A stretch of DNA of 64,000 bases from Diadema setosum. Its lineage: Eukaryota; Echinodermata; Echinoidea; Diadematoida; Diadematidae. The notes under the pieces were generated by a model. It had not been told where the DNA came from. It saw only the letters and a list, made by a program, of their open reading frames with translations, and made no database searches. How positions within the stretch are numbered: the first letter of the stretch is position 1; every line of letters begins with the position of its first letter. The stretch covers positions 4,225,113 through 4,289,112 of the forward strand of contig NC_092706.1 of NCBI RefSeq assembly GCF_964275005.1. The letters are read 5' to 3'. Both the position numbers and the translations under genes were made by a program. Positions 1 to 64,000 of the stretch are shown here, one piece after another.

Positions 1-393
1 TTCTTGAATTGTACTCAGTAGATGTGCAATATATAGAACAGAATGATCAAGCCGTGATCAATATTTGTGCTGTCGTTGGTAATTTTTCACATGAAAAGCA
101 AGTATGAATACATAGCTATAATTATTAGATGGAAATAATGTAATAAATGATACGTGCACATTGCATTGAAAGGAGGAAATGGTAACAACGCAAATATTTA
201 ATGTGTCAAGATTATGTTTGCGTGTTATATTTGGCTGTTGTCTGAAGTGAAAGTGCTTCTACGGATGAATTATGTGAAGTCCTACTTGATGGGCACTTTC
301 AATGCCATGTTCAAGTATTTCAAGTATCTCATACAATAGACAAAATGTTAATGTGCAATCACGTCTTTCTTATTGATCATAGCCATAATTTTT
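1..393. other. No feature seen
   Basis: AT-rich unique-looking DNA without a coding frame, RNA gene or clear repeat on either strand. Confidence 0.6.
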
Positions 394-1475
394 TATGCCT
401 CCGCCACGAAGTGGTGCCGGAGGCATTATGTTTTCGGGTTTTCCGTCCGTCCGTAATGAATTTTGTGGACAGCGTAACTAAAAAACCTTCAGAGGTATCC
501 TAATGAAACTTTGCATGTATGTGTGTTAGAGGATGAAGTTGTGCCTATCAACTTTTGTTGGGTGCACATGCTCAAGGTCAAAGGTCAAAAGGTCAAGGTC
601 AAATGCTTAAAATTTCACTATTTCCCCCATATCTATGCAATGCCTGAAGATATTTTCTTGAAACTTAGTGTAAACATGTATTACCCAATTAAGATTCTCT
701 GGTGAAAGTTTGGGGTCATGAGGTCCAAAGGATAAAAGGTCAAGTAAAATGTTAAAATTTTGCTTTTTTCTCTGTATCTTGGAAATTGTTCAAGGTATCT
801 TCATGGAACATAGTATACATGCATGTACTGACTGGCAGTGGTTATCTAGGGAATTTGGGGTTCATGGGGTCAAAGGTCAAGGGCAATACTTCAAAATTTT
901 ATGATTTTCTTATATTTATGCAATGCCAGCAGGATTATTTTTGTTTAACTTGATGTATGCATGTATAACCCAATAGAGATTCTCTGGGATTTTTTTTTTT
1001 TGCCAAGAAGGTCAAAGGTCAAAAGGTCAAAGATCAAGTGAAAGTGCTGAACTTACTTCTTTCTCCATATCTCGGAAGTGGCTCAAGTTATCTTGAAACT
1101 TAGTATATATTTATGTATGTTCTGCCTGACAGTGATTCTCTTATAAATCAAAGGCCAGATGAAAATGATAACAATTTACCGTTCAGAAATTGCACTCTTT
1201 CTCCATACCTTGAAAATTACTCAGTGCATAAACTTATGAAAGGGTCAAAGTCAAGTTAAAGTTCTTAAGTCCCCAAATACATGATCTCCTATTCATCCAA
1301 TTAAACATAGGTCAAGGAAGGTGAACATTCAATACATTTGTGATGAACATGTCATTTTAATATTTTGCCAATTTTGTGAAAATGTAGTCACACATTGTCC
1401 ACATGTACTATAGACCTATTAGGAGAATCGTGCATTATGGCGGAGGCATACCAGTCGCCATAGTGACATTTCTAG
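394..1475 (+). mobile_element. Non-autonomous element with GCCTCCGCC ends and AGGTCA arrays, copy 1
   Basis: It begins with a hairpin, TATGCCTCCGCCACGAAGTG paired with GTGCCGGAGGCAT, followed by CCGTCCGTCCG. It ends near GGCGGAGGCATA and CAGTCGCCATAG. The interior repeats blocks of AGGTCA half-sites, many as AGGTCAAAGGTCA. The same structure occurs inverted at 62868-63886. No long coding frame is present. Confidence 0.7.
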
Positions 1476-2152
1476 TTCTTTCTATTTCTGATGCTTGTTT
1501 ATTGTAATCATGTAATGTATATTTCTGCCTTTAACATTTTGTATTCCTGTAATTTTGTACATTTGTATTCTTTGAAACAGACATAATTGTCTTTGTGTCT
1601 ATTTAGCATTTGCTATCAAATACGGAAAGGAAAAGTAAGAGACCATTTATCTGCCTACTAGGGTAAAGACATAAGCTGCTAATTCAGAACTGCAATTTCC
1701 TAGTCCAAGACAAAATAAAGAAATATAGAAAGATCATGTGTGCCTAGAGCCAGATTCCATGTACTGTATTAGCCATTATATGAGCTGTGAAGTTTAGAAA
1801 TCCTGTACCATTTTCTATGCATACAGCAACAATAATTGTATCCAGCATGTAGTGCAGCTATTAAATCGACATGCATGTAACATTGAAAAAACATCACACC
1901 TGACACATTGTTTAGCAGTAGGACAGTCAGAATGAAGCTCTTATTCTTTTGTTTCTTTGTCATCATCAGATAATCATTCAATCATATTTGAAACTTTGAA
2001 CATATGCAGATAAGATCTTTGATTGCATTTTCAGTGTTTGTTTATGAGCAAATAGTAGGTGCAGGTTTCATTCAGTATTTACTATACATGTATGTGATGA
2101 GAGACCAAATAGAATGCACTTAGCCTCTTATCCCAAATATATGCTCGCATAG

Positions 2153-2154
<2 letters not shown>

Positions 2155-2217
<63 letters not shown>
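2155..2217. repeat. (TA)n microsatellite
   Basis: Uninterrupted TA run in gene-free DNA. Confidence 0.95.
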
Positions 2218-2220
<3 letters not shown>

Positions 2221-3614
2221 CTTTCTAAGAATATTACTACATGTATTAAAGTATTGCACAATGATTGATGCATGTTTCTATACTTCCTGCTCATTTATAT
2301 TAAAGAGAAGAAACGATACAAGTACACTGTACCTTCTTTGATGCATCTTTATGAGCTGTGCAATTTGGCTTGCTTGGATTTATAAGCCCTTTCATTTATT
2401 TTCTCTTTCTGTGGTGGGGGTGGGGTTAGAGGGGAGGGGGGCAATGGATCTGGTATGGTGCTAGTCTGCAATAAGAGTACATATATTTGCTGCAAACTAA
2501 TAAGTACAAAAGGTACACTTTTCCAAATACACATAGGCCTACATGTACACGCCTGCTCATCATACCACTTTATGCATATAGTGTTGCAAGTGTCGACAAA
2601 GAGATGTTCATCCGAACCCAAGTGCTCAGTACAGTTTACTGAAATGACAGAGACTATTCATTGTGAACCTTTTTTTTTTTTTTTTTTTTTTCAGCACTCT
2701 ACTGTGGGTTTAATGAATTGCTCTATCTTGTAGAGATAGATATTGATTATGCTGGTGATGTAGAATCATTGTCTCCACGGTTTACTAGTACAAATTGTAG
2801 ATGATTTTAGTCATTGTCTTCCCCTATGAATTCCAAAGGATTTTATGATGACATTCTTGCAGGAAGATGATACTCTGTGAATAAATAGTCACGCTGTATG
2901 CCTAAATGCCTAAAGCACTACCCCTTCCTCGCCTTCGTTATGTTCAGGAGCTCCGTACACTAAAAAGCATTCTGCGGTTTTCGGTCAATGTGCTTATTGT
3001 ACAGAGGACAATGAACTGTAAGCTAGAGGTTACCGTAGCTCTAGCGCCGCAGAGGGCAACAAATTGCATTTTCCTCAGTGACTACACATCACTTCTGGTG
3101 CGCTGTTACTCAGACGTTGTCGCGGTGACTTTTGCCAAATTATACCCTAGCAAGTTGTGGTATTAAATTACCCCGACATTACCCCGACAACTCTTCCGTT
3201 AGAACGCTGATGCACTCCTGCGGTAACATTACTTTGCTATTAGACTGTAAACACATGCCATCCCTTTGCGCATGAACGGGTAGTAAACCTACCCGGAGGT
3301 TTTCGTTGTGTTTCTGTTAAAACCGTACCCCTCGCTCTCTTCTTGCCCAAGGCGAGGAATTTTGTCATCCGGACGTCTTTTGAAACAGGGCTTTCTGGTC
3401 ATGTACACATTTTGGCAGTACCGCACGATATGTTGATTGTGTAATTAGAATCATTTCAATCAACAAAGTTTACCGTGAAAACTTGTTGGTCATTAATAAA
3501 GATACATTTTGTCAGTGACGAGTGTTCAGCAATTGAGGTTTTATTCTGTACATTACTGTAAGGCTATGTTTTGTGTCGTGTGTGTGCGATGTGTGTGTTT
3601 ATGTGCATGCATTT

Positions 3615-3615
<1 letters not shown>

Positions 3616-3645
<30 letters not shown>

Positions 3646-3660
3646 CGCACGCGTGTGTGT
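3616..3660. repeat. (GT)n(GC)n microsatellite
   Basis: GT run that passes into GCGCGCGCAC, then back to GT; alternating purine-pyrimidine DNA able to adopt Z-form. Confidence 0.85.
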
Positions 3661-3849
3661 ATGTGTTTGTCGGGATGTTTGATATTACTACGGCATGTGT
3701 GTGTATGTATCGGGTGTTCATCGGGCCAAGTCTGTGTGTGTACAGACTGGTATGTGTGTACAATGTTTTTGTTCCTAGTTTATAATGATATTCCATTAGC
3801 CTGGTCGCTTTGCTCCCATCATGACCGATAAGAGAATGAAACCCAAATA

Positions 3850-4836
3850 CACTCAGCAAACAATGAAGGAAGTAAACACTTTTTTCGAGGTCATATTTTT
3901 CATAGAAGATTTTTATGAAAATCGATGTACAGTATTATATACCATATTAAAGGGAATTTAATTGGCTATTGATCTAATAGGTTAATTAAACAGAAAATTT
4001 TACGCATGAGTGAGCACATTCGTTTCTGTCCTCCAAGGCACAAAATTAAAAATTGCAAAAATCGACATGTTCTCTTTTATTTGCAAATGCCTTTTCACGA
4101 TAACATTGACAACAAAAATCCAGTTTAACACAATGAGGGACATGAATGAAATAGGAAAAATGTTTTTTTTCTCTTCATCTCTTTATAACCTCTAAGAAAA
4201 ACAAAGTGGGAAACTAAAGGGGAAAATAAGAATTTTCTGTCATGTCAAACTCTAAATGACATGGGGAATGATAAGCATAAAGATGATTAAATGAGCAGAA
4301 TTTCTATATTTCTTTAAATCTAGTGATTCAAGAATCCACGTGACAATTTCATATAATTTACAATATACTGTAAAACAATTTCATAATTTACAATTTTCTA
4401 ATTTGAAAAAAAACCCTCAAATTTCTACCATTTTTGGTAATTATTACTTTTTCTCTTATTTCATTTGAATTTAGATTTGACATAAGATGCTTTATTTTCC
4501 TCCATTATTTTTAGCCTTCATTGATCTTTTGGGCTTTATTTTTGCAACTTACTTCATGTTTCTTTTTGTGTGAAATTTGTTGTTTGTTCTCTTTGTTCTA
4601 TGGAAGAGCACATACGCATGAATGACAACTTGTTCAGTTTTGCAATTTTTACTTTTGTGCCCTGGAAGAGAAAAACAATGGTGTTCACTCATGCGCAAAG
4701 TTTCCCTTTTTGTTGATAGCCAATTAGATTATCTTCATTATGGTATATAATACATTAGCTTTCAGTCAAATATTCTATGAGAAATCTAAACTTGAAAAAG
4801 CGTTTACTTTCTTTTCTTTTCTTTTTTTGCTGAGTG
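3850..4836. mobile_element. Foldback DNA element with ~200 bp inverted ends
   Basis: It starts CACTCAGCAAACAATGAAGG and ends TTTTTTTGCTGAGTG, flanked by TA on both sides. The inverted arms extend about 200 bases, pairing for example GCATGAGTGAGCACA with TGTTCACTCATGCGC. No transposase frame is seen. A TA target fits the Tc1/mariner class. Confidence 0.65.
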
Positions 4837-5212
4837 TATAAAGAATATTCAACATGATATTATATTTCTCTTTTCTAGCATACTGAAAGAGCTATTACTT
4901 GACTTGCCTCTTTCAAAAAAAACAGAGGAATAATACCCCAGTATTACCCTTAACATTATGTTAGTAACAAGTCGAGGGGAATGTGTATATTTGTTTCATT
5001 AAAAAAAAAAAATATGCAATTTTCTTTAAATTTTCTTTGAATCAGTGTCATACACCGTGTACACTGACGTCCCGAACGAGTCTTTTTATCCAGCGATGAC
5101 GGCACAAAATTTTCAACCGATTGTCTGATTTTCCTCGAAATTCTCATGCCTTACCAAAAAACTCTATTGATACTTTCGCTCAATTCACATCCGTAATTGA
5201 GTCTCGTTCCCC

Positions 5213-5984
5213 TTTAAAGGGATGGTACAGTATTGGCGGAGATGAGAAATGGGCTTTTAACTTTTTGCGAGATACCAAGAAAACACTTACAAAATAGTAC
5301 AAAGCTTGTTTGTTTGTTTGTTTGTTTGTTTGTTTGTTTGTTCTTTTCCATCTGAGAGTATGGTTGGATAGCCCATATTCAGCTACGTTAAGCTGGTCTT
5401 CCATGGGGTCCAGTTGGATGTGAGGTGGGACCACTTCACCGTGTTAAACACCCCTGCTCTTTGCGATGAATGAAAGAAGCGGGATTTTTTACGTGCATGA
5501 GTTGTTACTCTCTCATACACGGGACCTCCATGTTATGTCCTAACCAAGGGACAGCGTGTTTTGCCTCTTGCTAGAGGGGACGGTATGCTTACACACAACA
5601 TTGCTCAGTCCAGACTCGGGTTCGAACTCGGGCCGCGTGATCGTGAGGCAGACGCGCTACCGACTGAGCCAACTCACCGCCCTTTCATGAGGAATTCAAA
5701 GTTTATTCGATGAAAATTTCATGAGGAATTCAAAGTTTACTCGATGAAAATCAGGTTTGGAACGACTGAAACATCCAAAAACAAAGTAAAACAAAGCGAT
5801 CGTAATAAAGTGTGGGTCCCACACTTTACTAGAATCGCTCTGTTTTGGATATCTCAGCCATTTCAAAACCATTTTAATTACACGCTCTTTCATATTTCAT
5901 AAGAGGTTTCTCTTTATCTCACCAAAAAAAAAAATGTTACAAACCTGAAATTAGGTCTCAACCAAAACTATACGATCCCTTTAA
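5213..5984. mobile_element. Inverted-repeat element with TTAAAGGGAT ends, hosting a SINE
   Basis: Ends are TTAAAGGGATGGTACAGTAT and ATACGATCCCTTTAA. A SINE splits it (5306-5684). A 34-base tandem duplication containing TTTCATGAGGAATTCAAAG follows the SINE head at about 5684-5751. A partial relative of the left end lies near 14464-14545. Confidence 0.55.
5306..5684 (-). mobile_element. tRNA-derived SINE with (AAAC)n tail
   Basis: On the minus strand it starts GGGCGGTGAGTTGGCTCAGT, which contains a pol III A box (TGGCTCAGTCGG). A B box (GAGTTCGAACCC) follows about 40 bases on, then a ~270-base unrelated body and an (AAAC)n tail at 5343-5308. A/B box spacing and the tail are typical of tRNA-derived SINEs. 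Confidence 0.75.
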
Positions 5985-7331
5985 TACCTAATATGCATAT
6001 TGCTGAAATGAAGCCAAATATTTAATTCCCTGAAACTTTAGCCTCATTTCCTGCGCCTTTTCCTTGATGTGTGTCGTGTATCTGTACAAAGGCGTTAAAT
6101 TGCCGTTCTACTTATGACATTACGAAATATTTCATCTTGTTAAATTTACTTAATACCCCATGTCAACATGGCGAAATAAAGTGCTGACTTCACAGTAACT
6201 AATTAAAAAACAAAAAAACAAAAAACATTTGAACATTTTTCCCTGCTTTGATCTCATGATTTCCGCCGCCGGCAAGCCAGAGCTGCAAAACACAACGCAG
6301 TTTTTAAAAATTTTAAACAAATGTGCAAAAAAAAAAAATAAGAACAGTCTTAAATGAAGAAAATAGCATGCACAATTGTGGTATGCATCAGTATATCACG
6401 GTTCAGATATATTCATTGGCAAAATGTAGATACTTCTAGAGAAAAAGCTAGCTGTTTAGCTGATTGATTGTGATTTGTAATCTCATTTTCCATTTTTCCG
6501 CACATCTTTCCAGAGTAAAAAGAAACAGCAAAGGGGAGCGGACATGTGTGTCTCACTACTAGGCAAGGTCGTGTGAGCGATAGGGAGCGAGTCTGTAATT
6601 TCCAAGCAAAATATACACGAAATTAGTCATGATCTGACGTTTGCTGCTTCTCATCATTAGCTTTTATTCAAAGACTTTTCCGCATGAAAAGACGCATCAG
6701 CTATTAAGAACGGAATTAGGGAAACAGTTCATTTGTCATTGACGATGCATGATTATGCAATCATCATTTTCGAGACACCCTGTACCTGTATTATATTCAT
6801 TGAGATGCGCATAGTCAGATGGCGGCGGATCTCGTACTTCAAAGTGGTTGGATTCGTTGAAAGTCCATTCGTGAGTAGATCCATGGTTACAGCAAACCAT
6901 GAAGAGAATGATAATTGGAGAGTAATGTAAGTGGTTTCCTGTCAGCAGACATCCTACTAATTATACAATAAAGTACAATGTGTAGTTTCATTTTTGCATT
7001 GTCTGTTGATTGTAGCCCATCTTACCGGACATACTAGACTACAGGAAATCTTACCCTGAGTAGTTTGTGCATGACCTCTTGAATCTTTTGTTATTATACC
7101 TCACACTTAAAAAAGAACAAGCTCTTTGAAACCAATAATACTGAATGTTAAGTAGAGTACTCGAAAGGAACGTTTGATGAGTATTGTCTATGTTTAGCTA
7201 AAATGATGAAAAGATTCAAAACTGGCACGCGAATGTTCAAACTCTTAATTCAGACATCAGTTCGTGAAAAATGCGCCACTTGGAATTGTAACTCTTTCGA
7301 TGAAAACATGTCATCACCAAAGTTTCCCAAA
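5985..7331. other. Presumed upstream region of the Tie-like gene
   Basis: No coding exon is recognised. Promoter and 5' UTR should lie here or just before 7203, but no TATA box or other decisive core element stands out. Confidence 0.4.
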
Positions 7332-7401
7332 ATGCTGACGTTTGATAATGTTATCATTGCTTTTACGGTTTTTTGCTCTTCACTTTTTACGCCCATTCTC
7401 G
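7332..7401 (+). other. Signal-peptide exon of the Tie-like gene
   Basis: The ATG at 7332 opens a peptide with a short polar start, then the hydrophobic run VIIAFTVFCSSLF and a small-residue end before a GTAAGT donor at 7402. This is a standard secretory leader. It joins in phase 1 to the exon at 9180, giving a glycine at the junction. Upstream in-frame ATGs (7308 and 7203) would only add a basic N-terminal extension before the same hydrophobic core. Confidence 0.7.
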
Positions 7402-10400
7402 GTAAGTACATTCCTAATGGTTGAGAATTAAGAATACCATATTAAAAGAAGATCCTAAATATACACACATGTGTAAAGAACGTTTTTGATTGAATTAAAA
7501 AAAAATCGTCTTTTGATAACTTAGCGCAGGCAAAAGTTAAATTCAAATGTCTGCAAATTTCGTAAGAGATCGGGGTATCGACAACATGGAAAACAGAAAC
7601 TTTGGGATATTTTGAGAGGTACAATGTATTATGAATAAAAAATATAATTAAATAAGGTAATGGGGTGTAGTTGTCATTCGCCTATTCGTGTATTTTGTTT
7701 GCACATAGTTTGTTTGTATTGTATATCAATGTATTTTTATTATTATCATCAGTATCATCAGCATTATTGGTCTTTTTTTCTTTTCAAATGCCCATCCAAC
7801 AAAATAAAATGAAAAATTCTCTCGAGTTGCCTTTTTTTTCGAATAAGGAATTAAGAAAAGAAATTATAGATCATTATGAATCAGCAAAGCCATAATTGTT
7901 TTATAGCCTCTTATTATAATGTTTTAAATAACAGATATTGATAAAGGAATGTCGCATTCTACTCGATTTGCAATTTGATTTTAGGACAAAATACTCGATA
8001 ATGCATATCTTGCTTGTCTGTTTAGACAAAGTTGTGATGACTGAGCAAAATTCTTTTGCTCAGTCATCACAATCCATTTTTAGATTCCTTCTCATACGGC
8101 CATGATATCTTTATCTGTTGATTAGATAAGTGAGTATTGTATTGTCTTCAATCCGCTGTAGATATGAACGCTTTCTTTTTTATAATCATGATAAGGTCTT
8201 GTACATGTTTGTTTGCTTGGTGGCTTTTTAAAGGTTCATTGTTTGAAAAATTTGATGTGCACGCCAGTATAAAATACGAACACGAATTATTACCTTAGTT
8301 GTAATTATTGTTGTTGGCCAATATCTAAACGTTCTGATTACATATTACAGAAATAACTACAATGGTTACCGCCCGTTGACAGTGATATTAATAGTTTTCT
8401 AAAATGATGATCATGTGTGAACTATGTGATGGCTAGGTGCACGTTATTCTACATTAAGCAAAGGCCCGAATTCACGAAGGTGGTACAATCTTGTCCATGG
8501 TTTACACAATGGACAAAGACCGTAGTTTGTTTGTTTGTTTGTTTTTTCACCAAGTGTAACATGGCCTATTTCGTTACGAAATCAGTCATTTCATCGACGA
8601 AATGTTGTCATTTTGTTACGGAATGATCATTTCGTCGACGAAATGCTGTCACTTCCTTACGAAATGATCATTTCGTCGACGAAATGACTGATTTCGTAAC
8701 GAAATAGGCCATATGTGACACTTGGCGCCCCATAAAAAACTACGGTCTTTGTCCATGTTTTAAACCATAGACAAAGTTGTACCACCTTCGTGAATTTGGG
8801 CCATAGGGCCTACGATGGTCAAAAGAATTGGCATGTCTCATGGCTAAAACGTCTAGTCCATGAGAAAGGATTCGAACTCATTTCCTGAGAGTCCTGGTTA
8901 TCCAAGAGTCTGAAGCCTTGTCCAATTCACCATTGTTCACAGACCTCAATTACTTGTGAGAAAGCACAAGTGTATCTAATGGCACAATGCAACCATCTGC
9001 GCAAGTCTGTTGATAACAATTAGTTTCCTTTTTTCATTTTTATTGGCATCCATGCATAAGCTATTATGACGTATCAATATTGTGTATGCATATTAAGGTA
9101 CAATGTACTCGCATTTGTATACATAAACCATGCATTTCCAAGTAATAATGTCTGTATCAATCATCATCTTACTTTCCAGGTAATCAAGCTGCGATTACCG
9201 TTTTAGCAAGAGGGTTTTCTTCAGTCGAGATTGGTTCGCTTCCATACATGTACCGGTGCTACAAAAGCTTCCCCAGTCGAGGTGCCAAGCTAGAGTTTGG
9301 AATGATATCGTCTGTCCTGTCTAACAACCTTTCAGCTGCGCCTGTGACGTCCCTCCTTGTAGCCAGAGAGTTCTCGTCCTCATCCTTTCGGAATGTTAGT
9401 GGAGCATTCTACTGTCGCGCGGCTCCCGCTGACGAAAGTGACGTCACGACCGTGTACACGTCCTTCAGAAGAAGCGATGGTACTTATTCCCCGGGGTTAC
9501 TTCCCTCACTTTGTTCCCCTTCTGCCGCTCTCTCAAATACAACAAATGCCTTGCCCTTGTGCATAGTGAAATGATCATGGCGGTATAGCTCCTTATCCAC
9601 CACATTTCACCATGGATATCATCTAGTCGATTTCAGAAAGTTCAGTTCCTTTTCATTAAAAGGAGTTCGTTTCTTAAACGCATCAAATCAGAGAACCCAG
9701 GCTTGGTGCGTTATCTCTTTATTATGATCTTCTTAGTGCTTCATGAGGTAGTGTATAAGTTCTCTCATTTGAGCCCGTTGTCGTTCATACATAATCGTTT
9801 CCGAATTGTGAAAAGCATTTCGAATATGCAGACATATTATATATAACTTGATTTTATGATTATTTCATGAATATACGTAATATTTCGAAATCTAGGCCAA
9901 TGTATACAAATAGTGCATAAGTAGATTTGAATAGCTTTCATTAGCACGGCTAAAATACATTTCAAGACACTTCCGTTGACAATTTGTGTTACAGATCTTT
10001 TACGTTTAAACCACAAAAGAGTTTTCAACGCCATTCATTCTGCTTTATAGTCTTCTCCTACACTTTAAAAACATCGGTGTTAGATTTAACACCACGGGTG
10101 TTAAATCTATCACCGATCAAACTTCAATAAAGGACCACACCCACAGGTGTTAAAAATGCACTGTGATGGTGTTGAAAAGTGTTCACCTGACACTTCGTGG
10201 TGTTAATTTGACACTGTACCTGGTGTTATTTTGACACTGTACTGGTGTTGATTAAAAAATGACACCACATGGTGTTGATTTGATTTTTGTTGGTGTTAAT
10301 ATCAATGGTTTAACACCCGTCCAGCTTCAATAAGAGACCACACCAGCTGGTGTTACTTTGGTGTAAATTTATTTTCACATTTTTTTCAAAAATCTAGTAT

Positions 10401-12144
10401 TTTAATGTAAAATTCTTGATCGTCTTGTTTAAATTAAAAATCAACAAGAAGTGCAGTTACTAAGAAACTCTTCAAAAAACAGTTTAAAATTTGAAAATGA
10501 CACCCGGAGGTGTTAATTTCACACCATAAATGAGCACCGAAAATTTAACACCAGCTCGGTGTTCGCTATTTAACACCGCACTTTTTGCAGTGTACAGGCA
10601 CTGTTGTAACGTGTTAATGTCCAGTACATTTTGCATATTTATGTAATGTCTTGTAGCGGTCTGTGTGTTTGTGTTTGTGTTTTTCTGTTCTTTATCTAAA
10701 TTTTGTGTAGTTCATAAAGTGGAGATAATAATAAATTGCATTGTACGTGAGTCTCAGTCATGTCAGTTGAGGGACGACGAGCTACAAAGTATTTAGACAG
10801 ACTTATTTCGTTTATCCGCGGTTTTTCTTAAAAGCAAAATGTTGATGCAATATTTATAACTTGGCGGTGATCATTTGTATATAATGAATCGTTGTCCTTC
10901 CGTGACGACACGCACTGTTGACGCCACCGAAACTTAAACAATTGATGATGTTTGAACATATTGTCCGATTTTCCTCAAATTATTTCACTAACGAGGGTCT
11001 ACTGATATTCCTGCATTCACTGAATGAATATTATATTCATGATGATATAGCAATATTTGGATTTCATCCCCTTTATCTATATGAAACCTATAAAACATTA
11101 TTTTATATTAGTATAATTGTATCTATATAAAAACCTATCAAACATCATCGTAAATGAGTATCCTGCGTGCCGAAATGAATATGGGCCTAGTATACGACAG
11201 CATTTCCGTCATTCAAAGATTTTTTTTTCCTTTTAAAATAGTTATCAACTGGAACTTTGTCGCTCAGATTTAGAGCGATCATTTCAAGGTCTTCAAATGA
11301 AAACAAGACCTACACCAGTTTAAAGCCCAATATTTCCAAACTGTTGACGTGACATAAAAACGAGAAAACTATAGAAAATGTTACATGAACTGGATTTTCT
11401 ATATTTCAGTGTCCTAATTTCTACTGACCTCCATGTAATTCTAATATTCTTACAACAGCTTTCTTCAACTCTAGAGATGGACGTGTCACTCGTACGGTCA
11501 ACATCGGAGACACGGGAGTGACCATCGAGATGGTAGAATCGATAGAATGTCCGAAAAACTTGATTACTTGGAGAAAGGATGGCAGTTTGCTGACGACAGC
11601 ACTCAACACTGCAGTTCTCTTTCCAAAGCCAGTTGTTCCAGCAGACGAGTGTTTATACGAAATCAACTGTGAAGATCCTCGGAAGAGGGGCAGAGGAACA
11701 TTTTACAGGCTCATTGTCCGAGGTATTTGTCTCGTCCCCCATATTCAGGGTACTAATTTGTTGTATCGATGTAGCCTTACATCGTAAGGATGTACAGTGC
11801 ACTCCCGTTATAACGAACACGGTTACGACGAAATTCGGTTACCACGAAGTCAAAATTCAGTTATCCGCTCTATGTTTTTTAATTGTGTATTTGTTCGGTT
11901 TTAACGAAATTTCGATAATATAACAAACGAAAACTGCCGATCCCGAGGACTTTGTTATAACGGGAGTCCACAGTACGAGGTGTACACCCCAGATATAGTC
12001 CTACTGTTACAGAACATAATTCCGAAGTTTCGTTAATCCGAAAATAAACGAATCTTGTTTTTCCAAAGTTTCGTTAATCGGAAAATGAGAGTTAAACAGA
12101 AAACGAAATAAGGGTCGTAATTCCGAAGGCTCTTTAGAACGCAA

Positions 12145-12175
<31 letters not shown>

Positions 12176-13680
12176 TTGATAAATGAAGGTCTTAATAAGT
12201 TCGTACTAAACAGTCAGACCGCAGCACGTATGCTAATGAGCCGATCCGGCAAGATTTATTCAGCACTCTCGTTGACGATCTTTGCGTTCAAAAGGTGTCT
12301 CGTCGTGCGAGATTTTGCGAGAGTTTGACAGGACTATGGTTTTCACAGTGTAGCGACCTGTACATACATTCGTCATGGCTACAAGTCGCGATAAATTGTT
12401 CTGCAGACTTTGATCTTTATTTTCGTACTAAATTTGCGTATAACATCGGATCTTATCATGACGATATAATCAGCTGAATTTGCGTGAATTTTACCTGCTT
12501 GTCATGGAAGATTTGTCGTCTAAAGTTCTTTTTTGGTTCCTGACCGGTTTAAGAAACTGTTGTTTCTGACTTTGGCTTTTTCGTAGAGAGGAAACTTAGA
12601 TACTCATCATAAAAAACATTGGAGTCAAGGAGATGCAAACATGATTTATACTAGTTTTTCTGTTTTGAAATGTCTGTATGAAATTCACTCCTAAGCCGGA
12701 ATTATGCTCCACACAAAGTGTACAGTGGCGCGAAAGAGCTCTCTCATTGGACAGTGCTTGCATCCAGCACTTGAACTTGGCTTGAACTACACGCGTGCCA
12801 AGAAACCGCAAGTGGCATCAGACCGTTATGTAGCAGCGTAATGACGTAATGCAAGCGCTGAATGCAAGCGCTGTCCAATGACATAACTTACTCTTGAGAT
12901 TGCACGGTTTCAAGCTAATCAGCACTGACATCGATGTATGTTTTACTGGTTCCTGACCGGTTTAAGCAACAAATTGTCAAGATATTTACATGGATAGAAA
13001 GATTAAGAGATAGACTACCAAATAATGCATTTTCATTGAGATGCAAAATGAATTTAGTATTCTTTTGACGTCTTGAACGTGTACTGCACGAATTACTTTT
13101 TTCATCATTTTTCAAGCTCAAATTACGCTATGATATTTTTCATTTACAATAATTTGAGTAACACGTGACGATAGTTTACATATTTTCCTTGAATTTGATA
13201 CCAAATTTGTGAATATAAGGTGTATTTTTGTTGCCGAAAGCCAAAGGACAAAATCCCCTTACTCAGCTCATTAGTATGCAAGCCTCGAGCGGGGCTTGCA
13301 TACGAGTTGAATAAATACGAGCGAATTATCGGGTGCTGCGGTCTGACTGTAAAAAACAGTGTTATGCGTAAGGATTTTACGTCGTTGTGTTATTTACAAA
13401 CTTCAACAGTGTGAAATAACATGGAAGTAAAGTGTTTCTGACATTGAATCTGAAGACGCTCTGTGGCTATCCACGACTCAAACTCTTTTGTATTTCCCTT
13501 CTTTCATTTTTTGAGGTTTATTTTTCATCTGCATTTCCAGACATTCAACAGATTTCTGTTAAACTCGATATTGAAAACAGCATGTGAAATTGCAACATTA
13601 CCTTTATATTTGTGGAAATATTTGTCGTTGGGGGAGGAATCACACGATTTAGAATGGCAAAAGTCACTAGAAAGAATGTT

Positions 13681-13745
<65 letters not shown>

Positions 13746-14188
13746 TGTCAGAATTTTAGAATACGCTCTATGTTTATGCATGAAAGTAGGCCCTATATAT
13801 AATATACATAATATGCGTTCATTTCAACTTAGGCAAAAAGACAGACAAACAGACAGTGATGGACAGACAGACAGACAGACAGGGAGATATGCAGGTACAT
13901 GTTTTTACTAGCAAAGATAGACCCCCTATATGTTTCATACTCGTAGATTGCCCTGCCGGTAAATGGGGCCCACCCCTCTGTCATGGAGTCTGCGATAAAT
14001 GCTACAACGGAGGAATATGTGACGACAAGTCTGGTCATTGTGTGTGCCCGAACTCTTTCCTGGGACCCAATTGCCTATACAGTAAGTGCTTTTGATATTG
14101 TCTTGCATTAAAAGAAAATAGTCCTAGCTCCAGAAAAATAAATAAGTAAATAAATGAATGAATAAAAAAAGGAATCAATGAATGAAAG

Positions 14189-14277
<89 letters not shown>

Positions 14278-14949
14278 CAATCAATCAATAAAATAGAATG
14301 AAAAATAGTGCTCAGTGAAATCTGCCCTTATTTTCTATTGCTGTGCGCCATTGCAGATGTACTTGAAATCTGCCCGTTGAGGTTGACACCTGCGATTCTT
14401 TTGTTTCCTCTACTCCCCCCCCCCCCCCCCCCGCCACCACACGCGCACAGACACTTTATTTACAGGGATGGTAAGGTGAGGATTCTGCTTGTACCTTTTT
14501 GCGAGATACTTAAAAACCACTTTATGAATGTTAAAGGGCATACAATTTTAACTAAAGGATAAACAGAATAGATGTCAGGTGTCGGAATTTTAGATTCACT
14601 ACACTCGATCGCACTTAACCGTATTGTGAAATAACGACGAGTTGACAAATCACAGAAAAGAAATAATTCATGGGTCTTCAAAGGGGCTCTTAGGTCAAAT
14701 CAAACCAAATCAAAGCATTTCCGTGAAAAATGGGATTCTATACGAGAACGCTCAAGATTGAAGAGGGCGTCCTGACTTGAGAATATAAGTGTGCAGTAAA
14801 AAGTAATGCTCTGAAACAGACAAAAAAAGCTGCTGACTCGATTATGAAGGACAGTTTGTTAACACATTATGTCGATCATTGAGGAACTTCAAAGCGGACA
14901 AGATTTGAACAACTTAAAGAGAGAGAGAGGAATACGGGAATGTAGCTAT

Positions 14950-14981
<32 letters not shown>

Positions 14982-14983
14982 GG

Positions 14984-15015
<32 letters not shown>

Positions 15016-17244
15016 ATTTGCCACTGCTTTCTGATTTGAAACAAAATATTGTCTGCCGCATCTCCTCCTGATATGATTCATACTCTTTTTTTCAGTCTGC
15101 AGATCTGGAAATCGCTTTGGGGCAAGGTGCGAGTTTAAATGTGATGACAACAGCTGTAGTGGACAGCTTTTTTGCCTTCCAGACCCTTATGGATGCACTT
15201 GCCACCATGGAGGTCATGGTCCGCATTGCAGAACTCGTGAGTAATGCCCCTATGTAATATTTTATGAAGCATCTCCTATAGCTTTCGTTGCAATTGTATG
15301 ACAGGTGGAACCGCATGCTCAATCTTCTCTCTCGTTTGTTTGTTTGCTTGTTGTTGTTTTTTAAACTCTCGTTTTGGGGGTCACCCCACGAGACCGACAC
15401 CCACGAGTCATACGGCCCACGAGTTCGACACTAGGCAAAAACGACCCGCGAGTTCGACATTACATCACAGGACTTAATGTGTCGGTCTCCTGGGCCTTAT
15501 TCGTTTAGTGTCGAACTCATGGGCTATATGACTCATGGGCTGTATAACTCATAGGCTGTATGACACGTGGGCTGTATGACTCATGGGCTGTATGGCTCCA
15601 GGGCTGTTTGAATCGTGGGTGTTGAACTCGTGACGTGCACCCGTTTTCTTTTTATCTCTCTTTTCATATGTTATCTTACTTTTTCACCATGTTTTATATT
15701 CTTGCTGCACAGGTGTATCTTAAGAATACATATTGTACCTTGTCTGCTTGCCGTGAAGAATAGCTCCAGGTCATCGTCATACATGTGATCTTCGATTTTT
15801 AAATGCATAATATACATTCTCTGGTACATCCACAGCATGTCCTCCGGGCACGTACGGTCCAGGATGCTCCCAAACGTGCCACTGCCAGTCGGGGACTTGC
15901 AGCCGTAATTTTGGGGTGTGTAGGGGCGAGAATACTGACTGTAAGGCGGGATGGACCGGCGACAATTGTCAGAGTGAGTGTTTGTGAATATTTTAACTTA
16001 TATATAAAGCTCTCCCTAATTTCCATTGAAGTCATCTTTCTGTATATAGAATGATTTTTTTTTTATTTGATTTAGCTGTGACTTCGTCACATTACACATC
16101 ATTTCTAAACGCTAAATGTAGGCCTTCTCGATCATGATGATTGTTGCAATAATGTTCAATGTTCGCTTGCACCATGTGCTAAGTTTATATACAAACGATA
16201 AATATATACAGAAATACGTGGATAAGTGAATAAAAGAATGAACAAAAACAGTGGATTAGACATAAACTGATATTGGACTATACTGAAGAAATAATTGCAT
16301 TATATAGCTTTTGCACCAAAGACAACACTAAATGTCTTCGTGTGTCTGTAAAGACGGAGACACCCCTTCCACATAGATATTAGGCCTGCAATGTAGTTGA
16401 CAGATTGGAGACGCTAAGTATAACCTATATCCAGTGGATTTTATGCAATTTCTCTTTCTAATCTGTTTAATATTATTATGTAATTGTATGTCATTGATCA
16501 ATCTATACACTCGTGACGCACAACAGTAACTTATTCATAATAACTCACCATGAGTTATTGCATTGTTTAGAATGCATGTTTACTATATTTCCTAGCAACA
16601 TGATTTGAAATGGCACTAGCATTAATGCAGGCATTGTATAAACCCTTGTATGGTAAAATCATCAGATACAAGATAATTTGGGGGGATTTTAGTTTTTGTT
16701 TAGTTAAGTTGTTTTGTTTGTTTGTTTGTTTGTTTGTTTGTTTGTTTGTTTGTTTTGGGGGTAGTCTCTTTTAAAGCATTAAAATATGTCTGTCCGTTTC
16801 CATCTTCTTACAGTCCCAGACGTGTGTGACAAAGGATACTACGGACCTCAGTGTACCAACAAGTGTATTTGTTTGAACGGCACACCTTGCAACAAGACAA
16901 CGGGGGAGTGCATTTTTGATCAAGGTTGATTTATCCTTACAAACATGCAGTATCCACGGTACTGTTCCATTCACTGACTAGTAAACAAATTCTGATTCTT
17001 GTATTCCTGTTTACAATGTATTCACACAATACATTCTGAAAAATGATCTATATATGCGATGAACATTTTTGGTATCTTTCTTAAACCTAGCTCTAACCTA
17101 AGAAAAAAGGACTCCAGGAGAATGTGCAAAAATGTTCTTCAAATTGTAGAAACATTGTTGCTAAACGGTAGGCCTATCAATCGACTCAACGTGTGGTGAC
17201 AAAGCACCTCTGTCTGCCTGCCTGTCTATCTGTCTCTCTCTGTC

Positions 17245-17278
<34 letters not shown>

Positions 17279-20200
17279 GTAGAATGCTGTGTGAGTTTGT
17301 ATGTATGTATTTATTTATGTATACAAGTTTGTGTGTTCTAACACATTCGCACATTTTTATTTCATTATAGTTATTTCACAACGCAAAGACTATTCACAGT
17401 GCGCCGGTGTGAATAGTACTTCTTCTACCACGACAGTCGGAGTACAGCATTGGGATCAAGGTAAAGAAATCTGATTTTTGACTATAAGTGGCGCCATAAT
17501 TTTATGGTGAGCACCACATAGCTTTAAACTATCTGTGTATAGACCCTGTAATATTTGGCAGTTTCACTTTTTTTTACGGAATAGTGAATTGATCCACTGT
17601 GTGAATGAACGGTGGGTAATTACTCATCTCTCGGCACTCGCCAGTGTGGCCGCTGTTCAAATACTGCGCTTTGTTGCAGTGTGAATGTTGAACGTATACC
17701 GTGTGAAAGGCCCATATCAAAATTTCTTAGTAACATTAAAGGTCCAGTTTACCTTTGGGAGCAGTGATTTCAAAAATGTTCAAGATATCACATTTGATGC
17801 ATATGTGTAGGTCTGTTGTATCATAAAACATCCTACCATATGAAATATTTGCAATAAAACCTAAAATATAAGGAGATATCAGGGTTTTTCTCAGTAAACC
17901 GTAACTGTATACGGTTTAGTCTGGAAACATTTTTATTATAACTATTGTTCACATTTTGTGTATTTAACAACACTTAACATCGATTATACGGATTCAAATT
18001 TTGACAGTGGTTGTTTCTATCCCTAACTCACATTTTAGAACTATTTTAAAGCACTAATGCTTTCATCTGCAAATGGTAAATTATGCCTTTAACATCGCCA
18101 AGCGGTTACGTATCAATCGACTATTGGGTGACTTAGCACCTCTCACTGACTCTGTGCATCTTTCGCTTGTAGAATTGTGTATGTATGTTTGTATGTGAAT
18201 ATACATTTATGTATACATAATACACGTAATATGTGTGTTATGATATAGTTAGATTCGTATACATTCATTCCCCTACATGTCACAACGCATTTAAAGACCA
18301 TGAGTCACAGTCCACCGGTGTGAATGGTACTTCTCCCAACACTACAGTCGGAGCACAGCATTGGGATCAAGGTAAAGCTATCTGATGTTTGACCGCTACA
18401 TGCGGCGCCCTATAGTGGTGAGCACTGCCATGGCCACAGAACTCTAGAGTTCTGTGGCTATGACCGCATGGCTTTACGCTAAGACGCTGGGCATTCGATA
18501 TTAGTGAATGGTGAATTGTTCCACTGTGTACTCTTGTAGTTTGAATTATAGTTATACCGTAAAAGGTAAATGACTTCAAATTTCAGCAACATTATTGCCA
18601 AACGTTATTGAGTCACTCAACTATTAGGGTGACAAGGTCCCCTCCCCCTTCCTTTTTGTCTGTCCGTCTGTCTCTTCTCGGAGAATTTTGTATGTTTGTT
18701 TGTTTGTATATACAGTATGTATTAAAAAAGGATATCCTGGCCTGTTACTTCGACTACTTTCATTGACAGATCACATCCATTCAGTAAGACATTCATTGTT
18801 CCTTCACGATAACACTAAAACCTGAAAAAAAGTGCAAGTTGTCATTAAAAACATAATTTACCATTTGCACATGAAACAAAAACCCAGCAGTATAGTGTTT
18901 CAAAATAGTTTTTAAATATGTGAGTAAGGGATAGAAACAACCAATGTAAAAATTTGAATCAGTATAATCAATGTTAGGTATTGTTAAATATACAAAATGT
19001 GAGCAATAGTTATAATAAGAATGTTTCCGGACTAAACCGTCTACAGTAATGGTTTATTGAGAAAAGCCCTGAAATCTCTTTACATTTTAGGCTTATTGCG
19101 AAAATTGCATATGGTAGGATGTTTTGTGATACAGCTGACGTACACATATGCATCAAACGTGATACCTTGAACATTTTTAAAATCACTTTTCCCAAAGGTA
19201 AACAGGACCTTTAAAGTTCATGTGCTCAGTCATGCATGCCATTTGTCAACATAATTAGGTACCAATGGAAAGAAGAAGAGTTCCCCTTTCCTCACATCCA
19301 ACATTGCGCTCTCCATAGCTGACGATTACGAAATAGTAGCCATCCAACGTTGGATTACCCTTTTTTTTTTGATACACACTGTATAGGTGTTTATTATGCG
19401 TGCCATACAGTACTGGTGCCATATATTCATATGATATTTCCCTACATTATTCCACAACGCAAAGACCATGATTCACAGCACGCCGGTGTGAATGGTACTT
19501 CTTCCAACACGACAGTCGCAGCACAGCACTGGGATCAAGGTAAAGCTATTTGAATTTTTACCCTTGCGACGCCATATATTATTATGGTAAGCCCTGTATG
19601 GCTTTACACCAATGCCAAATTGAATGCAGGGTAGTTTGGCAAAATACTCGATACTAGTACTCGGCGCTCGGCACTCGCTATCGCCAGTGTGCCACTGTCC
19701 GGCTATTGCGCAGTGTTTAGTGTGAATGGTGAAGTGATACTTTGTGAATGGTGGATAATTTCACTGTGTGAAGTATGCTCAATGCAACTAGTGAAAGTGG
19801 GGCACATAGGCTATGTAGCTTGAGAGCAGTGACATTGTCTCAGACCTCCCAACCATACTGAATTTGGAGGAAAGAATTTTAATTTTGGCCATTTCCAGCT
19901 CTTGTTTCAACAGGAGTTTCCTATTTTTCTGGATAATTTTACTACACGCTCCTATGGTAACTTCTCTTTCTTTCCTACTTTTGAGCCAAATCATCCCTAT
20001 TTTCAGTCATAAAGGTTGGGAGGTCTGCTGTCTTGGAATTGTGTGAATGATGAAATGCGATTGTGTGAACTGGTATCATTCACACTAAACGTTGGCACTG
20101 TGCTCATGATGGTGCATGTAAATGGTATATATATAGGCATGAGAACATGTTATTGTGTAAGGAAGTGAAAGCACAGGTGTGCGAATCTGTGGCAGTATCA

Positions 20201-20810
20201 CTTTGTGAAGGGGGAACGATGCAGCTGTGTCAGTCTTAACGAACCAGCCGAATAAAATCACGCAGGTTGTTTGATATTTCATGCCAGAAATTTCCTACGA
20301 TGAAAAAAAAAATGTGTCATAATCAAAAGAATACGGGGAGGAAGTGAAGTTTGAGGGGCATGTAGTCCTACTGCTGGCCGATTATTAATGAAAATTGCTT
20401 CCGTAATTCTTTTGGTCTAGACCTGGCCTACATAATAATATTGTGTGCTGCATGAAAGAAATATTCAATGTTTTATCATTCGTGCGACGTTTCGAATTTT
20501 ACATTCGGAGCAAGTTTAACTGTTCTATTGACGCGAAGCGGAGTTGAATAGAACGGTTAACTTGCACCGAATGTAATGTTTGGAACCATCGCACTCACAA
20601 ACATTGAATGTTTGTATACTATAATAATGTTTAGAGTTAGATGCTTAAGTGTTTATATTGTGCGCTCTTCTTACTCTGGCTTACAGGAGATATGTGGTTG
20701 CACCTCTGCTATGGCATCAGTTTGGCCATTTCTGTCATTGGAAATCTTGTGGCCATGACTTGTGCATGGTAAGTTAACAATGAAACAATATTATATAATA
20801 TATATGTATG

Positions 20811-20877
<67 letters not shown>

Positions 20878-21577
20878 GTATAGTGCGAGAGATTGTTCCT
20901 TCCCAAACGTACGCAGTGCCTATTTATTGTGGGTAGCACATAGTGAAAGAAATTATCCAGATGAAGGCCCGATGACAGGCCGAAAGCTCGATTAAATGGG
21001 AGAACAAGAGAGCAACGTCCGCCTCAAGTCCATAATTTCTTTCACTATGGGTATTAAGAGACTTCTTCAGTCCAAATAAAGATACGGCTTACGGTCTTAA
21101 CATGGGAGAGTCTGTTGGTCCCAATAACAATATATGTGTTCGTATATTAAGTGAACATGCACCCATAAGTAATAGTGATTAGGATGGTCTTATCGTCTTG
21201 TAATCTATTCTTTCGTTCTTTGTGTTATTTTTCCTTCCTCGCTATACAATCTGGCGGGACACACATACCTCACGTGGTCATCGTTCGTTCTGGAAACACA
21301 ACAAAACGAAACAAAATATCGCCGTAGTTATAAGAGAAAAGTCAGGGAATCGGACAACGGTGCGATTAATCTGAAAGTGATATCGAGTCGAGATGTGGAC
21401 ACTGCTGCTGGCCTCTACGAAATATCCAATGTTCCTCCTGATCTTAAAGTGATATCGAGTGGAGATGTGGGCAGTACTTGGAGCCTCTACGAAATACCCA
21501 ATTTCCCCCCTAATGAAGATGCGCAGGTTATTTACCAAAACGTCTGCGCTGCATCGCGCTCCAAGCATGATCAGTGA
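7332..21577 (+). CDS. Tie-like Ig/EGF transmembrane receptor lacking a kinase (12 coding exons)
   Basis: Exons: 7332-7401, 9180-9479, 11459-11722, 13947-14081, 15096-15236, 15836-15973, 16814-16924, 17371-17460, 18297-18371, 19465-19539, 20687-20768, 21328-21577. All junctions are AG/GT and stay in frame; every intron is phase 1 except the last (phase 2). They give 576 residues: signal peptide (1-24), Ig-like unit 1 (24-123), Ig-like unit 2 (124-211, ending FYRLIVRG as Tie2 has FTRLIVRR), EGF-like units (212-256, 257-303, 304-349, 350-386), stalk (387-466), membrane segment (about 469-492) and tail (493-576). EGF 2 contains FCLPDPYGCTC, nearly identical to Tie2 FCLPDPYGCSC, and EGF 1 has KWGP as in Tie2. 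Known Tie receptors continue with Ig3, three FN3 domains and a tyrosine kinase; none is encoded here before the stop and AATAAA. I infer a receptor, co-receptor or decoy at the cell surface. In-frame ATGs at 7203 and 7308 are alternative starts. Homology to Tie is firm; ligand and function are unknown. Confidence 0.85.
8463..8802. mobile_element. Foldback element with TTTCGTCGACGAAA palindromes
   Basis: Outer arms are GGCCCGAATTCACGAAGGTG and CACCTTCGTGAATTTGGGCC. Inside, TTTCGTTACGAAATCAGTCA and its complement enclose repeated CGAAATGATCATTTCGTCGA units, so the whole element can form one long hairpin. It lies in intron 1 of the Tie-like gene. Confidence 0.7.
8856..8940 (-). pseudogene. tRNA-Leu-like sequence
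   Basis: The minus strand reads CAATGGTGAATTGGACAAGG then CTTCAGACTC and ends GAGTTCGAATCCTTTCTCAT. This resembles the A box, anticodon arm and B box of a type II (Leu-like) tRNA, but the acceptor stem does not close. It is a decayed tRNA or a SINE head. Confidence 0.35.
9180..11722 (+). other. Two Ig-like exons of the Tie-like gene
   Basis: Exon 9180-9479 (100 codons) has the Ig cysteine pair in YRCYKSF and GAFYCRA; the second compares with Tie2 GAYFCEG. Exon 11459-11722 (88 codons) carries NIGDTGVTIEMVES and ITWRKDGSLL, which align with Tie2 DKGDNVNISFKKV and AVIYKNGSFI. It ends with the conserved RLIVR just before the EGF block. Both exons are symmetric phase 1. The 1.98 kb intron between them holds a hairpin-rich inverted-repeat element (10061-10592). 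Confidence 0.75.
10061..10592. mobile_element. Inverted-repeat element rich in GGTGTTAA/TTAACACC
   Basis: It begins CACTTTAAAAACATCGGTGT and ends ACACCGCACTTTTTGCAGTG, flanked by TA. Between the ends, GGTGTTAA and TTAACACC recur in both orientations, giving many nested hairpins. It sits in the intron between the two Ig exons. Confidence 0.6.
11795..11973. mobile_element. Pogo-type MITE, CTCCCGTTATAACG ends
   Basis: Ends are CAGTGCACTCCCGTTATAAC and GTTATAACGGGAGTCCACAG, with TA on each side. A related copy lies at 24097-24289. CAGT termini and a TA target fit pogo/Tigger-like elements. Confidence 0.6.
13684..13741. repeat. (TA)n microsatellite
   Basis: Pure TA run upstream of the EGF 1 exon of the Tie-like gene. 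Similar runs occur at 2155-2217, 20814-20873 and 24997-25041. Confidence 0.95.
14190..14288. repeat. (AATC)n microsatellite
   Basis: About twenty AATC units in the intron after EGF exon 1. Confidence 0.95.
14949..15015. repeat. (TG)n microsatellite
   Basis: TG run with two interruptions, ending 80 bases before the EGF 2 exon. Confidence 0.9.
15376..15642. mobile_element. Foldback repeat with CACGAGTCATACGGCC units, copy 1
   Basis: The left arm reads GGGGGTCACCCCACGAGACC, the right arm TCGAACTCGTGACGTGCACC. The right half repeats TCATGGGCTGTATGAC-like ~15-base units six times. Copies also occur at 23212-23816 and 31079-31365. Confidence 0.6.
17216..17279. repeat. (TC)n microsatellite
   Basis: TGTC/TCTC run upstream of stalk exon A. 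Confidence 0.85.
17371..17460 (+). other. Stalk exon copy A (tandemly duplicated exon)
   Basis: Phase 1-1 exon of 30 codons, read after TTCATTATAG. It encodes a short Ser/Thr-rich peptide with GVNSTSSTTTVGV and HWDQG and ends at GTAAAG. It has one N-glycosylation sequon (NST). An internal AAAG acceptor matching that of copies B and C lies at 17387 and would give a 25-codon version. It is the first of three copies of the same exon. Confidence 0.7.
17736..18092 (+). mobile_element. MITE with TTAAAGGTCC ends, copy 1
   Basis: Ends are TTAAAGGTCCAGTTTACC and GGTAAATTATGCCTTTAA. It lies in the intron between stalk exons A and B. Other copies: 18845-19214 (inverted) and 28101-28290. Confidence 0.65.
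18297..18371 (+). other. Stalk exon copy B (tandemly duplicated exon)
   Basis: Phase 1-1 exon of 25 codons from the TTAAAG acceptor to the GTAAAG donor. It encodes DHESQSTGVNGTSPNTTVGA followed by QHWDQG, with sequons NGT and NTT. Exon and flanking intron match copies A and C, so it arose by tandem duplication of a genomic segment. Its reading frame is open, which suggests it is still used. Confidence 0.65.
18845..19214 (-). mobile_element. MITE with TTAAAGGTCC ends, copy 2 (inverted)
   Basis: Aligns with 17736-18092 in reverse orientation and lies between stalk exons B and C. Its opposite orientation shows a separate insertion rather than co-duplication with the exons. Confidence 0.65.
19465..19539 (+). 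other. Stalk exon copy C (tandemly duplicated exon)
   Basis: Phase 1-1 exon of 25 codons from the CGCAAAG acceptor to the GTAAAG donor. It encodes DHDSQHAGVNGTSSNTTVAA followed by QHWDQG, with two N-glycosylation sequons. Because all three copies are symmetric in phase, any number can be skipped or included without shifting the frame into the membrane exon at 20687. Confidence 0.65.
19841..20027. mobile_element. MITE with CAGACCTCCCAACC ends, copy 1
   Basis: Ends are CAGACCTCCCAACCATACTG and GGTTGGGAGGTCTG. A second copy lies at 52469-52657. Confidence 0.6.
20460..20617. repeat. Short foldback repeat
   Basis: ATATTCAATGTTT and AACATTGAATGTTTGT, with TTTTACATTCGG and CCGAATGTAATG inside them, form an imperfect hairpin around TCTATTGACGCGAAGCGGAG, just before the membrane exon. 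Confidence 0.5.
20687..20768 (+). other. Membrane-spanning exon of the Tie-like gene
   Basis: After CTTACAG the exon encodes WLHLCYGISLAISVIGNLVA then MTCA, an uncharged run long enough for one membrane helix, and ends in phase 2 at GTAAGT. The next exon starts with YKRKVRE, a basic stop-transfer sequence. This fixes the topology: N-terminus outside, C-terminus in the cytosol. Confidence 0.75.
20814..20873. repeat. (TA)n microsatellite
   Basis: TA run in the last intron of the Tie-like gene, just before the hammerhead-like motif. Confidence 0.9.
20939..21049 (+). ncRNA. Hammerhead-ribozyme-like motif (tentative)
   Basis: A perfect 18-base inverted repeat (20939-20956 with 21032-21049) encloses CAGATGA, a GGCC-CGATGACA-GGCC hairpin and GAAA, and ends with GTC just before the second arm. 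This is the order of a type I hammerhead (stem I, CUGAUGA, stem II, GAAA, stem III, NUH, stem I). One core base differs (CAGATGA), and stem III does not close next to GTC. It may be a decayed retroelement-borne ribozyme or a chance look-alike. Confidence 0.3.
21328..21577 (+). other. Cytoplasmic-tail exon with duplicated tyrosine motifs
   Basis: Read from the CGCCGTAG acceptor, the exon completes a cysteine codon and then runs YKRKVRE to the TGA at 21575-21577. It contains two copies of a module: KVISSRDVDTAAGLYEISN and KVISSGDVGSTWSLYEIPN. VIYQNV follows near the C-terminus. YEIP fits the Crk/Nck-type pYxxP motif. YQNV fits the Grb2 pYxN motif and, with V at -2, the ITIM pattern. No kinase domain is present. 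The acceptor lacks a good pyrimidine tract, so the exon start is less certain than its frame. Confidence 0.65.
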
Positions 21578-22020
21578 AGTTGTGTTCCCCAACCCACAAC
21601 GCGGATCCGTATAGTGGCATAATATAGCGCTAAGACGTCTGTCGTCAAGTCCGCTGTGTAACTATGAGCTCTGGACGATCGGGCCATGTGCTGTACACAT
21701 GAAGCTGTAATATTCATAACATTTTCTTATGTTACATCTACATCACTATCTGATAGCTAAAGTTTAGGGAATCACTTTTTCGATATTATAGACAGCAAAC
21801 TGAAGAAGATGCAACTCGTTGGTTCCACATATTAGTTTGACATAAGAACTATGAGAAAACACATGTGCTGTGTATAACTCTTTCATAGGGACCTATTAAT
21901 AGCTATAATTCAACAGCTCAGTGAGATGGTCTGCGGTAGAGATTCTAGCTTATAATTGTAATTATCTGATGCGTTGTGAAACTGCTGTTTTTAATTCCCA
22001 GCTCATCTGTTCATCGATAC

Positions 22021-22026
22021 AATAAA
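22021..22026 (+). terminator. Polyadenylation signal of the Tie-like gene
   Basis: An AATAAA hexamer lies about 445 bases after the stop codon, with no other good signal in between. It would close the 3' UTR of the receptor gene. Confidence 0.5.
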
Positions 22027-23211
22027 TTGGTAATGACTTTATTACTTACTGAAAACATAATGTGAAAGTTGCTGATAGGATAAATTTGCGTTCACTCATT
22101 TAGGGAAATGTACGGCTCTTCATCTATTGTAAATTCACAGAAGCACATGACATTTTCCAGAGATTGTAGAAAACTATATACAGAAAATACTCGGATTAAG
22201 AGAACTCTCGTAATGGATATGACGCTGTGGCTGTGTGTCCCCCACTGTCAAACGCTGCTGACAATTTAAGTTGCTTTGTTTTGTTTTGCTTTTGAGATGA
22301 CGTGTTTCCAAATCTAATCGGCAAATTGAGCACAATCCAAAGTCCAGATACCACAGGGCATGTAATAAATGTTTTGAGTACATTCCATTGATATCACACT
22401 TTTTGACATAATTATTACGCTGTCTAAAGAACGCAGTGATATCACCATTAAGCATTTATATTGTCATAATCATGAATTAGCGTAAAATATAGCACATTAT
22501 AGAATGATAGCATTTAAAAGAATGTAAGAAACAAAAGACAAAATGCCGCCTAAGAATGTTATCACGTAGTGTCATGTACTGAGCAAACCTCAAAATGAGC
22601 ACTGAGAAAAAGAAATGTGTAATTTATTTCTCTTTACAATTAACACTGAGATCCTCATGTTGCTCAATTAAGAATTTATTTGCTGATTCGTTTGTTTTTC
22701 TCACTTCTTTGTCATCGTTTGTGTCATTATACCAAGAATGTGAAATGCAGATTTTGTTATTTCACCCAATTAAGACTTTCTTACGATATATTTTTTTCTT
22801 TCTCTGTCTTCTCTGTACCACCGCCGTATTGCTCATACTTTAAAGAACCTTTACTGCATGGAAACTTTTCTCGAGAAAGCAATTATCTATGTGATCGATC
22901 GATGTGATCGATCGCTGTGCCAATAGGTTGTAGAAGACCCTATGTAAGATTTGATAACACCATTGGCTTTTTTTTCTTCAGTGTTTTTTATATTCATGTT
23001 TTAACTTCCATTTAACACAAGACTACCAGAGAATCCGGGCAATTTTTCGAAAGTCTGCTTTGCACATAATGATCAACACCCTTCTACACTGAAGATTGAA
23101 AAACTTTATGGTTGGCAGGAGAAACCTGTCCAATAAATCTCTTTATTGACAGCCGATGCGACAAAGGCATGCACATTCTCTCCTGATTCATGATCCCCGA
23201 ATTAAAAGAAT

Positions 23212-23816
23212 GGGGGTCATCCTACGAGACCGATACCCACGAGTCATGCAGCCCACGACAGGCCCGGCGGAAGGGGGGGGGGAAGGGGGGCTTGGGCGGC
23301 CACTTTTTTTGCACCATACAAAGGAATACATAAGATGTCACCACTTTGGGACGCCCCCCCCCCCCCACACACACACACTTTTTTTGTACCCCGGAAGTGC
23401 GTAAGTGGCACTAAAAAGAAATACAGTTAGATACAAACCTTGAGGTGTGATCGCGGTAAGGCCTTTTTTTGCGTTGAAGACCTTTTCTTTTTTCTTTTTC
23501 TTTTTTGCTTGTTAGCTAGTTAAACCCAGAAGTGGCAGCAGAAGTTTGAAATGCCCCCCCCCCCACACACACACACACTTTTGAAAACGTGGTGCCGGCC
23601 ATGCACGAATCATTCAGCCCATGGGTTCGACACTATATAGGTAAAAACAGCCCAGAGTTCGACACTACAACGCGGGGCTGAATATCGGTCTCGTGGTCCT
23701 TGTTTGCTTAGTTTCAAACTCATGGATGGGCTACGTAACTCTTGGGCTGTATAACTCATCGGCTGTGTGACTCGTGGGCTGTATGTTTCGTGGGTGTCGA
23801 ACTCATGACGTGCACC
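23212..23816. mobile_element. Foldback repeat with CACGAGTCATGCAGCC units, copy 2
   Basis: Same arms and ~15-base GGGCTGTATGACTCGT-like units as 15376-15642. It is interrupted at 23259-23603 by another element. Confidence 0.6.
23259..23603. mobile_element. Nested insertion with CAGGCCCGG start
   Basis: It splits the foldback copy at 23212-23816 and is flanked by CACGA on both sides (23254-23258 and 23604-23608). Ends are CAGGCCCGGCGG and GTGCCGGCCATG. The interior has C and G homopolymers and two AAGTGGCA-like blocks. A related interior is seen near 32030-32350. Confidence 0.5.
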
Positions 23817-24096
23817 TGAAGAATGTTCATATCTTATGTAGATAAGTGACTTTGCACTGACGTCATTTCAATTATCCACAGCTCTGATCCGTCGTGTATT
23901 TAGATTTCCATGACACTATGTGATTGTATAAAGCTCTATGACATCATAGATAAACGGAAAGTGAATAAAAGAAATTCACGTTGTAAATTTATGTACTCTT
24001 ACTGTCATCTACTATGCTCTTTAATGACATAAATGTAATCCCACGCATACATTTAAATATGTGTTGTGCGTTTTGTGCTTACAACATAAAAAGATC

Positions 24097-24289
24097 CAAT
24101 GAACTTCCGTCATAACGAACACGATAAGAACGAAATTCCGGTTACAAGGAAGTAAAAATTCAAGCACCAATATTATCCCCCCTATGTTGTTGTTGTTTAT
24201 TTGTTCAGTGATAAGGAAATTTTGATAAAAAGATCGAAAGAAAGCTGCCTGTCCCGAAGACTTTCATCCGTTATAACGGGAGTCGACTG
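24097..24289. mobile_element. Pogo-type MITE, second CTCCCGTTATAACG copy
   Basis: The right end, CGTTATAACGGGAGTCGACTG, is intact up to TA; I give it by parts as CGTTATAACGGG and AGTCGACTG. The left end (GAACTTCCGTCATAACGAAC) is decayed. The interior aligns with 11795-11973. Confidence 0.5.
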
Positions 24290-24630
24290 TATTTGTCATA
24301 ATGAGCAAAAAGGTGCCGACCTTCTCATTATGTCTAATTTTCCCTGAACAATCCGTTGCTCCGCTAAAAGTCAAGAATATTACAACTCAATACTCCATCT
24401 AATTTCTTTTGGATGAAAAAAAAAAAATGTGATGAATATTGTATGCAAGGGAAGAGAATAAGATACTGATGAAGCCACATGCCTCTACCATGTGCACTCT
24501 ATCTCACCTATTCTTTAAGTATATGATAGGAAGCACGTGAAACTGTCAAATTCCGTAACATTCTAGTTATAACTATCATGTCCGACTTGATTAAGGATTC
24601 AATTCTGTTTCCGAATTATGTTGACTCTAG

Positions 24631-24933
24631 TCACTAGAACACGAATATAACATTATATTGCTATCGGTAACAAAAAATTTAGGTGCATTCAAACATATTA
24701 GACCGATAGTATATGCCAAAGGAGTCAGAACGATCATTCGTGATCATTGGAGCTATAACCACAGCGATACCCAGGCTTTTACTAATTCTAGGATCGGTAT
24801 AACATCTGAAAGTGACAAAAATCACAACACAGAATACACATATTTCTTTGAGGCTAGCATTGTTGATTCTTTATTTGAATCGTACATTCCACAAGCTGAC
24901 GTAATTATGGAAAAGTATGCCGTTCAAATTTGA
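24631..24933 (+). other. Unassigned open reading frame
   Basis: A stop-free stretch of about 100 codons with protein-like composition (RTIIRDHWSYNHSDTQAF, TYFFEASIVDSLFESYIPQ), ending in TGA at 24933. It has no ATG near its start. It could be a terminal exon, a relic or chance. I do not recognise it. Confidence 0.2.
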
Positions 24934-24993
24934 TACAGTATGTAACAAACGTCCCCGACTTTGGGGATTATATAGCAATTACATTGTTTGTCC

Positions 24994-24996
<3 letters not shown>

Positions 24997-25041
<45 letters not shown>
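24997..25041. repeat. (TA)n microsatellite
   Basis: TA run between the Tie-like and ependymin-related genes. Confidence 0.9.
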
Positions 25042-25045
<4 letters not shown>

Positions 25046-25601
25046 TCTGTGTTTGTGTGTGTATGTGTGTGTGCGTGTTTATCTTCAGGTTAAACCTAAG
25101 TTTAGTTTTCGAACTAAATATAGTGCTTAGATTCATGTCTTATTCATTTCAAATTCACGTTTTGAGTTTCACATGTTCACATTCTGATCCGATATTATTC
25201 TTTCGTGCTTAAATTATTAAAAGTATGACAACACAGAAGTTCTAAATCTTATATGCGACAGTGTGGGAGAATATTGATATACAATTTGTGTCATCTTTTA
25301 CGGTTTATTCGTTTGTAAGTAAAAGAAGAAGAAGAAAAAAAAGGAGAAGAAGTTTCGTCTCTTCACTACGCCTTCATAGACCTACTTATTTTTACGGCAC
25401 ATCGACCGCTAAGAGGTTTGTTTGTTTTTTTTCGGGGGGGGGTGTAATTGAGCGAAAGCAGAATTAGAGCGTACATATCTCAAAGCAAGTAATGAAGCAC
25501 ACAGACATCTTTATATTAAATCATTTTGATTTTTATGCAATTCGTAATGTATTGGCAAAATACATCGAAATATGTTAACTTTTGGTGCTCATTTGCGTAC
25601 C

Positions 25602-25607
25602 TTTATT
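25602..25607 (-). terminator. Polyadenylation signal of the ependymin-related gene
   Basis: AATAAA on the minus strand about 63 bases after the stop codon at 25670, which would give a very short 3' UTR. Confidence 0.45.
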
Positions 25608-25669
25608 AAGATACCATGGCATCAGCGAAAAAGAAAAACAAAATCGGCCATTCACTGCTGCGTGGTCTT

Positions 25670-27840
25670 CTACATTCGCAGGAATTTTCCGGAGCAGAAA
25701 TTAAACTTCTGATCCGGTGACATGCTGAGAAAGCGCTGTTGACTCATCAGTGAGATGAGATAAGGTCGGACTCTTCGGAGGTGAATTGGACGGCCTAGAA
25801 TTCTCTCACACGTCACTCGCAGCATGTTAAAGAACGAGCCGTGATCTTGATCTATCGGGCCACGCTCGCGAGAAGGATTCGACAGGACGTCGTAGAGAGG
25901 TCCGGCAGACCGCTGCGGGGCGACGAGCGGAACATCCACACGGCGCCACTGGGTGCTCGGTCTGACGGGGACGCGTCGTGGGCTCGAAGTCGATGGTTCT
26001 GCCGTTGTTGCTGACGACGATGCCGACTTGTTGCAGAATTTCGGCGGTGTGAAGATGGACATATCCTTGATGCCCTGGGAGAGGTCGAAAAATCGAGTGC
26101 TGACTGACTGTACCATCTCGAGGGTCTCGTCGTCTCGCTCCATGAAAGTCTCCGTGACTGGCCAGCAACCAACGTCAGTAAACGTACCAATCCATGTCTC
26201 CTCTGAAGAGGGATAAAAACGTTGTAATTACTTTATGGTGCATATTATTTCTTGTTTAGACTTCATATCAATTTTATGACATACCATTAAAAGAAAACTT
26301 GTGTTGAACACTAAACGTTTTTAAACTCTTCTCCTCACCTTGTTTTTATCTTTCTTTCTGTTGGATTTTTTTTTCAACAAGTATAAACTTTTCACTCTTC
26401 TAATTCACAACATTACAGTTTCGTTTTTGAGTTTCGATTACTCAAAAAAAAATTGCTAATTTATTGGAAAAAGAAGTAGTCCCTCAAACTAACCAAGTAA
26501 TTATCCAATCAGACAATCGGTCGATTACCCGGAATGTCTCTCTATCTCGCAGTCAACTGCAAATTTTAGCTGCTATTTTATATCAATCTGCCAATTCATT
26601 GATCATTACATAGTCAATCGGTCAAACCAAAATACATCTGTGGTCATGTCGGGAAATCTGTCAATCAACCGACCAATCAACCAATTAATCACGAAATCAA
26701 TCTATCAAATCAACCAATCAATTTATCTATCAAACAAACACTCAATTATCAATCAATTATTCATCCAGTCAACCAATCAATCAATCAAACAAATAATCAA
26801 TAATTTAATCAATCAATCAATCGACCAACCAATCAATCGCGCAACCGATCAATCGATCAATCCATCATTCATTCAACCGGTCAACTACTAGTAATTAATC
26901 AATCAATCAAACTTACTGCGTCGTCCCGGGATCCTGTCGGACCACTCCTGCACCATGAAGCCACTACCAGGAGCTCCGACCTCGTAGCGGTCTTCCAGCG
27001 TTGCGTTGGGAGGAATCGTGTGATTGCGCCATGTGCCCAGAGGCTCAACGTGACAAGTGTTGTAATTACGGTTGATCACATACTGAATACCGTCATCGAA
27101 GAGCTGAATGTACTCGTAGATCCTGTAACGGAGATAGAGAAAGATAAGATACGACTTATTACAATAGTTCTTCGATATTGAGGATTTTTCGCTTCTAGAA
27201 ACATCAGTTTAAAGGAGTAAATCAGATTTGTAATGTTTCAGATGGCGACTCGTGTTCGTGACTACTGAATCTCATGCTACCGCGAATCAGGTTTTTTTTT
27301 TTTTTGTGGCAAGTAGAGTTAACTTTGGAGAATTATTCATCAGTTCACGTTTCTTTCAAGAATGTTTGCAAAATGTCAGGTTTATAGCTTAAGAATCTTT
27401 GGGAGAAATTGGTAATGAACACAGCAACAATCACTGCTAAAAGAATTCGGAAGTGTTTATCAATAATTATATAAGAGGGAATAAATTGCCTAAAGATTTA
27501 GCATATCCTATCATCTTTAGCTGAATCATGAAGAGTCTAACTTCAGAAAGGAAGGAAATATTGTAAGAATGCCAAAACAATATCACAGACACACAGGTGA
27601 CCAAAGGAATTAGTCAATGTTTGAGAACAGGAATAATTGTAATCTGTATTGCCAGTATATCGTATCTGTTGGTTGGCAATATTATTCTATATTGACAAAA
27701 ATTGCTTCTGTGAATATACATTTACGATATTTCTTAAGCTACACCCGTCTATCTCCATAATCTTGGTGGTATAGCTTTAACACAACAACCACTACACAGG
27801 AACCTTGGCAGGCAAAACAGAGAAGTGTGCGCCCTGTGAA

Positions 27841-27882
<42 letters not shown>

Positions 27883-30723
27883 CAGATCTTCTTATGCCAA
27901 AATATTTTCATACCTGGCTGGGATTCAAGCAATCTTTCCCATCGTCATGCACATTATGCGAATCTATGAGTATCCCAGGGGTGATGTGTCCTTAAGCTGT
28001 TTTTATTCCAAAAATGCTAACACCAACAGCGTCATAATTGATGATCCAGATGATAATGGCCTTCTTTAACCTTCCACCTCCTACCACTTACTGGTGACAG
28101 TTAAAGGTCCGGTCTACCTTCCTGGGAGCAGTGATTTCAAAAATGTTCAAGGTATCACATTTGATGCATAATAATTATGTGTAGGTCTGTTGTATCACAA
28201 AACATCCTACCATATAAAAATTTCGCAATAATTTTCAAGCACTACTGCTGGGTTTTTGTTTCATCTGCAAATGGTAAATTATGCCTTTAAATGAACACAC
28301 GAAAAAAACAAAAACAAAAGCAAAGCAATAGATAACTATGTCGAGGGCAACATGACTTCCTCTTTCTTTCCTCTTCGTCTCAAACAAAAGGAAATCACGG
28401 TGATCTGTAATCTCTCTACCAAAACATTTTATAGCTTGCGTGTTTGTCTTTCGTGGACGCTGAATGCCACGGGAAATCGGCCTGACCTTAATCGATCCTG
28501 CAGCGAGTTCGCTTTCTGTAATCTTAAGGACATCACTTTTAGATAACTACAGTTGTTCATGCCAGCAAATCATGGAGAATATGCTAAAGTGTTACTAGTA
28601 TTATGAAGATAATATACAAATAATGCACATTGCAGTGGGCGGTAATAGGAATTATCCACCCGATAGTAACTTTGGAACCAAGCGTGAAACTACGAGGCAA
28701 GGCCGGAATATAATTATGTTTTGAACTGTTCCAATGTTACATAGGGTGGATAATTTTCCGACCTAGAAATGTGTATCCTTGTTTACAAAGAAATGGCATG
28801 GATCCTTATTACTAGATTTAAACTTCATATTATGCCCATGCTTTGTGCTGTACAGAAATTCCCAGGCCAGCAGCACCAGTTCTATTCGAAGCTATAAGAC
28901 AAAGTGTAAGAAATAATTCGACCGCGGAACCGCACACAATGTACTATACAATATGTGAAATAGGCCATGCAGCTAGCCCAGCGGAGACGATCGTTACCCT
29001 GAAAATTAACGGGTAATGAGACAACTCGACTAGAGATAGTTTCGGCCGAAAAAAAAAAGGAATTTTCCCCCATATATCGTCCATATTTGACACTTCGTGA
29101 GCCAATTCTGTAGAGTGGACATGGCTTTTGTATAGATTTACGGCAAGTCATGGAATGAACAAGGATTATTTTGAGCAATAACATCTCCGAGCGGTCGCTG
29201 GGCATGTTAGGCAAAATGAAAGACTTGTTACGTGACTGCTCTCGGCCAATCAATATTGGTTAGATTCCATATATCACCATTTAACGCGTATAATAAACCA
29301 CGCACTTATATTAGTTCAGAAGATAATATCGAATGCGTTTCTGTCTAAAAACACAAAACGAACTGTTTTGAGAGTTGTCTTAAAGACAGAAGATTCAATC
29401 TTCTGAGTAAAATACTCAAATTGTGTGTGTGTGTGTGTGTGTATGTGTGTGACATATGAGTACGGGAAAACCCGATATCTGTCCAGAAACAAAATATTTC
29501 ATCTGATTTGTTGACAAAACTTCAGTCATCTATATAATATTGTTCAAGACATAGGAGGGATATGGTAGAATTTATAGCTCTCACATACCAACACCCTGTG
29601 CTTTTTGAACAATGTTGAAGGCATGGAAACTGAGAGGAATCCACTTTCTATACGTCCTGATAAGAACTGGTGAGGATAAAGAGGGGCTGAAACTCCTATT
29701 GAAGGAGATTATATAACTTCTACAGAGTTATAACCTCTGAAATAAACATAATATCCCCCTCGTATGCAATTTTACACAAAATAACACACACAATACACTG
29801 CATACATCACACACACACACACATACACTTTTAGGCTTACATGACATATTTTAGGCTATAACATTTACGTATCCAACATTTGCAAATCATGAACAGCAGG
29901 GGCGGATCCAGGAATTCCGTAAAGAGGGGCGCGTTTACAAAATTAAAGGGGGGCGCACGCACCTCTCCCCCATTTTTTTCTATTTATTTCTTTTGTTTCA
30001 ACAAAAAATAAAGGGGGGGGGGCGTGCGCCGGTTGCGGTCCTCCCTGGATCCGCCCCTGAACAGTCATTATCATATCATATCTCTCGTTTCCAATATACA
30101 CTGTTTCCCTAATTGGTACAATAAGTGGCTGTTTCAAATCAAATATGGAGAGTGGGATATATCCATACTGTTTTGTTTAATTTGTGATATTGGGAATTCG
30201 CACCCAGTGAAAAGAGTTGTAAATGAGTTACGCGCCGTAACCCAGATCCATTCAATGATTTAAAACGTACTCGAAGACAATAATTATAGGCCTACCTTTT
30301 TCCAGGCAACTGAGCGCGTTTGTCTTCTCTGATGTGTTTGCGGCGGTTGATGCCGTCGAAGCTGATGTTGAAGCGGTCGTTGTTCCCCTGAAGGTGATCC
30401 CACTCACTCGCTCGCCCCTCCCACTGGGCTACGGTCTGACATTGTGCTGTGGGTCCCGAAGCCGTGGGCGTCGACGCCGCTTCCACGCCACCGGCGCCAA
30501 CTTGGTCTTCCACCCCGTTTCCACGGACGGCAGGTTCTTTCGGGAACAGTCCCGATGGGATTTCCACGGGAACTGGTCTGCTTCTCTCATGCGGGAGTAT
30601 TCCTCGATAGCTGGTTGCCAACCTCACCCTTCCCAGAGCTTTTCCTACATCAATTCTGGCGCAGGCAACGGCTGCAAGCCCCAGAAAGAGGACAAGAACC
30701 GCAGGCGACGAGAAGCGCGACAT
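25670..30723 (-). CDS. Ependymin-related secreted protein with C-terminal extension
   Basis: Three exons on the minus strand: 30723-30296, 27122-26917 and 26202-25670 (join phases 2 and 1), giving 388 residues. A signal peptide (MSRFSSPAVLVLFLGLAAVA) is followed by a Pro/Gly-rich linker, then the ependymin domain (about 95-268) with QWEGRASEW, NISFDGINRR, IYEYIQLFDDG, VQEWSDR and STRFFDLSQGIKD. The four family cysteines are present (near 95, 165, 224 and 268), as are N-glycosylation sites NIS, NHT and NAT. Ependymin-related proteins are secreted or lysosomal lipid- and calcium-binding glycoproteins of about 200-220 residues. This one has ~70 extra residues before the domain and 120 after it. 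The extension starts Ser/Thr-rich and ends hydrophobic and basic (RPYLISLMSQQRFLSMS) with two cysteines. The start ATG has A at -3. Family assignment is firm; the exact role is not known. Confidence 0.85.
26650..26910. repeat. Degenerate (CAAT)n tract
   Basis: About 260 bases of imperfect CAAT/CAAC/AATC units in intron 2 of the ependymin-related gene. It runs up to the splice donor at 26916-26911. Confidence 0.85.
27839..27882. repeat. (CA)n microsatellite
   Basis: CA run with a CGCG interruption in intron 1 of the ependymin-related gene. Confidence 0.9.
28101..28290 (+). mobile_element. MITE with TTAAAGGTCC ends, copy 3 (internally deleted)
   Basis: Both ends are intact, but about 170 central bases are missing relative to the other copies. 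It lies in intron 1 of the ependymin-related gene. Confidence 0.6.
29897..30059. mobile_element. MITE with CAGGGGCGGATCC ends, copy 1
   Basis: Ends are CAGGGGCGGATCCAGGAATT and CCTGGATCCGCCCCTG, flanked on both sides by AACAG, a 5-base target duplication. It lies in intron 1 of the ependymin-related gene. Confidence 0.7.
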
Positions 30724-30790
30724 GTTTTCAGACCTACTGTCGAACTCGAGATAGGCTGAAATGACGACTCGAATGCAGTGTTTGTGTGAA

Positions 30791-30804
30791 CTCTTATATT
30801 AGAA
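30791..30804 (-). promoter_or_regulatory. TATA-like box upstream of the ependymin-related gene
   Basis: On the minus strand the sequence reads TAATATAAGAG, about 70 bases before the ATG at 30723. A start of transcription some 30 bases downstream would leave a short 5' UTR. The placement suits a TATA promoter; there is no other support. Confidence 0.35.
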
Positions 30805-31078
30805 TCGGGCTCTCGCAAAGAATGGGCGGAAGTTAGCTGGATCAAGGGTACCAGCCTGCTACATCCTCTGCGGGAGGTCGCTAAGAGGTAAATATTTTTC
30901 TCCTTATAAAGGCTATAACCATTACCTCAAAGAAAACAAATCATGTGCATCACTCGATGAACTTTAAAAATGTTTTCTCCCACTACATGTTGTCAAAATA
31001 CAAACTTTGTATTCTATTTCCGTAAACTCGCTTGCTCAAATTTTTCACCTGGCAAAGATTGCTGTTTCTATTGTTGGC

Positions 31079-31365
31079 CGTCATCCCGCGAGCCTAACTC
31101 CCACAATCCATACGGCCCACGATCTTGACAATGAAAAAAGATCTATGAGCCATAAAACCCACGAGTCATATCAAATCCCATGAGCTCGAAGCCCGCAAGA
31201 CCAACAATGCATAAGCCCCGTGATGCTTGACTGTGTCGGACTCGTGCATGGATTAGATTGGTCCAGTGTCGAGCTCGTGGGCTGTATGACTCGTGAGCTG
31301 TATGACTCGTGAGCTGCGTGACTCGTGGCCCTGCTCGCGGCGTCGGACTATAGTGACGTACACCC
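31079..31365. mobile_element. Foldback repeat with CACGAGTCATACGGCC-like units, copy 3
   Basis: Arms and TCGTGAGCTGTATGACTCGT repeats match copies 1 and 2. It lies upstream of the ependymin-related gene. Confidence 0.55.
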
Positions 31366-32740
31366 ATGCAGGATAATTAACATCGGCCAAATTTCAAGTC
31401 ATGAACAATCCGACATCATACTAAGGAATTAGCACAACTCATTCAATTTAACAGATGGGCCTATTTATGTAGATTCACCGTGAAAAATTCTCGCACTTTG
31501 CCATCGATTAGAAAGACGTATTTTTACAGATACGCCCTTCTGCCACTCTTTTTGATATGTATGAGTTACTGGTATTGCTGAGGCAGGAAGGAGCATCTGT
31601 AGATCCGGCCTTCTGCCAAAATAATTGTAAACGCTCTATCCGTGTGGATCCAGAGGTATACGACATCAATGCGGAGTACAAGAACGTGGTCAATCATTAA
31701 TGATGAAGACCTATACCGAAATCTACCTGAATTGAATCTGGAGTGAACTTCAGGTTAGACGAAAGTGATATACTGGTAATACATATCACAAAGTTGATGT
31801 GGCAACTTAAAAAATGATGCGAACGGGGAAGTTAAACACCATTGAATATTCATATAAATGTAAATATATTTGTATGATCTCCTTGGTAATTTGAAAAATA
31901 ACGAATTTAAAAGAAAAAAAAAATGACGCGGCGCCAAAATCGGATGCGCGCGAGAACAGATGTCTGATGTCTCAGAATCAAATTGTGTGCAGACTTACCA
32001 TGTTTCATGTATTATGGGCGAGACGCACGCTCATGGGCGTCTCGGTGGGGGGAGGGTGTGTTGGTGCGAACGCACCCCCCGCACCCCCTTCAGACCTAAC
32101 CCCCCCCCCCCCAAAAAAAAAAAAAAAAAAGAAACAAAAAAAAAACTTTTACTTATCAAGTATGCACGCACGCATGCGCGCGGGTAAGAGGCTTTTTTTT
32201 TTTTTTTTTTTTGCTTGTCAGCTGAAGAAACTCGGAAGTGGAATCAGACATTGCGCTGAAAAACCCGGAAGTAGAACCAGTTAATGAACGCATCGCCCTT
32301 TCTCCCCCCCCCCCCCCCCCCCCCAGCCCCCTTGAAAAAAAGCTGGTGACGTCCCGACGCTGCAGGGTCCTTTCACACCCATGGCAGACCTTTTCTTACT
32401 CCTCACAAAAAAAAAAAAAAAACTCCCAACGCGCGCGCACACACACACACGCACACACAAAACACAAAAAAAGAGAACAGATTTTAAAAAAACACACACA
32501 TATAGGCCTAATGGCTTTCCAATCATGGAAAAAAAAAAAAAAGCATTTGAGACAACTTTTTCGTTCAGACTCAGAGTAAGCCGAAATGTTATATCAAGTG
32601 TGGGCCATATCACATCATTTACTCGATGTTATCAATTTATGTATTGTTATTGTCATTAAACGTCTATTAATTTTCCTCTTTTGCATATTTTGATACTGAC
32701 ATTTCCTTTGAACTCCAGAGTCCTTATGCCATATTCCTGC
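31366..32740. other. Intergenic, low-complexity DNA before the zinc-finger gene
   Basis: Runs of C, A, T and CA (32100-32460) dominate, with part of the interior of the element seen at 23259-23603. No promoter element can be named with confidence. Confidence 0.45.
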
Positions 32741-35700
32741 ATGGGTAGTAATAATGCCCAACGGTCCGGTACGAAGACTAGTAGTGTCACACAAGTGGAC
32801 AATATGGAGGCGACTGCAGAAATAATGGGCGACGAAAGCAAACCTTGTGAGGAAGGCTCGGAACCAGATGACAAGAGAGAGGATATCAGGCAGTCTAATG
32901 AGATACTTGAGGAGCAAGAAGTGGAAGAAGACACACGTGTAGACTTAGAAGAAGAATTTGATAAATGGACAAAGTTAAAAGATCTCGTAGGTCTGTCGGG
33001 GATCAAAAGTGACGCTCGATTAGCGGCCTTCCTCATCGACTTCTGGTAAATAGAACTTGCTTCATGGTCCCATGTATTGATAAATGTGTGCTTTGCGCTG
33101 GGTTTTAACTATCTATTGGCAATGTGAAATTCCTGATGCATCATCGGTACAACATAAACAAATACTATGGACAACGATATGAAAGAATTTACTTTAACCA
33201 AAAAAGGTGTAGACTAATATATTCAGAAATACGATGCCAGGCAAATAGTGTTGACACTTACGCCTATGAGGTGTCTATTCTGAAAGTGAAGGCCCTATCT
33301 TTATCTAGGTCTATCATCATATAGCGCGGGGCGTGACAGAACTTCCAAGTTCAGTTCAGAAGCGAAGCATAATGACATTTGAATCATGATGTAGACAACC
33401 TAGCTATGACAGATAATTTAAAATTGCAGGCATTTACAGATGCAGTAAAATTTTATAAATTTTAACTGTCGCATTCAGATGGACTACTGACTAGACCTAG
33501 AGAGTAAAATTTACATTTGTATGTGTGAAGGAGGTCAAGGACAAGGTCTGAAATAAGAATGTAGACAGGTCTAGATCCTCCACTAGGCTCTACTTAACTG
33601 GATAATCCGATCTTGACCCTACTTTTACTACTGCATTGGTGTCTAGAGTCTACAACATAAATACTTCGCAGAAAATCACTCTAGGCCTACACCACTGAAT
33701 GTAAATAATGTCAAGTATGGCCTAATTAAGGAGACTACAAAAGTGTCTGTTAAGTGTTAGATCATCTGATCTAGGTTCTAGTGACTAGTGTAAACTTTAG
33801 TGAGTGTCTCATTGGGCCGGATGCATAAACGCTAGTAATTGCTTGTGCTAGCCTTTTACTTGAATCCGTATGCACAAAAACAAGCAATTGCTTGTGAGAA
33901 GAAGCTTTTGCTAGCTAGCAATCCCAAACTATTGCTTGCTGCCCGCAAGCAATTGCTTAGAGACTAGCATTTGCTTAAAAACGTATGCATAAAACATACC
34001 TTTTGCTAGTTCTTGCTAGTAATTGCTTACGATTTTCCAAGCTCTGTAAAATGATCTTGAGCTTTTGCTTATCTGGGACGTTCCCTTTTAAGTATCATTT
34101 TCATATTCATGGAAGAAAGACCACACTTGTGAAGGAGTGGTATAAATCTACAAGAAATTACTCATAAGTAGAGTAAGAAATTTTTCACTTCAACAACGGG
34201 AATGTCCAGTGGTTGGCACGCAAAATGTGATGAAAAACAGGTAGGATGTCTCACTTCGGTGGGGAGCAAAGAGACGTCTCTCCACGTGTGATCTGGCAAA
34301 TCCAGGCTACTGTAAGCAGTGATGGGAATCAGCCAGTAATACGAGTCTGTGTATAGTTGTGTGTGTGTGCGTCTGTGTGTGCATTTATGAGTGTCATTTC
34401 ATAGCCCTTCTGCTATGTCAGGAAATGCTTCTGCACACACATGCCCTTTCAAATACATGCCGCCACACTCACCTTTGTTCTTGTGTTCGCACAGGCGTGA
34501 CGTCCCTTTTGTTGAAAACGCAAGCAATTGCTTGTGCGGGACAAGCAAAAGGTATAAGCACTAGCAAAAGGTTATGCATAAGATTTTCAAGCAATTGCTT
34601 GAGCTAGACTTTTTTGCTAGACGAGCTTGTGCTTTTGCTTGAAGCAATTATTACAAGCAATTGCTTGTTTTATGCATCCGGCCCATTGTGCAGAGCTAGA
34701 GCAGGCAGGCCGTGCTTTAGTTAGACTCTACATTCTTTATCATTCTGGTCTGGTAGTGCAGTCCGCTGTGCTGCTGGCATGTTATCGTATAAACTTTGAA
34801 AGTTGTGCTTATCATTTGATCTTGATGTCATTGATGTACAAACACCTGGTGTAGCTATCCCATACATTTAGGCAGCAATGCATGAGTCGGAGGCTTATCT
34901 TATTCAAACTTTATATTTTCAAGAAGGTCTTTAGATTTTTTAATTGTTGGGGCTTCCCTTACATTATCTGGGAGGTCATTCCACTGGGGAATTGTCCTCC
35001 TTGGGTAGAGAGACTGCCGGTAGCAGCTCTTATTAGCCCTTATGTGGTCATACACAAATTTCCTAGAAGAGTGCCTTGTACTTGATTTTCTCCGAGCCAA
35101 ATTGGTGCTTTGTAGATGTTTGATGTTACTAGGGATTAGTCCTTGAGTCTCTTTGTAAATGATGCGAAGGCGAGATTTGAATCGCCGTCTTTCGAGACTT
35201 TCCCATTCCAGATGCTTCATCATATTTGTCACGCTAGCTGTTCTGTCATAATTGTTGCATGCAAATCTTGCAGCTCGTTTTTGGATCTTTTCAATGGCTT
35301 GCTTGTTGTTTTCCTGGCATGGACCCCAGACTGCATTGCAGTATTCCAAGAGTGGGCGTACTAGGGTGATGTAAGCTATGGCACTGGTTTGCATATCGCA
35401 GCCGTACAGATTCCTTCTCAGTAGACCAAGCTGACGATTGGCTTTATTGGTTACTTGGTTGATATGCATGGTCCAAGATAGATCTGATATCAACTCAACT
35501 CCAAGGTATGTGTGATGATCAGCTCTAGTGTGTTGTTTCCTATGGATGGAATAACTTAACTTGGAAGTGTTGAAGCCAATCTGCCACTTTTGTTCCTAGG
35601 CACGGAGTGTGTCGATATCAGCTTGGAGTGAGGTTTGGTCTGAAGGGGTTTCAATCCCACGATACAAGATGCAATCGTCCGAGAACAGGCGCACTTTGGA

Positions 35701-38700
35701 TGAGAGGTTACTGTGTAGGTCATTAACATAGATGAGAAACAACAGCGGACCCATCACTGTGCCCTGCGGATGCCTGACTTCACAGGTAAGGGGTCACTGA
35801 TAATCCTTCCTAGAAGGACTCTCTGACGGCGGTTGAGTAAGAAATTCTTCAGCCAAGTATGCATGTTGTTACAAATTCCAAGATGATCATGCTTATGGAG
35901 TAGTCAGTGATGGGGAACCACATCAAAGGCTTTTTTAAAATCCATGATTATTAGATCACTTTGGCCCCTATTGTCCAAAACTTTTGCTGAGTTTGACTGA
36001 AAGATCAGTCTGTATCTTGTCGTCTGGGATATGTTCTGTGGAGATTACGCACGTCTGGCTTCATGGAATCCTCTCCTATAAATCTATACTTGTCTACGGA
36101 GGAGAGCCGTTAAAGTAAAAAAAAAAAAAGTGATTTTAAAAACCCCTCAAAAAAATGAAATAAAATAAAAATAATTTAAAAATAAAAAGCCTAGAACTCC
36201 CATTTTTGTAAATTCTGTTTGCAGCTAAATACCAGGTAGAAGGAGCTTGACATGGTTTGCACTTTCTGCTTGAGTTGAAGAGCTCCAAGAAGATGCAGCA
36301 GATGTCTGATGATGGCAGGTGAAATTTAAGAATAAGACTTCCACAGCCATACCATCTGGGTAGAACAGAACATGACTTAGGAACACAAGAATTGGAGTAC
36401 AAATGGAACTTGCAACTTCTGTGGATTCCTGTATGCACAGTATGTCCTGTTATTGGTCCATCAACTTCCCATTCTTGGCGGATACTGCCGACGCAGTGAC
36501 CAACTGGACTGAGTACGCCGATGTTGATAGCACAAAAGAGAAGAAATTGAGGAGACCTCTGGATGATTTTCAGACTTTTGCATTTGAACATCTATGTAAT
36601 TGATTATACTGGGTACAGAGTTAAAGAATTTATAGTGATTGGGATAAAGAATGAGAATGTTCCAAATTCATTACAAATCATAGTTAGCAAGGGTGATGAC
36701 TTTCAGCTTCACATAATGTGTGATTGGGTGCTCATGGAAGCAAAAATAATGTAAGAAGAAAACCTGTATAAATTCTATACAAGTGAACTTGTTTTGGTAA
36801 AGCAAGTGGTGTTGTAATGAAATTAAATTGGTATGGTGAAATTACACTGTACATGTAATCACTGGAAATGAGCCTCCTATGGCATCATCTGTGTTCAGGG
36901 TAATATGTTTTTCAGAGTTTGGCTTATCTGCTCAAGGACCACAATAAATTCCACAAATTTTACTAGGCACTATCAGTTTATGTACTACATAAGCGCTACC
37001 TGGTCTACGTGGCGTGCTTCAGCAAGATACATACATGTAATTTGAAATTATATAAATCGTCTTGAATGTCCCTTTAATGGCTTTGCTTTTGAATGCTGTG
37101 GAGAACTGCTGCTTTGGAAGTATCTTTGTCACCTCGGCCTATAGGAAGTTATGTTTATGTTGCTGTTTGTGTGTTTGTTTGTTTGTTTGTTTGTCTGTTT
37201 GCAAAACAACTCCGAAAGCTGCCAAAGTATTTGGATGACACTTACAGGAAAAATGATAATGATGTAAGGAACAGATGATTAAATTTTGGGAGTGATCTGG
37301 CTAATTGTCTGGATCCAGTTTACTTTTTTTTTTCTCCTTTTTTGAAAGATTACCATTGGCAAATAGGGCCACCAAACAAGGGAGCTCAAGCTGTGCATAT
37401 TTGAGGTGTGCGTACGTGCACTGAGTGTGTACTTGAGGCACAGCTTGCACAGGATAGCTGCTGATGAGGTATACTCTGAGGACACACAACAGAAATGCTT
37501 CTTTATCACTGATATTGGGAAGTAAGGGCGATTTTCAGCGTGTCTGTATGGGTGGAAATAAGCTGCTTGGCGGAGGTCTGCGCTCTCCGAGTGCTTTCCT
37601 AGTTTTTTATGTCTTTGCGGAGTCTGCTGATGGCAGTGCATTCCACTCTGTGAAGATCCTTGGTATGAATAAATACTTGTGGCAATTTTTATTTTCAGAT
37701 GTAGCTTGAGGAAGGCTGGTATGAAGTTGGTGACTGGAACTTGTTAATGGAAGATCACCCATAGCAGGCCATGGAATATGCTGGATAGACCATAATATAC
37801 ACTTTCTGCTGTGTCATCCCCTGCGCTCATGAAGACTTTTACTGACTCATCTAGAAACTGGGCCTGAAACCCTAGATCTAGAGACCTGGGGCTAGGCAAA
37901 AATTGTGCAGATTCTTACAAAGCATCGCATTATTTAGATGTACAAATTATTTAATCTGTATAATAGTAAATGTCACTGGAACTATGTTACCAGTTTCTGC
38001 TGTGTTTTGTTGTTGTTGTTGTTTGCTTTTTTTCAGTTTGATTAGGCATACTTGATATGTGCAATTTAAAATATGTTTTTGCTGTTTAAAAAAAAAAAAG
38101 TTTTTACTTAGCATCAGTATGCCTATACAATCTTTTTTGTTTGTTTGTTTGTTTGTTTGTTTTTTCTGCATAGGACGGCAGCCCTGCTTTGAGCAGTACT
38201 CTCATATATGTCAACAGTTTTCTTGATTTACTCGGAAGTCGCTATTCTTTTTTTAATCATAGGTATGGACACAGAGACTGCACAGAGCCTGAAAAGAAAG
38301 AGACGAAGAAAGGCAGGAAGCACAAGCAAAGGTGAGCTTGGACAGCATTCCTTTTTTCGCCCCCAACCTTGCGATGTCATTTCAAATCTCAAAAGCACAT
38401 AACATGTCATCTCTTCTACCCATGATCAAGAACATTAAAGTAGAGCAAGTCAAATCAAAGCCCTACATTTTTTATTAAGCTCTGATGAGTACAGATGTAG
38501 ATACAGTTGAACCTCTCTTATCCGGCCTCCCTTTATCCGGATCTCTCTATTATACGGACGCAATCTCGCTGTGATTTTTTTTTTTTTAATAATTACAGGA
38601 GGAAAGGGGGATTCCCAACTCCTTGAGAACTCCTACACAAACACACATGAATTACATATTACTTCCAACATGATTAACATATATTACATCAAATTTCCTT

Positions 38701-41700
38701 CCAAATTGCTTATCTTCAGACATTTTAACATCCCCAAACATCCCCAAATGTAACAATGAAAAGGTTGCAGTATACACATTACTACATGTGGTACTACAAT
38801 GGGCTACATCAGTACATGTGTATGTATATACATGTATAAAGCATTGAGTCTCCCGTATCCGGCCAAATCCCTTATCCGGATGAGCCCCGGTCCCGACTTG
38901 TCCGGATACGAGAGGTTCAGCTGTACTCCAAATTCCTTTGGAATGTCAGTCTTCCCTACATATACTTTTAAGAAAGAATATTATGAGGGAAAATACCTTC
39001 ATAGTTATTGTTTAGTGTGAAATTGTCCTGCATATTGTATATACGGTGTACAATGTATTGTCCTATTCTTTATGGACTTTGCAGTTTATCTGTGCAGTTA
39101 TGATAACCAGAACTGTAGAGGATGTCCTCAACTGACAGTCAGAAACCAATTTAAAAATGGGAAAAATGATGAATATTGAAGTCATACGCCCATATGAAAA
39201 GGGTAAAATGTGTTAAAGATGCAAAGAGATCAGAATGTTTATTAATTTTTTTTCGTTCGATATTCATCCTGCATTATCATCAGGTATGAATCATCTACAC
39301 CAGCCCCTAAAATCAAGATACCAGTTCGCATGACCAGTAGAGGGCGTCCCGTCTACAAGCCAAACATCCTTCAAGTTAAGCTGACCAGCGATTACCGGAA
39401 GAAGAAGTCGAAGCGACAGGTTGCCTTGCAGAAGAAGCAGGATGCCATAAAGAAAGCCAACCAGAAGAAGGGTGTAGGGAGGAAGAAGAAGGTGACGCTA
39501 AAGGTGAAAACGAGCGTCAAATCTCCAAAGAAAAAGTCACCGGCATCAAAGGTAAATATACCAACCTGACACGAACTCTCATTTCGTCATCAGATAGATG
39601 CACAGTCACTTCAAACACCCAGAATAAAACATGGATGGGGGAGGGGATCATGCTTTCCCAGTTATCGAATCAATTGCCTATTCAGTTACCCCAACTGTCA
39701 TCTACAGAAACATTCAAATTCAAACTGGAAACACGTATATGTTTCTCTCCCATTGAGAATTACATAACTGCCATCCATGATGTTCAGTAAAATTGTGTTC
39801 CTTATCAGGCATGTGTTTGTTTGTTGTTTGTTATTTTCTTCCTCGTTTTCATGTTCTGTACGTGTATATTTTTTTTTTCCTTTTTTTAAAGCGCCATGTG
39901 GACCAAAAGGTGGACCTGTGCACAATACAAATAGCCACTAACATATTATTAGTATTGCTATTATATACCTGCTGTTCCTGGATGGCTCTTGTAGAATCGT
40001 GGCAGTGGATCAAAGCAGCGGAAGGATGGCATGTCTCATTCTACAGTAGCAGAAGGCCTGTTAGTGATGTGATATAGGACAGGTGACTGAGAAGCTAGTG
40101 ACACACCAATGTAAACAAAATTACGCTCATCTTTTTCGAGAAGCGAGAAACTTCCCAAATACATGCAGGAAGTCCGTAGAAAGTTTCGCTGGTTCAAGAA
40201 GTTTGCGTAGAGACTTCCCAAGCAAAACAAAATACTGGGTAGTGTGACTGCAGCAAGTGTGTCTGATATTTTCCACAGTGTATCTACAGCAGTTGCAAAA
40301 GCTGACACAATGATCCATGAATCATCCTGTTGTACACGAGCTCATGAACTGGGATTTTTGTAGGACTTCAGTCTGAAAAGTAAATTGTGATTGAATCCAT
40401 GATGTCATTTAATCTTATTCCTGATTCCAGGCTATGATAAAGCAATTATCACCTTCCGCATGTCCTTTGTCCTATGACAGCCCCACACTGCTGTCTGGCC
40501 ATCGGATGATGAAGATGATGGGGCCGTGTCCATGGAAGACAATAATGATGACAGAGACTACAGACCCCAAGCAAAGCGAGGAAGGGTAAGACTTGTGTGA
40601 GCCCGCTCCTTACTAGCCTATCCGATAGGCGTCGGGCTGTATCGATACTAGACTGATCGCTATATGGAGACGGACATGCGAGGGCTTCAGCCCTAGCGCC
40701 TATCATCACTCGTTTTTGAATCCTTATTCATGATATGCTGATCGTATGCAAGACGCGTATTTTTATTCATGATTCATAGGACAGGCCTTATGTGGTCATC
40801 GACCTCAGCGATTAAACCAATCAAATATCATCTCCAACACTGCATATTTTTTGGACGAATCCATGTTTGTTAGGGTATTTTTATAAGAACTACTACGTGA
40901 TTTCATAATTACTTTGCAATTTTGATTCTCATTAGTCTCGGTGTTTTGTAAATTTTTCGTTTTGATTTGTACTTTTACTTGACAATTTCACTTTATTGGG
41001 AATTTGAAAGAATTATTTTGGCTATCAACCATCTTCTACCTATGCTGTTCAGGAGTTGCCTAATATAGCCTTTACGTGTTATGCATATTCAACATACATA
41101 CATACCAGGTTTTCGTATAATATCTACGAAAACTAATGATTCGAAAACGAGTGATGATAGGCGCTCGGGCTGAAGCCCTCGCATGTCCGTCTCCAGATAG
41201 CGATCAGTCTAGTATCAATACAGCCCGACGCCTATCGGATAGGCTAGCTCCTTACGGGAACCTGGTATACGTGTACCAGGTTCCCATATGATCAACTGAT
41301 ATATGGGAACCTAGTATACCAGGTTCCCAGAATGTAGACAAGACTGCCTGTATTTATGGCCTAAATTCATGTTTATTTGTTTTATGCTTCCCAGAAAATG
41401 GCTTAAAGAGTTTTTTCTATCAATATCTGTTGCTTTGCTATATAAAAATTGTGTGTATCTTATAGTATTATTTGCCTTTCCCCAATGTAGTGTGCACTTG
41501 TTTCAAGATAGAACTCATGTGAAGATGTAAATAGCGATCAAGGCTAAGCTCAGTAGATAGCATCTTTCTCTGACCCGATTCAGGTGCCTCTTTTGTGTAG
41601 AACAAAAGAGCTTGTGAGCCCGTCAGGGCATGCTCTATCCATGCCTCAATCTATGTTTTTTATTGTTCATGGCACATGTAGTTGACCGTGGAAAGGGGAT

Positions 41701-44700
41701 ACATGTACCACTTGACTGCTTTTGCACAGGTTGATTACAAATCTGTCCACTCTCTGTTGAATCGCAAAAAGAATCTCGTTTGGGCGCATTGAAGGCTCTT
41801 GGAAAATTACAAGAAGAACAGGTTAATAGATTTTCAATACAGGTTCTTACTTCTCAAATTTTTTGTGAGGTCCTCCTGGTGTGGTGGTTTTATCTCTTTA
41901 TGTGCCACATTCACACGGGGCGATTGTTAACGATCTCCTCGTCACTGTACAGGCATGCTAACCTGGAAACATTAAACTGCACATTACTTGAATATGAGAC
42001 CATTCTGAAGCAAATAGTTTTCACACAACAATAGATATATAATGTACTCTTAAATGAATCCCACAAGGATTGGAACAATCATCCCCCAGCATTCCCACTG
42101 TTTCCCACTGATCAGTTACTAGCCATTCCCTTTAAGTCGACCTCAAATAAATCAAATAATTGACTAAGTCAAAGATCTTTTCAAGTCCTCTCCTTTTTAT
42201 TGTCTATTGATTTTAATCCCACATAAGTCAAATTTTCTCTAAGTCAAAGTTATTTCTTCAAGTCCAAATAGATTTGACTTAGACAAGGTTGACTGTACAG
42301 TGTCTCTAGGGATGTGGCCTTTCTATGAAAATAACAAATTGCGCAAGAGGTGCTTTGTCATAGCCTCACAGGGATTGGAAGTTGTTAATCCTTCGTCCAC
42401 ATTCACTTCTCTATAAAAGGTAATGTTTTCTCCAAACCTGTGAGTCCTCACCGCAGTGATACACAATGTGCAGGAAGCAAAAGGCATTGTGTGAATGTCT
42501 CCCTAAAAGACTCCTTCCTGTTATCGCCAAAATAAAAAAAAAAAAAAAAAAAACCTCACACACACAAAAAAAAAACCATGCCAAACTTCTTAACCCACCA
42601 GTTTCTAGACACCACATTACCATGGCCTTGTTATGTACCTTAATCTCATCTATTCTTATCTGATCTGTACTATTGATTGTTAGTGCTGAAAAAGGAAAAG
42701 TTAACATTTTCTCTATATGAATCTTTTTTGTTGTTGTTGTTCATTGTAATATGTTTGTTTGTTTCTTTGTTTGTCTCAGTTGCAGTTTTTCATCTTTTTT
42801 CATCTGACCCATTTTTCTTTCTGTTTAAATAGTGTTTGGAGAGCTCATGCATACAGCTGTATAATGCAGTAAAAAGTGCCATCGGTTGTCTTTGATTGTT
42901 GTCCTGTACAATAGGGTCGACCCAAACTGGTAAGAGATGAAAAGTGGTCAGATGAGGATGGGAATGAGAAGGACCGTCGCTCCAGACAAGGAGTCGGCGC
43001 GGCCAGGGGGAAGCGCAAGGTGCGGCGGGGGGAGAAGCTGCCACCGAAGAAGAGGAAATACCTAGACAAGACTAGGTTAAAGTACGACCCACGTTTATTT
43101 CTTCTTCTTCTTCTTCCTTTGTACCAAACACTGGGCAACTATGATGTGTAATGTGCCTGTTCTTCTATGCAATTGTGCATTAGTAAATGTCTTTTCAAGG
43201 TCATTTATTATACATTCAGGGATCGGGCAGGAACCCAGTGTGGGGCTAGTTCTTACATGATATGTTTCTCTTCTTTTTTTTTTTAAGTGCAGAGTTGAAT
43301 TTTCAAAATACTTTGCAGGTATCTTTACCAGAGTGATGTACTTTAAAAGTGGAAATTTTCGCGGTGTTGAAATTTTCGTGCATTTCGCGCAACCAGAAAC
43401 CAGGGCAAAAATAAAAGCACGCGAATAATTTTGCTTGCCATATATTCCTGTGCGTGATGTCTTGATCCGTGGAATTAAAAACACGCGAAACTCTTCTTAC
43501 CTGGCCAAGCGTGAAAAATTACTCGCGCGAAAATATCCACTTTTACAGTAGTGTACAGATAAACACCATGTCCCCCTGGATGCCCCAAATTTGCTCTGTT
43601 CTCATTCATGGAAGGCAAACTTGTGATACTCAGGTGAGTGTGAGGACCCCCAGGTCTCTTCTCTCTTGTTACAGATGTAGTTCTGCAAATGAATATTAAA
43701 CTTCCACTGAACCAAAGACAATGAATATCAATATACAAAGAATGAATGCCTGTATGCCTAGGAAATGTTGTTTACAATACTCTCCATTGATAGGGGAAAA
43801 TGTGATTCAATTTTCAGGGGGATGGGAGTACGTACTTTCTACCCTTGAATGAAATATTTATCTTTGTTCTGTGTATTTGTCTGTAGGGGAGAAACGTGGT
43901 ACAGGTGCCGCATCAAGAAGATGATGGCATACAGGAAAAAGTTTCAGTGTAAGATCTGTCTGGAGCAGATGGCAGTCATCACCGAGGTCATCGACCACAT
44001 CCAGAACGAGCATCCGGACCAGATCCGGGAGTTCCGCGCAACGCTCGGACCTCACCTGGAGAGGTGCGGCCTGACCGTCGTCTGGCAGCTCCCGGACTCC
44101 GAGGTTGGCCAGGCGAGGGGGACGTCACAAGACGTGGCCTGCAAGACGGAGGAAAAGGAGGAGGAGGAGGTGGGGCCCCAAGGAGACGGGAACAGCAACG
44201 CCGTCAGCTCTCTGTCCAAGCTGGATGAGGCCAGGAATGAGAGAAATGAGGGAGAGGAGAATTCTGGAGAGAGAGGGAATGGGGATGGCTTCGCGATGGG
44301 AGGAGGCATTCTAAAAGGAGGTTACATGTCGCTATTAGTAGGAGACGAGCGCAGTGGAGCAGCGTCTCTGAAGAGGGATGGAAAAGGCGATGGCAACGAG
44401 AAGAAGGGAGGTGATGATGAAGAAGGAGGTGAGAGAAGAGAGCCTGAAGGACGCAGGGCAGTAGCACTCCTTGGTGACGGACAAACAGATGATCTCTTTA
44501 AGGATCGTCACAATGCATCTGAAAGTTTGTCCCCCGAGGAAGATGTTGATGTCCTCTACGAACTCCAGGGTTGGATTGTCATAATGGTAGCATGTCCGGA
44601 CTGTAGTGAGTTCGTCAGTATATACAGCTTGCCCAAACATCAATTCCATCACAGCAAGCCAAGGCAGGATTACCCGTGTGACAAGTGCAAGAAGGTTTAT

Positions 44701-45951
44701 CGCCGTCCAAACCTTCTGCGTAACCACCAGAAGAAGCACCTAGATAAACCACCCAAAGGAAATGAAGAGGAGAAAACGTTCATGTGTGAACTATGTGGGG
44801 ATGTATTCCGCAAGGCAAAGTATCTGAAGAATCACCAGCTGCGGCACCAGGGTAATCTGCCGTTTGTGTGCAAGATTTGTGGCCGGCGATTTCTGTTTCA
44901 GAGGCAGCTGAAGAGGCACGACATCATCCACCGCGATGTGAAGCCCATCCTGTGCCAGGAGTGCGGGAGGGGCTTTGTGCAGCGCTCACAGCTCAATGCA
45001 CACATGAGGCAACACACTGGAGAGAAGCCCTACAAGTGTGACATGTGCGAAAGAGCCTTCACGCACAACGTCAGCCTCAAGACCCACAAGAAGCGGGACC
45101 ACGGCATCGACGTTGGCCGCTGCGCCAACCCTCACCTGGGACGACCTAAGCGGAGTGGGGAGGCAGCACCGAAAAGCAAAAGCTCAAAGTCCGCATCGGC
45201 CAAGAAGGTATCCCAGACGAGAAACCAGTCTGTGATCAACAACCCACCGGTGTCACAGTATTCAGAGTGCAGAATGGTCGCCCCTCCTGTCAGCCACTTG
45301 CCAATGGGTCTCGTCATCAACCCTGACCGCCAAGGCATGGATCTGAGCATGGAATCCCCTGAAAGCCCTCCACCTGTTGACAACAGCAGGCAAGCCATGA
45401 TGCCAACTCGACTTCCAGACAGGAGCCACCGGGACAGACAGGATTCCATCGAGCGGTCCAATGCAACGATCCACAACCTTGACAGCCATCCTCGTGGAAG
45501 CCATGGCGACGGGCACTCACCAAGCATAGAGCACCTAGGAAACCCGCATATAGAGAGGTCTGTGATTAGCATGGACCGGCACGGTCCCAGTGGAAACACC
45601 AGTTGCGGCAGCGGGGGTGGCCACAGCCACGCCCACTTCGAAAGGTCCATGGGAATGCCCCTGCTGGAGAGATCATTGTCCAGTCACCTGACCGACAGGC
45701 AGGGGCTTTCCCCGCCCATCGATTCAAGAACCAGCAACGCCCATGGCCACCACATGGGGCATCATCACCAGGCGGGCATTCCGCTGATCGCCCGTCCAGA
45801 CTTGAACCAGCACCTCATCAGGCAGAAGAAAGGGAAGGAGCTGGACCAGCCCCCTCACCAGAGCAACCCGCCCCACCCTCCGTACCCCTGGGGCGCCTGG
45901 GGAAATGTTGGAGATGGAATGGGGATGCGGTTTCCTGTGTTTCCACAGTAG
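32741..45951 (+). CDS. C2H2 zinc-finger protein with AT-hook (six exons)
   Basis: Exons: 32741-33045, 38263-38331, 39284-39551, 40481-40585, 42915-43075 (or to 43081) and 43887-45951; the phases agree at every join, giving about 990 residues. The N-terminus is acidic and has a leucine-rich element (FDKWTKLKDLVGLSG, ARLAAFLIDFW) like the small N-terminal modules of some zinc-finger proteins. Next come a lysine-rich basic region, an acidic stretch and an AT-hook core KRGRGRPKL formed across exons 4 and 5. The last exon holds seven C2H2 units: an isolated one (FQCKICLEQ, about 322-345), one at about 539-558, and five in a row at about 567-708. Only the last pair has an HTGEKP linker. A Ser/His/Pro-rich tail (HGHHMGHHH) ends the protein. 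I infer a nuclear DNA-binding regulator; no ortholog name can be given. ATG 32726 is an alternative start. Confidence 0.8.
33814..34684. mobile_element. Foldback element with GGGCCGGATGCATAAA ends
   Basis: Ends are GGGCCGGATGCATAAA and TTTTATGCATCCGGCCC, with ATT on both sides. Both arms contain many AAGCAATTGCTTG palindromes and CTAGCAAAAG units. It lies in intron 1 of the zinc-finger gene, just before the LINE fragment. Confidence 0.7.
34870..36040 (-). mobile_element. Truncated non-LTR retrotransposon (LINE) reverse transcriptase
   Basis: Read on the minus strand, the segment encodes the C-terminal half of a non-LTR reverse transcriptase. It has motif A MDFKKAFDVVPHH near 35940, the catalytic box as FSDDCILYR near 35690, then KLSYS and TYLGVELISDLSW. 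The 197-codon open part at 35493-34900 follows, with ANRQLGLLRRNLYGC, LVRPLLEYCNAVWGP and RRTIPQWNDLPDNV, typical of Jockey/CR1-type elements. The N-terminal endonuclease is missing, and the RT part has in-frame stops, for example in PHH*LLHKH and RA*EQKW. It is therefore a dead 5'-truncated copy, lying in intron 1 of the zinc-finger gene. Confidence 0.8.
38504..38923. mobile_element. Pogo-type MITE with TTATCCGG ends
   Basis: Left end CAGTTGAACCTCTCTTATCC and right end GGATACGAGAGGTTCAGCTG, flanked by TA. TATCCGG motifs repeat inside in both orientations. It lies in intron 2 of the zinc-finger gene. Confidence 0.6.
40614..41246. mobile_element. Mutator-like foldback element with 9-base target duplication
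   Basis: Inverted arms of about 110 bases (TAGCCTATCCGATAGGCGTC and GACGCCTATCGGATAGGCTA outermost) are flanked by GCTCCTTAC at 40605-40613 and 41247-41255. Long TIRs with a 9-base duplication are the mark of Mutator-like elements. No transposase frame is present. It starts 28 bases after the end of zinc-finger exon 4. Confidence 0.75.
42131..42295. mobile_element. Decayed pogo-type MITE (AAGTCAA repeats)
   Basis: The right end reads ACAAGGTTGACTG before TA; the left end, TTTAAGTCGACCTCAAA, is decayed. AAGTCAA and TTGACTT motifs fill the interior. It lies in intron 4 of the zinc-finger gene. Confidence 0.4.
43341..43548. mobile_element. MITE with AAAAGTGGAAATTTTCGCG ends
   Basis: Ends are CTTTAAAAGTGGAAATTTTC and GAAAATATCCACTTTTACAG, flanked by TA. 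CGCG-containing half-palindromes lie inside. It is in the last intron of the zinc-finger gene. Confidence 0.6.
43887..45951 (+). other. Terminal zinc-finger exon
   Basis: One exon of 688 codons after CTGTAG carries all seven fingers and the whole C-terminal region. Its GC content is clearly higher than in the surrounding introns. Fingers read YPCDKC, FMCELC, FVCKIC, ILCQEC and YKCDMC, each followed by two spaced histidines. A ~200-residue acidic, low-complexity spacer separates finger 1 from the rest. The tail repeats short DR/ER-rich segments (SHRDRQDSIERS, NPHIERSVISMDR, HAHFERSMGMPLLERS). Confidence 0.85.
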
Positions 45952-46316
45952 GCAATAATCACATTTTGCCTTCCAGCCGAGCCCTTTCCATGAATCACAT
46001 TTTCTGACATGTTCCAATGTGAAATAATGCTTAGAATGCAGTATCCATAGAGTCCCTGGAATCATTTATTGATGAATATTTGTTATGCCTGAATATTGCA
46101 ATGGTTCCACTGCATAATCTTGACATGGTTCAACATGTTCTATGGTTTAGATACCACGTTCACTACATGCAGTGATGATGTGGATATGTTGACATGTTGA
46201 TATTGGCAAATTATGTGATTTGATATTCAGATGTCAAATTTGTGCATATTTTGACATTTGAATATCAGAATTAAGAAACTCAGTTCGTGTCCAGATATAA
46301 AATTATGCAATCTTGA

Positions 46317-46322
46317 AATAAA
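46317..46322 (+). terminator. Candidate polyadenylation signal of the zinc-finger gene
   Basis: AATAAA about 370 bases after the stop. Further AATAAA hexamers lie at 46816 and 46826, so alternative 3' ends are possible. Confidence 0.35.
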
Positions 46323-47954
46323 TAAGATAAAAGTAAGCATTGTACAGCATGAAATGCACTTGTGCCCACCACTTAGTTCTTTTTTTTTTTTTTGAAAGAT
46401 ATCTAATATCATTGTGTGTATTCAGTAAGATATTCTGATTTTCTTTTTTTTTTTTTAAAGATTTATTCTTGTTGCATGATCAGTATCATAAGGGCTAAGT
46501 ATGGAGATTTTTTTAATGCAATTTTCATTGTGTGGTTAACAGCATTACAGCAAGTGTTATGATTAGAAATCAGATTATTGGAAGTATGCATACACAAATG
46601 ATTAGAACAAAGTATGTGTACATTCTGAGAAGTGTCGTGAAAAGTAAACCTTTAGCATGATCAGATAGAGACTTTTCACAATGCTGTACACATGGATTGA
46701 GTACAGGTACGGTAAAACAATTAATTCAGCAGTAGTTTGCCTTGAGCTGTGAGTAGTATGTTGTTTCATGTATATAAACAAGAACATGTTAAGATGCATA
46801 ATGCTGGGGCCTTCAAATAAACAAATAAAACAATGCATGTCTAGCTATCTTGTTTATCCAAAAAATTAGAAGTTGAACTTAGCTTGGATGACTTTGAATG
46901 AATATTGATTGCACCCTTCACTTTCAACTCTTCCATGGTTTCTCCAGTCCTGAGCTCCTCCAAGCAACTTTTTCTCTCCCTTAGGAAGAAAAAATGGAAT
47001 TAACAAAAGTACAAACGTTTGTTGCAACTTGATGCTGCAGTATCAGACCAGATGATGTAATCTACTTTTTAATTCAGTTTTACAAGTCTGATTTTGGTCA
47101 CAGGCCTGCACTTCGGCTGACTGCTGCTAAGTTGCAGGAAGCACGAGTGGGATTTGTATGTCAAATTATACCCACCCCCCCCCCCAAAAAAAAAAAAAAA
47201 AGACTCATGTGCCATGTGGTTTCTTCAACTCAGTGATGATTCCAAACTGCTAAGTGATCGGCAATCATCAACACTGCTGTGAGGCGTGTGCTGTTGGAGT
47301 CTTGGGTGGTAGGCCCTCTAAAGTAATTTGCCAGCATGGGGTGACCTTCAAATTCCAAGAGTACAGTTCACTGCATCTCACCACATCCAAATGCCAACAG
47401 CCTTGATAAATGGCGTCATTTCCAGATAGTGTGCCAGCTTTAGTTTACGATACTCATCATCCAGTATCAGTTATGTGTCATCCATACTTATGGGCTTCTA
47501 GTAAAGTAGTCTATTTAAGTGCTGTTGCAGTAGACAATCCTTGTTATCTTTGCATGCATGAGCTGTTTGCGAGGCGCTTCGTAGAAAATGCGTAATGAAG
47601 TGAATATCTTATAAACAAACAGTAGTAGAAAAAAAATGCCTGTGGCTTGAAGAATGTTTCATCTTAAGCCAATGACTTGTGTGTGCCAGAAATATCAACA
47701 ACTCAAAATGAATAACAGTACACATCTGTAATGAATTTATAATGAACCATAATGGTGCTAGTCTCGTAACTGGCATGTGAGACTCTTTATTGGGTGTTGT
47801 CGGTGATGTCCTATTTTGGCCTGATATTTCTATGTTCTGCAGCAAGGTAGTCTCTGTAGAGTACATGCAAGGAACCTTTTTTTTTTTTTGCATACATGTT
47901 GTGCCAAACCTCTGAAGGAGACAAATGAATTGCTACTCATGCTGATCAGATGTA

Positions 47955-48352
47955 CAGTGTAACCTCCTGATAATGAGATACCTGATATAATGAGGTGATT
48001 TTGCAGGTTGCATTCTGTTTATTGATATTCTTTCTTTCTTTTTTATCCCTGTTATAATGAGGTACCATATAAAGAGTAATTATCCCTGTTATATGCAGCA
48101 GGGGCAGTTTCATTTGTCGATGGAACTGCTCAATCTGGTGAGAGAGTACTCTCACTTCCTGTAATATTTGCGAGTAACTCCCACTTTTGTTTTATAGTAT
48201 TACAAGCACACTCGATGCTCTTTAGCTATTTCATTGATGAATGAAATTGCCCCTGCTGCCAATAGGCACCATGATGTCGCAAATAGAGAAAACTAGTCTA
48301 ATTGTTAAATTTCAGGGGTCCCAAGCGGCTCTCTATAATGGGGGTTACCCTG
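47955..48352. mobile_element. Pogo-type MITE with ATAATGAG repeats
   Basis: It starts CAGTGTAACCTCCTGATAAT after TA and ends TATAATGGGGGTTACCCTG. ATAATGAGGT repeats lie near both ends. The right-hand TA is mutated. Confidence 0.45.
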
Positions 48353-50918
48353 TTCTATAAAGGTCAAGAGAGTGTACCAGTGGCAGAGCAGTACACATCA
48401 CAGCAGCTCAGTGATATCTCTGTGCATGTCATAGTGTGTTAATAGGTAAAAGGGATGGCTGCATGTGGCATTATATTAGCAAAGAGCTAGGTATTTACAA
48501 TGTAACTGCACTCTCCACTGACTTCAGCTGCCACTGACAGGGCAGCATTACACAGCTTTACAGCGCTGGAGCAGTGTCCAGTCACATGGAAAGAAGCAAA
48601 TCAGGCTTGCTTAGAGCACACGCAGCTCTCATGGCACTGCCATCACCTCCCCATTCCTTTGCATCTCATTCAGCGGATCGTTCCTCACTTTACATGAGAG
48701 TACTGGGGTTCAGCAACCCACAGTTCTGGGACCATGAAGAGAAGGTCCCGGGGTTCAAGTCCCACCAGGTGCATGCATCTATAAAATGGCATGTTTTATC
48801 GGCTGTGCCCCTGTTGGACCACAAGTACGAACGGCACCCTTCAGAGGGGTAATAAATGATGATGGAGAAGCCTACTTGTAGAATAGTATCAACACTGCAA
48901 GAGGCTAGCCCTTATAAACGTGATATCTATCATCTTGATTATCATTATAATGATGATTATCCTGATATGCTTTGTGCCACCCTTTCAAGACCATGGTTGC
49001 CATGTAACGATTCAGTTTTTATGTCTCTTTACAGGGGGCTTCTCTTTGCTGCTTTCAGGTGAACAAGAGGCAATTTTTTTTTTCATTTTGATTAATGAAT
49101 CAAGTAAATGTAGCATTGAATGCATCATAGCTGCAAAAAAAAAAAAAAATTATGAACGAGGAAGAAAAATACAAGATTAATTAGTGAATAAGCAATGCAG
49201 CTGAAAAGTGGAACAATCAACCTATGTCCCCATATATGCCATTTACTTGTCAGTCATACCACAAATGGTTGTAGTTTGACTTTTTCATCAGATGGACTTC
49301 AGAAATCATATCAGACTGATAGCAGTGCACTGTTTGGCACGGTAGCTTCATTGAGAAACATGATCGACATCAAATGCTGCTTTATTTTTTCTCTCAAGAG
49401 AGGTGCATACTCTAAACAAAAATTTAAAGTTTTGTCAAGTGGCATTGGTGCCAGCAACCAGCAAATAAGCCTCTAGTATGGCTGTGCTGTTAATGTCGAA
49501 CGTGAGCAGAGAAAATATGCCGTTGGAAAGGCTTTGTGGTATCTGTTCAGCACCAGACATGAAACATGCCTGACCTTGTGGTTGGATGCCAATATTAATA
49601 TGTCGTATCATGATTTTTATGCCTCTATGGGTAGGGGATGGGAGTAGTTTTCATTATTTTTGTGGGGTTTTTTTTCTCTCCTTCTTACTTGCTTTCTCTG
49701 AGGTGCTATGAAAGTAGAAATCATGAAAATAATCATTCAGCATTTTCAACCAATATTGTATGTTGAGAAATTGCTTCTGGTGGCTGGTTTAAAAACCGAA
49801 GAGCCCCAGACAGCTGGTAACGGAATGTCATCACGTAGTCACCAAAACAAATACATTACCTAATGTACTGTACATTGTAGTATGTGTGTGTCGTATCACT
49901 CAAGTTATGCATGATAAAGCTATTATGGTATATCCTTTGAAGAAATGTATACATTCGCCATATATGCTGTATTTTCTGTTTTTCGAATCTGACATGTTCA
50001 GCTATTCATGAATGGAAAATATGAACAAAATTTGCATGAACCCAAATTAAGGTGTTGCTGTAACAAAAGGAATGAAATGTAAAAATGAAAAGTAATGAAA
50101 AAGCAAAGAAAATGTGCTAAAAAAAGAAGAAGCTATTAACACCTTGGTTTGGGTTGAATATCAATAGTATTGCAATTGAAATCTTCATTTAAAAATTATG
50201 AGTATTTATGCATTTAATGAAAGCTTTACAAATTACATTTCGTGTGTTTATCCAAAGGAGCTTGCATCGTAAGGAGACTTTGCTGTAGATATTCAGCTTG
50301 TTTGTCAGAGTAGAATTCAATGTGAACCTTAACACACCCCCAAAAGGGTCTAAAGTGCATGGCTAGCCATCTTTTTACAATTTTTGCTTGTGAAGTTTTG
50401 TGCGATATTATATATTCTCTAGATGTTGTTGCCCCAGTATAACTGGACTAATTTGTAGCGTAGGAGAAATTTTGTATGTGTGTACTCTTGACTGTGACAT
50501 CTGAAATTCTTGAGAGAAAGAGATATCTGCATGAGAAATTTTCGTGTGGAATGACTTTTCTTTGTTAGTAGGACTCTAATGCCCTATAAAAGAAAAGACA
50601 AAAAATCTCTTCCACAAATCCATATGGGATACTGGCAAGGTTCCCAAACGTTTCACAATTTAGATGGATTCGAATGATATGATGTTGTGTGAACTTGTTT
50701 GAAGACAGTGTGTCAGTGGTGGTCTGCTTGATATTCCAAGCAACATGACAAAGTTTACTATATTTTCAATGCATGTCGTAGCATACACTAAAGTGCTAAG
50801 TCTGTGTACCGGAGATGGTGTATTCAAAATTCTGCTGGTATCACACGAATTCTGTCGCAAAATCAAAAGTGTGCTCTCTGTCTCTCTCATAGTGGCAGTG
50901 TTTTGACTCTATCTGTAG

Positions 50919-53900
50919 ATGTCGTCTCTCAAAGCTGAGAGCGACCACAAGTGGAGATTTCGAGGTAGTGGTGCTCCTTTGCCAACCCTTTTCTCGGCTA
51001 CCGACACAGTTTCATCCAGAGATTGTAAATTTGTGTCGAAAATATATTTCTGGTCATGGACAAAGTCCAGCCTGCTCGTAAATGTTGCGTTAAGAATTGG
51101 GCAGCGAGTCGCTCGTTCCAGGCAGTTGTGATCCACTCATCATCTTTTTATTTTCTGAGCACAGGGAGAATGTCTTCCGGTTGCGCTCAAAAGACCCAGT
51201 AACATGAAGATTCATGGGTTGCCCAATTCATTCACTGCCCACCTGGGTACATTGCAAAACCATGAATAGCACCAGCCGGCAAGTATGTGCGTTGAAGCTT
51301 ACGCTTACCGGCGCCGGTCGACTCCAGTTAAGAGTCTTAATTGGCTGTGTGTGTTACAGAGATCAGTGATACACTTTGTTACAGCAGAGGACTCTTGAAA
51401 ATATCCGAGCTGGGTCAGCTTTCCGACACTATGGTATCCCCACGCTACTGGATCTTTAAGATGACAGAATTTGATTCGAGCAGTCGATCTCGCATGTTAG
51501 CCTTGGATCTAACATTGTCGTAGACTTAAATCAAACTTGTCTGTTAAATCTCTTTATGAGCTTTGCAGCTTTTTAAATCACTTGGTGAAAATTTGCAAAG
51601 GAGGACTGACTGCTACCTTGAAAGCTTCATAGTGTGTTTCCATCTTTGTAGCTGTAATAAGTATACCAAAAAAAAAGACCAGAAAGCAAACCAGTAGGTC
51701 TGAAATTCTTCAAAAGATAAGACTACTTGGTGAGTATTCTATGGTGTTTGTAAATAGCCAAATTTTAGTAGTGTAGCAAAAATATACAATTAATGGTTTT
51801 TTTTTGTGCATGAAACTAGATATAAACGAAATAGCTATTGAAGATGCTTGGTCTTTTGTTATTGTTTCTAGCAAAAGTTAAAATCCTAAGGACTATTCAT
51901 TACACATAGATCATATGCTTGTTTCACTCACCAAATGCAAAAACAAATTGTGGTTTGTGTTTTTTGACTTTTTTTTACATGTGTTACTAATTTTCTTCCC
52001 TTTCAATATGTTATATGTGTGTGTCTGTGCCTGTGTGTGTTCTTGTGAATGGCTTCAGTTGGAGACATTGGTTAGTTTCACACTGGGCAACCAGGGATAC
52101 ATTTTACACGAGGGTAGTCAAAACAGAGTTGTTAAAACAATTATAAAAAACACCCTCGTAAGGCCCTAGGAGTAGGTCTCACCTTAGAGGTATATAGTAC
52201 ACCGTCCTATGCTGCACAACAATGCCTGTATGTGAGTGAATACCGGTAGTTACATAGGCCTACTTCACACTGGGCAAATGGGGAAATTCAGAAATTTTTG
52301 TACATCATTGATTAATACAGTATGCATCATGCTCTACGTTAAACATATTTTTTTTTTTTGCAAACTAAACTGAATTTGAATATAATTTTACTGGTTTTCC
52401 ATTTTGCTTCAATTGTCAATTTTTAATAGCGAAATAAAGAAAAATATATTTTTCAGAAACAAGTAATGCAGACCTCCAACCTTTCTGAATGTGGAGGAGG
52501 GTGTCTGAATTTCGATGATTCCCAGCTCTTGTGTCAGTAAAAATTTCCTATTATTCTTAATGATTTTACGACACACTCCTGTGGGAACTGCTCTCTCTTT
52601 CCTACTTTTGAGCCAAACCATCCTTTTTGTATTTTTTCAGTCAGAAAGGTCGGGAATGTAATATATGCACAGTTTCCTTGAGCAAACTACAATGTAGACC
52701 TATCCCTGGTTGAAGCCTGTTACAAGAGTGTGTGCTCTTTGTGTGTTTGTGTAGGGTCTATGGGGGGGGGGGGGGTCTGACGGGAAAGTTATATGCTGAC
52801 AACCATAGAGAGTGTATGACATCAATGAAATTGGAATGTGGTTACTGTTGTGTTTTTTTTTTTTTTGTGTTGTTTTTTCAGTAATCAAGATTTGTCAATA
52901 CCCTTCCATCAGCCCACATGAACTGCAAATTAGTCTTGGTTGCCAGTCTGTTTGTAGCCACTGCCTGAGGCGAGTTTCATATAGAAATGTGCATAAAACT
53001 TCAATTTAACAGTAATAATCGTTACCATGGTAACAACTGCAATATGCACTGCTGGTTGGTAGTTGCTCCCATAGAAGAGATAAATGTCTTATGTTGACAG
53101 TTGTGTAATTTTTTTTTTTTTTTTTTTTTGTGGAACAAGAATAATTTTTAACTAGATACTTTGTTATAGGCATCTAGTAGGGACAGTATTTTGCCATTTG
53201 TATAGGCCTATACTGTTTCCCTTGTGTGACCTGCTTGTCCCAATTCGGGCTATGTCATGGATCAGAGTTCTGCCTAATTTCCCAATACATTTTTTTTTCC
53301 TGCTGACAGTATTATGAGTCTCTTAGTATTCCATTACTTTTTCCATAATCATGTATTGCCAAATATTCCCTGTCACACACAACTCTTTTCTCAATAAACC
53401 TAAAGATTACTTGCAGTATGTCATAGAAAAATGAGGGCTTGATAGTAATGTAATGAGCAATCACCATATTTGTGTCAAAAATCTAAACTGAGTATTACCA
53501 TCATTGTTATGATTGTTATTGTATGTATTAACAGTATTGTCATTATTACTATTGTTGTTGTTATTATCCATGTTATTATTGTTTTTGTCATCATCACTGA
53601 CAGCATAGTAATCATCATCATCATCACCATTATTTCTAGTGTCAACCATGCTGCTTATTGCTGTATCCATGGCAACAGGGACCAAGAGAATTTTTCTTCC
53701 CACCAGGTCTTCTGATAGCATCAACATGCGTGCACTCATTCTTATTCATATCCACCCATTGAAGACTAGTCCCGAGCATACTCGGGCAAGTATCTTTGGA
53801 AAATGCACGTTGTAGCAAACTCAGCCGTCCTCAACGGGATAGCCCATGGGTACGCCCTTGTTTTGCTTTGTCAAATTTGGGATACAGTCTCCGTCATGGT

Positions 53901-56222
53901 CTGATGTTTCATCCATTTTTAGCAAGAAATTTCTCAAGCATACTATACTCTTGGTCCCGTACGTACTGTCTGTGCAAAACACAGGCGGAGAAAAATTATG
54001 GCGTTACTCAACTTGCGCATTCTGTGTAACCCTGTTCTGTGTGTTGTGTAACAAGTAATTATTCATGAGGCACGCATTTTGCAAACAAAACGATTGCCTT
54101 TAATAAGGTTTGCGTGAATAGTCCTTTCTGTTCGTAGTTCTGTGATGATATTTCCTGCATTGAATTCTTCCAGAAATATGAACAGAGAGGTTTATCCCTT
54201 GGTAAAGATATTGATCTGGATCCCATTTCATAAAACTTGTTATCAGTGACAACTGCCACATTTCTGTGACAAATTTGCTCTTAGCCAATCAGATGCAAGG
54301 ATTTCAGTAGCTTATGACATCTGTGACAACTTGTCACTGATAACAAGTTTTATGAAACGGGACCCAGATCATCATCATATTCTGCTCCATGCCACTGACT
54401 TTTGTCCTCAGATGGTTATCTAAACGAGGTGTCTCGTGTCCATAAACCCTGTAAGATTAACAGCACAGGAATACTGAAACTGCAAGATATTATCAATATC
54501 CCTTACATGATGAGGTAATTGTCTGTTTTCTCCTGGTTGTGAACGGCATAATTTTGTATGTTCTTTTCAATTAGACTTTCAACAACCATTAGTCATAATT
54601 GGCACATCTCTCATATTATGTACCTGGTAATCCTCTAGGTTGACATTTTTAGGCTCTGTGAAAAAATGAAGAAATACATGTATTTCTAAATGTGTGCATC
54701 AACTGTGGTCAAGTCAATGAATTCCAGCACATTGAAAGTTTACTTCATGTAGTCTTGCTCCAATGATACATTATATTTTAGTAAATGCCATTGATGGTTA
54801 CTATCAATCAACTGTATCCAGCTGTTGGTACAGTTAACCTGTGGTAATTTATTCATGTTAGCTTTGTGGGGATACCCACACCACCAATCCCTGTACCAAC
54901 TTCAGAATAATTATTTGATAATTCATGCCTGGAGAAATAGATAGATTAGATATTTTCCCGCCATTATTCATACACGCCTTCACTGATACCATTTGCACCT
55001 TGTGAATTTATAGCGAAGGGACGGGACTTTTACAGTGTGTTTGGCTTGTTTATAGCCCAAGAGTGCATCATTGTACCCATTTTTTTAACCTGAAACGAAC
55101 CACTAGAGATGGACTATTATGATATCTTGTTGATAAGAAATCATTGTAAACACTGTTGTTACTTCACATTTCATCCAACAAATATGTACTAACGATAAGA
55201 ATTATGTGCTATGAACAGATGTGTTTTGTTATGAGGGGTAGATACGTTTAGCATTAAATGCGTTAAAAAATACTTGTGCTATTCATTACAAGGGTAGGTA
55301 GGTATGAAGAGTTTTGTACATGGAAGCAACAGGGTCCAACTGTGAGTGAGTTCATCGAGTGCGAGTTGCTCTTTTGCTCTTCAAATCACAACTGTGATTT
55401 TAAAATTATGTAAAAACAATTTAAATTATAAACTATCAGTATTTTTTAAACTAGATATGTAAGTTCCCAAAAATGACCTTGTACACCATTTATGGTTAGG
55501 TAGACATTTTTTTTTTTTAAATTTTGTGTCTTCGTAGCAAAGCTACTTTTTATGTCGTTTTTCCTGTATTTTGTCCTCTTAAAACCAAAAAGCATATCCC
55601 TTTCTTTGTTTGTGTATGTGTCCCTGTGCCATTTTGTTCACAACATTAAATGTCATTCTGACACAAAACGAAAACTTGCAATGATGTGTTCAGCTCTTTA
55701 GTGACAGTGATTTTGTGATGGCTAGAGCCACAAGGGTAATTGTAATCAGAGCTGCCCAGTCTTCCTGATCCTACTGGAGGCTTCCTGAAAACATAAATAT
55801 TTCTTCATGTCAGGATAATAGAATACGAGAGTCTCCCCAATTTTCAATTTTTGCCGATTAAGATCAGTGGCGGATCCAGAGGGGGTGCACCGGGCGCGCG
55901 CCCCCTCTTTATTTTTGGTTAAAACAAAAGAAATAAAAAGAACAAAATGGGGGGTGCATATGTCCCCCCCCCCTTTAATTTTGCAAAGGCGCCTCCCCTT
56001 ATGGAATTCCTAGATCCGCCCCTGAAGATGCATGCAACACATAGGTATCTCCCCCATTGCTGATGTGGACTCTTGTCTGGTTTTGATATGTGGATATTGA
56101 CAGCCCTGGTTATCAACTCTCTTCTTGAGATTTATTGAATAGCTTCATAGCCCCTCTGTTTCAGAACTGATGAAATACTTCTATCCACTGTTCAGATTCT
56201 CTGTAACTCTTCCGTCAAGTGA
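50919..56222 (+). CDS. Tentative four-exon gene for an 86-residue protein
   Basis: Four short blocks join in frame at AG/GT sites: 50919-50964, 51360-51413, 54412-54514 and 56165-56222 (phases 1, 1, 2). They give a protein with MSSLKAESDHKWRFRE, RGLLKISELDGYLNEVSRVH, KINSTGILKLQDIINIPYMM and TDEILLSTVQILCNSSVK before a TGA. The blocks are short, and the GTCAGC donor of block 2 is weak, so the chain could be chance. In its favour, the third and fourth blocks have good pyrimidine tracts before their acceptors, and the first ATG follows a splice-like CTGTAG, which hints at an untranslated first exon. I do not recognise the protein. It has no signal peptide or membrane segment. Confidence 0.3.
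52469..52657. mobile_element. MITE with CAGACCTCCAACC ends, copy 2
   Basis: Aligns with 19841-20027 along its length, including CCTACTTTTGAGCCAAA. The right end (AAAGGTCGGGA) is decayed. Confidence 0.55.
54217..54366. mobile_element. MITE with TGGGTCCCGTTTCATAAAAC ends
   Basis: Arms of about 36 bases (ATAAAACTTGTTATCAGTGA and its complement TCACTGATAACAAGTTTTAT), flanked by GATC on both sides. Confidence 0.65.
55865..56024. mobile_element. MITE with CAGNGGCGGATCC ends, copy 2
   Basis: Ends are CAGTGGCGGATCCAGAG and TAGATCCGCCCCTG, with AAGAT on both sides as a 5-base target duplication. The interior aligns with 29897-30059 in the same layout. Confidence 0.7.
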
Positions 56223-56238
56223 AACACAGCTCACATTA

Positions 56239-56394
56239 AGGCCGCCGCACACTTTACGACTTATGGTCGCAAGACAGACAGACTTTGGAGCTGAAATATA
56301 CAAGCGTGTTTACTCTGAGGCTATTGTGAATTATTTCAGATCCAATGTCTGCCAGTCGTGTGACCAAAAGTCGTATAGGGTGCGGCGGCAGCCT
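56239..56394. mobile_element. Harbinger-type MITE with AGGCCGCCGCACAC ends
   Basis: Ends are AGGCCGCCGCACACTTTACG and TGCGGCGGCAGCCT, with TTA on both sides, a PIF/Harbinger-type target. Confidence 0.6.
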
Positions 56395-56399
56395 TTACA

Positions 56400-59300
56400 G
56401 GTATGCCGGGATGTTGCATGGTTTACTTTGTCCTATTCAATTCAACTAGTCATGCTAGTAACTTACAGTGCAATGATCCATACCATATCAAGTCAGTGAT
56501 TTGTATGAAAGAAGGAAGAGAAGGAGAGAAGAAAGGAAGTAAGGGAAAGAAAGATGAAGAATGTTTTTGTAAGGATTAAGAGTTTGCATACATCCACAAT
56601 ATCCTCATGCAGCACATTCTTGCTGTACAATGACACGAGACACACATTCCATTGAATTTCCAAAGTGGCATATATTTCAACACTTACAAGGTATGAGGAG
56701 ATAATTCTGTACTATACATTATATTTACATCAAATATTAATATACACATTAAATATTCTTCTGTCCTCAAAAACAGAAACAAAACAAAAAAAATCAATTA
56801 TATCTCCCAGTCCACAGACTTATTGTACATAGTGGGTGCTTGATGGAAAACAGTTACAGCAAAAAAGGCACAGAGAGAAATGCATATAATGTATTTACTG
56901 TATATAGCACTTTAGTAAGAGAAGCTGATGTGTACTTAACATGAAATTCGATATGTATTTATTCTGAAGTATCTCTTAGCAATATAGCATAGTTTTTTGC
57001 ATATATCGTCGCCGGTCACACGAACCGACGAATCCCTCAGGTTTGCGTAAGAATGACAATTTGAGAAAATCGCGTTTGAAGTTAACCCATTTTTGACTTA
57101 TGGTTGCTACACTTTCATGTCTATAATTTCCAAATATTTTTGTAGTACATCAGACTTCAACTCTTGCTCTAACTTGTGAAGTTTTTATCGAATTGTATTG
57201 TTAACAAATAAGCGGGAAATCGTCAAAGAGCCGCATGCATGTATTTTCGGTCTGCAAAGAACGTTGTCATTTTCCATGGTCAATGCGCACTGATTCGTCG
57301 GTTCGGTGACCGCGCGTACGCGCTTACTAGTACGCGCGTTCACCGAACCGTCGAATCGCCTGATTGTTTAACACACGCGTCTATGGGGAAAACAAATAAT
57401 TTTCACAAATGGAATTACATACTTCTACAAAAGTGATAACTACGTAAAAATTACACCGAATTACACACTGAGAATTTCAGAATATGTAGTATGGAATATC
57501 TACTGTCGAAATGATTGAAAATCTCAAAATCGAAAATTTGACCCAAAATCGAGTGATTCGTCGGTTCGTGTGACTGGCGACGATATGTATAAAAAAAAGT
57601 AAATACAATCTTTATAAGTTTATCCTCTAGCTCTATCGAAGAGTATCAGTAAAATATGCTGGCACAATACGTCTAGCCTGATGTGCAGTACATGGTCAAT
57701 TCATTTCCCTATGAAGGGTAGATCACCCCTCCAGCCTCGGGCTGTATTTGAAGAGATCATCACAAATTCAAAATTGCATCACAGACAATATTGATACATC
57801 AAATATGAATACATGGACGGATCGATATTGTAACGTAACCTAATTCTTTGTAAGGCAACAAGTATGAAGACTGTAAATTTCAAGTCATCCTTCACTTCAC
57901 TAAACTCATCTTCATTTGCACAAGTGTTGGGCAGTTGCAGGTTGTTCTTGGTGGCTATCTGATGACAATAGTTCAGCCCTGCTGATGAAGAACATGGTGT
58001 GTAGATATTATTGGCATAGTACAAGAAGTTGGAAGAAGCAAGATATCAAATAATTGAAAAAAAATAGAAAAAGAAAATATAGCACATGTGTTGTGCAATT
58101 ATTCATTAAACATGTTCAAATAAGTAAATCATGGAGGGAATGCATACTTGACTGAATACCAAACAGCCTGTGGGTACTTTAAAGTCTTGCAAGAGAACAT
58201 AAAGATGTCCAGAGGTAAGTATGAAGTGCAAATATTCCTGACTCATATCAGATATGAACACTTGTTCAGTACAGCAGTTATTCAGACAAGCAGGGATTAC
58301 AAAGTTCTATGATTTCTGCGTATGAAATTATGCATGAGTCACTGCTGCATTTTATAGCAGCAACAAATTTCACCAAGTCCATTCCTCCATTTGAAAAAAA
58401 AAAAAAAAAAAAACTCAAAAAAGATGTGGTTACGCACCAGTTCAGTCAAAACTATCACTCGTATGGTAATCGGTGGAATGCAAAAACCAGGAAAGAAATA
58501 GATGCCATGGACAATTCAGGTGTGAAAACTCAAAAAAAAAAAAAAAACCAACAACAACAAGCAAACAAACATAAAAAAAAAAAAAAAATCACAAAAGTTC
58601 TCGTAATGTGCTTGCATAGAGTTCATATGTGCATTGCACAGATGGCCGGAATAACAGCAGTGGAAGAGATGTATGAAATACAGACATTACTTGTATTAGA
58701 TATGCAGAACTGTCAATATAGTTCACATGGTGGGACCTGGTCATAAATATATTTGTCCTGAGTACTTTGTCTGATCTGCACAGTCTGCATGAATATATAA
58801 ACAGGCTGATGCTCGTAATTCCCTTTGAAACATATCTCTTGGTAATATAATACAATCATCTGTATGAATTAAAAGACAAACGCAAATTGCTTGAAAGAAA
58901 TGCCACCTCTTGTGCAACAAGTGATGACATTGTGCATTGTCAACCTTCAAGAAAAGCTTCAATCAGACATCTACAAACTAAGTGGAAGGACTGATAGTAA
59001 GCACTATGTGTCAATATATCAAATTTGCATGCACGGTGGATTCAGCTCAATTCAATTGCATAGAATGTGGTTTGGACAGAGTTTGTGAAGACATTGATGC
59101 AAGCAAATGAAAGGCACTAGTGTCAAGAGACACAAACTAGCATGTAACCAATGAAACCATAGAAAATAGCCACATATTCATCAGTCTTTCGTTGTTGTTG
59201 TTGCTCTGTGGCAGAGAGCAGCGATAGTGTAAGTTTCGTCCTCTTTGAAATCTTCAATGACGTTTTGATACTTGTTGCTTTACAAAGGAGTATAGATGAA

Positions 59301-59530
59301 AAGATGACCTTCTGCAGGACAGGTTAGCCTTGGGACACTTTTAATACTCCATGCAACCAAGTCCCCTTTGCACATTTCTTTTCTTTGAGAATCCATCAAA
59401 AGTTCAGGGTTCGTCCTCATGAATCCGCAAGAATCCGCAAGAATACGCAGCCAAACTAGCGCTGCATACGATGCATGTTGTTAACTTGGTAGACTCGACT
59501 GGTGAGTGGGGGGTGTTCCAAAAAACTTCA
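56400..59530. other. Gene-free DNA and EFHB 3' flank
   Basis: It contains the foldback element 57003-57586 and A-rich runs near 58390-58590. The stretch next to 59536 should be the EFHB 3' UTR; an ATTAAA on the minus strand near 59340 is a possible polyadenylation signal. Confidence 0.4.
57003..57586. mobile_element. Foldback element with ATATCGTCGCCGGTCACACG ends
   Basis: Outer arms of about 32 bases (ATATCGTCGCCGGTCACACG and CGTGTGACTGGCGACGATAT) plus an inner palindrome around GATTCGTCGGTTCGGTGACC and GCGCGTACGCGCTTACTAGT at 57291-57361. Confidence 0.65.
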
Positions 59531-59535
59531 TCAGC

Positions 59536-62500
59536 CTACACCAGCTCGGGGCTGCCCTTCTGCTGGGCCTCGTCTGCCAGCTGCATGGCCTGCACCTCGT
59601 CCAGCACGTTCCTGAAGCTCTCCACGCTGACCTGGCCGCGGTTGCTCCGCGAGGCCGCCAGAGACCACAGCTTCTGGAAGGTGTCCTGGTCCATTTCGAC
59701 CCCAATGTTGGAAAAGATGCCCTTGATCTGTGAACACAATGGAATAATTGCAATAAAAACAACTCCATGCAAGAATTCATTACAACTGATTGACAAATTG
59801 TCCTACATTTAACAACATATTTGAATAATTCTTCTCGACAGAAGAATTTCATGAATTTGAAGAATAAACAAAGACAAAATGGAAGTTTCTGTGAAAGTTC
59901 GCAAAGAAAAATGACACATTCTTAGATTTAAGAGAAGAGCCTCTTCTATCTTACTATTTCAGCAGGTCACTGCCTCTTACAAAAGTCGTATTCATACTCT
60001 TCATGTTACAGAAAATATATGACTGCGTAAGTTACTTGGATATTCTGTACGTCACCTTCTGTACAAACTACATGATTGTATAGTCCTGTGAACCTCAAAT
60101 GCTGAGCACGCGATTAAACACAAACGCAGTGTCTCACTAGTACGGACTTGAGCAAAGTAATTTTATGCCTTCTCTTCATGGCTGTACCACCCAGCAAAGT
60201 CACAGACACTCACTCTTTGGAACTTCTGACTCACTCAGTGCCAAGTCATAACATTTTCATACAGGTGCGTCAATCATCACAAATTTACCTGCTCTGGATG
60301 CCTTGGCTGGAAGAAATCTTTCTCATAAACGCCCCTATTGCTGTAGATGGACGGGTTGATGAGGCCATAGGCATCCGACTCGTCGCCATAATTCTTCGAA
60401 TCGCTGATGCGCTTCACCCTGGGAGCCGCGATGTCACTACGTATCGTTGGCACACCATATGTTCTGTAATCTGAATTTGCAGGTATGCAGGAGGGAAAAC
60501 AGATTGGTTTAAAGGGTCATATTACACATTCATAAAAATCAGATTAGTTTAATCAGTCATTAATTGCCCACCAATTATTTAGTCACCTGCTCTTCTCTCT
60601 CCCCCCATAAACACAGATTTTAAAAAACATAATGATCTTTCCCACATGAACATAGCAAAATTCATTTTACTGTTGACAGTGAGCATGATATCACTGAGAA
60701 TAGAGACATCCTTAATATAACGGATCTTGAGATTACTAAAAATCATACATCTGGGCTGGAATTATAGATCCTGATTTAAATCAAAGTCTAAGTTGATGTT
60801 GCAGAATATTTTAGTGATTGGGAGGAAGTGTTATCTTACGGACACTCACTGGCATCTAATACTCCTTGGTCATTATATTCATGGACATATACTCAAATAC
60901 GAGTCAACAGATGCATATCTAACATCCCTACAGAGATGCAGAATACAGCATAACCCTATTGACCTTTGCAAATTGTGTGACCTACAATGTAGAACTTCAA
61001 CACCTTACCAGGAAAGAAAAACAAAATCTTACCTTTAGTTGACACACCACCGACCACCGAATTAATCATTTGCGCGGACGTGCGATGACCGCCAATCGCC
61101 TCGTCGATTTGCTTCTTGATCCGCTCCGGCGTCCCCTCCTTCTCTTTCTCCTCCTCTTGCTTGGGGACGGTGGACTGGGGATTGGTCAGCCTCTGGCCTT
61201 CCTCCATCTTGTCCTTCCAGTTCAGGAAGTTGGCAAACTCGTTGTAGTTGATGTACCCGTCGGAGTTTGCGTCCACGTAGAGGATGAGCTGGGCCAGGAG
61301 CTCCGGTTCCACGGGGAGGCTGAACTGTTCGCAGCACAGCCGCAGCTCGTTGATGTCGATCTTTCCGTCACCATTCTGCAGAGATTGCAAACAAATGTCA
61401 CAGATTGGTTTTTAAGAATATTGTATGTATACACCTTCCAATTTTACCATGAATGCTCAGAGTGTTAAGTTAATTCTCCGAAACCTGGTTTTCATATTTA
61501 GGTAAACGTCTAATATCTTATTTCAAACCGGTCATCCATTGCCAGATATAGTTTGGCCTTACAGTGACTACAAGCAATAACTTTGTTGTATCTCATTCAG
61601 TTGGGAGATTCGGTGATCTCCGTCAGGAAATTCACATAATCAGGAAGTTGTCAAGGAGATACTTCAGTGGACTACTACTTTGATCTCATCAATGCGAGTG
61701 CTCTGATTAATCATCAAAACTGAATCTCTTTGAACATTACAACAATAAATTCTATTAAGATCAGAAACAGTACAAGATAAATTTCCCAGGGTTTTTTTTT
61801 CTTTTTTTTCAAGTCTAACCATATCAAATATGTACATTCATCAATACATAGCAATTCCTATTCAAACCCAACCCAAGAAAATAAAAACAAAAATGGGTTC
61901 AAAATCACAAATGCAAAATCAGCATTGGCTATACATGTACATTGTCAAAAAAAAAAAAAAAAAAAAAAAAAGCTGGCAAAAGCTGCTTAGCCTATTCCAT
62001 GGCAGTGAGCAAGTGGAATACATTTGAGTCAAAAGGAGCCTATGAGCTTTCAGTTCTAGCAGAATATTAATTTTGATACTATATTGCATTGTTATGGTGT
62101 TACATATGTCTGCAGTACAAAGTGTTTGCAAATCCCTTTATGACTGTCATTTTGCCTCTGACAAAGATTCTGTTGGGATCGAGAAAGATCAGGCACCCTT
62201 TGACTCCACTTTATTTGACATTTGATGGAAAATCATAAATGCAGTAAAGGGTATTAAAACAATTGTGGCTTTACCTTGTCGTAGTGGTTGAAAGCCGCTT
62301 GAAGATTATTGAAGTTGTGGTAGTTGGCCTTCTTGAGCTGCTGGCGGATGGCAGCCACCAGTCCCCTCTCCCTGTCCTTCCCCCGCAGATAGCTGCCGGG
62401 GTAGCGGCCGTGGATCAGGTCCCCAGCGCCGTACTCGTCCGGCTTGAGGAGGATCCCGAAGGAGTGGTCCGGGGGTACTGTCAGGGTCTCCTTGATGGGG

Positions 62501-62581
62501 TCATGGACCTCACCCAGCTGGGGCTGGGTGCGCTCTCGGAAGTCATCCACTCGCTTGGACACCACCTTCGTACCTTTGTCA
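59536..62581 (-). CDS. EFHB: EF-hand family member B, last four exons (partial)
   Basis: Minus-strand exons: 62581-62275, 61375-61033, 60470-60289 and 59727-59536, with phases 0, 1 and 0, giving the last 340 residues. They match vertebrate EFHB (CFAP21, about 830 residues) along their length: TKVVSKRVDDFRERTQPQLG, DEYGAGDLIHGRYPGSYLRG, LPVEPELLAQL, EFANFLNWKDK, TYGVPTIRSDI and GVYEKDFF. Two canonical EF-hand loops are present (DKNGDGKIDINE and DANSDGYINYNE), followed by a degenerate third pair in the last exon. An intron cuts the first loop after its first two residues. EFHB is an axonemal microtubule inner protein of motile cilia and sperm tails. The N-terminal part lies beyond 64000; nothing between 62600 and the edge looks like another of its exons. 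The identification is firm. Confidence 0.9.
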
Positions 62582-62867
62582 CTGGTTTGCAAATTGTAAC
62601 CAATTATATGAAAATTAATTCCAATATGCAGACATCTGTGCTCCAGGTTATAATTTCTGGACGTCTACCATGCTCCAGGCATGACAATGCAGAACAATTT
62701 TATTAAAACTAGAAAAGCACTCGGAGAGCACAGACATCTGCCAAGCCTGTAACTCATTTTCCACCCTTACTTTCATGCTTATTTCCCAAATAGAACCATT
62801 TTTTTTTTATGTCTTTGCAGACAAACCAACGCCTCCTTCTTTGGCAGAGGTAACAAAACAATAACAA

Positions 62868-63886
62868 ACTAGATATATCGCTAAGGCGACTGATATGCCT
62901 CCGCCATAATGCATGGTTCTCCTAATAGGTCTATAGTACAATGTCTTGACAATGCGTGATGACAGTTTCACACAATTGGCAAAATATTAAAATGACAGGT
63001 TTGCCACAAATGTGCTGAATGTTCACTTTCCTAGAACTAGGTTCAATTGGATGAATTATTCAAATGTCAGAGTGCAGGTATTTGGGGAACTGATGATTTT
63101 TACTTGACTTTTGACCCTTTTATAAGTTTATGCATTGAGTAATTTCAAGGTATTGAGAAAAAGTATAATTTCAGTATCAAATGGGAAAATAGCATTATCT
63201 AAACCTGGTCTTTGACCTTTGACCTCACAGTTCCACAGAGAATAACTGTTAGGTAGAACATGCATGTAAGTTTCATGATGATACCTTGAGTTACTTTCGA
63301 GATACATGTATGGAGGAAAAAGTGCAATTTAGCACTTTCACTTGACCTTTGAACTTTTGACCTTTGACCTTTAGGCAAGAAACTTCCCCAAAAATATATA
63401 TTGGGTAATACATGCCATACATCAAGTTTAAAAAAAAAAAAAAACCTTCAGGCATATTGCATTTTAAGGAAAGTAGTGATATTTTGAGGAGTTGACCTTG
63501 ACCTTTGACCCCCCTGACCTTTGACCCATGACCCCCAACTTCCCTAGATAATCACTGCCCATCGGTACAAGCATATATACTAAGTTCCATGAAGATACCT
63601 TGAACCATTTGCGAGATATGGAGAAAAACATGAAATTTCAATTTTTTTTTTTCACAAAATAACCTGTGACCTTTGACCTTTGACCCTGTGACCCTAAAAT
63701 CCACACAAAGTATTATCCCCCAAGGATATACCCTCATATCAAGTTTGATGTAAAACCACCACACGGTACTTGAGATATCGACAAAAACAAAACGGGACGG
63801 ACAGACATACGGACGGACGGACGGACGGACGGACGGACGACCTGAAAACATAATGCCTCCGGCCACTTCGTTGCGGAGGCATAAAT
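62868..63886 (-). mobile_element. Non-autonomous element with GCCTCCGCC ends and AGGTCA arrays, copy 2
   Basis: Inverted second copy: it starts CGACTGATATGCCTCCGCC and ends with (GGAC)n and CCTCCGGCCACTTCG, mirroring copy 1. The TGACCT runs at 63343-63375, 63491-63530 and 63663-63695 match the AGGTCA arrays of copy 1. Copies diverge but align throughout. Confidence 0.7.
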
Positions 63887-64000
63887 ATAGCATAGCGTTC
63901 AGTGTAGGTCACAGCCACAGCAATTATTATTGTGTAATCTGGTCCTGAATGCCAAACACATTGTACAATTGCTTTAAATACTCATTATATTTGTTCATAT

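Follow-up and report, generated by a model that had tools for sequence, protein, structure and literature searches.

Tie receptors are kinases that govern vessel stability. The full layout of Tie1 and Tie2 (TEK) continues from the Ig-EGF head into a third Ig domain (Ig3), FN3 domains and a kinase, and a YVN docking site is found in the C-terminal tail of Tie2. In echinoderms, the sea urchin receptor tyrosine kinase SpTie1/2 is expressed in coelomocytes and the axial organ (PMC12113024, PMC6494969), and a Tie-2-like receptor occurs in coelomocytes of the starfish Asterias rubens (PMC13409769). SpTie-like genes are mentioned for the purple sea urchin Strongylocentrotus purpuratus, in passages that do not give their layout (PMC6494969).

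Here we describe a gene from the sea urchin Diadema setosum, found in a stretch of 64,000 nucleotides (hereafter the window; C24:4225113-4289112) of a genome of 912.7 Mb in 102 contigs, all of which was searched. A bindin core, a marker of echinoids and asteroids, matches this genome at 91% over 32 residues. The window gene belongs to the echinoderm Tie family, as do SpTie1/2, the SpTie-like genes and the A. rubens protein, which published passages connect with coelomocytes (PMC12113024, PMC6494969, PMC13409769); SpTie1/2 and the A. rubens protein are termed receptor tyrosine kinases there, unlike the window protein, which appears to be kinase-less. The initial annotation knew of no described receptor with such a layout. 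Our searches, which covered open-licence PubMed Central papers, turned up no account of a Tie relative lacking a kinase either, but SpTie-like genes are mentioned without their layout.

The window gene has the Ig2-EGF1-3 head, the RLIVR-C-A-KWGP junction and the FCLPDPYGC motif of Tie2. It differs from Tie1 and Tie2 in being without Ig3, FN3 and kinase, in having a fourth EGF unit (the PDB Tie2 match covers three) and in its short tail. The evidence presented below makes it very probable that this gene encodes a single-pass receptor without a kinase, derived from within the Tie family, that has kept the Ig1-Ig2-EGF head, lost Ig3, FN3 and kinase, and carries a short tail instead.

Results

Twelve GT-AG exons on the + strand of the window (positions 7308-21577) join in one continuous frame, giving a predicted product of 578 amino acids. 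Behind a signal peptide stand two exons of Ig type, then four EGF units and a stalk of repeats; a single membrane helix leads to a tail of 82-83 residues. The initial annotation had read twelve in-frame exons from a signal peptide to a tail ahead of an AATAAA, and this holds throughout: all AG acceptors and GT donors are present, the TGA stop ends at 21577, and the AATAAA polyadenylation-type hexamer lies at 22021..22026 (+). The gene had been started at 7332, where there is indeed an in-frame Met, but this is the second one (Met9, an alternative start); the first ATG is at 7308.

Exon 1 (7308..7401; all exons are on the + strand) encodes the putative signal peptide, MSSPKFPKMLTFDNVIIAFTVFCSSLFTPIL, in an open frame with a hydrophobic peak and a GTAAGT donor. 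Exons 2-10 are without exception symmetric, in phase 1-1. Exon 2 (9180..9479) is an Ig1-type unit, 76-82% identical in three paralogs, and exon 3 (11459..11722) is an Ig2 unit with a profile match to Tie2, ending in RLIVR as in Tie2. The EGF units follow: EGF1 (exon 4, 13947..14081), EGF2 with FCLPDPYGCTC (exon 5, 15096..15236) and EGF3 (exon 6, 15836..15973), each matching Tie2, and EGF4 (exon 7, 16814..16924), which is additional to the Tie2 match and has paralogous exons at three other loci. The stalk begins with the Ser/Thr-rich exon 8 (17389..17460), which has an N-glycosylation sequon, and continues with exons 9 (18297..18371) and 10 (19465..19539), tandem exon duplications recognized by DNA identity (81-90% among the three copies). 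For exon 8 (at least) an alternative acceptor exists; the one ending in ..aaag was chosen since two paralogs use it too in their stalk exons (..cgcaaag). Exon 11 (20687..20768) encodes the single membrane helix, the top 19-residue hydropathy stretch beginning at residue 478, and each of the other three loci has a paralogous TM exon. Exon 12 (21328..21577) encodes the cytoplasmic tail, with tyrosines in YKRK, YEIS, YEIP and YQNV.

Similarity to Tie2 spans Ig2 through EGF3, with E values from 2.5e-17 to 2.6e-27. For the EGF block, the best match in the PDB is human Tie2 (6.1e-23), and the next non-Tie chain stands at 0.0041. Ig2 and the EGF block together match Tie2 at 2.6e-27, with the RLIVR-C-A-KWGP junction included, and an Ig2+EGF1 profile built from six loci aligns to residues 106-229 of the Tie2 chain (E=2.5e-17). 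The FCLPDPYGCTC of exon 5 aligns with FCLPDPYGCSC of the PDB Tie2 sequence, confirming the place of a comparison first drawn from the two strings. Multi-EGF scavenger receptors (SCARF/MEGF) have EGF arrays but no Ig head of the Tie type, and a plain receptor of this type was rejected as an identity for the gene: Ig2 aligns with Tie2, and Tie2 scores 6.1e-23 versus 0.0041 for the next other chain.

The Ig1 profile gave no significant match in the PDB, its sole match being a Fab at E=0.5. A Cys pair of the aligned unit (C25/C77) is invariant in 6/6 sequences, and this pair, together with the position of the exon, suggests that exon 2 encodes an Ig domain. AlphaFold, run on single exons without an alignment, returned mean pLDDT values of 50.8 for Ig2 and 35.3 for Ig1. 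Pfam, run on 487 residues with the tail excluded, returned EGF_2 alone, below threshold.

To place the gene among its relatives, we queried the genome with Ig1+Ig2, which gave 36 matches (54/54 candidates scored). Three loci besides the window, on two other contigs (C13:35.02, C13:35.04 and C19:30.58 Mb), are 76-83% identical over Ig1+Ig2; all remaining matches are at or below 50%. The exon order Ig1-Ig2-EGF1-4-TM-tail is identical at the four loci. Splice sites, compared by eye, are nearly so, the exceptions being the EGF4 donor of one C13 paralog (C13b1) and the EGF2 acceptor of the other (C13b2), which look shifted. The TM exons of the three paralogs are homologous to that of the window (61-69%), and their short tails are homologous too. 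In this comparison, matches of the EGF query to C24 were kept only at E of 1e-4 or below, and the C19 stretch examined excludes its signal-peptide exon. In C13b1, the signal exon was without a located start codon and a stalk exon was not found; in C13b2, the tail is cut short by an in-frame stop directly after YENA, and a spare copy of EGF4 is without one Cys. The membrane and tail exons had been taken to belong with the EGF exons, and their common order at four loci bears this out. Because three paralogs agree with it in exon order, almost match it in splice sites and have homologous short tails, the window gene is neither a lone oddity nor a cut-off kinase gene.

In a tree, the window gene and its three paralogs are separated with support 100 from Tie2 and from two further Tie-like genes, on C3 and C13 (C13a); the tree gives no order within the four. 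Pairwise dN/dS, computed over Ig1, Ig2, EGF1-4, TM and tail with signal peptide and stalk excluded, ranges from 0.29 to 0.38 across the six pairs. By part, the values are 0.15-0.24 for EGF, 0.29-0.40 for Ig and 0.46-1.20 for the tail alone, with one pair above 1. Purifying selection acts on the exons compared: constraint is clear for the head and loose for the tail. An artefactual exon chain was rejected on three grounds, namely the identical exon order at three more loci, the dN/dS of 0.29-0.38 and the Tie2 match at E=2.6e-27.

Two more TM-like exons, on C6 (9.924 and 9.989 Mb), match the window TM. In the 2 kb around the one at C6:9.924 Mb no tail or EGF exon is visible, and no EGF or Ig1/Ig2 match is listed on C6.

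The initial annotation had noted that FN3 domains and a kinase are missing. No match for either is listed at the locus, but Ig3, which went unmentioned, is absent as well; we add it to the missing parts because two FN3-type genes in the genome have an Ig3-like exon, then FN3, after the EGFs. Used as a query, the Ig3/FN3 block of the C3 gene matched 86 times (114/135 candidates scored); the matches are confined to C1, C3 and C13, with none at the four loci and none on C24. Genome-wide, no match at the four loci is among those listed of the 153 for a kinase profile (145/683 candidates scored) or among the 98 for a TEK kinase query (150/216 candidates scored), and the closest kinase match listed on C24 is ∼1.5 Mb from the window gene. 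The codon pattern for HRDLAARN has 23 exact sites (reversed-pattern control, 0) and 37 when one mismatch is allowed (control, 1), and 0/37 fall at the four loci. A Tie relative without a kinase had been proposed, and the Tie2-matching head, the stop after the tail and the lack of any listed kinase match at four loci agree with that proposal. Whether the kinase had been lost or was never there had been left undecided. Loss fits better than the latter, since other Tie-like genes in the genome retain Ig3 and FN3.

An EGF-block search of the genome gave 150 matches (150/273 candidates scored). By hand count, 34 of these are EGF1-type exons, the window included (C1, 6; C3, 1; C13, 25; C19, 1; C24, 1), where rows with query start 1-2 and end 43-53 were counted and the unit is exons, not proven genes. 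The weaker EGF1-type exons reach 50-60% identity at most. In the C3 gene (39.08-39.10 Mb), an Ig3-like exon (below the Pfam cut-off, with E=0.061 for Ig_3) precedes three FN3 units (E=2.1e-7, 7.2e-10 and 4.2e-9). In C13a (C13:0.83-0.85 Mb), matches cover two FN3 stretches as well as an Ig3-like exon, and a third FN3 was seen by eye; the stretch is interrupted by a block of N at ∼827.5-832.5 kb. These FN3-bearing genes (C3 and C13a, partly read, and clusters on C1 and C13, seen as matches) have the Ig1-Ig2-EGF head in common with the window gene. They differ from it in that the head is followed by an Ig3-like exon and FN3, and they are known from extracellular exons alone.

A search for a Tie gene elsewhere in the genome had been suggested, and it uncovered a separate Tie kinase at C13:6.594-6.598 Mb, the one recognisable Tie kinase found by kinase searches that scored part of their candidates. 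When four exons from C13:6594501-6597700 were joined as a query, the Tie2 kinase matched at 2.6e-54, ahead of the next chain, a non-Tie one, at 2.9e-37. Inspection by eye places the last kinase exon further downstream, along with PYVNLDKLEND. On the same strand, 38 kb upstream, is a Tie-type EGF2 exon, which we infer to be part of the same gene as the kinase. The sole HRDLAARN site within 100 kb of a Tie-type locus match from the EGF-block, Ig3/FN3-block or Ig1+Ig2 search is the one at C13:6597007. This gene resembles the window gene in its Tie-type EGF exon and in the YVN read by eye downstream of its kinase exons; it differs in having a Tie2-like kinase, and its EGF2 is 49% identical to that of the window. 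Three other kinase-like matches on C13, which temper the count of one, lie beyond FN3-type exons. A fragment at C13:10159546 is ∼46 kb downstream of such exons on the same strand, and one at C13:6460247 (from the kinase-profile search only, and absent from the TEK matches) is ∼89 kb downstream of those at C13:6549203. The third, a single-exon kinase at C13:18437359, is ∼242 kb beyond another set.

YxN motifs dock Grb2-type SH2 domains. Such a motif is present in 4/4 tails (YQNV, YENV, YENA and YINI). Shuffled tail sets reach 4/4 in 15 of 20,000 cases, but this control disregards the common descent of the tails and, because the four are homologous, overstates the case for YxN. Each tail also has an earlier YEI, YEV or YKV site, which is doubled in the window tail (LKVISS..YEI unit). 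An ITIM is a conserved [SIVL]xYxx[ILV] in a receptor tail. A scan of the tails with [SIVLT]xYxx[ILV] found an ITIM-type motif in one of four only, VIYQNV of the window, and an ITIM receptor was rejected on that ground.

Discussion

What might a Tie head without a kinase do? Our first choice, over a decoy, is that the window receptor acts as an adaptor or co-receptor whose tail is phosphorylated in trans, a reading of the sequence that we hold with about even confidence and favour because YxN is kept in 4/4 tails. The head would bind a soluble ligand, angiopoietin-like or otherwise with a fibrinogen domain, either by itself or as part of a mixed complex that includes a Tie kinase receptor. Fibrinogen_C exon matches number 111 in this genome (120/120 candidates scored), providing many possible ligands with none singled out. 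The window protein cannot phosphorylate itself, which is why we propose trans phosphorylation: either a Tie kinase receptor or a kinase of Src type would phosphorylate the tail tyrosines, and the conserved YxN, once phosphorylated, may then recruit a Grb2-type SH2 adaptor. Signalling through the tyrosine motifs had been suggested at the outset. The presence of YxN in every tail gives that idea some support, but the tail evolves fast (dN/dS 0.46-1.20). This weak constraint argues against an adaptor, as does the stop directly after YENA in C13b2.

A contrast between head and tail speaks for the main rival, a ligand decoy or dominant-negative partner. Here, the membrane-held head would capture Tie ligands or pair silently with a Tie kinase receptor, and the tail would only anchor or sort the protein. 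The EGF units are strongly conserved (0.15-0.24) while the tail drifts (0.46-1.20), and no kinase match is among those listed at the four loci. However, YxN is retained in 4/4 tails and one tyrosine unit is doubled in the window copy, and we regard a decoy as rather unlikely.

Less probable still is a role in adhesion or recognition away from Tie ligands, for example as a coelomocyte immune receptor for fibrinogen-domain lectins, with the head multiplied for diversity. Consistent with this are the 34 EGF1-type exons, many of them clustered on C1 and C13, the 111 Fibrinogen_C exon matches, and the elevated SpTie and SpTie-like transcripts reported for sea urchin coelomocytes and axial organ (PMC6494969). 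Yet the Ig exons of the four genes, by a whole-exon measure, show no sign of overall diversifying selection (0.29-0.40).

A decaying duplicate is very improbable: paralog C13b2 does have an early tail stop and a Cys loss in its spare EGF4 copy, but in the window gene all exons are open and all splice sites intact, and dN/dS is 0.29-0.38. That we have misread a full Tie receptor kinase gene, whose exons splice on to remote FN3 and kinase exons, is scarcely credible despite the long introns and junctions read from DNA alone, given the stop codon and AATAAA after the tail, the homologous tail at four loci, the ∼1.5 Mb to the closest kinase match listed on C24, and a C24 contig without any Ig3/FN3 match among the 114/135 candidates scored.

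Returning to the adaptor or co-receptor reading, we tentatively suggest, as a possibility rather than an expectation, that the Tie ectodomain became a large, mostly kinase-less echinoderm receptor family, in which the four-gene branch was reduced to adaptor receptors that rely on another protein's kinase in trans via their conserved YxN tail. If this is true, angiopoietin-Tie signalling would be a matter of many receptors and one kinase, possibly in coelomocyte immunity. Dozens of Tie-type heads alongside apparently one Tie kinase would provide a natural test of what a kinase-free head does, be it ligand capture, co-receptor action or trans-phosphorylation, and the four-gene branch, being compact and well separated, lends itself to knock-down tests in a laboratory echinoderm. 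The same genome would bear on the workings of Tie signalling in settings other than the blood vessels of vertebrates.

Stalk and tail of the kinase-less gene and its paralogs

The stalk (window 17389–19539) differs in length between the window gene and its paralogs through exon duplication. Three copies of the stalk exon are present in the window gene and one in the paralog on contig C19 (30.58 Mb); of the two paralogs on contig C13 (at 35.02 and 35.04 Mb), C13b2 carries one shortened copy and C13b1 none that we could find. In the window tail (21328–21577), the LKVISS..YEI..PP unit is duplicated internally, whereas each of the three paralog tails contains a single unit.

Two additional copies of the window's transmembrane exon, with 63–68% identity to it, lie on contig C6, at C6:9924279–9924362 and C6:9988599–9988688 (−). 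The first is followed, as judged by eye, by a LINE-like coding fragment, and no tail exon was seen in the 2 kb around it. Genome searches with the window EGF and Ig1+Ig2 regions gave no EGF or Ig1/Ig2 matches on C6 among the matches listed.

Other coding features in the window

An Ependymin-family exon (25673–26227, minus strand; Pfam E=2.6e-11) may belong to the same gene as a signal-peptide-like reading frame without a Pfam match (30295–30798, minus strand). A single 700-residue frame at 43849–45948 (plus strand) contains C2H2 zinc fingers (Pfam E=3.6e-19), and EF-hand exons at 59536–61411 (minus strand) include, at E=1.6e-16, the C-terminal EF-hand domain of EFHB.

Tie-type ectodomains in the genome

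Tie-type Ig-EGF-FN3 ectodomain exons are expanded in clusters, at C1:48.40–49.06 Mb and at many sites on C13. Among matches to the EGF block (150 of 273 candidates scored), we counted by hand 34 EGF1-type exons genome-wide. One recognisable Tie kinase (C13:6.594–6.598 Mb) was found, using a TEK kinase search (150 of 216 candidates scored) and the HRDLAARN pattern with at most one mismatch.
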